From: Scilla litardierei
Lineage: Eukaryota; Streptophyta; Magnoliopsida; Asparagales; Asparagaceae
Direction: 5' to 3'
DNA: 64,000 nt
Assembly: GCA_030789695.1 (NCBI GenBank)
Contig: CM061140.1
Location: 82,832,422 to 82,896,421, forward strand
A program made the translations under genes and the position numbers. Of this stretch, positions 1-64,000 are shown piece after piece (position 1 is the stretch's first letter; the number at the start of each line of letters is the position of its first letter). The notes under the pieces were generated by a model. That model was given only the letters and a program-made list of their open reading frames with translations. It had not been told where the DNA came from and made no database searches.

Positions 1-595
1 GGACACGGTTGGCGTAGAAGAGTTTGACCAGACGAGGATATGGGTGGGGATTCACCTTAGGGTCATATCGAAGATAATCGATAAGACCAGAAGACGACAG
101 AAGGTCAGCGAGGCCAGGGAAGTCTGAAAACTGAACGAAATGCTCCAGAAGCAGCGGGCAGTGTTCGATACGGTTATATGCCGCGAGAAACAACGGGTCG
201 TCGTGACATAATGAGATATCGACACCGCCTACCGGCATCGGAACCTTTCCCTTAGGCTTACGTGTGGAAGTACGGGGTGGAGGAGTGGGTTCCCTATGAG
301 TCTCGGTCTCGGGGCGGTACTCGGTGTCGGAATCTGAAACACCGGGAGTGGGTGTACAGAAAGAGGAGGGAGACACAGTTTCCTTCGTAGGCTTGGGTTT
401 TGGCTTGGGTTGAGCTCTAGGCTTGGCGATCGTCGTCCTCTTCTTGTTGAGAGGAGGCGAAGACGACGAGGGTTGGGTAGTTTTCGAACGGCATTTAGGT
501 TGCGACGGTTCCCTAGGGGCGACTCTACGGTCATAGGGGACGAGCTCAAGGGTTGGATCGGGATTTGTGTTGTTGCCATAAGCGAAGCAAGACAT
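1..595 (-). CDS. env-like (third) ORF of the SIRE element, partial
   Basis: An open frame starts with ATG at 595-593 and stays open to the window edge, about 198 codons. It is not listed by simple ORF finders because the stop lies outside. The first ~100 residues are low complexity, rich in Pro, Ser, Lys and Thr, with a basic stretch around NKKRTT and a PKPKPKP run. The last ~90 residues look globular and end in YPRLVKLFYANRV. That motif resembles the (Y)PxLVxxFYAN signature of the 'putative plant transposon protein' family found in third ORFs of plant retroelements. No signal peptide or membrane segment is visible in this part, so 'env-like' describes position only. The function is unknown. 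ATG context and upstream leader suggest an independent transcript. Confidence 0.6.
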   Translation of the reverse strand, partial: MSCFAYGNNTNPDPTLELVPYDRRVAPREPSQPKCRSKTTQPSSSSPPLNKKRTTIAKPRAQPKPKPKPTKETVSPSSFCTPTPGVSDSDTEYRPETETHREPTPPPRTSTRKPKGKVPMPVGGVDISLCHDDPLFLAAYNRIEHCPLLLEHFVQFSDFPGLADLLSSSGLIDYLRYDPKVNPHPYPRLVKLFYANRV

Positions 596-866
596 GACGC
601 AATCAACACAAGAGAGCGAAAGATCGGAAGCCCTAAGAATCAACCCTAGGCCGAAATCCTAGTGAAACCATAGCCGAAAAAAATCGATTGGAAATAGGAG
701 AAACCCTAACCCTAGACAGGAAACAAACCCTAGAAGCTAGGAGAGGGAGGGAGAGAGGTCACCTAGGGGAGATCGACGGACGGCGACGGAGAACGGTCGG
801 AAAGATGAAGAACTCAACGGAGGAGATGAAGAGTCACGGGGGGGTTTTAGGCTGGAGAGGGAAATT
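596..866 (-). promoter_or_regulatory. Leader-like region upstream of the SIRE env-like ORF
   Basis: On the minus strand this 270-bp stretch is rich in CT runs (CTCTCTCCCTCCCTCTCC) and AGGGTTT blocks, the look of a plant 5' UTR with a pyrimidine patch. It sits between the palindrome array and the env-like ATG. No clear TATA box is visible. Inference: a separate promoter/leader for the third ORF. Confidence 0.35.
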
Positions 867-1141
867 TCGATCGACTAGAATGAGATTAAGTCGATTAGAA
901 TGAGTTTAAGTCGGTCGGGAGCTCAAAAGACGCAACTGTCCTCGTTACAATTAGTCGGTCACAGTTCAAGCACTGACCGACTAGATGATGATCTAGTCGG
1001 TCAGTCAATGTGCTTGAACCGACTAGTTGCAAACAGTAGCAAAAGCCAAAATAACAGACAAGAATTAGTCGGTCTAAGCTCATTCACTGATCGACTAGAA
1101 CTGAATCTAGTCGGTCGGCCATTGAACTTGGACCGACTAAG
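867..1141. repeat. TAGTCGGTC/GACCGACTA palindrome array before the env-like ORF
   Basis: The 9-mer TAGTCGGTC and its reverse complement GACCGACTA occur about eight times in alternating orientation, with one-base variants, separated by roughly 8-25 bp, so that neighbours form inverted repeats. The same motif is arrayed in the 5' LTR of this element (7634-8165). The following 1142-1391 is AT-rich with no coding signal. Confidence 0.85.
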
Positions 1142-1391
1142 AGAGTCCAAAAATTTTAGAATTAGAAATTTTGAGTTCTCTTCTAATCGCACTTCGACGA
1201 AACATCGTAATACTCTCATTAATCATTATAATACCCCATTAAACATCGAAAATCTGAAATTTGATGTTTACGAACAAATCGAGCGAGAATTCCGAAAATT
1301 CAACAAAAATCCAGAAAATTTCAATTAATCTAGCATGTGCAAATATAATGAAATTTTATAGCATGCGAGATTATTAAAAACAAAATGAATC

Positions 1392-4300
1392 CTAAATCTC
1401 AGATTCACCCATAATCCCCAATTCTCGATGTAACCGCACAAAGGAGTCTTCCTTTAGGGGTTTCGTGAAAATATCGGCGATTTGCTTTTGGGTTTCAACG
1501 TACACTAATATGATGTCCTTTTTAGCAACATGATCATCTAAGAAGTGGTGTCGGACATCTATGTGTTTAGAACGGAATGGTGTACCGGGTTCTTGGAGAG
1601 ACAAATTGCACTTTGGTTGTCCACCATGATAGGGCAAGTATCACAGTTTATACCAAAGTCTTTAAGTGTGTGTCTCATCCAAAGAACTTGAGCACACGCG
1701 GCACCGACGGCAATATATTCCGCCTCGGTGGTTGAAAGTGATACGGAATTCTGCTTCTTGGAAAACCAAGAGACAAGAGAATTTCCTATAAAATGGCAAG
1801 TGCCACTAGTACTTTTCCTGTCGGATTTGCATCCCACATAATCTGCGTCACTATATGAGATTAACTCATACGTGCTAGATTTTGGATAAAGTAATCCAAA
1901 ATCAAGTGTGTAACTTAAATAACGGAAAATACGTTTTACCGCTACTAAGTGAGATTCCTTAGGTTGAGACTGATAACGAGCACATACACATACGGCAAAC
2001 ATAATATTGGGCCTACTTGCGGTAAGATATAGTAAACTACATATCATACCTCGATATAGACGAATGTCTACATCTTTACCGCTCGTATCCTTATCAAGAT
2101 GCGTAGTCGTGCTCATTGGAGTCTTCTTCCCGGAGGCATTCTCCATTCCAAATCGCTTTAGCAACTCCACCGTGTACTTCGCTTGGTGGATGAAGATTGC
2201 ATCGTTCATTTGGCAAATTTGGAGACCTAAGAAATATTTGAGCTCACCCATGTGGCTCATCTCAAATTGATCCTTCATCACATTAGAAAACTCTTCGCAA
2301 AGTGCAAAGTTAGTAGCACCAAAAATGATATCATCAACATATATTTGAACTAAAATTATATCATTATTCGAATACTTAACAAATAATGTCGAATCAACTT
2401 CTCCCATTTTAAAACCCAAATCCAAAAGAAAATTCTTTAAACGGTCATACCAAGCTCGAGGAGCTTGTCTCAAACCGTAAAGTGCTTTCTTAAGTTTAAA
2501 AACATGATTTGGAAATTTTTCATTTATAAAACCCGGAGGTTGAGAAACGTAAACTTCCTCAACAACATCTCCGTTTAAAAACGCACTTTTAACATCCATT
2601 TGAAAAATTTTAAAATCCTTATGGCATGCAAAAGACAATAATAATCTAATTGATTCTAATCTAGCTACCGGAGCGAAGGATTCTTCGAAATCAATACCTT
2701 CCTCTTGACGGTAGCCTTGAGCAACTAACCGAGCTTTGTTCCGGACGACGATTTGGTTTTCGTCGGTCTTGTTCTTGAAGATCCACTTTGTCCCTATGAC
2801 GGTGTGGTTCTTCGATGGCAATGAAACAAGCTCCCAAACCTCATTTCTCTCGAATTGAATGAGTTCCTCCTCCATGGCTAAGATCCAAGCACCGTCTTCG
2901 CACGCTTCATTAACATTCTTTGGCTCAATCGAGGAGGCAAAGGCACAATGAGTGAAGTAGTTCACTTGCGATCTCGTCTTGACACTATCATGGATATTGC
3001 CAATGACTTGCTCATGAGGATGGTCACGAACGGTATGAAGCCGTTTGGGAATTCCTTGATCACTAGGAACATTCTCAACAACTTCATTAGTTGGGTTAGT
3101 CTCAATTGAATCAATAGAATTATTAGAATTAGAATTACCAATTGAATCGCATAAGACATCCATAGAGTCATCATCATTAGTAATTCTAGTTGGAACAAAT
3201 CCTTCATTAAATGAAACATGAAGTGATTCCTCGATCGTTGAGTTTCGTTTGTTGTATATCCGGTAGGCTTTGCTACGTGAGGAGTATCCAACAAAAATCC
3301 CCTCATCGGATCTTGGATCGAATTTGTCCAAACTACCATACGTGTTTTTAATAAAGCATTTAGAACCGAAAACATGAAAATGTTTAACTTGAGGCAATCT
3401 ACCAAACAACAATTCATAACAAGTTTGTTTAGTGTCAGGCCTCAAAAGTATTCTATTAAACACATAGCAAGCGGTGTGTACCGCTTCCGCCCAAAATTGA
3501 TGGCCAAGTTGGCTATCATCAAGCATAGTGCGAGCACACTCCACTAGCGTCCTATTCTTTCTCTCAACTACACCATTTTGAGGAGGTGCGCGAGGGAATG
3601 AAAAGGTGTGTGTAATACCAACTTCATCACAAAATGTCTCAAAAGACTCATTCTCAAATTCCCCTCCATGATCACTACGAATAGTGACAATGGTGGTTCC
3701 AATGAGATTTTGTACTTTCTTAACAAAAATTGTGAAGTTTTCAAAAGCTTCATTTTTATTACTTAATGAAAATACCCAAGTAAACCTAGAAAAGTCATCA
3801 ACGATGACAAGTCCATATCTAGCATTACCTAATGAAGCAACTCTAGTAGGCCCAAATAAATCTAGATGTAATAGCTCTAGTGGCCGCTTAGAAGAAATGC
3901 TTTTCTTAGGTTTAAATGAAGATTTTGGAAGCTTGCCTCGTTGACACGAGTCACAAAAGCTTTTCTTTTGAAAGACAAGCTTAGGGAAGCCTCTAATAGA
4001 ATTTAACTTGGAAAGTTTAAATAGTGTTCCAAAGTTCACATGACCAAAACGTCGATGCCATAAGTGTTGCTCACTTGTGTTGGCAATGAGACATTGTTCA
4101 TGTGATCTTGGAAGATCTAGGATATATATATCCTTATGGCGTGTGCCGGAAAACAATACATCATTAGTAGTTTTATTCAAAATATGGCACATTCCTTTCG
4201 CAAAGCTAACTTTGTAACCTTTGTCACAAAGTTGGCTTATTGAAATAAGATTGTGGTTTAATCCTTTAACAAGGTAAACATCACATATAAGTGGTTTAGA

Positions 4301-4507
4301 AGGATTACCCACTTTGCCAACACCTATGATGGTTCCGCTCTCGTTGCCTCCAAAGACTACCCGGTTCCCATTTGCGATGGGCACCACTCCGGAGAGCAAT
4401 TGAGCGTCACCCGTCATGTGTTTTGAATACCCGCTATCGAGTATCCAATTCCTTTTGGAGCTAAATTTAAAGTTGTTGCTCCATTTCTTTTTCCTTTCCT
4501 TGAGTAC
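1392..4507 (-). pseudogene. pol: copia pol polyprotein (protease-integrase-RT-RNase H), frameshifted
   Basis: The frame is open from 4507 (just after a TAG) to 1559, then continues in another frame to 1392 after a frameshift near 1575. Protease active site DSG lies in [13 protein letters not shown] at about 4420-4450. Counting from the ATG at 4417: the integrase zinc finger is H121, H126, C155, C158. The catalytic triad is D186, D249, E285 (35-residue spacing between the last two). The RT YVDD box is at 693-696 and RNase H shows D857/D859 and E898 (STTEAEYIA). These are complete copia domains with their key residues. The frameshift falls in the RNase H tail between NPVHHS and KHIDVRHHF. The 5' end is out of frame with gag. 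This enzyme set would copy the element RNA into cDNA and insert it. Confidence 0.93.
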
Positions 4508-4560
4508 CTAAAGATAGACAATATCGTAGCATGGTACCCAAGGTCATTGGGTCCAAAAGA

Positions 4561-6652
4561 TTAGACCTTTGGAAGCCAAGTCCAATTGGACTTAGACTTC
4601 CCCACATAGTTATCACTATGCACAACATTCGAAAAATACGAGTTCATATAAACTTGTTTTTCTTTCATGCTTGTGTCCTTTGGGCTCCAAATTGTGAAGA
4701 TTTTGGGAGCCCTCATCCTATTGGGTGCATGCATACGTTGTTGATTTCTACGTGATGCATGTCGTGGATAGGAATAAGGAACATGATGAAATGGTGCATG
4801 TGGATAATTATTCATACGATGATGTGAGTGAACATATGCATGTGGAGGAACACGTGCATGAGGGTGTCTCACATTGTGTGCTCGTGCCCGTGGATGTGGT
4901 GCATAAAAATCATCATATGTGTGAGCATGTGGGGTAGGACATGTGTTCCTACGTGGTATGGTATTTGTGTACATATAAGCATGACCCTTCTTTGGAGGTC
5001 CACCCAAAGTGGGTTTCTTTCCAAACGAGGGTGTGTACGAGGTGGAAGCACCATTGGTAGTTGAACTACCAATAGAGTGTTTGCTACCACTCGTCGAAGC
5101 ATCAAAAGTTGGCCTAACAAAGGTAGTGGCTGACTTGGATGAATTTCCCAACTTATACCCCAAGCCAATGTGGTGATTGGCCAGAGGTAAGTCATTTAGG
5201 ATATTATCCAAATGGCCCTTACCCTTATTGAATTCATTTATTCGGCCCAATGTGCACTCATATTTCTCGGTGAGAGAACGCATAGAAGCATCCAAAGTGG
5301 ATACTTGCGATGTGAGCACATAAACACGAGATTTGAGATTCTCATTCTCAATACTCAAAGTCGAGTTTTGAGAAGTCAAATCCGCTATCTTGTGTTCCTC
5401 CGAATCCTCAATGCTAACATGTTCAAGTTGAGACTTGAGATTTACAATCTCATTCCTCAACTCTTCAACAACGGTGTCGTTGTTGGTGATGATAGTTTTA
5501 GGCGAGGTTTGGATGCTAGCTAAATCATCTTTTACTTTAGTATATCTATTTACTAATTTAGTGTATTTAGACCATAATTGCTCATTAGCATTTCTAAGGT
5601 CATCCATGGTTACCTCATCGCCTTCGTTGTCGCTATCATCGGAAGAGGAATCTTTATCTTGCTCCTCTCGAGCCATGAAGCACATGTGTGCTTGCTCCAC
5701 TTGCTCATCGTCTGACTCTCCGCTTGAGGAATCCTCGGAGTCGGTGAAAGTCCCGACGAGTCCTTTCTTGTACCCTTTCTTGTACTTCTTGGACTTGTCG
5801 AACTTCGGCGCCTTCCACTTCTCCTTTTGCTTATTTTGATGACACTCCGCTTTCATGTGTCCTGGCTTGTTGCATTTGGAAACACAAAGGAGAGGAGGCA
5901 TTAGAAGAACCAAATTTAGCTTTGTTCTTATAGTTACCTTTCCGGAAGAACCGGTTGAACTTCTTTGCCATGAGTGCCATGGACTCCAAGTCCAACTCGT
6001 CTTCCGAGTTTTCATCATCGGACGATGTGGAAGTTGATGGAGCGGCCTTGAAAGTAATAGCCTTCTTCTTTGGCTCGTCTTGCTTTAGGTAGGACTTCAT
6101 CTTGTCCTACAACTTCAACTTGCTATCCTTGCGTACCTCATATGACATTAAGGTACCCATTAGTTGCACGACGGTATAAGTTTTCATATCATTACCTTCC
6201 TCGATGGCGAAGGTCCGTTTCTCCCAACAAGAAGGAAGTCCATCGATAATCTTCGAGACTTTCTCCTTTTGGGTGTAGGTCTTACCGAGAGCCTCCAACT
6301 CGTTTGTGATGTCGACGAAGCGAGCATAATACTCCTTCATCTTCTCACCCTGTAGCATATGAAATAACTCGTAATCTTTATTAACTACAACGAGTTTAGA
6401 GTCTCTTACCCTACTTGTCCCTTCATGCAATATGAGGAGGGAGTTCCATATTTGATATGCACTCTTACATGTGCATATCTTGTTGAAATCCTCGGGCTCC
6501 AAAGCACATTGCAAGGCGTTCATTGCCTTGGCATTGCTTACCTCCGCGGCGATCTCCGCGGGAGTCCACTTCTCGAAATCTTCTTCGGCGGGCTCGACGT
6601 ACTCCTTCATTGTAGTCCTCCATAGTGAAGCACTCCGGAGGAAAGTTTCCAT
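4561..6652 (-). pseudogene. gag: copia Gag (UBN2-type capsid, zinc knuckle, coiled coil), broken
   Basis: The N-terminal part (6652-6107) has the UBN2 copia-gag pattern: W...Y...W, then KMKEYYARFVDITNELEALG and IDGLPSCWE. An in-frame TAG follows (KLKL*, next codon 6106), most simply a CAG-to-TAG change. Near 5880 a small insertion shifts the frame at the CCHC knuckle (KCNKPGHMKAEC). The downstream frame to 4561 is acidic, then a heptad-like coiled coil (LTSQNSTLSIENENLKSRV...), then FNKGKGHLDNIL, a pattern typical of SIRE Gag. A His/Pro-rich tail ends in NWTWLPKV. Gag packages element RNA in cytoplasmic particles. The stop and shift make it inactive. Confidence 0.85.
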
Positions 6653-6814
6653 CCGGCATTTTCAGTACCCGTAGTTGGTACCGTTGAAGAAGGGAGGCCT
6701 CGTTGAGGAGTGTCCTTCCATTACCGAAGAAGCTCCTTCACGGTTCTTGAAGGTGCTATAGTCGGAAGGTGGATGAATGATTTTGTTGTCGTTGGCAGAC
6801 ATAGCTATAGACTT

Positions 6815-6827
6815 GGCTCCGATACCA
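6815..6827 (-). other. Primer binding site, tRNA-iMet type
   Basis: Read on the minus strand: TGGTATCGGAGCC, two bases after the LTR end. It matches the TGGTATCAGAGCC complement of plant initiator-Met tRNA with one mismatch. Confidence 0.8.
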
Positions 6828-7561
6828 AATGTAATGCCCTGCTAAGCTACTACACAAGTACTAGAGGGGGGTGAATAGTACTTTAAAATAATTAAGATGC
6901 TAATTCCTAATTACCTTGCAAACTCTACCAAACAATGCGGAAATGCGGAAATGTAAATGTAAGACAACAAAGAAACAATCGCAAACAAACGATATAACCG
7001 GGTTCGGATCCACCCAAGTCTCCCCGACTTGTTCCCGGTGATCCTACGTCCCAAACACCCGGATCCCCTCCGGATACTCGAGTTAGAAACCCTAACTCAA
7101 GATTTCCACTATGAAATACTTGTGAAAAACATTCACAAGTCAAATCATACACAAAAGAAATTGTGACTCCCACAACCCGGGATCACAAACACACTCTCAC
7201 AACCGAGAGTGAAACTTACAATATGAAAGTAAATTGAAATAGAAATTCTTACCGACAAAATCCTATGCCTTGAGTAAAACTTACGATTTAGGGCAAAACG
7301 GATTTTCGGGAAGATGAAGAGGCACCAAACCCTAGCTCCAAGATGTAGATCAGCTATGGAGAGCTATGAGGTTGTTGGTGACCTAGAATCAAGCACTTGG
7401 CTTGGAAGGCTCACAATCAATGAATCTCTCTTTTGAAATAAGAGTGAGGAGAGATTCAAGATTGGAAAGAAAGAGCTTTGAATGAGGAATGAATGCTTTC
7501 TCTTTGATCTCTAAAGTTCTCTTAATATCAGCCTTGAGTGCAATGAATGCAGCACTCCAAG

Positions 7562-7569
7562 TATTTATA
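7562..7569 (-). promoter_or_regulatory. TATA box of the SIRE LTR promoter
   Basis: Minus-strand CCTATAAATACTTGG lies about 65 bp downstream of the palindrome array, the usual place for a core promoter at the U3/R border. Confidence 0.6.
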
Positions 7570-7633
7570 GGATAGAGGAAAGAGAGAAAGAAAATCGAGT
7601 CATTAAATGCTCCAACGGCTCTATTCTGAACCA

Positions 7634-8165
7634 AACTAGTCGGTCAAAGAACAACCACCGACCAACTAGTTCATCAACTAGTCGGTCAGTCAATCAATAT
7701 GAACCGACTAATAGTAGACCAAGGAATAGGTCGAAGTTCAGACTAACAGAACTAGTCAGTCAAAGAACACTTGACAACCGACTAGTTTCACAACAAGTCG
7801 GTCGATGAGTGAGCTTAGACCGACTAAGAGATAAAACAAATAGTCTGAGTACAAATTGATTTAGTCGGTCCAAGAACAAAAGTTGACCGACTAGTTCATC
7901 AACTAGTCGGTCGCCAAATGAACATAGACCGACTAACGATAAACAGCAAGTTGGCATGTACAGTAGAAGCTCAACTAGTCGGTCTAAGAAGCATCACTGA
8001 CCGACTAGTTCAAAAACTAGTCGGTCGGTGAGTCAACGTAGACCGACTAACTGTAAACAGTAAAGAGCTATGAATTATGAAGGTAAACTAGTCGGTCCAA
8101 GAAGCTTTGCCGACCAACTAGATCACCATCTAGTCAGTTGGTTCTTCTTCTTGAACTAACTAACA
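7634..8165. repeat. TAGTCGGTC palindrome array in the SIRE LTR
   Basis: About sixteen copies of [C]TAGTCGGTC or GACCGACTA[G] (some with one change, such as GACCAACTA) alternate in orientation. Pairs form 10-bp inverted repeats around loops of roughly 10-25 bp. The array lies immediately upstream of the TATA box in the element's sense. Confidence 0.85.
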
Positions 8166-8567
8166 TACACGAGAAGTCGCGAATCGAAGCGCGAAGCTTT
8201 CGGGAAAGTTCGTATGGACTTCTATTAAGATCCTAGCTCTAAGATAGGAGCGTTATGAAGATTAAAACGTAAGACCTACTCAAGGCTTAACATTCTACGA
8301 AAGAAGCTTAAAAGACTATAAATAAAACTTGACGATACCGTCTTCAAAAGCTTCAATCGAATCTTCATGACTTCTAAAATGGTCCATAAGCTTCAACGAA
8401 GCTTTAGGCATACGATCACGCGTATTGAGAAGTCTCGAGACGTCGCTTGGGATGTTCATATGAATTTGGTGACGATCTCCATAACTGCGCTCACAAAGAG
8501 TTAGTTCACGATATATTTATGTTTGCTCATCATCCAAAACCAAATCCGGGGAGTCCAATATCCAACA

Positions 8568-9606
8568 AACCAATCCATCCCAAACATAGCTTCAAAACTG
8601 GGCATCTCTATTACTAAGGAATCGGCATACAACTCTCGTCCACAAATCTCCACAAGACAATGACGGCATCCAGAAGAACTACAGATCACTCCATTCCCAG
8701 TGTGGATATTCCAACTAGCGGCAAAAGAGTCTACTACTATAGAATGCTTAGCCATGAATCGTTGGGACAAGAAACAATGAGATGCCCCAAATCAAAAAGG
8801 GATAGAGCGAGAAAGGAGGCAACTCTAACAATGCTTAAGGAAAATAATACAAGACCAAAATAAAAGTCTAACATCCAAAACATTGAAGTACGATACTAAG
8901 ACATTGATGAAGAGACAATCATAACTTAAAGAAAGGTTGGAGAAATACCAAGGGTAACTCGCCCGATATCCTCTGCCTCCACAGTGGTCATGATAAAGGT
9001 CTGACTCTTCGGAGCTGCCTTCCTAAAGGTCTGCTATTGGGTAGGCAAATGTGAACCTCTAGGAGCTATGACACTAGGACCTGGTGGTGTTGAAAGTGAA
9101 AGCCTCTGCAGAGCAGGCAGAAGGGTCCTCTACTGCATTGGTCTAGCTGACACAGATGCAACTGATCCTGAAGACTGGCTCTACTGTAGACAGAACCTAC
9201 TCATATGCCCATTCATACCACATATGAAGCATTACCGAGCAAGGGATCTGCTATCGTTCTTCTCATGTCCTGGCTTGCCACAATGCTAGAAAGACAGTCG
9301 CCTCAGTGAGGTTGATGGAACTCTAGGCCTCCTGAACTGGGTGGTCTGTATTGGCATGTGGAAAATCCTCTGCTGTCATGTACGACGTCTATCAGCTGCC
9401 ACGGGTGCCCTCCCCACACTCTTCAGATGTGTCTCATGCATCCTGGCTGCCTTCAGTACGGCCTCATATGTAGGCAAGTCAAGTGTGGACATGGCTGCTC
9501 TATACTCTAGGTTAAGTCCCATACAGAATCGTCGAGCTCTAGTAGTATCGGTCTTCACCAACTCTGGAGCAAACTTGCTTAATAATGAAAACTCAGTGGC
9601 ATATGC
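8568..9606 (-). pseudogene. CHR-C chromovirus gag C-terminus and protease start, copy 1
   Basis: Minus-strand reading continues a Ty3/gypsy Gag interrupted at 22332 by the Athila insertion: KFAPELVKTDTTRARRF, then YRAAMSTLDLPTYEAVLKAAR, then decayed zinc-knuckle pieces (CGKPGHE, CFICGMNGHMSRFC). After an intron-like gap comes a protease with a one-base loss in its DSGAS box (8770-8800), then QRFMAKHSI and FEAMFGMDW, where the SIRE element begins. Several stops. Belongs with 19478-20515 and 22332-22783. Confidence 0.8.
8835..8948 (-). other. Decayed intron at the CHR-C gag/protease border
   Basis: Minus strand: exon ...ITLG-equivalent codons (GTT ACC CTT G) then GTATTTCTCC..., 114 nt, ending TTTTCCTTAA before GCATTGTTAGAG. 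Joining gives a frame leading into LFDSGAS, with the same phase as the introns in CHR-A and CHR-B. The acceptor AG appears mutated to AA. The second copy is at 19744-19857. Confidence 0.6.
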
Positions 9607-9900
9607 TGACCACTCTACATTTTACACCTTTTTTCTGCATGTTTGCATGCCATTTTGATCGCTCGTATCGTGTTTTTTCACGATTATTCGACAATATTGC
9701 GATGCTTTTCACGATTTCTTGTTTTTGTCGAATTTCAGGAGATTTCGAGCGATTTGGAGTGATTCTGAGATGCACCCACTCTGGAGTGTCACCCGTGACT
9801 CTTTCAAGGGGAATTTTGCAATTGGAGAGGAGTGAAAGAAGAACGAACGTCGTAGGAGCGACGAGGGAGCAAAAATACAAAGATTAGGCATTTTCAGCAT

Positions 9901-10274
9901 GTCACTCGGCCGAGTGAAGGAGTCACTCGGCCGACCATCGAAAGCCCGCTCGGACGGCCAAATCGGACACGCAACAGACTGAGTATCAGCGTGCACTCAG
10001 CCGACCGTCGCCAGCCCACTCGGCCGAACCACGGAGACGCCACTCGCCCGAGTGGAATCAAGACGACGACAAACGAAAAGTCCCAACTTACTGTAATCTG
10101 TCAATCAACTCCCGAGTTCCGACTCAGCCGAGTGAAAAAGTCCCCTCGGCCGAAGCAAAGAAAGTCACTCGGCCGAGTGACTCCCGAGGAGCCGACCCCC
10201 AAAAGTCCGAAGTTACTGGAATTTGTCAGGGTTTGTCACTCGGCCGAATGACATTTGTCACTCGGCCGAGTGAG
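9901..10274. repeat. CACTCGGCCGAGTG palindrome array in the Athila LTR
   Basis: About ten complete or half palindromes of CACTCGGCCGAGTG, spaced 10-50 bp, lie just upstream of the TATA box. The same set occurs at 20811-21183 in the solo LTR and a further set at 14645-14991 before the env-like ORF. Confidence 0.9.
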
Positions 10275-10355
10275 CCGCGCTGCCTGTAGCGTAAATTGCG
10301 ATTTTCAGGCTACGCAGGGGCAATTTCGTCACAGTTTTTTGGGCGTTTTAGGGGG

Positions 10356-10362
10356 TATTTAA
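10356..10362 (+). promoter_or_regulatory. TATA box of the Athila LTR
   Basis: TATTTAA in GGGGGTATTTAACCCC, about 80 bp after the palindrome array. The equivalent in the solo LTR is at 21266-21272. Confidence 0.55.
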
Positions 10363-11422
10363 CCCCAGTTTTTAACCTAGTTTAGAGACCTTTTTCAGAA
10401 CTTTTTGCAGCCTTTTTTAGATTACTTTTTAGGAGATTAGATTTAGTTCTTTTGGGAGAGAGAAAAGTGTTATTTTGTTGGATGCTATTGAATCTTCATT
10501 GGTTTGTCTCTCTCTCTCTATCAAAAACCTCATTTTTATTGATATATTGAATATTGCAATGAATTCTATTGGTTTTATTATTGAATTTCCATTGAATTGC
10601 ATTATGAATTGTGAGTAGTTTTATCGTCTTAGGGCGTAGGGATGAACCCTACGAACCCTATTTCTAATTTGTGATGAATTGGTGAAATTATTGCTAGAAT
10701 TGATTAGGGTTAGTTTGGGATTGATTTGATACGAAAAGCTAGGGATTCATACCGGTTGTGATTTACAAGAGATTGGACCCCAACTCGATAGGAAGCCCTA
10801 GAAATTCGAATTCGGTTGCAATTGGATTTCTCCGGAATCGGTTTGCAAGAGATTGGATCGAAAGTGGGGTTTTCGATTGCAATTCTATACCAATACCCGT
10901 TTGCAAGAGATTGGAAGGGTAGGAACTATCACAACCTAGATCGTAACTCGAGTTTGCACGAGAGTGGGCTCAAGGGGCGATTGAACGATGATGTCGATCC
11001 TAATGCTAGCGGCTTAGGCTACGGTTTGTAAGAGATTGGGCCCTAACCTAGGTTTGCTATAGACCGGCAATAGCGCGAGAGCGTGAGCTTGGTTCTACAT
11101 TTAGTTGCAACTAGTTCACCTGAATTACAAGTCTAGCAATTATGAAACCTACGAATCACAATGACGAGATACGGTTTGTAGCGGGGATTCCCTAGCCCTA
11201 GGCGCTTTTATTAATTTGATATTCCTTTTATACAATTGAACGAATGTGACCGCTTTATTGCGAACATTTCTTGACTGTTCTTATACCCAGGTGAATTGAA
11301 GAAGACACTTTCATTTGCCCTCCTCGTGTTCGATACCCGCTCGTCGCTACACCGTGTGCTTGCGGTAAGACTAGCGATTCGTCCCGCCCCGGATGTGTAT
11401 TCGGGGCGGTCGATCAAGTTTT

Positions 11423-11440
11423 TGGTGACGTTGCCGGGGA
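11423..11440 (+). other. Primer binding site, tRNA-Asp type
   Basis: TGGTGACGTTGCCGGGGA follows the LTR after AGTTTT. It matches TGGCGCCGTTGCCGGGGA, the tRNA-Asp complement used by Athila elements, with two mismatches. Confidence 0.85.
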
Positions 11441-11558
11441 GGCGATAGTGTTTCATTCTACCTACCTAGCTATTTTCCTTTTTTTGTTTTATTATATCTA
11501 TTTTTATTTTACCCTTCCTTTGTGCTAACTATTTCTTTGAAACTCTGTTTTCCCTTGC

Positions 11559-14315
11559 ATGTACACGAGATCCACGGCGACCCCCGAAGAAATACTATAC
11601 AATCCGAAGATCGAACGTACATTGAGGAGGATCAGAGCGGAGAGGAGACTCGATACGGAAGGGAATTGTATGACCAATCCTGAGACACCCGAAGAATTGG
11701 CGGCGCGAATGGCGAGGATCATTTCCATTAGAGATAGGCTTCGGCCTAAGACTTCCTCCACGGCCTCATCCATAGCTATGTCGGAGTTGGCGGCCGACAA
11801 AAATTTCGAATTGAAGACCGGATTGGTGGTTCTGATGCAGCAAGACCCTTTTCATGGGAATTCCCATGAGAACCCTCATTACCACATCCAGCTCTTCCTA
11901 TCAAAATGTGCCACCTTCCAAATGCCGGGCGTCTCCATAGATGCTATCAGACTGCGCATCTTCCCCTTCACACTCAAGGACAAAGCCTTATATTGGTTGA
12001 GGACGCAAGCTGAAGGAATCTTCACCACTTGGGATGAATTGGGGAATGCCTTCGTCGACAAATTTTACCCGCCCTCCAAGACAGTGAAGATAAGAAGTGC
12101 TCTCATGTCCTTCAAGCAAGGACCTCAGGAGACTCTCTATGAGGCATGGGAGCGCTTCAAGGACTTGCAACATCAATGCCCCCATCACAGCATAGAGGAT
12201 TGGGAGCTTGTCCACAGTTTCTACAATGGACTCCAACCGGGCACAAAACAGATTATTGATGCTACCGCAAACGGAGCCATTTTGTCAAAGACTCCCGATG
12301 AAGCTACGGCCTTGCTAGAAAAGATGGCCTCCAACAACCAACAATGGGGGGACGAGCGAGGACATTCTTCGTTGAAGCCCACAAGTATTTATGAGGCCAA
12401 GGCCGTGGCGGAGCTTGCTAGCAAATTTGACTCTCTCCACAAGGTAGTGGAGAGGTTAGAGAAATACATTACCGAGCCGCAAGGAGCCCCTACTACATCC
12501 GCACCGACAAACCATATGAGTGATTGGCAAGACCAATCACAAGCCATGTATGTATGAGGAGAGCATGGAGAGGGAGCTTTGGAGCAAATTCAGTATGTTG
12601 CGGGGAATTCCGGATATTGGGCCAACCCGGCCGCTTGAAACCATCCGGGTTTTTCTTATGCTAATAATGATGGTGCCTTGAACCCCCCACCTCAACAACC
12701 TCCTCAAGCTCGGGCTCCACCACTACAACCGAATTATCAACCAAGGGGGCCACCGCAACAAAACTTCCCACCTAGACAACAAGTGGGACCTTATAGGCCA
12801 CCCGGGTATAATCAAGGTTGGAGAAATCCCAACCCTCCGCAAGCTCAATCACGTTCAGATTTTGAAGCTAAGGTGCAAGAGTTTATGGCGGAGCAAAGAA
12901 AGATTAACTCCACGTTGAAGGCGGGACAAGATTCTCTCACCACCGTCGTCACTCAAATTGGGGAGCAACTTGCGTTGCTTAATAGGAACAACCTACAATT
13001 GCCGGCTCAACCCGAGCCAAATCCACGGGGCAACACCGGGCATATCAACGCGGTTGTTGCGGTTACAACAAGAGGTGGGAAGGATACCACTCCCCCCATG
13101 ACTCAAATCAAGGAACCCGTGGTGGAGATTCTAGAAGAGAGCGAGCCGGCAATTGAGGTGGAAAAAGAGAAGGAACCGCAAGAAGGAGCAAAATCTAAAG
13201 TGGAGGAACCTATTGATGAGCGCCGATTCATGCCACCGGTGCCTTTCCCTCAACGGCTAGCTAGATCCAAGATCGAGAAGAGGCTAGCCAAGTTCCTTGA
13301 ATACTTGAGAGGGGTGAGCCTCAATATCCCTTTCCTTGATGCCATAGTGGAAATCCCATCCTATGCAAAGTTCTTAAAGGACTTGATTACGGGAAGAAAA
13401 AGGAAAGAGAAGATCATGCTCGCAGAACAAGGAACTTGGTTTACTAGGAAGGAAAAGGAGCCCGCCAAATTTAAAGATCCTGGGAGTTTCCGGATTCCTT
13501 GCACACTCGGAGGCATCCCCTTACAAAAAGTATTGGTTGATTTAGGCGCTAGTGTGAGCCTCATGCCTCTCACCATGTTCCGGAAGTTGAATACCGGCAC
13601 GGATTTAAAGCCAACCGACATGAGGATTCAACTCGTGGACGGTCAGATTACAAGGCCGGTTGGGATCGCGGAGAACATCCCACACCAAGTTCCGGGAGGC
13701 ATATGCTTGCCTTGTGATTTTGTGATCATGGACATCAAGGAGGAGGGTGGCACATCGCTCATACTTGGACGCCCATTCCTCGCCACCGCCGGTGTAATCA
13801 TCGATGTACGGGAAGGGACTCTTACCTTGAATGTCGGCAACATTGAAGTCGAGCTCCATTTACCAAAGGCTATGAAGCACATGTCGTATCATGAGGAGCT
13901 AGATTACTTAGACCTCCTAGATGAGATTATAGAAGAGGCTATCCCCTACTCCATCGGTGCACTCCATGATGACGGCTTTGAAGAAAGCCAAGACTTGAGC
14001 GAAGAAGAGACATTGGAGGACTCTCCTAAAATCCCCACGGTGAATGATGACGGTGACGCTGATGTCGCGAGAATACGGGAGCTCTACAAGCTCTCGACAT
14101 TGAAGAATCCGAAGAAAGCTCCACCGATTCAAAGATCGGTGTCACCGGCGAAGTCAAGGACCGGAACAAGCTCAAGCTTGGGGGAGACATCCCCCAACAT
14201 TGCTCATGATGAAGGGGCACTGAGGAAGACCACACACCACCACGATCCAAATCCGAGTGGTCTTCCCGGCAAGTTCGACGGGTGCATCTCATATGCACCC
14301 AACATCCCGCGCTAA
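11559..14315 (+). pseudogene. gag-pro: Athila Gag-protease, two in-frame TGA codons
   Basis: One reading frame of 919 codons is broken only by TGA at 12555-12557 and 12639-12641. Both contexts (MYV*GEHGE, NPAA*NHPGF) fit CGA-to-TGA changes. Residues ~90-260 form a Ty3 retrotransposon gag domain (KDKALYWL, FYPPSKT, LHHQ-like HQCPHHSIEDWELVHSFYNGL). A Pro/Gln-rich linker follows, with no CCHC knuckle. The protease at 13500-13830 has VDLGASVSLMPL (DLG in place of DTG, common in Athila) and the second motif LILGRPFLATAG. After protease an acidic tail ends at 14315 with no RT. The ATG at 11559 follows the PBS by about 120 bp and is the only start suited to the frame. Gag would form the particle and protease would mature it. 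Confidence 0.9.
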
Positions 14316-14644
14316 ATTGAATATCCAAAGGGGTCGAGCTCAAGACCTTAAACGAGCGCTTGTTGGGAGGCAACCCGATGGTTTTTGCATTATTTTTATT
14401 TGGTTTTTATTTTTATTTTAGACTTTATTTGTGTTTTGAGTCTTTTTGCCCATAAAAACCGTGACAACTGGTCTTAATATCTATGACAGGAGAGGAGAAA
14501 AGGAGATCTCTCATATGGAGGAAGATAGAGACAAGGAAGAGCACTCCAGGAATGCACTCAGGCCTTGGGAGGAGGAAGAAACCAACTGGAGGAAGAAAAA
14601 CAGAAAGTAGAGCAAAAACGGAGCCCCGAAGCAGAAAACAGCAT
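14316..14644 (+). other. Post-pol relic, non-coding
   Basis: Contains GCGCTTGTTGGGAGGCAACC (14356-14375), a segment usually found just after the integrase end in Athila elements, then T-rich DNA. Its position right after protease marks where RT, RNase H and integrase were lost. Confidence 0.5.
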
Positions 14645-14991
14645 GCCACTCGGCCGAGTATCATATGCGACTCGGCCGAGCAAAGGACCACATTCGACCG
14701 AGTGGGGCACCAACCAGGGAAGTCTGTGGAACCAACTCTCTGTCTTTTTTGTGCATTTCGTATTAACTACCACTCGGCCGAGTACGTTTAGTCACTCGGC
14801 CGAGGGAAACGGATACCCTCCTAGCCTGAATATTGCTGAGTAGCTTATGCCACTCGGCCGATGGAGTTTTCTCTCTTCGGCCGAGTGAACAAAAGCTACT
14901 CGGCCAAGTCGTAAGTGGCGGGGAGAAATTTAAATTCTTTTTGACATTACGTCACTCGGCCGAGCAACATAGTCACTCGGCCGAGTCGTAA
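14645..14991. repeat. CACTCGGCCGAGTG array before the env-like ORF
   Basis: About nine full or partial copies of CACTCGGCCGAGT(G) lie in 350 bp, directly before a TATA box at 14999. The motif is the same as in the LTR, although the intervening sequence differs. Confidence 0.88.
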
Positions 14992-14998
14992 CTACCCC

Positions 14999-15542
14999 TA
15001 TATATATCGCTGCGGGCTCGGCGCGATTTTCGAAACGCATAATCCCCAATTCCGCCCGAGCCCAGCACCTATTCATCTCCCCTCGCCCGCGACAGCACCC
15101 CCCTCACCCGAATCACCTCGCCGCCGGCCCCACTCGCCCGACCACCGCCGGCGATCATCCCACCGTCGACGCCCCGACCTCCGGCGAGTAGCCTCGCCGC
15201 CGGCCGACCCCGTATCGCCTCGGTTTGCCCCCAAACTCCATTTTTCTCCTATTTAGCTCGATCCGTAGACCCGTTGAGCCCAAAAATCAAATTAATTTGT
15301 TTATCTATCTATTATACCCCATCTCCCCCAAGTATTTTGGATATTATCCGCTGATATCGTTTTTTGATTTGCAGGCTATCTTGGGGGAGCTTTGGGGAGC
15401 TCCAGGACGCACTTTTCGCTTTGCGGAGGCGGTGCTCTTCGTACGCACTTGCTGACTTTCTCTCGCGGTGTGTTCAGGTACACACGTTCCTTTTTTGAGC
15501 ACGCCGCATTATATTTTCATTGGGTGAGCACTCGCGGCACAC
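14999..15542 (+). promoter_or_regulatory. Internal promoter and leader of the env-like ORF
   Basis: TATATATATC at 14999-15008 is followed by a C-rich leader (CCGCCGGCC repeats) and then T-rich DNA ending TTTTTTGATTTGCAG at 15375, a good 3' splice site. A second acceptor-like TGTTCAG is at 15477. Inference: a separately initiated and possibly spliced mRNA for the third ORF. No donor can be fixed by eye. Confidence 0.5.
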
Positions 15543-17567
15543 ATGACGCCCCGTACTAGGCCACGTACGCGGGGAGCCTCTTCCAAGCGGAAGAGGACCG
15601 ATGATGCCGATCCCTCTCATGCTAGGGAGGACTCTCCTCCACCTAGTCCACCACCACCCACACAGCCGTTTCCCGCCGATCCCATCCACGCACAGCCCAT
15701 CCCCGCCGATCCTGTCCTACCACCGGCTCCCGTTGTCGGGCCGCTGGGGATCACGTTCAGAGACGACGCACAGCGCGTCCGATTTGAGTGTATCGCCCAG
15801 CGATTTATAGTGCCCTCTAGGTTCGCACATTTAGCAGACCTTGATCGCCTAGGGGTGCTAGAGGGGATGCTCACATTGTACGACAACGTGGGTTGGCGCG
15901 ACTTCTTGTCTGTGTCGGCGGACACCTACGTCCGCCCGACACTTGAGGTTCTTAGCTCGATAGCCCGGACCCCTGGAGGATGCACATTCTGCCTTATGGA
16001 TCGAGAGTGCGAGGTCACTCTCGCCATGCTTCGTGCGTTCTTCCAGTGGCCCGATGTCTCCGTCCCCGACCGAGCCTACGCACCCACTCACATCCCACCG
16101 CCGTCGTTTGACACTTCCATGTTCTGGACACGTATCACGGGCTCCCACCCTGGCTTTGACCCTAGTAGGGCCAAGGCCTCAGCCATCCTACACCCCTGCC
16201 TCCGCATAGCACAGCGCCTCATGGCGACCACTTTCTTGGCGAGGTACGAGCCTAGGACGATGCCTACGCCTGAGCTCTACATGCTCTACGCGATGACTCG
16301 CCCCAGAGTTCTGGATAGGGGTAGCGATGACCTGGTCCCCGCCGTTGAGATTGATATCTCTAGCTGGTTCTTAGACCGCATCATCATTTCGGTGGGTGCC
16401 CGCTCACCTATTTGCTGCGACGGTCTGATTACTCTGCTAGCCCTGATGACCGGCGTGGACCTACCTGCTGACCTTCGACGAGCCCCGGGCCCCACTGCAT
16501 TGTCGATAGACGTCATGGCCTGGATGAAGATGCTTCGTCCCCACGGCCAGCAGCACTGGGTGTGGTTGCACGGTCCTTTTAGTGCAGATTACATGATCCT
16601 CCCGAGCCCCGCTCGGACACATATAGGACCGGCCCACGAGGAATGGATCCCAGCGATGGATCTCCTCATCCCAGCTGCCTACGTACTTGAGGCTGAGGGC
16701 ACTGAGCAGGCACCCCCTGCACCCCCTGCACCTCCTGCTGACCACGTGATCCCTCAGCCCGAGCCCGCATTGTCTGCACCTCCCGGCACCTCTGTCCCCA
16801 CTTCTGTCAGTGTCGGGAGTACCCTTGCTGAGCCGTCCACCACCACCCCCACCACTGATGTGCCTATCTCGGTTGAGCCTATTTCCTCACTTCTTCCCGA
16901 GCGTCCACCCACTATCCTTGAGAGCGACGAGTCTTCCTTCCCTGCTGTTGTGCGGTCCCTATCCAGCTTGCTATCTGCTGGGGTGTCACCTTTTGGTCCT
17001 TACACTTCCACCCCAGTGGTCGACCCTTCTGTCTCCACTGCAGCTGTCCTATCCGAGAGTGTCGTGACGTCTGTCCTCACACCTGTGTCACCGACCTCTC
17101 TTGCTGCCTCGTCGCCGATTTTGTCTTCCACCACTGCTGCTGCTGCCTCCTCGTCCCAGCCTGCGTCCCAGCCTCACACTGAGGCTGGGCATCCACTAGT
17201 GAGCACAGCACCCTTCCCGCACTTTCCTGTCGGCCCTATTATCTACTCCACCCGTGTGCGGCAGCCCTGTCCTTCACAGCCTAGACCTGTTCGTCCCTCC
17301 GCTCCACCACCCCCTGACACTCTACTTCAAAGCCTTCGTGCTCTTGAGGGGGTGGTGAGTGGACTCAGAGGCGATTTTAGGGCTCTCTCTGCAATGGTCA
17401 GTTCCGTGGAGTCCCGTGTCGCCATGCTTCCCGATATTCAGGCTTGCCTGAATCAGATCCTGGCGCGACTCCCTCCACTACACCCACCCACCCAGCCGAC
17501 ACCTCGACCACCACCACCTCCTCCACCTTCGCCACAGGACGGAGATGGTGCAGCACCACCAGCTTAG
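15543..17567 (+). CDS. Athila env-like protein (ATHILA ORF-1 family), intact
   Basis: 674 codons with no interruption. Residues 1-60 are basic then Pro/Ser-rich (a possible nuclear signal SSKRKRTDD). Residues ~70-390 carry the ATHILA ORF-1 type domain: RFECIAQRFIVPSRF, LGVLEGMLTLYDNVGWRDFL, TYVRPTLEVLSSI, then PELYMLYAMTRP, WFLDRIIIS and WLHGPF. Residues 390-600 are Ser/Thr/Pro/Val-rich. Residues ~600-645 could form a short coiled coil (SLRALEGVVSGLRGDFRALS), and the end is polyproline. No signal peptide or transmembrane helix is visible, so membrane envelope function is not supported. It lies after the palindrome array and TATA box. It is the only long undamaged ORF in the window. Its role is unknown. 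Confidence 0.85.
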   Translation: MTPRTRPRTRGASSKRKRTDDADPSHAREDSPPPSPPPPTQPFPADPIHAQPIPADPVLPPAPVVGPLGITFRDDAQRVRFECIAQRFIVPSRFAHLADLDRLGVLEGMLTLYDNVGWRDFLSVSADTYVRPTLEVLSSIARTPGGCTFCLMDRECEVTLAMLRAFFQWPDVSVPDRAYAPTHIPPPSFDTSMFWTRITGSHPGFDPSRAKASAILHPCLRIAQRLMATTFLARYEPRTMPTPELYMLYAMTRPRVLDRGSDDLVPAVEIDISSWFLDRIIISVGARSPICCDGLITLLALMTGVDLPADLRRAPGPTALSIDVMAWMKMLRPHGQQHWVWLHGPFSADYMILPSPARTHIGPAHEEWIPAMDLLIPAAYVLEAEGTEQAPPAPPAPPADHVIPQPEPALSAPPGTSVPTSVSVGSTLAEPSTTTPTTDVPISVEPISSLLPERPPTILESDESSFPAVVRSLSSLLSAGVSPFGPYTSTPVVDPSVSTAAVLSESVVTSVLTPVSPTSLAASSPILSSTTAAAASSSQPASQPHTEAGHPLVSTAPFPHFPVGPIIYSTRVRQPCPSQPRPVRPSAPPPPDTLLQSLRALEGVVSGLRGDFRALSAMVSSVESRVAMLPDIQACLNQILARLPPLHPPTQPTPRPPPPPPPSPQDGDGAAPPA

Positions 17568-19477
17568 GCACACCCTTGATGACAATGATCTTTTTTGTCG
17601 TTATGCTGCCCATTTTCTGCTGGTCCTGGAGATTTTTGGCCCCCCCCCTCCTCCCCTCACTATTTTGGTCCATGTTCCGATTGCATCATTTTATATCTTT
17701 TTTTTGGGAGAGAGGGAGAGTATTTTTGGTGACACATTACCTGCATCACTCCGATCTTTGCATGCATCATTCACATCATCATATTTTCTTTTCATTTTTT
17801 TTTCCTTTTTTTATCATGCATGCATCCTCACCCTCCCCACCCATTACCTGTCTCTCGATGTGCCACACTTCGCACATTGAGGACACTGTGCACTTTAGCT
17901 TGGGGGAGTGAGTCCTCACGCTTTTTGCTTTTATCACCTTTATTTTTAGTTTTTTTTCACGTTTTTTCCGCTTTTGCACGCATTTTTCATCACTTTTTCA
18001 TTTTTTTACCATGCATCACGTTTTTCTTGCTTTTCTTGTGTGCTGCATTGTAAATAGTCATGTTTTCCTTTATCTTTATTTCTTTCATCTTTTGCTAGAG
18101 ATGATTTTTCTGTGATGACGATGACGTGGTGTTAGCTTTTCTCTATATGCATGCTAATTTTGTCATGTCATAGCTTTTGTTTCTGATACCATATGCTATG
18201 TTCTGCGTTGCATTTAGAAATACTAACCCATTTCTTTTTCCGTATGGAAATAGATGAAATTCTATTATTAGCTGATGTCTGATGATTCATATGTATGCTA
18301 TCGTAGAAAACACACCAAGATTCACGCATTGATTGCTTATATCTGGAGTACTGCTTTCTTTTCTCATATCACTTCTTATTGCATGATTTGTACGCTTCAC
18401 TTCAGGTTGATTGAATGTTTGCTAGCATTGATATATCTGGACTAGTTTGCTTTTTGTGATTAAACTGAGTAGATTAAATTACCCTGCTGAAGTTGTCATG
18501 CACGTCCTATAGAGTGAACCGAGAGATACATTTATTTCTTTCTCCACATATCTTGAACATTATTTCTCTATTTTAAATTCATTAGTGAATCTCCCCTAGG
18601 CAATTCTATTATTGGCATTCCCCCCGTTGTTATATCCCATGCTCCAATTTCCCGAAAACCAAAATTGAAAAAAATACTCGTATATCCTTCTCTTTTGATT
18701 TGGAATCATTTGTGTATATATATCATTTGAAAAAAAAGAGAGAAGAAAAAGAAAAAGATTTGAGAAAAGGAAAAGAAAGGAGAAAAGAAATTCGAAAACA
18801 ATCCCATCTCATACCCTTTCTCTCTTTCTTCCCTCTTTCGCTTTTATTTTTATTTCTTTTACTTTTGGAGCTTCAAAAGAAATGGGGGATGTAAATATAG
18901 TTTTGTTTATGCCACCACGCTTTTGGATAAGCTTGGGGGAGGATCCTATGATGTGTGAGAGAGTGACTACTTGACGGTGCATGACAACCTAGGCTAAGTA
19001 ATATTTTATACTCGGTGAGATTGCTAGAAGTTTCACCAAATCCAGAAATCTACGCTTGGCATTCATTTCATGAAAACCAAACTTTTCTATTCTTACTAAT
19101 CTATTGTGTGATATCTCTTATACTCCTCATAGAAAGCATTCAATTGAAAAGTGTGTGATCTACGATTTTGTATACCGCTTTAGATGCTTCAGACGATGCT
19201 AATTCTAGAATTATTCCATTTTTCATGCTATATTGATATTCTTGGGTTTTCTATTTCAAATGCACCATTATACTATAATATCGAGATAAAAGTCTTTGAC
19301 ATGAGTTTTGAATTCGATGCGTGCTGTATGAGTAAGCAAAACCCACGTCCTGAGAAAAATGATCGAGCAGCTTCCTTCTTCGTTTTCTATTTTGTTTTTC
19401 TCGTTTTTCATTTTCCTTTTTTTCCATCGCTTCCATTATCTTTATCCACCGGGTTCGCTTTTTACTCATCTTCCTCG
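17568..19477 (+). other. Athila 3' non-coding region, truncated
   Basis: T-rich, no coding signal. AGCTTGGGGGAG occurs at 17899-17910 and again at about 18932-18943. This polypurine block is common near the 3' end of Athila elements. A long GA/AG-rich stretch is at 18728-18800. No PPT-LTR junction is present: sequence changes abruptly at 19477/19478 into the CHR-C protease. Confidence 0.6.
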
Positions 19478-20515
19478 ACCAATCCATCCCAAACATAGCT
19501 TCAAAACTGGGCATCTCTATTACTAAGGAATCGGCATACAACTCTCGTCCACAAATCTCCACAAGACAATGACGGCATCCAGAAGAACTACAGAGCACTC
19601 CATTCCCAGTGTGGATATTCCAACTAGCGGTAAAAGAGTCTACTACTATAGAATGCTTAGCCACGAATCGTTGGGACAAGAAACAATGAGATGCCCCAAA
19701 TCAAAAAGGGATAGAGCGAGAAAGGAGGCAACTCTAACAATGCTTAAGGAAAATAATACATGACCAAAATAAAAGTCTAACATCCTAAACATTGAAGTAC
19801 GAAACTAAGACATGGATGAAGAGACAATCATAACTTAAAGAAAGGTTGGAGAAATACCAAGGGTAACTCGCCCGATATCCTCTGCCTCCACAGTGGTCAT
19901 GGTAAAGGTCTGACTCTTCGGAGCTGCCTTCCTAAAGGTCTGCTATTGGGTAGGCAAATGTGAACCTCTAGGAGCTATGACACTAGGACCTGGTGGTGTT
20001 GAAAGTGAAAGCCTCTGCAGAGCAGGCAGAAGGGTCCTCCACTGCATTGGTCTAGCTGACACAGATGCAACTGATCCTGAAGACTGGCTCTACTGTAGAC
20101 AGAACCTACTCATATGCCCATTCATACCACATATGAAGCATTACCGAGCAAGGGATCTGCTATCGTTCTTCTCATGTCCTGGCTTGCCACAATGCTAGAA
20201 AGACAGTCGCCTCGGTGAGGTTGATGGAACTCTAGGCCTCCTGAACTGGGTGGTCTGTATTGGCATGTGGAAAATCCTCTGCTGTCATGTAGGACGTCTA
20301 TCAGCTGCCACAGGTGCCCTCCCCACACTCTTCAGATGTGTCTCATGCATCCTGGCTGCCTTCAGTACGGCCTCATATATAGGCAAGTCAATTGTGGACA
20401 TGGCTGCTCTATACTCTAGGTTAAGTCCCATACAGAATCGTCGAGCCCTAGTAGTATCGGTCTTCACCAACTCTGGAGCAAACTTGCTTAATAATGAAAA
20501 CTCAGTGGCGTATGC
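19478..20515 (-). pseudogene. CHR-C gag-protease fragment, copy 2
   Basis: Collinear and nearly identical to 8569-9606 (constant offset 10,909), including the decayed intron and the DSGAS frameshift. It ends with TATGC (20511-20515) right before the solo LTR. Homology to copy 1 stops one base from the SIRE insertion point. Confidence 0.88.
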
Positions 20516-22326
20516 TGATCACTCCACATTTTACACCTTTTTTCTGCATGTTTGCATACCATTTTGATCGCTCGTATCGCGTTTTTTCACGATTATTCGA
20601 CAATATTGCAATGCTTTTCACGATTTCTTGTTTTTGTCGAATTTCAGGAGATTTCGAGCGATTTGGAGTGATTCTGAGATGCACCCACTCTGGAGTGTCA
20701 CCCGTGACTCTTTCGAGGGGAATTTTGCAATTGGAGAGGAGTGGAAGAAGAACGAACGTCGTAAGAGCGACGATGGAGCAAAAATACGAAGATTGGGCAT
20801 TTTCAGCATGTCACTCGGCCGAGTGAAGGAGTCACTCGGCCGACCATCGAAAGCCCGCTCGGACGGCCAAATCGGACACGCAACAGACTGAGTATCAGCG
20901 TGCACTCGGCCGACCGTCGCCAGCCCACTCGGCCGAACCACGGAGACCCCACTCGCCCGAGTGGAATCAAGACGACGGCAAACGAAAAGTCCCAGCTTAC
21001 TGTAATCTGTCAGTCAACTCCCAAGTTCTGACTCGGCCGAGTGAAAAAGTCCCCTCGGCCGAAGCAAAGAAAGTCACTCGGCCGAGTGACTCCCGAGGAG
21101 CCGACCCCCAAAAGTCCGAAGTTACTGGAATTTGTCAGGGTTTGTCACTCGGCCGAATGACATTTGTCACTCGGCCGAGTGAGCCGCGCTGCCTGTAGCG
21201 TAAATTGCGATTTTTAGGCTACGCAGGGGCAATTTCGTCACAGTTTTTTGGGCGTTTTTGGGGGGTATTTAACCCCAGTTTTTAACCTAGTTTAGAGACC
21301 TTTTTCAGAACTTTTTGCAGCCTTTTTTAGATTACTTTTTAGGAGATTAGATTTAGTTCTTTTGGGAGAGAGAAAAGTGCTATTTTGTTGGATGCTATTG
21401 AATCTTCATTGGTTTGTCTCTCTCTCTCTATCAAAACCCTCATTTTTATTGATATATTGAATATTGCAATGAATTCTATTGGTTTTATTATTGAATTTCC
21501 ATTGAATTGCATTATGAATTGTGAGTAGTTTTATCGTCTTAGGGCGTAGGGATGAACCCTACGAACCCTATTTCTAATTTGTGATGAATTGGTGAAATTA
21601 TTGCTAGAATTGATTAGGGTTAGTTTGGGATTGATTTGATACGAATAGCTAGGGATTCATACCGGTGGGGATTTGCAAGAGATTGGATCCCAACTCGATA
21701 GGAAGCCCTAGAAATTCGAATTCGGTTGCAATTGGATTTCTCCGAAATCGGTTTGCAAGAGATTGGACCGAAACTGGGGTTTTCGATTGCAATTATATAC
21801 CAATACCCGTTTGCAAGAGATTGGATGGGTAGGAACTATCACAACCTAGACCGTAACTCGAGTTTGCACGAGAGTGGGCTCGAGGGGCGATTGAACGATG
21901 ATGTCGATCCTAATGCTAGCGGCTTAGGCTAGGGTTTGCAAGAGATTGGGCCCTAACCTAGGTTTGCTATAGACCGGCAATAGCACGAGAGCGTGAGCTT
22001 GGTTCTACATTTAGTTGCAACTAGTTCACCTGAATTGCAAGTCTAGCAATTGTGAAACCTACGAATCACAATGATGAGATACGGTTTGTAGCGGGGATTC
22101 CCTACCCCTAGGCACTTTTATTAATTTGATATTCCTTTTATACAATTGAACGACTGTGACCGCTTTATTGCGAACATTTCTCGACTATTCTTATAGCCAG
22201 GTGAATTGAAGAAGACACTGTCATTTGCCCTCCTCGTGTTCGATACCCGCTCGCCGCTACACCGTGCGCTTGCGGTAAGACTAGTGAGTCGTCCGGCCCC
22301 GGGTGTGTGTTCGGGACGGTCGATCA
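20516..22326 (+). repeat. Athila solo LTR (1811 bp) with TATGC target duplication
   Basis: TG...CA ends. TATGC is at 20511-20515 and 22327-22331. CHR-C Gag is split exactly here: the N-terminal half lies right of the LTR and the C-terminal half left of it, both on the minus strand. No internal region or PBS follows, so this is a solo LTR. Confidence 0.93.
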
Positions 22327-22331
22327 TATGC

Positions 22332-22783
22332 ATCCACACTCTGTCGTCCCTGAGTCAAGTGCTCGAAACGCAAATGCAGCTCATCCTTCTTCGTCTCTAG
22401 GAGAAACTGAGCCTCAAAAAGTTCCCTGAACCGCTACCATAAGACAGGTCCTATCAGGTGAAATGTCTGTGCATCCTACCAATCTATAGCCTGATGTGTT
22501 AACCATCCCGTGGGTATCACACTGCAGTCAGGTCATCCTTCATATGCCTCTACCACTTGTCAACCTCCAGAGGGCTCTCCTTGCCTGAGAAATATCTCGG
22601 ATCTAGTTCTCTGAACTGCCTGAAGCCTCCCATCTTCCGAGCCGGTATACTAGCCAGCTTCTTATCATGCTGACTCAGATGCTCTAGTATCCCCATCAGA
22701 ACCTTCACCATCAGAGACGACTCAGAAGAGGCCACATCTAATGTTGATGTCCTCTTCCCATACATCATGTTCCCGAAGTCCAA
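22332..22783 (-). pseudogene. gag: CHR-C chromovirus Gag N-terminus
   Basis: Starts with ATG at 22783 and reads FRQFRELDPRYFSGKESPLEVDKW, the conserved chromovirus Gag entry, then a stop and further decayed Gag residues (RHMKDDLTAV) to the solo LTR. A leader of 126 bp separates it from the LTR at 22910 and contains GGTGGCCCATGCA on the minus strand, as in CHR-A and CHR-B. Confidence 0.8.
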
Positions 22784-22909
22784 ACTATATGAAGGAACAA
22801 AATATTAGGGTCCAGAACAAAAAATGTATTATAATGTTGGGACTTCATCCATACTATTCTTATGTATATCGTAGTGTGAGCTGACTTGCATGGGCCACCA
22901 TAAAAACCT

Positions 22910-23600
22910 TGTCATGCCCCACTTTCCCAAATACAGGAAATACGTAGCATGATGTGGCTGCAGTAGTATTCAGACTCAGGGCTTTAAGCCCATGTATTCC
23001 AAATACTACTAAGCATGAATCATGGTATAAGAAAGACACTTTCACAGGCCATTGCAACATACAGGAATAATACAGAAGAAATGTAAAGTGCTCCAACAAA
23101 ATCTAAATCCACAGATACGGAAAGGAAGTACAAAACTTTACATTATATTAAACAAGATACAATATACATACATCATCTGTACATGGAGTACAAAAGGTAC
23201 AACAGTGGGAAAAACCAAAAGAAAACCCCAAACCATAGAAGAAAGACAAAATGTGTCCACACGCCAAACAACCCACTCCCTAGTCTACCCCAGGGAAGTC
23301 TAACTGAACAAGATCGCCCGTAAAGGACTTTGTATATACCTTGGTATGGGAAGCACGCTCCTGAGACTGCTAATACAACAACTGCCATGCTCTTATCCCT
23401 GAAAAAGTAAATGGGACACGTCAACGCATGACCCAGTAGGAAAAACCTAACCAAACTAGGTAGGGCCTAGTTTCAGAACTAGTCTATCTAACTAAAAGGG
23501 GGTTCGATCAACTGAGAGTACACAGGTCTACAAATTATTGCATAAAAAACATGTCACATCATACATATACTGAAAAGTAAAGCTTAAGAACCTAAAAACA
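22910..23600 (-). repeat. CHR-C 5' LTR, inner part
   Basis: Minus-strand LTR end GGGGCATGACA at 22910 is followed by the GGTTTTTATGGTGGCCC leader. Interrupted at 23600 by CHR-A, with target site AAACA (23596-23600). Continues at 34665. Confidence 0.8.
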
Positions 23601-24256
23601 TGTAACGGCCAGTGTTTTCTATTTGCATGTTAGTCATTTTACTCTCACTGTCTTACATTTTTTTTGGCACCATTATATTTTAATGTGTCCGTATTTCTTT
23701 TCTAGCTTAGCGTATTTATTTCTACGTAATCGGAGTAACTACGTTCCCTATATGCGATAGCTATTAATAATTTATTTTTAACCATAATATTTCATATCAA
23801 AATTAAATTTCTTTTTAAATTCAAATAGATTCCTAAATTGGAGATAAGACTTTTGCCCATTCTCCTTAATCTCCAAATCCCTCCCTTATTGCTCTTTAAC
23901 TTCTTTTTTCTCTTTCCATGTCAACCCAAATTTTGAAATATTTCCTCCTAATCTCTAACCCTATTTCTTTCTTAGTGCTGGCTGACACCTTTGAAAGTTT
24001 TCACATGTACATTTCTCCCAGGGGATGGCCATGCATGCACTCCCCTATATTCTTATAAAACAAACTATAGGTTGATAATAAAAAACCTTAGCCTACCCTA
24101 GGTTTTCTTCTCTCTTCATATATGACCTAAGTTATCAACCCTAGGCTGCATGCCTCAGTCGCACCTACAAGGAGCCCAAGCCCCTTTGTTTTCAAACCCT
24201 ACTTCTCTCTCTATATAGCTAACCTAACCCTATTTTATCCCTCTCTCTCCTACCTT

Positions 24257-24264
24257 TATATATA
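24257..24264 (+). promoter_or_regulatory. TATA box of the CHR-A LTR
   Basis: TATATATA in CCTTTATATATAGC, followed by AGGGTTT-rich and C-rich leader sequence. The 3' LTR equivalent is at 32209-32216. Confidence 0.5.
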
Positions 24265-25744
24265 GCAACCTAGGCCTATTTGTTTGGCAGCCGAAACCCT
24301 AGAGGAACTAGGGTTTACATGTGTTCTGAGCCGCACAAAAGAAGAGCAGTATCTTCTTCTTTTTGTTTCTCTTCCATCGAACCCTTTTCCTCTATTTTCT
24401 TCCCCAGACCGAAACCCTAGAGCTCCTCTTGCTGCCCTCGCTTCCCCCCACCTCCATGCAACACGTCCGACCACCACCTCACGGCCAAGCTCGACCACAG
24501 AACTGTCGGCCTCCACAAACAAACAGCAGCCCACGCAACACCACACCCGTCGGCCCTCTACACCGACAGCCCCTTCACACGTCCGGCCACCACACCCCCG
24601 TGCATGCATCAACAGGTCGCAACCCCCCAGATCCGACCTCCTCCTCCTCCACCTACAGTCCTGTTTTTTCGGCAGTCCACTCCCTGCCGTGCCACCCCAC
24701 AACAGGTTGGTTCTCGCCCTCTCTTCAGTCCTCACGTCAGCTGCCGCCAGCCATCCCTCTTCAGCCTGCCGTCGACCTCCTCCCCTTTGAGTACTCACGC
24801 GCGACCTTCGAGTGCCTTGGCATTCACCCTACACCCAGTCGACATGCGCCCAAACTCTACAAGCCGCACACCCCGGCGTTATTTCCCCTCGCTGTCGCAA
24901 GCCGCCAAGCTCGATGTCACGAGTTCCTCTTGCTGCTGCCCCTTCATGGCCATAAGTCGCTGATGCCACCACTCTTGCCTTATCGCTTCGCTGCGCTACC
25001 CACAACCGAGGTGATCCCAACGAGCCTCCTTACTGTGCTACCCACAGTCGAGGAACTGGAGCCGTGATGCAAACTGTTGCTGCCTTCAGATCCGACGTCA
25101 GACTCGTGCGTGTGCGTCGTAATAGGTTGGTGACCCTACTCGTATCAACCCACACTTTACGCCAGTGAAACTTAACTAAAAATTGACAACTAAACATTTA
25201 ATTTACTTTTACGCTCCTTTAAACTGTTGTAAAAATCTAGACCGACGATTGGACATTTTTTTACTGTGCACATAGGATAGAATCGTCAAATAGGTTGAAC
25301 GTTCGAACAACTTGACATGGAACTGTTAGGATAGCCACGTTCAACTTAGAAAACAAACCATAATAGGACTTTCTAAAACTGGACCTGACACCGTCCCCTT
25401 AAATTTATTATAGGGAACCGTAACCGACACGCTACCCATGACGAGACGCTCCCTACGGACGCACTTCTCACCATTTCAGGCAAGTGTGTTCTCTTGCATA
25501 GTTACGGCCACGTTTTAGGCCAGTACTTCCTTAATTTGTAAATTGTTGAACAAGAGAACCAGCCGTGAAATGATAGCTTCTGGTATACCCTCACAACAGC
25601 CTAGACTTGACTACAAAGTCTAGGTATAAACTACTTTAACTGCCATACTATGAACTATCTCTGTGTGTGTGCATGTGGACCCCATAGAACATACATTTCC
25701 TTGTCTTGCCATGCAACATCGTTCTTTAAATGTTTTGCATAACC

Positions 25745-25915
25745 TGCGGGTAATAGGGCACTCTCCAAGATAGAGAAAGTGATCCCGTGTACGGATACAC
25801 GGCGGACAATATGGCACTCTCCAAGATAGAGAGAGTGATCCCTTGTACGGATACACAGCCGACGGGCAATAGGGCACTCACCTAGCAAGGTGAGTGATCT
25901 CCTTGTACGGACTTG
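25745..25915 (+). repeat. Tandem hairpin repeat, about 57 bp x 3, in the CHR-A LTR
   Basis: Three units each carry a hairpin followed by GTGATC and TGTACGG. Stems differ but still pair: CTCTCC...GAGAG in two units, CTCACC...GGTGAG in the third. The same array is at about 33690-33862 in the 3' LTR. Confidence 0.75.
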
Positions 25916-26259
25916 TCTTGAGCACTTGGGTGGGGTAGGGCTGAGCGGTCGCATGGTTTAGAGGGTTTGGCCGCCCTCTAACTGTAAGGCGTGAACCCTC
26001 TTGACACACATGTCTTGTTTCATCTTGTCATGTAGCCGGTAGCGCACGCTACGGTCTATGTTATGTCATGTTTACTTTCTTGTATAGTCTTTACTTTCCT
26101 ACCATGCTATAAAATGTCATGCTGTTGAAATCTTATAACTTGTCATGTAAAGAACATTTCAATATTTGTCTTTAAATTAAATACACCTACAGTAGAGTTT
26201 TCTTACATTTACTTGTAGACTCTGCCTGACATACAACTCTTTTTCTCTTGGGTGTTTGT

Positions 26260-26418
26260 ATGTCTGGTACCGAGACAGAGTTTGCAGTCGAGGAGATCGT
26301 ACCTGCAAACTTGGACCAGGAGTACGTTACACAGGAGTACGAACCGGACGAGGACCAGTCATGGAGTTCTTTGCCTATCGCTGACTTGGAGTTCCAGTTT
26401 CCTAGTTTGGGTGTGTAG
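26260..26418 (+). CDS. Short acidic ORF in the CHR-A LTR leader
   Basis: 52 codons starting MSGTETEFAVEEIV and rich in Asp/Glu. Its ATG lies in the 3' arm of a conserved hairpin (CCTGACATACAA...TTGTATGTC). The LARD-2 LTR has MSGFELELVAEDD at the equivalent place (59995-60036). The CHR-B LTR has an acidic frame with ACG instead of ATG (40771-40875). In the CHR-A 3' LTR the frame has a TAG. Whether it is translated is unknown; it could act as an upstream ORF. Confidence 0.35.
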   Translation: MSGTETEFAVEEIVPANLDQEYVTQEYEPDEDQSWSSLPIADLEFQFPSLGV

Positions 26419-26834
26419 CACCATTTTACTTTCATGTCTAGGTTGGGTGCGTAGCACTAGTAGTTTCCTTTTGTTGAAGCCATGCTGAAGCTTCTTTATT
26501 AGACTTTCCATTGTACTGATGGATATTATCTTAATGAATGAATGAATGCTGTTTCTTTTAAGTACTATTATTCTTCTAAACTTTAAATGCAAGAACATGT
26601 ACTTCATTTGGTGTGCCTCTACAGATGCTTATTGGGTCCGAGCTTCACAGCTCCGGCCCATGTGGACCTTAGTTACGTCCTCACCCCTGTATTATGGGAA
26701 GAGGAGCGTGACAGGTTTTTGTGGTGGCCCATGCAGGTCCAAGCAAAAAGTTTGGAACGATAAAAGTACTCGCATTCATTTAATATCCGGTTTAACATGT
26801 GCAAATTCTAAATTGGGTTTTCCTTGTCAACAGG

Positions 26835-27987
26835 ATGGTAGGAAGACGCAATACCCGTGCCGGGACCTCAGCTGACGGGGCCATGGAAGGCCAAAGTGGT
26901 GAATTCCGTCAATTTCTGGGTGTCATGAGAGAGATGCTAGACATTCAGCATCAGTTGGTTGAGCAGACACATCAAGCTACCCGTCCTGCCCAGGCTGCTC
27001 AGGCTGTACTACCACCACCGCCGCCTGCCCCTCGAGCTGCACCTGGGAGAAGCAGTTCAATGAGCTGCAGCCGAGGACCTTTCTGGAAAGAATGGACCAC
27101 TTGATGTTGACAAGTGGATTCAGAGCACTGAGGATAAATTGATAGCTGCCAAGATACCTAAGGAGACTAAGATGGAAGTAGCGAAGCTGCAGTTGACTGA
27201 TAATGCGAGGAACTGGTGGCACTTAGAGGAGAAGCATCTGGTTAAGCCAGTTGAGTGGAGCACTTTCAAATCCAAGTTCAAGGTGAAATACTTCCCTAAG
27301 GCTGCGAAGAGAGAGCTCTTGCAGCGGTTCGTGAATCTGACATATGGGAGTATGTCAGTGGATGAGTATGAGGCAGAGTTTGAGATGCTGAGCCGCTTCG
27401 CCCCACATATGGTCAAGAAATAAGAGAACCGAGCTAATCAGTTTCATCAGGGGCTGAACCCCAAGATCCAGGCTTCTATGACTTCGACAGATTTGACTAC
27501 TATAGAGGCTGTACTGAATGCTGCCAGGAACTATGAGACTGTGGCGAGACTTCCTGATCCTCCTACTGGTGGAGGAAAGCGACCGATGGAGCAGTACAGG
27601 CCAGCAGTTAGGCCTGTTATGAGGCACGTTCAATCAGTGCCTTTCAAGAGGCCAAGAGCACTTGCACAGAGCCAGACCAAGGGCCCATGCCATTTCTGTG
27701 GCAAACCAGTGCATTAGTAGAGCAATTGCAGGAGGAAACTGTGTTTGTGTCTGGTGTGTGGAGCTGACACACATGCTGCCAAAGATTGCCGAGGGCACAC
27801 CATGCTGTCGGTGGAGCACCAGTCCCAGTGAAACATAGAGCGCCAGCACCTATGCAGAGAGGAGCTGCTGTTCGTAGACCCCCTTTGGCACCACAGGAGC
27901 AGGTTTACCGACAAGCAGTGCCACCTTGGAGGCCAACATATACCATGACAGCCGTGGCGGCTGAGGACGTGGATGGCGTCATTGCAT
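26835..27987 (+). pseudogene. gag: CHR-A Gag
   Basis: ATG at 26835 (MVGRRNTRAGTS), then GEFRQFLGVMREML. A frameshift near 27047 follows a Pro-rich stretch. The capsid core ARNWWHLEE, VEWSTFKSKFKVKYFP, DEYEAEFEMLSRFAPHM is at about 27140-27420, followed by a TAA at 27421-27423. The zinc knuckle is damaged: CHFCGKPVH then two stops. The last residues before the intron are DGVIA. Chromovirus Gag normally forms the particle and binds RNA. Confidence 0.85.
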
Positions 27988-28109
27988 GTAATCTTTTAGA
28001 ACTAGTCCTTCTTATTATAGTATAGTTCATATTTGTTTGCATGTGTTTGTATGACCTTGCTGGTTAGATTACTGACCCATGTTGACCTTAGTTATTATCT
28101 TTATCTTAG
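27988..28109 (+). other. Spliceosomal intron 1 of CHR-A (gag/protease border, 122 nt)
   Basis: Donor T|GTAATC and acceptor TTATCTTAG|GC. Removal joins GTC ATT GCA T to GC ATC ATC TTA in frame, leading into protease. Unspliced, the Gag frame stops at 28023-28025. T-rich. Position and phase are the same as in CHR-B. Confidence 0.75.
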
Positions 28110-30532
28110 GCATCATCTTAGTGTCATCTTATCTGGCACTAACTTTGTTCGACTCCGATGCATCTATGTGCATCATAACCCGGAGATTCGTAACAGAGCA
28201 CTCTATTTCCACCAACACATTTCCAAAGTGTTGTGATATCACTGCAGAGAATGGAGTGGTGACGGTTAATTTGGGATGCCGATCGATTCCATTGGTGATC
28301 AGTGGACACGAGATCTATGCCGACTTCATTGTCCATAATCTGCTGCATTTCGATGTTGTTCTTGGCATCGATTGGTTCGGATATTTACATGCTTCGATCG
28401 ATTGTCACAGCAAGAAAGTGGTGTTCATGATACCAGGCCACCAGAGGTTTGAGTTTCACAGCAGGGAGCGATCGCTTGGGCCCATCAGATTTCGGGCCAA
28501 GCCGGAGGAGCCGATCGTTGTCGCCATGCAGATAGAGATCAGTAGACCAGCAGTCATCAGAGACTTCGAAGACGTCTTTTCGGATGATATTTCAGGGTTG
28601 CCACCCGACAGAGCTTTGGAGTTCAGCATAGACCTTATGCTGGGAGCGCAACCTATTTCGAAGGCACCGTATCGTATGGCTCCCACAGAGCTTGAGGAGC
28701 TGAGGAAGCAGTTGGACAAACTGTTGCAGAAGGGATTCAAACATCCTAGTGTGTCACCTTGGGGTGCACCAGTCTTATTGGTGAAGAAGAAGGATGGATC
28801 ATGCAGGATGTGTGTGGATTACAGAGGACTGAATGCAGTGACTGTGAAGAACAAGTATCTGCTGCCCCACATTGACGATATTTTTGATCGGCTCGGAGGT
28901 TCGAGAGTCTTCTCGAAACTGGATTTGAGGAGCGGATACCATCAGCTGAAGGTGAAGAAGGATGACATACCGAAGACGGCATTCAGGACAAAGTACGGAC
29001 ACTATGAGTTTGTGGTCATGCCTTTCGATGTGACCAATGCTCCCGCAGTGTTCATGACTTGATGAACTTGATCTTCTATGACTATCTGGATAAGTTCATC
29101 GTCATTTTCATCACGACATTTTTATTTACTCAAAGTCTGAGGAGGAGCACATCCGACATCTAAGGATAGTGTTGGAGACACTGAGTCGTCATCAGCTTTA
29201 TGCCAAGTATAGTAAGTACGAGTTCTGGTTAGACAGATTTGCATTCCTGGGACACGTGGTGTCTGGAGATGGCATATCGGTAGATCCAGAGAAGGTCAGA
29301 GCAGTCAGCGAATGGCCGACCCTGTAGTCAACATCGGATATCAGGAGTTTCCTTGGGTTAGCTGGCTACTACCGTCGTTTCATTTAGGATTTCTCGAGGA
29401 TTGCAAAACCAATGACGAAGCTGACAAAAAAGGATATGGAGTTCTGTTGGTCGGAGGATTGTGAGAAGGCTTTCAGTATTTTGAAGGCGAGATTGACCAC
29501 AACGCTGGTTTTAGTGGTACCGGATCGGAGCGGAGGCTTCGAGATTTATTGTGATGCATCTGGCAAGGGTCTCGGATGTGTTCTACATCAGCATGGTCAT
29601 GTGGTCGCATACGCTTCACGACAGTTGAGGAATCATGAGAAGAACTACCCGACGCATGATCTGGAGTTGGCAGCGGTGATATTTGTGTTGAAGATCTGGA
29701 GACACTTCCTGCTGAGTAAGAGCGTGAAAATTTTCACCGATCACAAAAACTTGAAGTACATATTTACTCAGAAGGAGCTCAACATGCGTCAGAGACGATG
29801 GTTGGAGCTGATAGCAGATTACGAGATAGATCTGCAGTATCACCAGGGGAAGGTGAATGTAGTTCCAGATGCCTTGAGTAGACTCCCTGCAGTGATGATG
29901 CATAGTGCCCACTGGAGAGTACAGCAGGAACTAAGAGGGATGAATATTGAGGTTGTCCTACCAGGAGTGATCATTTCGTTGATGAACTTGCAGATTCAGT
30001 CAACGATTGTGGATCGTATCAAGGCAGCTCAGGCAGGAGACCTGAAGCTACAGAGGATCAGAAGACAGGTAGAAGCTGGACTTCGGATGGAGTTTATCAT
30101 TCATGAGGATGGATCCCTGAGATACGGCAGTAGACTCTGCGTACCTGCAGGAGACATTAGAGATGATCTGTTGAATGAGGCACATAGCTCGCCTTATTCC
30201 ATACATCCTGGATGCACGAAGATGTACAAGGACCTCCGCCTGAATTATTGGTGGATTGGCATGAAGAGGAGTGTGGCACTGAGTGTTGCCAAGTGTCTTG
30301 TTTGCCAACAAGTGAAGGTGGAGCACCATCGGATAGCAGGATTGCTACATCCGCTTCCTATTCCGGAGTAGAAGTGGCAGCACTCACGATGTATTTCGTG
30401 ACAGGCCTACCTCGGAGTCCTAAACAGAATGATGCAGTCTGTGTGATCATTGACTGATTGACCAAGTCTGTGCATTTCATTCCATTCCGAGTGGGACAGT
30501 CCACGGAAATCTTGGCGAGGAAGTATCTAGAG
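28110..30532 (+). pseudogene. pol: CHR-A protease, RT, RNase H, integrase N-terminus
   Basis: Protease reads LFDSDAS (DSGA changed to DSDA). RT is intact to TNAPAVFM at about 29060, after which frameshifts destroy the FIDD box. RNase H is good at 29530-29890 ([26 protein letters not shown]). The integrase zinc finger (HSSPYSIHPG, CLVCQQVK) is at about 30185-30315, followed by the first catalytic region with stops. The last codons before intron 2 are LARKYLE. Confidence 0.88.
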
Positions 30533-30605
30533 GTAAAGATATTTTTCTTCTATATTTATAGTTCCTCCTTAAGGTTAGTTTGTGATGTAGACCATGTACA
30601 TGCAG
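30533..30605 (+). other. Spliceosomal intron 2 of CHR-A (inside integrase, 73 nt)
   Basis: CTA GAG|GTAAAGAT...CATGTACATGCAG|GAG ATT GTG. Splicing joins LARKYLE to EIVRLHG, the uninterrupted sequence of related chromoviruses. 73 nt is not a multiple of three, so the reading frame needs removal. Confidence 0.75.
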
Positions 30606-31508
30606 GAGATTGTGCGTCTACATGGAGTTCCGGTGAGCATCGTATCCGACAGGGACTCAAGATTCACGTCTCAGTTCTAGAAGAGCATACAAGAGAATCT
30701 TGGTACGAGTCTGAGTTTCAGCACAGCGTACCACTAGCAGACCGACGGCCGGTTGGAAAGGACGATTCAGATCATGGAGGATATGCTGAGGGCTTGTATG
30801 CTCGATTTGAAGGGTTCATGGGAGGATCATCTCCACTTAGTGGAATTCTCCTACAACAATAGGTATCAGGCGAGCATTGGCATGACGTCATTTGCTGCTC
30901 TATATGGAAGGAAATGTCGATCGCCACTGAACTGGGATGACGTTGGAGACAGAGAACTGTAGGGTCCAAAGATGATTGTAGAGGCAGTGGATGTCGTGAG
31001 AGACATCAGGGATAATCTCCAGATTGCTCAAGATCGCTTCAAGCATTGGGCAGATCCCAAGAGGTGACCTTTGGAGTTTCAGCCAGGAGATCATGTCTTC
31101 CTGAAGATTTCTCCCAACTGTGGAGTCATTCGTTTCGGGAAGAAGGAAAAGCTGAGTCCAAGGTATATTGGACCATTTGACATGCTGGAGCGTGTGGAAG
31201 CAGTGGCATATCGCCTTGCTCTACCACCATCTTTGGAGAGAGTTCATGACGTGTTTCACGTATCTCAGCAACGTCGATACGTCAGTGACCCATTGCACAT
31301 TGTGGACTTTTCAGAGATCACGATCCGACCGGACCTGACTTATGAGCAACAACCAGTGCAGATTTTGGATCGTCGACAGAAGCAGTTGAGGAACAAGGTA
31401 GTCGACCTGAAGAGAGTGATGTGGCATCACGGATCGCCAGGAGAGTCCACCTGGGAGAGAGAAGATGAGATGAGAGAGCACTATCCTCATTTGTTTCTTG
31501 AGCAGTAG
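30606..31508 (+). pseudogene. pol: CHR-A integrase C-terminus and chromodomain
   Basis: EIVRLHGVP then decayed catalytic core, SYNNRYQASIGMTSFAALYGRKCRSPL, stops at 30961 and 31066, then GPFDMLERVEAVAYRLALP and the chromodomain-like tail QPVQILDRRQKQLRNKVVDL to STWEREDEMREHYPHLF. The chromodomain steers insertion to heterochromatin in this lineage. Confidence 0.85.
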
Positions 31509-31540
31509 GTGTTAGAAATTCCGAGGGCGGAATTTTCTTA

Positions 31541-31552
31541 AGGTAGGTAGGA
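31541..31552 (+). other. Polypurine tract of CHR-A
   Basis: AGGTAGGTAGGA directly before TGTAACGG of the 3' LTR. Compare AGTTGGGGAGGA in CHR-B. Confidence 0.65.
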
Positions 31553-34500
31553 TGTAACGGATAGTGTTTTCTATTTGCATGTTAGTCATTTTACTCTCCT
31601 TGTCTTACATTTTTTGGGCACCATTATTTTTTAATGTGTCTGTATTTCTTTTCTAGCTTAGCGTATTTATTTCTACGTACTCGGAGTAACTATGTTCCCC
31701 ATACGTGATAGCTATTAATAATTTATTTTTAACCATAATATTTCATATCAAAATTAAATTTCTTTTTAAATTCAAATAGATTCCTAAATTGGAGATAAGA
31801 CTTTTGCCCATTCTCCTTAATCTCCAAATCCCTCCCTTATTGCTCTTTAACTTCTTTTGAATCTTTCCATGTCAACCCAAATTTTGAAATATTTCCTCCT
31901 AATCTCTAACCCTATTTCTTTCTTAGTGCTGGCCGACACCTTTGAAAGTTTTCGCATGTACATTTCTCCCAAGGGATGGCCATGCATGCACTCCCCTATA
32001 TTCTTATAAAACAAAATATAGGTTGATAATAAAAAATCTTAGCCTACCCTAGTCTTTCTTCACTCTTCATATATAACCTGAGTTATCAACCCTAGGCTGC
32101 ATGCTCTCAGTCGCACCTACAAGGAGCCCAAGCCCCTTTGTTTTCAAACCCTACTTCTCTCTCTATATAGCTAACCTAACCCTATTCTATCCCCCTCTCT
32201 CCTACCTTTATATATATCAACCTAGGCCTATTTGTTTGGCAGCCGAAACCTTAGAGGACCTAGGGTTTACATGTGTTCTGAGCCGCACAAAAGAAGAGCA
32301 GTATCTTCTTCTTTTTGTTTCTCTTCCATCAAACCCTTTTCCTCTATCTTCTTCCCTAACCAAAACCCTAGAGCTCCTCTTGCTGCCCTCTCTTCCCCCC
32401 ATCTACACGCAACACATCCGACCACCACCTCACAGCCAAGCCCGACCACAGAACCGCCGGCCTCCACAAACAAACAGCACCCATGCAACACCACACCCGC
32501 CGGCCCTCTACACCGACAGCCCCTCCACACGTCCGGCCACCACACCCCCGTGCGTGCATCAACAGGCCGCAACCCCCCAGATCCGACCACCACCTCCTCC
32601 ACATACAGTCCCATTTTTCGGGTAGTCCACTCCCTGCCGTGCCACCCCACAACAGGCCGGTTCTCTCCCCCTCTCTTCAGTCCTCACGGAAGCTTCCGCC
32701 GGCCACCCCCCTTGGGCATGTCGTCGACCTCCTCCCCTTCGAGTACTCACGCGCGACCTTCAAGTGCCTTGGCCTTCACCGTACACCCGGTCGACATGCG
32801 CCCAAACTCTGTAGGCCACACACCCCGATGTTGTTTCCCCTCGCTGCCGCAAGCCGCCAAGCTCGCTGTCGCAAGTTCCTCTTGCTGCTGCCCCTTCGTG
32901 GCCGCAAGTTGATGCTGCCGTCACTCTCGCCTTGTCACTTCGCTACGCTACCCGCAGCCGAGGTGATCCCGACGAGCCTCCTTACTGTGCTACCCGCAGT
33001 CGAGGAACTGGAGTCGTGATGTGAACCGTTGTTGCCTTCAGATCCGACATCAGACTCATGCGTGTGCGTCATAATAGGTTGGTGACCCTACTCATAGCAA
33101 CCCACACTTTACGCCAGTGAAACTTAACTAAAAATCGACAACTAAACATTTAATTTACGTTTACACTCCTTTAAACTGTTGTAAAAATCTAGACCGATGA
33201 TTAGACATTTTTTGACTATGCACATAGGATAGAATCGTCGAATAGGTTGAACGTTCGAACAACTTGACACGGAATTGTTAGGATAGCCACGTTCAACTTA
33301 GAAAACAAACCATAATAGGACTTTCTAAAACTGGACCTGACACAGTCCCCTTAAATTTATTACATCGAACCGTAACCGACACGCTACCCGTGACGTGACG
33401 CTCCCTACAGATGCACTTCTCGCCATTTCAGGCAAGTGTGTTCACTTGGTAGTTACGGCCACGTTTTAGGCCAGTGCTTCCTTAATTTGTAAATTGTTGA
33501 ACAAGAGAACTAAACGTGAAATGATAGCGTCTGGTACATCCTCACAGCAGCCTAGCCTTGACGACGAAGTTTAGGTATAAACTGCTATAACCGCCATGCT
33601 AAGAACTATTTGTGTGTGTGGACCCCATAGAACATACATTTCCTTGTCTTGCCATGTAACATCGTTCTTGAAATGTTTTGCATAACTTGCGGGTAATAGG
33701 ACACTCTCCAAGATAGAGAGAGTGATCCCTTGTATGGATACACAACCTGCGGGCACTATGGCACTCTCCAAGATAGAGAGAGTGATCCCTTGTACGGATA
33801 CATAGCCTGCGGGCAATAGGGCACTCACCTAGCAGGGTGAGTGATCCCTTGTACAGACTTGTCTTGAGCACTTGGGTGGGGTAGGGTTGAGCGGTTGCAT
33901 GGTTTAAGGGAGTTGGCCACCCTCTAACTGTAAGGCGTGAACCCTCTTGACACACACGTCTTGTTTCGTCTTGTCATATAGCCGGCAGCACACGCTATGA
34001 CCTTGGTTATGTCATGTTTACTTTCTTGTACAGTCTTTACTTTCCTACCATGCTATAAAATGTCATGTTGTTGAAATCTTATAACTTGTCATGTAAAGAA
34101 CATGTCAATATCTGTCTTTAAATTACATACACCTTACAGTAGAGTTTTCTTACCTTGACTTATAGACTCTGCCTGATATACAACTCCTTTTCTCTTGGGT
34201 GTTTGTATGTCAGGTACCGAGACAGAGTTTGCAGACGAGGAGATCATACCTGCAGACTTAGACTAGGAGTACGTTACACAGGAGTACAAACTGGACGAGG
34301 ACCAGTCATAGACTTCTTTGCATGTCGTCGACTTGGAGTTCCAGTTTCCTAGTTTGGGTGCGTAGCACCATTTTACTTTCCTGTCTAGGTTGGGTGCGTA
34401 GCACCAGTAGTTTCCTTTTGTTGAAGCCATGCTGAAGCTTCTTTATTAGACTTTCCATTGTACTGCTGGATATTATCTTAATGAATGAATGAATGTTGTT

Positions 34501-34659
34501 TCTTTTAAGTACTATTATTCTTCTGAACTTTAAATGCAAGAACATGTACTCGTTTGGTGTACCTCTACAGACACTAATTGGGTCCGAGCTTCACAGCTCC
34601 GGCCCATGCGGACTTTAGTCACGTCCTCGCCCCCGTATTATGGGAAGAGGTGCGTGACA
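31553..34659 (+). repeat. CHR-A 3' LTR (3107 bp)
   Basis: Matches 23601-26713 with scattered substitutions. Followed by the target duplication AAACA. Confidence 0.95.
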
Positions 34660-34664
34660 AAACA

Positions 34665-36163
34665 TGAAGTAACAATATTCGTAAGTTGCTATCATTAATT
34701 TAAAGTTCTGCATTCACTTAAATATTTGGAAAGCAGTGTAAATTGTAGGACACTTAATGAGCTAGACTTCACCTAGGGTGGGTGAACACAATGTTACCCC
34801 TAACAGCGACACGAGTACTGTAGGGGCCTCTCGTAACTCCCTTGTTGTGGGAGTGAGATGGTGGTACTCTGCTACCTCATGGTGCATCACGAATACACCC
34901 ATGGGCCTCTCTAACCTTGCCCACTCCCCATACCGGCTGTCAGGAGTGGGAGTGAGACTAAAAATCCATGTACACTCCTTAACGCGTACATTTTACATGT
35001 GTTTCCCCAAACCCATATCTGAAATCTCACCCGAATTCCAGATATATTATGCTCATCTCACTCTCAGTTTCATCAGTTTAATGTACATTTCATTTTGGCT
35101 GTTTCATTACCGCATTCACATTCATTTCAATTCCATGAACATTCCTTTAAATTAATTGTTCATTTCATTACACGTATTCTTATCAAGGACAAATTTCACA
35201 TATCAAATGGCACAACATTCTCTTTCTTGCATATGCAATATAATTGACATGATATAACATTATAGGGTTCTTATTCATGATTTCAACATGGATTCTCAAC
35301 ATATAATACTGAAATATAATTGTCATATGAGGCACATCATTAGCTTGGAATTTGCATAACATGCTAACTTAATCATAGTAGTGAAAATGAAGTTCGAATT
35401 TGTCTCTGGGATCTGTCTCTGGGATACTATGACAAACAGCCGTTTGGTCTGCTCACACGGTCATATGAAGCAAAGTAATTAAAGGCTCAGAAAAAAATAA
35501 CTACATGGTCATTTGGGATACTCCACACGACCGTGTGAAGTCCCATAGTCTAAGGTTCAGAACTGAATAATAAAGTATACCCACAAGACCGTTTGATATG
35601 CCACACGGTCGTGTGGATGAACTACGGCTAAGTTAATTTATTCGTTGGAAACTATATTTTCATGATCGACATGACCGTGTCGTTTTGGGGAAGATTACGC
35701 ATACAAAATATTCGGTCGCTTCTACGTCAATGCGACTGCATAATTTAAGAGGGGCAACATGACTGTATCTAAGTCAACACGACCGTTTGGGTCAAGAATT
35801 TTACACAGACAATGGGACGGTCAAGGAACAACCAAGTGACGCTACTGTTGGTTAAAATGACCATGACATGGTCTAGGCATGACCTTGTCGTCAATGACAC
35901 GACCACGACACGGTCATGTCGTCGCAGATTACTGTCAATTTTCTAAGAAATCTCAAATTAAATTCTAAGAGATTCGAACTAAACCCTAACTAGTTTAGAT
36001 AGGATTCGAACCTCCTCAAGTCCTTCAACAAATCTTTGGCCCTTCTTCTCCTTGAAGACATTTTGAAAGCTCCTTCTCCTTCAACGAGATGGGTGTAGGA
36101 TTGGGTTGTCTTGGCTTTGGTGGAAGGAAAAGGGAGCAGGTGAGATAGGCTGGGGCTCTGCGT

Positions 36164-36206
<43 letters not shown>

Positions 36207-36622
36207 TTCTTCTTCTTTTATTTCCTTTCTCTTCTTTTCCTTCAATTTTTCTTCCTTTTTAGTCCTCTAATTATCCTCATCATCCCCTCAAATCCTCCAA
36301 GATTGCTATGTGTCTTATGGTTAGGTGGGGTTAATGGAGGTGATGACACCTCTAAGTAGGAGGTGTCTTCATTAGGGATTAATGGATTTCTAATTTCTAA
36401 TAAATGGGAATGCTCCATATAATACAACCTACTCATCCAAATACAAGTATTTCATCCAAATACTTATCCATTTAAATCCAAATGATGTTTTAAAAATTAT
36501 TTAAAAACAATTTTATCATTACAAAAATTAAGGAAAATTCATAAAAATAACCAGAAATTTATACGTACACATACGTCCAAAATACATATAACATATGCGT
36601 ATATTAACATTAGGGTCTTACA
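34665..36622 (-). repeat. CHR-C 5' LTR, outer part, with CACACGGTCGTGTG palindromes
   Basis: Continues the LTR cut at 23600. The minus-strand start TGTAAGACCCTAATG is at 36622. Between 35430 and 35930 are about ten variants of CACACGACCGTGTG or CACGGTCGTGTGG. No coding signal. The full LTR without CHR-A is about 2.65 kb. Confidence 0.75.
36168..36204. repeat. (GA)n microsatellite
   Basis: Eighteen GA units inside the CHR-C LTR. Confidence 0.95.
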
Positions 36623-37388
36623 CATACCATTTTTTTGTAACTTCAAAAGGTTTCTTGCAATTGGCCAAATCATTTTTGGAAATGTGACATCTGCACTATT
36701 GGTTTTGGGCAGAGAGGAATACCTTTCTAATGTCATTCATAAGGTCAAGTTCTCATTCGTCAAAATAACTCTTGGCAACGTGTTTTCATTTAGCAAAGAG
36801 CTTAACTTCTCCAATGCCCATATATAGCAATCCTCTCGTTCGACCTTCATGTAACAGAATGCGGCTGCGAATGTCATATCGGCGGAGTTAACACCTACAA
36901 TCTCTAACAGTAGTAGCCTTTATCTGTTGGTCTTATACATGTAGTCCATGATCAAAATTTCTGGAAATGCAAGTAATAAATCAACTGACTTGCGATGTGC
37001 CCAAAACAAACTCCTTACAGCCGAGTTCTCTTCTTCCACGGTATGATACCCAATGTAATTCTTCTCATCCAAGCGCTTCAGAAGTTGTTGCATTTGAGTT
37101 CTCCTAGCCATTTTCGCAGCTTTGATCCTATGTCTTGCAGTATATATTGCTTTCATTGTAGTGGAATTGCACATATCTTTTCCTTCAGAAATTTCAGAAT
37201 TTCTCTTAGCCACACCATGCTATTGAACAAGTCTCTCAACATGTTCATCTTCGTCACGTTCAACCTCCCAGCATATGAATGTCCTTCACGATACGTCGCG
37301 GTTGGATGGTTGTGGCATGATTGTGCAGGCCTCATATGACTGACAAATTCCACTCGTATTTCTTTCCCATCCTATTAGCCTTCAATGC
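36623..37388 (-). pseudogene. MULE/FAR1-type transposase remnant
   Basis: Minus-strand reading in pieces: HNHPTATYREGHSYAGRL, then VWLREIL, then MKAIYTARHRIKAAKMARRTQMQQLL, LFWAHRKSVDLLLAFPEILIMDYMYKTNR, and VGVNSADMTFAAAFCYMKVERED. This is the N-terminal region and start of the catalytic domain (first Asp in IMD) of Mutator-like transposases and FAR1-related proteins. Frameshifts separate the pieces and both ends are cut by LTRs (36622, 37389). It is the only sequence here that predates all LTR insertions. It could be a MULE or a dead FAR1-like gene. Confidence 0.8.
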
Positions 37389-38158
37389 TGTCACGGTCAC
37401 TTTTCGATCGTACTTTTTCGTGCGCGTACTTTCTTTTCGTACACGTATTTTTAGTTGCCTCTTCTTGTATCCCAAACGTGCGATGTGATATGTCGTTGTG
37501 ACCCTCCGAAAGAGTACTTTTTGGCGGAATTTTTCGTAAACGTCATTTCACGGGTCGTTCTCCCACAAAACCGCTTTGTATGAAGGGGTGTCATAACTTT
37601 TACCATCATCGTTTGATCGCTTTATTTTTAGTTCCGATTTTCGTTACCCTGGCTCATGACCGATCATCGTAGTCTCGACCCTCTCGTCGACACGGTTGTC
37701 TCGATATTTTTCTTGTTTTTATCGGGCACCGTTTGACCGACCTTTCGACCTAATCATTTTCAATCTGTGATTAGCCCTAACTAAACCTTAATTAAGCATT
37801 CTAATTAAATCCTAGGATTTCATACGTAGCACATGACTTATTCCCTAGCTATTTGCCACACAAGTTCTACCCTCTCCATCTCACATACTCTCTCTCTCCA
37901 ATCACCCAAACTCCACCCCCTTTTTCAACCCTACTTAGCAACACCCCTCAATCAAAACGCAAACTTCCTTGGTTTTCTCCAACCCTCACGCGGCCGCCAC
38001 AAACTCACGGCCCCGTCCCTTGGTCGCCGGTCCTCCTCCCCGCGGCCACCCGTCACTCGACCAGCTCCTCCACGGCAACCTCTACATTCGGTAACATCTC
38101 CTCCCCTCATACCTCCCTCTATAACTGCCCTCCTCCACAAACTAAACCGCCCAGAGCC
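37389..38158 (+). repeat. LARD-2 5' LTR, first part
   Basis: Starts TGTCACGGTCACTTTTCG, alike to the LARD-1 start TGTAATGACCACTTTTCG. Contains GTGATATGTCGTTGTGACCC, a block shared with CHR-B at about 38255 and LARD-1. Ends with GAGCC, the CHR-B target site. Confidence 0.8.
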
Positions 38159-38621
38159 TGTAACGGTCGGTTTCTGAATGTGCTATCTTTGTGCACGTGC
38201 TCTTGGTCGTGCACGTGTTTATTTTTTACTCTACTTGTTTTGGAACATTATTGTGTGATATGTCGTTGTGACCCTCTCTGAGAGTACTACAATTGTGGTG
38301 TTGGCTTGCAACATCATTTCACGGGTTGTTCTCCCACGAATTGACTTTTTCTGAAGAGACGTCGCGTTTCTCGCTTTTGGCACGAGACGTTTTTATTTTT
38401 AATTTCGTTTTTCGTCATCGAAATTATGATCCGTTCCCTCTGAATTCTTTCTCTTGTCGTCCCGGTCGCCCCGGTATTTTTTTTATAATTTTTGGGCTCT
38501 GTTTGAGCTATGTACACGGTTAGACCCAATTTATTACAATTTTAACCCTAACAATTTAACCCTAAAATTAACCATAGATCTAACTAAATGGCAGCCCCAC
38601 GATTAGACCCCTCCTCCTACT

Positions 38622-38646
38622 CACGTGGGCCCCACCTCTATAAGTA
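38622..38646 (+). promoter_or_regulatory. G-box, TCP-type site and TATA box of the CHR-B LTR
   Basis: CACGTG at 38622-38627 overlaps GTGGGCCCCAC (38625-38635, a TCP-type GGNCCCAC site), with TATAAGTA at 38639-38646. The same cluster is in the 3' LTR (TATA at 55723-55730). Confidence 0.6.
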
Positions 38647-39735
38647 AAACCTAGGGTTGCGTTATTTTTTTTTCACAGCAAACGTTTTTTTCCGCAGCCG
38701 GCCCTAGCGCTCAAACCCTCACCCATGCAAAACCCATCTTCTCATCGACCTCACCCACACCGGAGGCCGCTGCCGCCGCCGATCATCTCCGGCAGCCTCC
38801 CCCGACTCCCCTCTCTCGCCTGCGACCCCGTACGCCGCCCCTCGCCGCCGCTATAGCCGTTGATCCACCGGAAAACATGCACAGCAGCAGCAGCAGCCTG
38901 CAACGGCCGCCGCCGCCGCTGCCCCTCGCCGCCGCCGTGGATCACCCTCTGCCCCCTCTCGCCGTTGACAGCGACCACAGGCCGCAGATCCACTGAAAAC
39001 AGTGCGTTTGCTCGCTGTTTTGCGTATTTGGCGTCTTCCTGACGCACGATCTCGCCGTTGTCTCTCGTTGTGGGAGTCATCCGACAGCCTCATGCATCCT
39101 CTAAGGGCGTCTTCCGACGTCACGAGCATCACTTACGACTCTCGACGTCGTAGGCGTAGCGTACGACGAACCGTTCATCCCGAGTTGTTGTTACGGTTTC
39201 CCGGAAGCCGTAGAACGCCTTTCCGACGCCCCTAGCCCGCTGTCCACACTCTCTGTCCACTACCAGAGCGTGTCTGGCTACGCTGCCCGTAGCCGAGACG
39301 CCGCTAGAAGACGATCCGTAGCCGTGCTAATCAGATCGGTCGCCGTTCAGACTCTACTTCCCGTTCGCACCAAACCCCGGAGAGGTTAGTTCCCGAAACT
39401 CGTAGCGCAACCCAAACCGTAGCCAAAACTGAAACCTAATTAAAAACGGCAACTTAACTCATTAAATTTAATTTTTGCTCTTTTAAAACGATATGGAACC
39501 ATAGACCGACGATCGGACTTTTTGACTGTGCACATAGGATAGAATCGTTGGATAGGCTGATCGGACAACTCGACTCGTGACTGTTAGGGTAGCCACGCTC
39601 AACCTAGAAATGAACTTAAATAGGAATTTTCTAAAATCGCGACCTGACACCGTCGCCGTGACTGTTTCAGACGGACTACCGCGGACGCGACGACTGGATG
39701 AGACGCCCCGGACAGACGACCCCCACGCCACCGCA

Positions 39736-40963
39736 GGCAAGTGTACCCACTTGCGTTTTTGACGCGTCTTGGTCTTAAATTGTTAGAACTGTTAGACTGT
39801 GAGTGTTTAGATTCCGGACGTGAAATGATAGCGTCTGGGTCACCCTGACGACTTAGACTTGACGACAAAGTCTAAGTCTGGCGAACAACAACTTATGACA
39901 CTTTAGGATTATCTTGTGTGTGCGTGCGTGTGGACACCCTAGAATAACTCTCCCGTACACTGGTCGTGTCTTGTCACCGTTATACACACTGGTCGTGTCT
40001 TGTCACCGTGTTACAAAAAGCCTTCGGGCGTTTCAGATGCTCTCCTTTCGGGAGTGATCTCCGTGTTACAAAAAGCCTTCGGGCGTTTCAGATGCTCTCC
40101 TTGCAGGAGTGATCTCCGTGTTACAAAAAGCCTTCGGGCGTTTCAGATGCTCTCCTTGCGGGAGTGATCTCCGTGTTACAAAAAGCCTTCGGGCATTTCA
40201 GATGCTTCCGGAGCGGAAGTGATCTCCGTGTTACAAAAAGCCTTCAGGCGTTTCAGATGCTCTCCTTGCGGGAGTGATCTCCGTGTTACAAAAAGCCTTC
40301 GGGCGTTTCAGATGCTCTCCTTGCGGGAGTGATCTCCGTGTTACAAAAAGCCTTCGGGCGTTTCGGGCGTTTCAGGTGCTTCCCTAGCGGAAGTGATCTC
40401 TGTACTTCTTGTCCTGAGTTCTGGGGTTTGGGGTAGGGTTGAGCGTGCGCACGGGGAGAGGGTCTGATCCCCCTCAACCCGTAAGGCGTGAACCCTTCGT
40501 GTCGTGTCGTGTCGTGTCGTGTACTACTTGTCTTGTCTGTCTTCGTCTTGTCCTGACACCTTTAGGTTAGTCCCGTAGTCGGTAGCACACGCTACGACTA
40601 TTGTCTGCTACGTTTTACTTTCCTGCTACGTTACTTCTCTTGTACTTGTTGTAACCCCAGCATGTTAATCAACCAGTAAAACGATGTTTAATAGTTCAGT
40701 ACACTTGCAGTAGAGTCTGACTTTTTATTGTAGACTTTACCTGACGTACAGTTCCTTTCTTTGGTGCTGTACGTCAGGTGTCGAGCCAGAGTACGACGAC
40801 CAGACCGAGCTACCAGAGGACGTAGAGCTGGAGGACGTCGATCATGAGTACGTCCCCGAGGACGATCAGAGTTAGAGATCCCCACTGCTGACCCGGAGGT
40901 TCCACTTTAGTTGTTGGGTGCGTAGCACCTTTTGTTTTCCTGTCTAGGTTGGGTGCTTGCACC
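39736..40963 (+). other. Conserved structured leader block in the CHR-B LTR
   Basis: In order: GCAAGTG/CACTTGC hairpin (39736); TGAAATGATAGC (39821); CTTAGACTT-GACGACA-AAGTCTAAG (39852); tandem hairpins (40006-40399); GGGTAGGGTTGAGCG, hairpin GAGGG/CCCTC, GTAAGGCGTGAACCC (40431-40495); GTAGCACACGCTAC (40582); CCTGACGTACAG/CTGTACGTCAGG (40740-40778); GGTGCGTAGCACC and GGTGCTTGCACC (40917-40963). Equivalents occur in the same order in CHR-A (25490-26460), LARD-2 (59170-60155) and, reversed, LARD-1 (41690-42700). Stems vary but remain paired. Confidence 0.7.
40006..40399 (+). repeat. 55-bp tandem hairpin repeat, 7 units (5' LTR of CHR-B)
   Basis: Units start at 40006, 40061, 40116, 40171, 40226, 40281 and 40336, each CCGTGTTACAAAAAGCC... 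with a hairpin and GTGATCT. The unit at 40171 ends in a changed but still paired stem (CTTCC...GGAAG instead of CTCC...GGAG). The last unit carries an extra GGGCGTTTC. Confidence 0.93.
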
Positions 40964-41340
40964 GGTAGTTTCCTTTTCTGCAGTTGTAGCCCTACGGGCG
41001 TTTTGACTCTCAGTACTTTGGATATTTATTTTGGAATAAAATGATTGTCTTTCTTTTTCGTACTTTTATTGTGCTGTACTAACATGCAGGGACCTGTACC
41101 TTCGACTTGGTGTACCACACAGACGCTTATTGGGTCCGGGCTTCTCGCCCCGGCCTAAGCGGGCCTTAGTCACGATTCGCCCCCGTTGTTTTGGGAGGCG
41201 GGACGTGACAGGTTTTAGTGGTGGCCCATGCAGGTCCCACCCCATTCTTTCTGCAAGTACAGAACAATAGGAGTCAGGACATTCATTTTATGATATCCAG
41301 TAATCGTATGAGTCTAATCTCTGTATTTCTTGACAATAGG

Positions 41341-41422
41341 ATGGCAGGACGACGCGTGACCCGATCTGGGAACTCAGGCGATGGAGTTCCGGAGGACCAG
41401 AGCGGAGACTTCCGTCAGTTTC
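41341..41422 (+). pseudogene. gag: CHR-B Gag, first 27 codons
   Basis: ATG at 41341, after an acceptor-like TTGACAATAG. Reads MAGRRVTRSGNSGDG to GDFRQF, then is cut by LARD-1. Continues at 50577. The MAGRRVTR start is shared with the LARD-2 stub. Confidence 0.85.
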
Positions 41423-44331
41423 TGTCACGCCCCGCTTCCCAAAATATGGAGGCGAAGCGTGAGAAGGTCCGCTCAGAACTGAAGCTGCAAAGCTGCAAGT
41501 CCGATAAGCGTCAATCAAATTTAAAACTGCAGGCCCTTGCAACGCGAACGAAACAAAGATAATAATAATGAAATGAGACAAAAGAAGCATCTCAGAATAT
41601 CCATAAAAATAAGTTTCCAACATCACAGAAAAACCACCAAGCTAAAAGTAAGAGACTAAAGGCCCAAACATGGCCAACAAAAGTACAAAGTACAACGACG
41701 GTGCTACGCACCAACAAAACTAACAAAAGGCCTAAAACAACATAAAGCTCAACAAAACTCAAAGCAAGGTCACCGGTGTCCACCAAAATCCTCCTGGCAA
41801 TCATGGACTCAGACTCAGCGTCAGCGACTCATCACGTACACAGCAACGATCTCTGGCTCAGGGTCTAACATGTGACACCCAAAGAGAAAGGGGCACATGT
41901 CAGCAAGTCTGGAAGACTTGTGCAAGTGAAACTGAAAGTACAAGTAAGAGCAACCTAGCAGTTCTAGCATGATGCAATGACATGGCAGTTTAAGTATGAG
42001 TGCAGCAGGTAAAGAAAACAACAAGTAGCTAGCATGGCATGGCAAGTGTGGCAAGACTAATAACATTTACAAGGATTTCTCTAGTCACGTTTTCATGTCA
42101 TTTGCAGAGTTTACGCCTTACAGCTGAAATGACTTTCTTTCACACTGATTGGCCGCTTAACTCCGCCCCACCCAGAGTTTACGCCTTACAGCTGCAGTTG
42201 CTGATCAGGCAGACTCCCAGCTGATTGGCCGCTTAACTCTTACCCCATCCCACGTGTATCGAGCCAGGGCTTACCCCCGAACGGTAATGCTCGCTTCTGG
42301 ATCACGAGCCAGGAAGTGTTTTTAACAAGTATGGCGTAGGGGTGCACCTAGCCAGGACAAGCAAGTACAAGTATGTAGCGTGTGCTACGAATGCAATATT
42401 CAACTTGGATGACATGTAGAATGCAATGCATGGCAGTTAAAGTGCGTACAGATAAGGAAAGTAAACGTGACCAGTTTAGTATGCATGAACATCAAGTTTA
42501 AAGGGTGGATCTAGCTTCGTTGTCAAGCTAGATCAATTAGGTGACGGATCTAGTTTCGTTGTCAAACTAGATCAAATAGGCGTCTAGCCAGCTATCATTT
42601 CACTGGCTAGTCTCTTTTAACGCTAAAAGCAAGGAAGTGGCCTAAAAACATGGCCCTACACAAGAGTTGGCAAGTTTCACTTGCCTGCAAATACGACGTC
42701 TGAGCACACCGTCCAATGAGTCCAAAAAAACACAATTATCTACGTGCACAAGTCCACCGGCCTAAAGTCCATATTATTAATCTTGATTAGTGAATTTAAA
42801 ACATTTAAAATACTTTGAAAATACTGATTTTAGTCTTGATTAGCATGCAATTGGGTTGGGGGTCCTAGGGGTGCAAAACGTTACCTCAACACGACGCGAA
42901 AGCTACACCGGCGTCGGGTAGCGACGCCGGGGGTTGGAATAATAGAACGCGCTCCAAGTCCTGATTCCAATATAGTTTCCTCGCTGGAAAGTTCAGAGCA
43001 TCAACCCGGGCGACGATTTCAGATTCCAAAGCTCGCACGTGCGACGACGGGCTACGACGTGCGACGACGTCGTACGCGGCAAGTCGTCGAAGAGAACACT
43101 CCTAGGTGGGGCCCACAGCAGTCCTAGGGGCCTTTGGGGAACCCACAATAACTCTGGAGAACTTGGGGGGCCCACGGAGGCAAGTGGTGCGACGGATGCG
43201 GGGTTGCGACGAGTGACTCTCGGTCGTACCCCTCCAATGCGGGAGAATTCCTCGGTCGCTGCGAGAGAACGGGGCTGTGCAGCAGCGGGGGTCGGTCACA
43301 GCGGCGGGTGCGGGCGTGGGCTTCGGTCAGACCGATAGGGACCGTCGGTCGTGCGCTTGGGATGCGGGGTTGCAGCGTTTGCAACGTTGCAACGTTCGGG
43401 CGCTCGGTCACAGCGGCCGCTTCCTTCGGTCGGGCACGGAGCGGAGCGGGGGCGACAGAGCGGGCGACAAGCGGGGGTCGGTGCGGAGCGGGGGCGACCG
43501 GTCAGAGCGGGCCAAGCGATCGGTCAGGTCGATGGAACGGAGCGGGGGGTGCTGCAGCGTGCGGAGCGGCTTGGGTGCGGGCGGGGGCTTCGGTCGGAGC
43601 GGGCGAACGGGGCGATTTTCCTCGGTCGTGCGGGGGCTGAACGTCGCAACGTTGCGACGATTCGTCGCAACGTCCAAAATGACTTTGGAAGAGGCTAGGG
43701 CTAATTTCTTTGGAAAAATAGGACTTGCTAGGGGTTGCTTATATAGTGTAGGTGGGTTGACTTGGTCTATGGCTAAATCTAATAGGATTAGAATTCAAAA
43801 AGATTTGAAATTTGAATTTAAACTTCTCCAACCCAATCTAGGATTTGACCAGGTCCAAATGAGCTGGAAATTGGCTCAAAAATTCTTTAAAACGTTTTAA
43901 ACTCAAATAAATTTTATTTGGCCGAAATTAATTTAAAAATAAATTATTAAAAATAATATAAAACTTGTAAAAATTATAAAAGTGGTCCAAATGAACTCCA
44001 AAAATTATAAAATAAATATCGTTGTGATCGTGGCGACGAATGTGAGCTAACTAAGAAGACGGATCTCAAATTCGACGTCGGACGACGAAACTAAAAATAG
44101 AAACGTCTCCCGTCAAAGTGAAAATCGTCACGTCTCATCGAGTGAGTTTAAATTGTGGGAAAACGACTCGAGAAGTGTCGTTCCAGGATAGTGCCACTAT
44201 TTAATACTCTCAGAGACGTTCGCAACGGCATATCACACAAAAGTGTTCGCAAACAACCATAGTCTAAAACAAACACGTGCACGGCCAAAAGCACGTGCAC
44301 GAAAAGCGTACGACGAAAAGTGGTCATTACA
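41423..44331 (-). repeat. LARD-1 3' LTR (complete)
   Basis: Minus strand TGTAATGACCACTTTTCG at 44331 to GGGGCGTGACA at 41423. Holds two tandem hairpins GATCTAGCTT/AAGCTAGATC and GATCTAGTTT/AAACTAGATC with loop GACAACG on the sense strand (42508-42573) and a duplicated TAAGGCGTAAAC module (42117-42250). GC-rich CGGTCG-laden DNA at 43020-43680 gives long spurious ORFs. Confidence 0.9.
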
Positions 44332-47300
44332 TCCTCCCCACCTTAGAATAAAGTCCGTCCTCAGGACTTTCTAATATAGCTAGTCGCTCTAGTAACTACC
44401 CCAATCAAGTCACTTTATAATTCAAACCAAGTATAGTCATTACAAGTGCTCATATATGCACTAGGTAGTCAAACATTATTACTACCAACACTTATATATT
44501 CACGTACGTATACACTTATACCTATTATAGTCCGTCAACTTCATACATGTTTTTCAATCAGGTATATAAACATACATCCCTTATATAACTGCTACTCACA
44601 ACAGTAGTTCAGATACTTATATAGGATAGTCTCACACTTAGCCAATACAATCATCGCTCTACCTATATGTAGCTACCTATGCACAAGCATCAAGGGTATA
44701 CTACCCCTCTAATATTCATCCATTACCAAGCATCTCAACACATATAGTCACACCATACCATTATTAAATCAAGTTCACTATATCTAATATACATTCACCA
44801 CTACTATAATTTCACAATATATAGTCATTCAAATACACGCAATTAGTTCACCATATATTCACATCACGTACGGTCCTATAACTATATTTACGACACGCCA
44901 CATAGACCATAGTCATCCATACCTATAACTAAGCACATACTTACCCGTGCATGGTGCACTCCCATACACGCTAACATTTCATTTTCATACGCCAATCATA
45001 CCATTATATAACTAGCACACCTACACACCTAGTTTTAGCTAGTACACATACGTTCACACAACAAGTCCTTAGTAAATAACTATACCGCAAGACCGGCACA
45101 AACACTCCTATCACTATACATACATCAAGCATTGCTATATTCAAACTACAACATACATTCAATATACTTAGAGTATACTCACTCAAGCTTGAGTGAGACT
45201 CAATACACATATCAGAATATTCCATATACGTAGCACGACATTCATACTTATACCATATCACTCCAATATTTATACGTCTACCAATACAACCATATACATA
45301 CCATAAGTCATTCACCTAATATCTAGTCAGGTAATATTCACATGGTTAAATCAATCTATATACCATAATAATAATACAGACATCAGCACACGTATAACTA
45401 TAATACACCTCCCTAATACATACGCATTCATCGTATAGTCACACACATGTAACATATATTCACACCATAGCCTACTACCTATAATTAGTATACTAACACA
45501 TCCACACATACATAATTAAGATGTGCAATGGTCGTGTATACCTCACGGTATGCACGCATGCGACATCCCGCGAAAGCAAACAATACCAATCAAAATTATA
45601 AACCCTACTACCTATATATATATCACCTATATACTCATGCAACGAAACATAACTACTTACATATAAGCACATATTATACCTACCTACGAGCACATACTCA
45701 TACGTAATAATATATGGGTCATTCAATAGGCCTACTTACTTAACTATACATACACTTATTATTATCACACCTAGCACTCACATAGCTTTACCCAATCATT
45801 TTATTTCAACCATTATATGTATCTCTTACTACATACACAACTTAGATATTCCAACGCTAATTCAAATATACACAAGCATCCCTAGTATAGTATATCTAAC
45901 CACTCACAAGTCTATACATTCTAGCACACAAACAACTTCATAATATCACGAATAACTCCAAGTACATATATATATCACACAATAGGCAAGCATCAATATA
46001 CTATGGGGGTACACTCATTCAAGCCCACGTACACAACTTAGGTACGTGCACAACGACACCTCACAAGGGTCCAAGGGTCTACTAACAACTAAGGGTTGAC
46101 ACAGCCATTGACGGTCCCTAAGGCCTAAGCAATAAAGAGAGATCGAGGGCGAGACGAGGGAAGGATCGACAAGCACGAGTTCAGATAGGACGAATACGAG
46201 GAGACGGCTTGGTTGGACGAAACATTGACTCAAAGGTGAGGTTTAGGTTGAGGGAAAAAGGAGATGTAGTGATGCTTGAATAGAGTACAGAAAAGCAACT
46301 AGGATAAATAGCATAAGCTAAAATACGCAAAATTGAAAAACGGTTGTACTTTAAAATCCTCATCTGAGAAGAAATGTTTGGGAATCGATAAAACGAGTTG
46401 TTCAAAATAAGTTTGAGTTGAATATTCATAATAAGAGAAAATGTTTTATTAGCTTATCAAAAATCATTAAGAAAAGAAGTAAAATCATTTACACGAATAT
46501 TAAGGACATGGTTTAGAAAATTTTAAACGTCAGTAATTTAATATAATGTTGTCAAAAAGTTTTTGAAAGTTAAAGAATGAAATCAAATAACGGAAGAATT
46601 TAAACTCATGTTAAATGCTTACAAAACTTTTAGGCTATGGAAAGTTGAAAATAATCAATTTGAAACTACTTTTAGAGAACCAGAGTTTGCCAAAAATGAG
46701 AAACTGATTTTCACAAGGTTCTTAATATACGAGCACAATAAGTCTGGTACGGGTATAAAAATAATTGAAAGTATGTATGGTGCACGGAAAAATAATAATA
46801 ATGACTTAGTGTAAGAATTTTCAAGATCGAATCGCAAATCCTTAAAATCAAATCAGGGAGGGTCTAAAGCAGGAAGAGGTTATGAAAATAGTAGTTTTTG
46901 CAAAAATTTGGAATAGTGAGTACGACGAGTAAAAATCAACTTGCTGAAATCTGAAATTCCATGTGACATGAAAAGTATATTAAAAGTAAACACGAAGTAT
47001 TATTCAAATGGCATAAATAAGAGGGAAAATTATAAATCGAACTGAGCAAAATAAAAGTACGGTTCAGAATAAAATTTAATATATGAAAAGACGACATGAG
47101 TACGAAAACATAGGCTGGGAAAATATTGTCAGCTAGAGTTCAAAATTCCGACGAACGTTTTAAAAATTTAAATCAATGAAGAAGTATGAAGTATAAGTAT
47201 ATTAAAATTTTGAACAAATTTAAACATAGTGAAAGAGGAAATCGAAAGATACTTTTGGAAGATTCAAGATTGTAACGGAAAGGTTTGAAAATTGACGACG

Positions 47301-47804
47301 ATCGTCATGGGGCGATCTCGTGATTCGAGGCAAGGAAATTGGTCAGGTGATCAAAACATTCGTATGCCTAGGATATGACTCAGGAGAGGCTACGGGAAAC
47401 TCCTACGGTCGACCAACTAAAGATTAAAAACTAAGCGCTAAGACTTCTAAAGGTTAGACGGTAAAGAAATGCGTTCAGCTTGGTCCGAAATCGATGACCC
47501 CAAGCGAACGACAAAAGGAAATTCTAGAAGTCTAATATGGTCAGAGGTAGACAAGGACCACTAAGGTAACTCCTACGACGATCAAGTCAATTGCTAGAAG
47601 GGAGTCTAACTAACAATCAGGGGCCTCTAACTATCAAGCACAGACGTTTAACTAAGTCTTCTAATCACCTAGTGTCCTAAAAACGACTAGACTCAGGGCT
47701 TCTGACTCGGATGTTGCAATTTATTTAATGGACATTCTGTTATTATCGTTGTTTCGTTAATTCGCAATTGCAAGACTGGACCTGCATGGGCCACCAACAA
47801 AACC
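44332..47804 (-). other. LARD-1 internal region, non-coding
   Basis: PPT AAGGTGGGGAGGA (minus strand) at the 44332 end; leader GGTTTTGTTGGTGGCCC at the 47804 end. Between them no gag or pol is recognisable. On the sense strand 44400-46000 is poor in C and rich in TATGTRTG-like runs. Blocks conserved with LARD-2 include CACTCAAGCTTGAGTG (45180-45195), AGTGCACCATGCACGGGTAA and a stretch around 47460-47560. Confidence 0.8.
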
Positions 47805-50577
47805 TGTCACGCCCCCGCTTCCCAAAATATGGAGGCGAAGCGTGAGAAGGTCCGCTCAGAACTGAAGCTACAAAGCTGCAAGTCCGATAAGCGTCAATCA
47901 AATTTAAAACTGCAGGCCCCTTGCAACGCGAACGAAACAAAGATAATAATAATGAAATGAGACAAAAGAAGCATCTCAGAATATCCATAAAATAAGTTTC
48001 CAACATCACAGAAAAACCACCAAGCTAAAAGTAAGAGACTAAAGGCCCAAACATGGCCAACAAAAGTACAAAGTACAACGACGGTGCTAACGCACCAACA
48101 AAACTAACAAAAGGCCTAAAACAACATAAAGCTCAACAAAACTCAAAGCAAGGTCACCGGTGTCCACCAAAATCCTCCTGGCAATCATGGACTCAGACTC
48201 AGCGTCAGCGACTCATCACGTACACAGCAACGATCTCTGGCTCAGGGTCTAACATGTGACACCCAAAGAGAAAGGGGCACATGTCAGCAAGTCTGGAAGA
48301 CTTGTGCAAGTGAAACTGAAAGTACAAGTAAGAGCAACCTAGCAGTTCTAGCATGATGCAATGACATGGCAGTTTAAGTATGAGTGCAGCAGGTAAAGAA
48401 AACAACAAGTAGCTAGCATGGCATGGCAAGTGTGGCAAGACTAATAACATTTACAAGGATTTCTCTAGTCACGTTTTCATGTCATTTGCAGAGTTTACGC
48501 CTTACAGCTGAAATGACTTTCTTTCACACTGATTGGCCGCTTAACTCCGCCCCACCCAGAGTTTACGCCTTACAGCTGCAGTTGCTGATCAGGCAGACTC
48601 CCAGCTGATTGGCCGCTTAACTCTTACCCCATCCCACGTGTATCGAGCCAGGGCCTTACCCCCGAACGGTAATGCTCGCTTCTGGATCACGAGCCAGGAA
48701 GTGTTTTTAACAAGTATGGCGTAGGGGTGCACCTAGCCAGGACAAGCAAGTACAAGTATGTAGCGTGTGCTACGAATGCAATATTCAACTTGGATGACAT
48801 GTAAAATGCAATGCATGGCAGTTAAAAGTGCGTACAGATAAGGAAAGTAAACGTGACAGTTTAGTATGCATGAACATCAAGTTTAAAGGGTGGATCTAGC
48901 TTCGTTGTCAAGCTAGATCAATTAGGTGACGGATCTAGTTTCGTTGTCAAACTAGATCAAATAGGCGTCTAGCCAGCTATCATTTCACTGGCTAGTCTCT
49001 TTTACGCTAAAAGCAAGGAAGTGGCCTAAAAACATGGCCCTACACAAGAGTTGGCAAGTTTCACTTGCCTGCAAATACGACGTCTGAGCACACCGTCCAA
49101 TGAGTCCAAAAAACACAATTATCTACGTGCACAAGTCCACCGCCTAAAGTCCATATTATTAATCTTGATTAGTGAATTTAAAACATTTAAAATACTTTGA
49201 AAATACTGATTTTAGTCTTGATTAGCATGCAATTGGGTTGGGGGTCCTAGGGGTGCAAAACGTTACCTCAACACGACGCGAAAGCTACACCGGGCGTCGG
49301 GTAGCGACGCCGGGGGGTTGGAATAATAGAACGCGCTCCAAGTCCTGATTCCAATATAGTTTCCTCGCTGGAAAGTTCAGAGCATCAACCCGGGCGACGA
49401 TTTCAGATTCCAAAGCTCGCACGTGCGACGACGGGCTACGACGTGCGACGACGTCGTACGCGGCAAGTCGTCGAAGAGAACACTCCTAGGTGGGGGCCCA
49501 CAGCAGTCCTAGGGGCCTTTGGGGAACCCACAATAACTCTGGAGAACTTGGGGGGCCCACGGAGGCAAGTGGTGCGACGGATGCGGGGTTGCGACGAGTG
49601 ACTCTCGGTCGTACCCCTCCAATGCGGGAGAATTCCTCGGTCGCTGCGAGAGAACGGGGCTGTGCAGCAGCGGGGGTCGGTCACAGCGGCGGGTGCGGGC
49701 GTGGGCTTCGGTCAGACCGATAGGGACCGTCGGTCGTGCGCTTGGGATGCGGGGTTGCAGCGTTGCAACGTTGCAACGTTCGGGCGCTCGGTCACAGCGG
49801 CCGCTTCCTTCGGTCGGGCACGGAGCGGAGGCGGGGCGACAGAGCGGACGGCAAGCGGGGGTCGGTGCGGAGCGGGGGCGACCGGTCAGAGCGGGCCAAG
49901 CGATCGGTCAGGTCGATGGAACGGAGCGGGGGTGCTGCAGCGTGCGGAGCGGCTTGGGTGCGGGCGGGGGCTTCGGTCGGAGCGGGCGAACGGGGCGATT
50001 TTCCTCGGTCGTGCGGGGGCTGAACGTCGCAACGTTGCGACGATTCGTCGCAACGTCCAAAATGACTTTGGAAGAGGCTAGGGCTAATTTCTTTGGAAAA
50101 ATAGGACTTGCTAGGGGTTGCTTATATAGTGTAGGTGGGTTGACTTGGTCTAGGGCTAAATCTAATAGGATTAGAATTCAAAAAGATTTGAAATTTGAAT
50201 TTAAACTTCTCCAACCCAATCTAGGATTTGACCAGGTCCAAATGAGCTGGAAATTGGCTCAAAAATTCTTTAAAACGTTTTAAACTCAAATAAATTTTAT
50301 TTGGCCGAAATTAATTTAAAAATAAATTATTAAAAATAATATAAAACTTGTAAAAATTATAAAAGTGGTCAAATGAACTCCAAAAATTATAAAATAAATA
50401 TCGTTGTGATCGTGGCGACGAATGTGAGCTAACTAAGAAGACGGATCTCAAATTCGACGTCGGACGACGAAACTAAAAATAGAAACGTCTCCCCGTCAAA
50501 GTGAAAATCGTCACGTCTCATCGAGTGAGTTTAAATTGTGGGGAAAACGACTCGAGAAGTGTCGTTCCAGGATAGTG
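47805..50577 (-). repeat. LARD-1 5' LTR, 138 bp missing at its outer end
   Basis: Follows the other LTR closely to CCAGGATAGTG, then breaks at 50577 into CHR-B Gag. The missing part, present at 44194-44331, includes the terminal TG. Confidence 0.9.
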
Positions 50578-51669
50578 ACCAGAGCGGAGACTTCCGTCAG
50601 TTTCTGGGTGTGATGAGAGAGATGCTGGAGGTGCAGCATCAGTTGGTTCAGCAGTCGCAGCGTGCTGCTCAGGCTCCCCCAGTTGCACCACCACCGCCTC
50701 CGCCTGCCCCACGAGCTGCTCCAGGAGTGAAGCAGTTCAATGAACTCCAGCCGAGGAATTTTTCGGGGAAAGAGGGACCCCTAGCTGCTGACGAGTGGAT
50801 CCAGAGCACGGAGGAGAAGTTAGTTACTGCGAAGATTCCTGATGATACCTGAGTGGAGATAGCGAAGATGCAGCTAATGGAGAATGCAAGGAACTGGTGG
50901 CGCATCGAGGAGAGGCGTCTGGAGAAGCCAGTGGAGTGGAAGACCTTCCGCTCGATGTTTAAGGATAAGTATTTTACCAAGTCTGCGAGGAGGGAGCTGT
51001 TGAGCAAGTTTATAGATCTGAAGCAAGGGGATATGACTGTCGAGGAGTATGAAGCTGAGTTCGAGATGCTGAGCCGTTTTGCTCCGCATATGGTGAGGAA
51101 GGAGGAGAAGCGAGCTGATCGCTTTCGTCAGGGACTGCGTCCGAAGATTCAGGCTTCTATGTCTTCGGCGAGTTTCTCGACTATGAGGGAGGTGCTAGAT
51201 GCTGCGAAGAATCATGAGCTTATTTCGCTCCTACCTGACCCTCCAGCTGATAAGGGGAAGCGTCCCATGGAGTAGTACCGGCCACCTGCTAGGCCGACGA
51301 TGAGGCCAGTCCAGACAGTGCCTTTCAAGAGGCCAGGAGCACCTATGCAGATTCAGAGTAAGGGACCATGCCATTACTGCGGGAAGACAGGACATGTTCA
51401 GAAGGATTGTAGGAGGAAGCTGGGACTGTGCTTAGTTTGTGGAGATGCATCTCATGCTGCAAAGGATTGTCCGAGAGCCCGTAAAGCTATGGTTGGAGCG
51501 CCAGCCCCGCTGCACATGAGAGCACCTGCCCCAGTTCAGAGAGGAGCTGCTGTACGTGGGCCACCCATGGCGCCACAGAGGCAGATGTTTCAGAGGGCAG
51601 TGCAACCCCAGAGGCCGGCGTACACCATGACCGCTGTTGAGACTGAGCAGCTAGATGGAGTTATTGCAG
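50577..51669 (+). pseudogene. gag: CHR-B Gag, main part (exon 1)
   Basis: Reads GDFRQFLGVMREMLEVQHQ, then the capsid core (ARNWWRIEE, VEWKTFRSMFKDKYF, EYEAEFEMLSRFAPHM, FRQGLRPKIQASM). The knuckle CHYCGKTGHVQKDC is intact and a second CLVCGDASHAAKDC follows. Nonsense codons: TGA at 50850-50852 and TAG at 51273-51275 (the latter Gln in CHR-A). The frame ends into intron 1 with LDGVIAG. Without splicing it adds ILRIQTSFS and stops at 51699-51701. Confidence 0.9.
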
Positions 51670-51782
51670 GTATACTTCGAATCCAGACTTCATTTTCGTA
51701 ATATAGATCTTAATGGTTAGCTATGTTTGTTTGCCTTGTTTGCTAAAGTAGTGTTGTTGACCTTAGTCCTTTTACCTCTTAG
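51670..51782 (+). other. Spliceosomal intron 1 of CHR-B (gag/protease border, 113 nt)
   Basis: GCAG|GTATACTTCG ... TTTTACCTCTTAG|GCACCATT. T-rich with candidate branch sites. Removal makes codon GGC and joins DGVIAG to TILVSSHP in frame, directly before the protease ALFDSGAS. Retention stops translation after Gag. Shared with CHR-A at the same phase. Confidence 0.8.
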
Positions 51783-54215
51783 GCACCATTCTTGTGTCCT
51801 CTCACCCTGCCTTGGCTTTGTTTGACTCTGGTGCATCCATGTGCATCTTATCCCGGAGGTTCATAACAAAGCACTCCATTCCCACCCACACACTTCCTAA
51901 GTGTTGGGACATCACCACAGGGAACGGAGTGGTGACGGTGAACTTGGGTTGTCAAACAATTCCTTTAGTGGTCAGTGGACACGAACTTTTTGCAGACTTC
52001 ATCGTCCACGACCTGCCGCATTTCGATGTCGTACTTGGCATTGATTGGTTGGGAGACTTCCACGCCTCGATCGACTGCCACAGTAAGAGGGTTGTATTCC
52101 GGATTCCAGGCCATCAGGAGTTCGAGTTCCGCAGCAGAGATGAGTCGCTTGGGCCCATCAGGTTTCGGGCCAAGCCGGAGGTGCCGATTGTTGCAGCCAT
52201 GCAGATGGAGATGGAGATCGAGCGACCAGCAGTCGTCAGAGACTTCGACGACGTCTTCCCGGAGGATATATCGGGTCTGCCACCTGACAGAGCTCTAGAA
52301 TTTGGTATTGATCTTATGCCAGGAGCGCAGCCGATATCGAAGGCACCGTATCGGATGGCTCCCGCTGAGCTCGAGGAGCTGCGTAAGCAGTTAGACGAGT
52401 TGCTGCAGAAGGGTTTCATCCACCCTAGTGTGTCACCGTGGGGTGCACCTGTTTTGCTTGTGAAGAAGAAGGATAGGTCCCGCAGGATGTGCGTGGACTA
52501 TCGAGGGCTGAATGCTGTCACAGTGAAGAATAAGTATCCGCTGCCGCGCATCGACGATATATTTGATCAGCTTGGAGGTTCGAGAGTCTTCTCGAAGTTG
52601 GACTTGAGGAGCGGGTACCATCAGTTGAAGGTGAAGAAGGATGACGTTCCGAAGACAGCCTTTCGGACGAAGTACGGACATTATGAGTTCGTGGTCATGC
52701 CGTTTGGCGTGACCAATGCGCCAGCTGTGTTCATGAATTTGATGAATTTAATAGTCTACGACTTCCTGGACAAGTTTGTGGTCATCTTCATTGATGACAT
52801 TCTTATTTATTCGAAGTCTGAGGAGGAGCACAGCTGTCATCTGAGGACAGTACTAGAGACGCTGAGGCGACACAAGCTTTATGCCAAGTATAGTAAGTGC
52901 GAGTTCTGGCTGGACAGGGTCACGTTTTTGGGACACGTGGTGTCTGGTGATGGCATATCAGTAGATCCGGAGAAGGTCGGAGCAGTCAGAGATTGGCCGA
53001 CTCGGCAGTCAGCGTCAGATATCAGGAGCTTTCTTGGCTTAGCAGGCTATTATCGGCGGTTCATCAAGGATTTCTCGAAGATTGCGGAGCCGATGACGAA
53101 GCTGACGAGGAAGGATGTGGAGTTCCTTTGGTCTGATGCTTGTGAGGAGGCCTTCAGTATCTTGAAGGTGAGGTTGACCACAGCACCAGTTCTGGCTATA
53201 CCGGATCGGAGCGGAGGCTTCGAAGTGTATTGTGATGCATCAGGGAAGGGCCTGGGATGCATCTTGCATCAGCATGGCCACGTGGTCGCGTACGCTTCTT
53301 GTCAGTTGAGGACACATGAGAAGAATTACCCGACGCATGATCTAGAGTTGGCAGCGGTGATTTTTGCACTGAAGATTTGGAGGCACTTCTTGCTGAGTGA
53401 GAGCGTGAAGATCTTCACCGACCACAAGAGCTTGAAGTACATCTTTACGCAGAAAGAGCTCAACATGCGTCAGAGACAATGGTTAGAGCTCATGGCTGAC
53501 TACGAGATTGATTTGCAGTATCACCCAGGGAAGGTGAACGTAGTACCAGATGCCTTGAGTAGACTTCCTACTGTGATGATGCATACCGCCGACTGGAGGA
53601 TTCAGCAGGAGCTGAAGGAGATGGATTTGGAGGTTGTCCTACCTGGTGTAGTTCATTCATTCATGAATCTGCAGATTCAGTCCACGATCGTGGATCGGAT
53701 CAAGGCAGCACAGGCAGGAGATCCGAAGCTGCAGAGGATCAGGAGGCAGGTTGAAGCTGGACTACGGACGGAGTTCGTGATTCATGAGGATGGTTCACTG
53801 CGGTACGGCAGCAGACTCTGTGTACCTGCAGGTGATGTTCGCGAGGAGCTGCTGAGCGAGGCTCATAGCTCACTGTATTCTATACATCCTGGAGGCACCA
53901 AGATGTATAAGGACCTCCGTCTGAATTATTGGTGGATTGGCATGAAGAGGAGTGTGGCACAGAGCGTTGCCAAGTGTTTGATATGCCAACAGGTGAAGGC
54001 TGAGCACCATCGTACTGCTGGGTTGCTGTAACCGCTTCCTATTCCGGAGTGGAAGTGGCAACATATTACGATGGACTTCGTGACTGGTTTACCTCGGACC
54101 CTGAGGCAGAACGACGCAGTTTGGGTGATCGTGGATCGATTGACCAAGTCTGCGCATTTTATCCCATTCCGAGTGGGGCCAGTCTACGGAAGCTTTGGCG
54201 AGGAAATATTTGGAG
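51783..54215 (+). pseudogene. pol: CHR-B protease, RT, RNase H, integrase N-terminus (exon 2)
   Basis: Counting from the Met at 51794: protease D11-S-G-A; RT with [18 protein letters not shown] and FIDD (D334, D335); RNase H with [26 protein letters not shown]; integrase zinc finger [10 protein letters not shown]...[12 protein letters not shown] at 54029-54031 (Gln expected in GLLQPLPIPEW) and a one-base gain near 54178 are the only lesions. First integrase Asp in TMDFVTGLP. The exon ends LARKYLE. All catalytic residues checked are present, so this is a recently dead copy. Confidence 0.92.
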
Positions 54216-54295
54216 GTAAAATTTTCGTTTCTACTTTTACTTCTATTTTGATTTTTCTCCTTGAAGTAGTCGTGATGTCGACCGTGTACGTGCAG
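54216..54295 (+). other. Spliceosomal intron 2 of CHR-B (inside integrase, 80 nt)
   Basis: TTG GAG|GTAAAATTTTCG ... GTGTACGTGCAG|GAG ATT GTA. Joins LARKYLE to EIVRLHGVP. Very T-rich. 80 nt plus the upstream one-base insertion sum to a multiple of three, so a naive ORF reads through it. Confidence 0.78.
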
Positions 54296-55201
54296 GAGAT
54301 TGTACGCTTACATGGAGTCCCTGTGAGCATTGTGTCTGACCGAGACACGAGGTTCACATCTCAGTTCTGGAGAAGTCTGCAGGAGAATTTGGGTACGAGT
54401 CTGAGTTTCAGCACGGCGTACCACCCGCAGACTGATGGCCAGTCCGAGAGGACTATTCAGATACTGGAGGATATGCTGCGAGCTTGTACGCTCGATTTGA
54501 AGGGATCATGGGAGGACCATCTTCACTTGGTGGAGTTTTCTTATAACAACAGCTATCAGGCGAGCATTGGCATGGCACCGTTTGCTGCCTTATATGGAAG
54601 GAAGTGTCGATCGCCATTGAGCTGGGATGACATCGGAGATCGGGAGCTGTTGGGTCCAGAAATGATAGTGGAAGCTGTGGATGTCGTGAGGGACATCAGG
54701 GAGAAGCTCAGAGTTGCACATGATCGCTTCAAGCATTGGGCTGATGCCAAGAGGAGACCGTTGGAGTTCCAGCCTGGAGATCACGCCTTCCTGAAGATTT
54801 CTCCGAACCGCGGAGTTATTCGTTTTGGGAAGAAGGGAAAGCTGAGCCCGAGGTATATTGGACCGTTTGATGTGCTAGAACGTGTGGGAGCTGTGGCCTA
54901 CCGCCTTGCTCTGCCACCATCTTTGGAGGGTGTTCACGATGTATTCCACATATCCCAGTTACGTCAGTACGTCAGTGATCCATCACACACTGTGGATTTC
55001 TCAGAGATTACGGTTCGTCCGGACCTGACGTATGACCAGCAGCCTGTGCAGATCCTGGACCGTCGACAGAAGCAGTTGAGGAATAAGATAGTCGACCTGG
55101 TGAGAGTGATGTGGCGTCACGGATCACCTGGAGAGTCCACCTGGGAGCGCGAAGATGATATGAGAGAGCGTTTCCCGCATCTTTTCCCGAGCAGTGCTTG
55201 A
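54296..55201 (+). pseudogene. pol: CHR-B integrase core and chromodomain (exon 3)
   Basis: IVSDRDTRFTSQFW gives the second catalytic Asp and AYHPQTDGQSERTIQ the Glu. The GPF/Y-like module KLSPRYIGPFDVLERVG is followed by a chromodomain-like end (QPVQILDRRQKQLRNK, GSPGESTWEREDDMRERFPHLF) of Tekay type. No stop inside; dead only through upstream lesions. Confidence 0.9.
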
Positions 55202-55230
55202 TGTTGATTTCGAGGACAGAATCATTTCTA

Positions 55231-55242
55231 AGTTGGGGAGGA
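55231..55242 (+). other. Polypurine tract of CHR-B
   Basis: AGTTGGGGAGGA directly before TGTAACGGTCGG of the 3' LTR. Confidence 0.8.
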
Positions 55243-58228
55243 TGTAACGGTCGGTTTCTGAATGTGCTATCTTTGTGCACGTGCTCTTGGTCGTGCACGT
55301 GTTTATTTTTGACTCTACTTGTTTTGGAACATTATTGTGTGATATGTCGTTGTGACCCTCTCTGAGAGTACTACAATTGTGGTGTTGGCTTGCAACATCA
55401 TTTCACGGGTTGTTCTCCCACGAATTGACTTTTTCTGAAGAGACGTCGCGTTTCTCGCTTTTGGCTCGAGACGTTTTTATTTTTAATTTTGTTTTTCGTC
55501 ATCAAAATTATGATCTGTTCCCTCTGAATTCTTTATCTTGTCGTCCCGGTTGCCCCGGTATTTTTTTTATAATTTTTGGGCTCCGTTTGAGCTATGTGCA
55601 CAGTTAGACCCAATTTATTACAATTTTAACCCTAACAATTTAACCCTAAAATTAACCCTAGATCTAACTAAATGGCAGCCCCACGATTAGACCCCTCCTC
55701 CTACTCACGTGGGCCCCACCTCTATAAGTAAAACATAGGGTTGCGTTATTTTTTTTTCACAGCAAACGTTTTTTTCCGCAGCCGGCCCTAGCGCTCAAAC
55801 CCTCACCCACGCAAAACCCATCTTCTCATCGACCTCACCCACGCCGGAGGCCGCTGCCTCCGCCGATCATCTCCGGCAGCCTCCCCCAACTCCCCTCTCT
55901 CGCCTGCGACCCCGTACGCTGCCCCTCGCTGCCGCTACAGCCGTTGATCCGCCGAAAAACATGCACAGCAGCAGCAGCAGCATGCAACGGCCACCGCCGC
56001 CGCTGCCGCCGCCGTGGATCACCCTCTGCCCCCTCTCGCCGTTGACAGCGACCACAGGCCGCAGATCCGCTGAAAAAAATGTGTTTGCTCGCTGTTTTGC
56101 GTATTTGGCGCCGTCCCGACGCGTCGCTACGATCTCGTCGTTGTCTCTCGCTGTGGGAGTCATCCGACAGCCTCCTGCATCCTCTAGTGGCGTCTTCCGA
56201 CGTCACGAGCATCACTTGTGACTCTCGACGTCGTAGGCGTATCGTACGACGAACCGTTCGTCCCGAGTTGTTGTTACGGTTTCCTGGAAACCGTAGAACG
56301 CCTTTTCGACGCCCCTAGCCCGCTGTCCGCACTCTCTGTCCACTACCAGAGCGTGTCTGGCTACGCTGCCCGTAGCCGAGACACCGCTAGAAGACGATCC
56401 ATAGCCGTGCTAATCAGATCGGTCGCCGTTCAGACTCTACTTCCTGTTCGCACCAAACCCCGGAGAGGTTAGTTCCCGAAACTCGTAGCGCAACCCAAAC
56501 CGTAGCCAAAACTGAAACCTAATTAAAAATGGCAACTTAACTCATTAAATTTAATTTCTGCTCTTTTAAAACGATGTGGAACCATAGACCGACGATCGGA
56601 CTTTTTGACTGTGCACATAGGATAGAATCGTCGGATAGGCTGGTCGGACAACTCGACTCGTGACTGTTAGGGTAGCCACGCTCAACCTAGAAATGAACTT
56701 AAATAGGAATTTTCTAAAATCGCGACCTGACACCGTCGTCGTGACTGTTTCAGACAGACTACCGCGGACGCGACGACTGGACGCGACGCCCCGGACAGAC
56801 GACCCCCACGCCACCGCAGGCAAGTGTACCCACTTGCGTTTTTGACGCGTCTTGGTCTTAAATTGTTAGAACTGTTAGACTGTGAGTGTTTAGATTCCGG
56901 ACGTGAAATGATAGCGTCTGGGTCACCCTGACGACTTAGACTTGACGACGAAGTCTAAGTCCGGCGAACAATAACTTGTGACACTTTAGGATTATCTTGT
57001 GTGTGCGTGCGTGTGGACACCCTAGAATAACTCTCCCGTACACTGGTCGTGTCTTGTCACCGTTATACACACTGGTCGTGTCTTGTCACCGTGTTACAAA
57101 AAGCCTTCGGGCGTTTCAGATGCTCTCCTTGCGGGAGTGATCTCCGTGTTACAAAAAGCCTTCGGGCGTTTCAGATGCTCTCCTTGCGGGAGTGATCTCC
57201 GTGTTACAAAAAGCCTTCGGGCGTTTCAGATGCTTCCCGAGCGGAAGTGATCTCCGTGTTACAAAAATCCTTCGGGCGTTTCAGATGCTCTCCTTGCGGG
57301 AGTGATCTCCGTGTTACAAAAAGCCTTCGGGCGTTTCAGATGCTCTCCTTGCGGGAGTGATCTCCGTGTTACAAAAAGCTTTCGGGCGTTTCAGGTGCTT
57401 CACTAGCGGAAGTGATCTATGTACTTCTTGTCCTGAGTTCTGGGGTTTGGGGTAGGGTTGAGCGTGCGCACGGGGAGAGGGTCTGATCCCCCTCAACCCG
57501 TAAGGTGTGAACCCTTCGTGTCGTGTCGTGACGTGTCGTGTCCTACTTGTCTTGTCTGTCTTCGTCTTGTCCTGACACCTTTAGGTTAGTCATGTAGTCG
57601 GTAGCACACGCTACGACTACTGTCTGCTACGTTTTACTTTCCTGCTACGTTACTTCTCTTGTACTTGTTGTAACCCAGCATGCTAATCAACCAGTAAAAC
57701 GATGTTTAATAGTTCAGTACACTTGCAGTAGAGTCTGACTTTTTGTTGTAGACTTTACCTGACGTACAGTTCCTTTCTTTGGTACTGTACGTCAGGTGTC
57801 CAGCCGGAGTACGACGACCAGACCGAGCTACCAGAGGACGTAGAGCCGGAGGACGTCGATCCTGAGAACGTTTCCGAGGACGATCAGAGTTAGAGATCCC
57901 CACTGTTGACCCGGAGGTTCCACTTTAGTTGTTGGGTGCGTAGCACCTTTTGTTTTCCTGTCTAGGTTGGGTGCTTGCACCGGTAGTTTCCTTTTCTGCA
58001 GTTGTAGCCCTACGGGCGTTTAGACTCTTAGTACTTTGGATATTTATTTTGGAATAAAATGATTGTCTTTCTTTTTCGTACTTTTATTGTGTTGTACTAA
58101 CATGCAGTGACCTGTACCTTCGACTTGGTGTACCACACAGACGCTTATTGGGTCCGGGCTTCTCGCCCCGGCCTAAGCGGGCCTTAGTCACGCTTCGCCT
58201 CCGTTGTTTTGGAAGGCGGGGCGTAACA
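55243..58228 (+). repeat. CHR-B 3' LTR (2986 bp)
   Basis: Matches 38159-41210. Ends GGGGCGTAACA, then GAGCC. Confidence 0.95.
57089..57418 (+). repeat. 55-bp tandem hairpin repeat, 6 units (3' LTR of CHR-B)
   Basis: Units at 57089, 57144, 57199, 57254, 57309 and 57364: one fewer than in the 5' LTR. The variant CTTCC...GGAAG stem closes the third unit here. Confidence 0.92.
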
Positions 58229-58233
58229 GAGCC

Positions 58234-60436
58234 CCGCCCAGTTCCGGCCATACTCCGGCCACCCCGCAGCTCCTCCTCAGGCCAAACGTCTCTCCGGCCA
58301 TTTCCCCAACTGCCACTGTCGATCCTCTTCCACCCGCTGGCAGCCAAGCCATGACAGCCCATATAAACTGTCGAATATCCCATAAAAACTGCCGCACGAC
58401 CTGTCCACAGCCGCCCCTCATCCCCTCCACATCGCCGGGCAGCCCCTCAAACCCCCTTGACGGCCACCTGCACACCCATTTGCCGCAGCCCCATACAAAC
58501 CGCAAGCCTCCCTCTCCCAATGTCGAGCCTCCATAAATTAGCCCCCTATCAACAGATCTGAGATCTCCCCTTGCCGAAATCTGCCCTCTCTCCCCCATCT
58601 TGCCGCAAGCACCCTCTCTCCCAAAACTGATCGGCCATCTCCCTTAGCCATTGCCGCACCCTCCTTCGTTCCTCTATATTGCCGAGCCTACACAACAGCC
58701 CTCTCTATTAAAACTATTGTTAACCTCCTCATCTTGACCGAACACCCGAGGCTGAGGTCTCTCTGCTCGCGGTCATCTGCTCCTCCATGACCGTTGCCTG
58801 ATGTCCGCGTCTTTCCGACGCCGTAGAACGCCGTGTGGCTGTCCTCCCCCTCTGTGTCGTTGTTCGATGATCGTGTCGCTACCCGGATAATCGTCGTTCG
58901 TTGTTGATGTCCGCCATACCCTCGCTCGTTACCGGAGTCCAACCCCTGACGTCGCTACCCGACGTCAGTGAAGCTCTCGTGTCGTGTTAAGGTATACCTG
59001 AACCGTAGGAACCCGCACCCGCATGTTAACAAGATAAAAACTGTGATTTCATTATTTGGATTAAATCACTAATCGAAGATAATAATATGGGACTGTATGT
59101 TGGATGTTTGATTTGGGACACATATGAAGTTCTGGACTCCGTTGAATTGGGACTTGCAGCACGTCTCTTTCAGCAAGTGAAACTTGCCAGTATTTGTTTA
59201 GGCCATGTTTAGGCCAATTTGTGAAATAGCGTAAAAAAACTTGGCGATTAAATGATAGTCACCTAGACGCCCTTACTAGATCTAGCTTGACAACGAAGCT
59301 AGATCCGACACCTTTGCTATGCTATCATTTCATGTCGTATATCACGTTTACTTTCAAATTAACTGTACACACTTTTAACTGCTTATTGCCATGTTCATGC
59401 ATCTTGCCATGTCATTCCATGCATCAACTTGCTCTATTATGATTGTGTAGCACACGCTACTTTAAATTGTAAGCTGCGGCGAGTAGGATTTTGACTCTTA
59501 CATATTGATTGAGGATAGGAACCTGCAATGCACGCACACCCCTATGCCAAATACACTTCCTGGCTCGTGATCCAGAAGCGAGCACAGTATTGTTGGCAAA
59601 AAACCATCGCTCGATACACATGGAGGGGTAGGGTTAAGCGATCACTTGAGTGTAGAAGTGTGTCCGTACAGCCACTTCAACCAAAAGGCGTAAACCCTGT
59701 ACACATCGTGAATACAAGTTAATCATGAAATCGTGAATATTGTTTAGTAGCTCTCGCTACGACGTGTCATGCATTGCAAGTATCATGCTCCTTTTAACTG
59801 CTGCATTCATTGAGATAATATGCCATGTCATCTCGTTTTAACTGCTGCATTCATTGAATTATCATGTCATGTCATCGTCATTATTTTAGAACTACTGGTT
59901 GTACTCTTTACTTTTACGTTTCCTTGTACAAAAGTCTCTCGTCCCTTTTTGGAGATTTTTTGCTGACATGTGCCCTTTTCTCTTTAGGTGTCACATGTCA
60001 GGTTTTGAACTTGAGTTAGTTGCTGAGGACGACTAGCTGTTGACGTCCAGTTCGAGGACACCGGAGTTCTTCCCTTAGTCTCAGCTGGTGACTTTCTCTT
60101 AGTTATTGTTAACCTTCCTATTAGCTGTTGTTAGGTTGTTCGGTGCATAGCACCATTTCTTGTTTTAGTTTCAGCCATGCTTGGGCCTTTCTTTTCAGAC
60201 GCTGTATTTTTCTTTATGACTATCTCTGTATGTTTGGAATAAAATCTATGGATGTTGAATGTTGGATAATTTTAATTGTCTATCTTTCTTTATTGTTGTT
60301 GTTGTTTCGTCGTAATGCAAAGAACCTGCTAATGTATTAAATTACCATACGCTTATCAGACTGTAGCTTCACAGTTCCAAGTCTGAGCGGACCTCTTCAT
60401 GTCTCGCCTTCCATACTTGGGAAGTGACGCGTGACA
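58234..60436 (+). repeat. LARD-2 5' LTR, second part
   Basis: Continues from 38158. C-rich leader (58234-58680), donor-like GTTAAGGTATACC (58986), hairpin GATCTAGCTT-GACAACG-AAGCTAGATC (59279-59305), GGTAGGGTTAAGCG...AAGGCGTAAACCC (59627-59696), CTGACATGTG/CACATGTCAG (59963-60001) with ORF MSGFELEL, GGTGCATAGCACC (60141-60153). Ends GCGTGACA at 60436. Confidence 0.85.
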
Positions 60437-60574
60437 GGTTTTAGTGGTGGCATATGCATGTCCTCTTTGTATCTGCGAAATATCGAAACAACGGTAATAA
60501 TAAAACATCCATTAAAATATTCGGAACATTCAAGTCATAAATCTGAGTCTAATCTGAACATTTTCTTGTCTTAG

Positions 60575-60634
60575 ATGGCTGGAAGACGTGTTACCCGAGC
60601 ATCTTGTCTCAGTATAATAGGGGAGATCCATTAG
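60575..60634 (+). pseudogene. Gag stub of LARD-2
   Basis: MAGRRVTR followed by 11 unrelated codons and TAG. The first eight residues equal the CHR-B Gag start, so the LARD family descends from a CHR-B-like element. Confidence 0.65.
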
Positions 60635-61624
60635 ACCTGGACCATAGGAAGATTTAGTTAGACGCTCGTGCTTGCTAGTTAGGCATCCATGATTGATAGT
60701 TAGACATTTTGCTAAGAATTGGTATAATCATCTTAGGAATTTCCTTAGTGGTTTCTTACCTAGCTCAGACCATATTAGATTTCTAGAGTTTCTTTAGTCG
60801 TTCGCTTGGGTCCATCAATTTCGGGCCCAACAGAACGTGATCAGGATTCCCTAAGGACCCTTCCCTGAGATCTTTATTACAGTATAGTTCATTAGAGAGT
60901 CTTAATGCTAAGTTCCTCCTAATCTTTAGTCGGCCCGGTAATTAGAACCCCTGATCTTTATCATTTTTCCTAATCATTACACTTCTGTGTTATCGACCGT
61001 AGAATTCCATCGTAGCTTTTCATGAATCATATCCTAGGCGTATTCATCATGCGATCATAATCTTTGCTCTCGATTCACATGATCGCTTCATAACGATTAT
61101 CGTTAATTTTTCGAATCTTTCCCATTACAAATCCTGATTCCTCTAAAAGTATTTTCGATATTCCTTATTAAATTCTTCGCTCAGTTTAACTTCTTTGGAA
61201 ACCACTTATTATATACTTAGATTTCCTACTTTTCGGTTGAGTTAAAATTCATTCTTGGATTTTGAAACCCTCTTGGTCGTAATCTTTAGTTACTATCTCA
61301 TAACCATTTTCTAAGCTATATCTTTTGTATTTCAGTTGTAAAACTTTATTACTATTTTAATAATTCAATATATCATCCCTTTCTTTCTATACTACTAAAA
61401 TTAATTTTTTTACCACTTATCGTACATACTTTTAAAACATTTCTAAGCTAAAAAGGACTTCAATTTCTAGTGTATCAGTTTTATATTCATCGTGCCCATA
61501 CTTCAAAGAATCTTTGTATAAATCTATTTTCATTTGCAATACCTCACCCTACTCATTGTTTTCTTCGTCTACTTTTTTCCATTTTTTAAAATTTTACCAT
61601 CTGCTCGCTATTTCTACATATTTT

Positions 61625-61671
<47 letters not shown>

Positions 61672-63533
61672 TATCATATTTTACTCATCCTTCTTTTATC
61701 TATTTAATTATTTAGAGCAATATTTTTGTCCCACCCAACCAGGCTATCTCCTTATCCATGCCTCATCGAAACCCGTCCATTCCGGTCTTGTTTCATTACG
61801 ATATTTGATCTTGTTTCCCTTTCTATTGCTTAGTCATCATACTAGTACTTGCCGTTGCCTATGTCAACCTTAGTATAGTATGGTGGGCCCATTAGTATAT
61901 ATTGTGATGTCGTTGTGGTGCATGCATATAGGTAGGGTGTGTGAACCCCTGCGTACCACTCATGTATGAGTGTGCTACCCTTAATACATGAATGATTGTT
62001 TCTTGTGTTATTTATGCATACTCAGTGATATAAGTAATATATATATGAAGTGGTGTGTATGATTGTATTTATAAATATATGTGTGGATAGCTAAACCTTT
62101 AGGGATGTCTGGGTATATTAGAATTAGTGTTGGAATATCTACTAGTGGTGTATGTAGTTCAAGGTACTTGTAAATGCTTGAAATAGTATACTAGTAAGTC
62201 ATGTGCTTGTTAGGTATAATGATAATAGGTGTACCTATAGTTAAGCATGTATGCCCAATATAAGATCTATATGTTAGTACGTATGAGCGTGTACTCGTAC
62301 ATAGATATGTATGTGCTAGTCATGGGTAGGTATGTACTTATTATATGACTATGTGTGTGATATACGTATGATAATAGGAGTATAATTTTGTATAGTATTG
62401 CTTGTCCTTACGGGATGTTGTGTATGTACGCGTATACCATGAGGTATGCACGATTATGGTATGATGTAACTATGTATGGATAAGTATAGGAATTAGTATA
62501 CTAATTATATGTAAATTGCTATGGTGTGAATATATATTATAGGTATGTGACTATACGATGTATGCATATATGGAATAGTGTATTTGATTGTATACGTGTG
62601 CTGATGTTTGTAATATTATTATGGTATGTATGTGGTTACGTTGGTAAATATAGATATATCTATATATATATGAGTGGTGTTGGTATAGGTATAAATATCG
62701 TGTTATGTATATAAGTATTCTGGTTCTGGTATGGGTCTTTGAGTCTCACCCATGCTTGAGTGGGTATACTCTAAGTATATTGTTATATTTGTATGTGGTT
62801 GGTGTATAGTACTATGAACATAGTAATGGATGATGTGTGTATAGTGATAGGTTTGGTTGTGCCTGGTTACGTTATGCACATGGTTATGGGTGACTATACC
62901 ATTATATAGTTATAGGTGTTGGTCGTGTAGTATAGTTAAGTACTAAGATTTTACATGTTTGAATGTATATATGCTAGCTAAACTAGGTGTGTAGAATGTG
63001 TTAAGTGTATAGTGGTATAAGTGGCATGTATGAATAGTATATTAGTGTGTGTGGGCGTGCACCATGCACGGGTAAATATGTGCTTAGATATAGGTGTTTG
63101 TGACTATGGTATGTGTGTTGTGTCTTGAATATAGTTATAGGATTGTATGTGATGTGTATATATGATGAAGTATCTGCGTGTGTTTGAATAGCTATATATA
63201 TTTGTGTGTGTGTGTAGTAGGGATGAATGAATATTATATATAGCAAACATGATTTAATATTGTATGGTGTGATTACATGTGTTGATATGTTTGGTGTTGG
63301 ATGTATACTAGGAGATATAGGGAGTAGTATACCCATGTTGTTTTGTTCATAGGTAGTTATCTATACGTGAAGTACTACGATTGTATTTGCTGGTGTGAAC
63401 TATTTTTATGTAAGTATGTATACCTTGGTTATGTGATAAGTGTGTGATAGCTATATAAGGGATGTACGTGACTATATGAATGATTAAAGTACGTGTATGA
63501 ATTTGACTGTTCATAATAGGTGTAAGTATAGAA

Positions 63534-63538
<5 letters not shown>
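60635..63538 (+). other. LARD-2 internal region, non-coding
   Basis: No coding signal. 60640-61000 aligns with reversed LARD-1 around 47450-47650 (ATATTAGATTTCTAGAGTTTC, TCGTTCGCTTGGGTCCATC). From about 61880 to 63530 the sense strand is poor in C and full of TATGTRTG runs, with conserved TACGGGATGT...GTATACC (62410) and GCACCATGCACGGGTAA (63058). Confidence 0.75.
61627..61670. repeat. (TG)22 microsatellite
   Basis: Uninterrupted TG repeat in LARD-2. Confidence 0.97.

Positions 63539-63630
<92 letters not shown>
63539..63630. repeat. (AT)46 microsatellite at the LINE 3' end
   Basis: 92 bp of pure AT directly after the LINE 3' UTR (minus strand), probably an expanded (TA)n tail. Confidence 0.95.
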
Positions 63631-63632
<2 letters not shown>

Positions 63633-64000
63633 CAGAGTAAGTAACTTCTATATTAAGTAGTGAATAAAATGTACAACGTGGTCTCAGCCTGAATGCGATC
63701 TAGGTGACTAGGGGAAAGGACACAAGCGTCGTCACCCTAGAACAAATAGACCCACATCCAAGCTCAGAGCCACACACCAAACTATATAAAAACAAAATAC
63801 ATTCACAAAGAAAATAGAGACAAAGCAAATCATACGTTGTCTCGGATATCCCAATTTGCAAAGGCATTTGCGTCTTCATAGTCAATGTCTTCCAAATTCC
63901 TTAGAATAGTGCGGACGTCACAAGCGATATCCTCAAATAGGGCTATCTTGGATTTACTGATATTATCAAATACACGTCTATTGCGTTCACGCCAAAGATG
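63631..64000 (-). mobile_element. LINE (non-LTR retrotransposon) 3' end
   Basis: Minus strand: the C-terminus of a reverse-transcriptase ORF, about 200 bp of 3' UTR ending ...TTACTTACTCTGCAA, then (TA)n. The 5' part lies beyond the window. It interrupts the LARD-2 interior. Confidence 0.7.
63830..64000 (-). CDS. LINE-type RT polyprotein C-terminus, partial
   Basis: Open from the right edge to TGA at 63830-63832, 56 codons: HLWRERNRRVFDN, then SKSKIALFEDIACDVRTIL, then ANWDIRDNV. W.ERN.R.F.N followed by an aliphatic helix is the usual end of plant proteins with a zf-RVT (reverse-transcriptase zinc-binding) region, in LINEs and their domesticated relatives. The catalytic domains are outside the window. 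No lesion is visible in this part. Confidence 0.7.
   Translation of the reverse strand, partial: HLWRERNRRVFDNISKSKIALFEDIACDVRTILRNLEDIDYEDANAFANWDIRDNV

Follow-up and report, generated by a model that had tools for sequence, protein, structure and literature searches.

Most groups of plant LTR retrotransposons are described, in the available part of PMC6317226, as having one continuous frame, so that how Gag comes to exceed Pol in them is often unclear. The closest precedent for the locus reported here is Ogre, a Ty3/gypsy element of the Tat lineage known from pea and Medicago, in which an intron lies between the protease and the reverse transcriptase (RT). In the case of BARE1, a Ty1/copia element of barley, a 104-nt U-rich alternative intron with a CAG/GTAT donor is located near the end of gag, and about half of the polyadenylated product is spliced (accessible portion of PMC3735527). 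Spliced transcripts are likewise described for the centromeric chromovirus CRR, and a short Gag RNA generated by splicing for EVADE (PMC3735527 and PMC12786077, each in its accessible portion); as presented there, splicing in CRR takes out rt and gives two ORFs, that in EVADE (the copia shGAG) takes out the protease, and in neither does the removal of an intron join Gag to the protease. Bianca (Ty1/copia) possesses two ORFs with an average gap of 172 bp, but it belongs to a different superfamily and the gap is not termed an intron in the available text of PMC6317226.

The segment considered here differs from the Ogre intron in its position between Gag and the protease, in its length of 107-127 nt and in its presence in chromodomain elements; the Ogre/Tat arrangement with an intron between protease and RT is absent from CHR-B, where a single open frame covers protease and RT. 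The site and the lineage suggest an origin separate from that of the Ogre intron. With BARE1 it shares the letters of the donor, CAG/GTAT being also the usual form in CHR-B, but the logic is reversed: as far as the accessible portion of PMC3735527 goes, spliced BARE1 RNA gives Gag only and unspliced RNA gives Gag-Pol, whereas here Gag would come from the unspliced and Gag-Pol from the spliced RNA. Nor does the unspliced RNA form one continuous gag-pol frame of the BARE1 type, a gag-frame stop being present within the segment in all 120 copies aligned. Searches of an open-access library returned no title or abstract on a chromoviral intron between gag and protease, and PMC3059260 and PMC11728184 contain no intron or splicing terms; the view of the preliminary description of this DNA that none had been described at this place holds for that scope only, subscription journals lying mostly outside it.

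The window, i.e. the whole 64-kb stretch of DNA that was analysed, carries on its plus strand two LTR retrotransposons, CHR-A and CHR-B, each of about 11 kb without nested insertion (Table 1). CHR-B displays the domain order GAG-PROT-RT-RH-INT, which is that of Ty3/gypsy elements and of Tekay/Del chromoviruses, with a chromodomain match (PF00385) of 22.4 bits (E 1.1e-4) that falls under the cutoff of 25.1; the gag of this copy contains two in-frame stops. For CHR-A the domain scan covered the protease and the start of the RT. The name Tekay/Del for the lineage of CHR-A and CHR-B is an assumption on our part, shared with the preliminary description, and the protease tree presented below contains no named Tekay reference. 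The word TGGTATCAGAGC, which we take to be the usual primer-site word of the Tekay/Del clade, is absent from the plus strand of the window; past both 5' LTRs (26714 and 41212 onward) there is instead GGTTTT.GTGGTGGCCCATGCAGGTCC, which differs from the methionine primer-site word expected for this clade. Both CHR-B LTRs contain a 55-nt tandem repeat (39893-40467 and 56976-57550). A nested element further interrupts CHR-B at about 41422-50577; it stands in inverted orientation, its terminal repeats (41422-44193 and 47804-50577) are 99.1% identical and its LTR ends resemble those of CHR-B. The ORF list has no frame of at least 150 aa for its 3.6-kb interior, and it may therefore be non-autonomous.

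Table 1. Coordinates of the CHR-A, CHR-B and CHR-C features in the 64-kb window
Feature	Position	Strand	Remarks
CHR-C equivalent segment	8835-8948	-	114 nt, TTG/GTATTT...CCTTAA/GC, phase 1; acceptor AA; decayed gag and protease flanks
Second CHR-C segment copy	19744-19857	-	within 97.4% direct repeat
CHR-A 5' LTR	23600-26713	+	92.1% identity with its 3' LTR
CHR-A intron-like segment	27988-28109	+	122 nt, phase 1, CAT/GTAATC...ATCTTAG/GC
CHR-A candidate branch-point region TTGACCTTAG (predicted function)	28082-28091	+	kept in 30/40 CHR-A copies
CHR-A protease and start of RT	28110-29062	+	Pfam; frame open from 28076
CHR-A 3' LTR	31552-34659	+	
CHR-B 5' LTR	38159-41211	+	94.4% identity with its 3' LTR
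CHR-B internal stretch ending in gag exon	50579-51669	+	Pfam PF03732, PF19259, PF00098 (Gag, CCHC zinc knuckle)
CHR-B intron-like segment	51670-51782	+	113 nt, phase 1, CAG/GTATAC...CTCTTAG/GC; GT 51670-51671, AG 51781-51782
CHR-B candidate branch-point region TTGACCTTAG (predicted function)	51757-51766	+	kept in 37/40 CHR-B copies
CHR-B protease, RT, RNase H and integrase zinc-binding part	51783-54031	+	ORFs and Pfam
CHR-B rest of integrase and sub-threshold chromodomain match	54032-55201	+	same frame, past a stop
CHR-B 3' LTR	55243-58229	+	

The segments of CHR-B and CHR-A are situated at the same codon and in the same phase, between a V-I-A motif and the start of the protease, and their removal joins Gag to the protease in both, just as the preliminary description had it. 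Its further example, CHR-C, proved to be real, with a GT donor and phase 1, but it lies on the minus strand, its AA acceptor does not represent the rule of its family, and the second copy, being part of a 97.4% direct repeat, is a duplicate and was rejected as an independent witness. The claim that a stop follows 10-13 codons past the donor in all three elements stands for CHR-B (codon 10, at 51699) and CHR-A (codon 12, at 28023), whereas in CHR-C the first gag-frame stop is already at codon 7. The two direct repeats (8569-11416 and 19478-22326) both carry the antisense CHR-C gag/protease fragment, which seems to ride in or beside the terminal repeats of another element; the sequence adjoining the end of the repeat at 8569-11416 is presumably an Athila-like primer-site.

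The T content of the segment is 44-51%, against 17-37% in the 150-nt flanks, in keeping with the U-rich composition of plant introns as quoted in the accessible portion of PMC3735527. In CHR-B the last upstream stop of the pol frame (51764) falls within the segment, the frame being open from 51767, and the first pol-frame ATG (51839) is downstream of the protease active site, as is also the case in the CHR-A copy of the window. The usual donors of the three families (GTATAC, GTAATC and GTATTT) lack the G that the donor consensus has at +5, and would therefore fit a partial or inefficient splicing.

The source genome (3.68 Gb in 7266 contigs) yielded 4096, 3454 and 1026 first-look candidates for CHR-B, CHR-A and CHR-C respectively, and the best-scoring 40 copies per family, including the window's own, were aligned. 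Within these sets the GT is kept in 119/120 copies and the AG in 108/120: in CHR-B 40/40 and 39/40, with a length of 113 nt in 37 copies, 112 in two and 114 in one; in CHR-A likewise 40/40 and 39/40, with lengths of 120-127; and in CHR-C 39/40 and 30/40 (the remaining 10 being without AG), with lengths of 107-123, the CHR-C copies other than the window's pair being 76-81% identical to the query. At the exon-donor junction of CHR-A, CAG/GTAAT is found in 27/40 copies and CAT/GTAAT in 4/40, the copy in the window having T as its last exon base. Sorted by length modulo 3 (0, 1, 2), the segments number 11, 18 and 11 in CHR-A (n=40), 19, 5 and 16 in CHR-C (n=40), and 18, 12 and 57 in the pattern-scan set described below (n=87). 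The lengths thus drift such that the gag-to-pol offset takes all three values, which is incompatible with a programmed frameshift. The segment of CHR-A displays 17 distinct indels, seven of them in at least two copies, versus nine (three shared) and three (none shared) in the 150-nt flanks, a pattern as if the shared ones had been inherited by transposition.

The pol frame is closed within the segment in 40/40 CHR-B, 40/40 CHR-A and 39/40 CHR-C copies. On both exon sides of young CHR-B copies (n=30) second codon positions are the slowest and third positions the fastest, as expected of coding sequence. The codon-position pattern is weak in CHR-A and mixed in CHR-C. The total divergence of the segment is lower than that of the pooled third positions of both exons; it is not significantly lower on transversions, nor in comparison to exon 2 alone, and hence no extra constraint within the segment is claimed.

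Since similarity ranking favours segment-bearing copies, the best-scoring sets cannot prove the rarity of intronless ones. The genome was hence also scanned, with no similarity ranking, with one 14-base word per flank, each word leaving a gap of two bases to the splice site. With a spacer of 105-130 the strict scan recovered 87 places of the CHR-B type, and with a spacer of 0-30 it recovered none, the reversed-pattern control giving 0 in both cases. Though not required by the pattern, the GT is present in 87/87 of these copies and is preceded by AG in 80/87, the lengths being 109-122. A subset of 39/87 starts with GTAA rather than GTAT; these are mostly 117-122 nt long and have a quite different inner sequence between identical 14-base flanks, so that divergence is faster within the segment than at its borders.

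A scan with degenerate words and a 0-30 spacer recovered one match, at C13:56495853-56495884 (L121), which is without exactly the GT...AG segment. This copy is collinear with CHR-B, with an identity of 89.3% upstream, 90.5% downstream and about 82% at the LTR end. Its own two LTRs agree at 99.52% of 3331 aligned positions, and CTGAG, read by eye, flanks it on both outer sides as a 5-bp target duplication; it is thus a young insertion that arose via the ordinary route. The simplest source would be a spliced RNA that served as template of this copy or of its parent. However, this copy is a single one, and the AGG shared by its two edges (2 + 1 bases) makes a deletion by microhomology possible. 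While its internal part is about 90% identical to that of CHR-B, the LTRs differ by about 18-19%, a contrast from which it may be a recombinant or belong to another subfamily.

Protein searches for relatives gave 46 matches in one case and 384 in another, of which the best 120 were used. The protease motif could be aligned in 95 proteins, and their usual reading is V-V/I-T/S/A/E/Q-G leading directly into the protease. In P0001, P0002 and P0004, unrelated residues come first and are followed by L-G or I-G, as would result from an in-frame reading of ..TAG/G, an acceptor-side signature. I ahead of G is no proof by itself, because the contiguous proteins P0102 and P0144 have it too. P0048 is ambiguous, with a stop-free insertion of its own that it reads through. 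A protease tree of 34 rows, comprising 32 hand-picked proteins of the 167, CHR-A and CHR-B (CHR-C was left out), unites P0001, P0002, P0004, P0048, CHR-A and CHR-B with three rows without that end in one clade (99/98). The sister group (84/78) of this clade is formed by P0005, P0007, P0049 and P0050, itself at 100/100, and in the outgroup members P0049 and P0050 Gag runs into the protease unbroken at the same site. The relatives with suggested acceptor-side ends show 55-63% identity in the protease, and the CHR-C protease piece of the window is nearest to P0002. The simplest reading of these relationships would be one intron gain at the base of the 99/98 clade. The viral_contigs scans returned no DNA of relatives from other plants, and a Gag protein query gave one weak match among 7994 scored candidates.

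Conserved GT...AG ends at one codon and in one phase, as in a spliceosomal GT-AG intron, T-richness, gag-frame stops, drift in length, contiguous outgroups and the exact loss in one young copy are the features on which the interpretation is based. They make it very likely that the segment is a spliceosomal intron which a Tekay-like lineage of chromoviruses has gained. Together with the ends shared by three families and the coding flanks in CHR-B, they strongly support the intron proposed in the preliminary description. With a probability of roughly three in four, it would be an intron in the Gag-Pol frame at the Gag/protease border whose splicing switches between Gag alone and Gag-Pol. What counts against this are the single intronless copy with its AGG edges, the stop-free insertion of P0048 within the 99/98 clade, the weak or mixed codon pattern of CHR-A and CHR-C, the transversion comparison with third positions and the 10/40 CHR-C copies without AG.

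LTR elements commonly use recoding between gag and pol, and the segment might accordingly be an unspliced spacer that translation bridges through frameshifting, readthrough of a stop, or reinitiation. All three forms were rejected on account of the closed frames, of an offset that drifts, and of a first pol-frame ATG lying past the active site of the protease in the CHR-A and CHR-B copies of the window; given also the exact GT...AG loss in one copy, such a spacer is extremely improbable. A non-functional relic, that is an insertion which broke gag-pol in copies dependent on intact contiguous partners, would agree with the damage that many copies show elsewhere, such as the two gag stops in the window's CHR-B, and with the existence of one contiguous copy. 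Yet the ends are conserved in three families and suggested in the above relatives, the strict scan found 87 places with the segment versus 0 without it, and both sides of the segment are under coding constraint in CHR-B, all of which renders a relic very improbable.

A real intron might also be constitutively spliced in the RNA that is translated, a separate and never-spliced pool serving as the template, in which case it would aid expression or export and set no ratio. The gag-frame stops soon past the junction, which would make a retained RNA a Gag mRNA, and the usual donors without the consensus G at +5, which would suit partial splicing, both speak against this. On the other hand, BARE1 provides a case of separate RNA pools in a plant retrotransposon (accessible portion of PMC3735527). 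On balance, constitutive splicing appears unlikely, though it merits some consideration.

Returning to splicing as a switch between Gag and Gag-Pol, the unspliced RNA would undergo export and be translated into Gag bearing a short tail, and it would also be the genome, i.e. the template of reverse transcription; translation of a spliced fraction would yield Gag-Pol. The intron would persist if nearly all of the copied RNA were unspliced, and the intronless copy could have arisen by the copying of spliced RNA. That splicing occurs, that it is only partly efficient, that two protein products result and that the unspliced RNA is the template are what we infer here from the sequence, and the earlier proposal that splicing sets the ratio of Gag to Gag-Pol, which agrees with the gag-frame stops and with intronless copies being nearly absent, is to be understood in the same conditional sense. 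More specifically, we are inclined to favor, with some reserve, a scenario in which the lineage gained the intron at an AG/G site inside a formerly continuous gag-pol frame and thereby made the splicing of the host its Gag/Gag-Pol switch; the young intronless insertion would then mean that packaging and copying occasionally involve spliced RNA, and the share of intronless copies would gauge the strictness with which the element selects unspliced genomes.

If this is true, these elements would achieve an excess of Gag over Pol via splicing as in Ogre, but in another lineage and at another border. They would also represent an intron gain in a high-copy mobile element, whose copies would record the evolution of the ends and the length of the intron, and the rare intronless insertion would record the entry of spliced RNA into the cycle.
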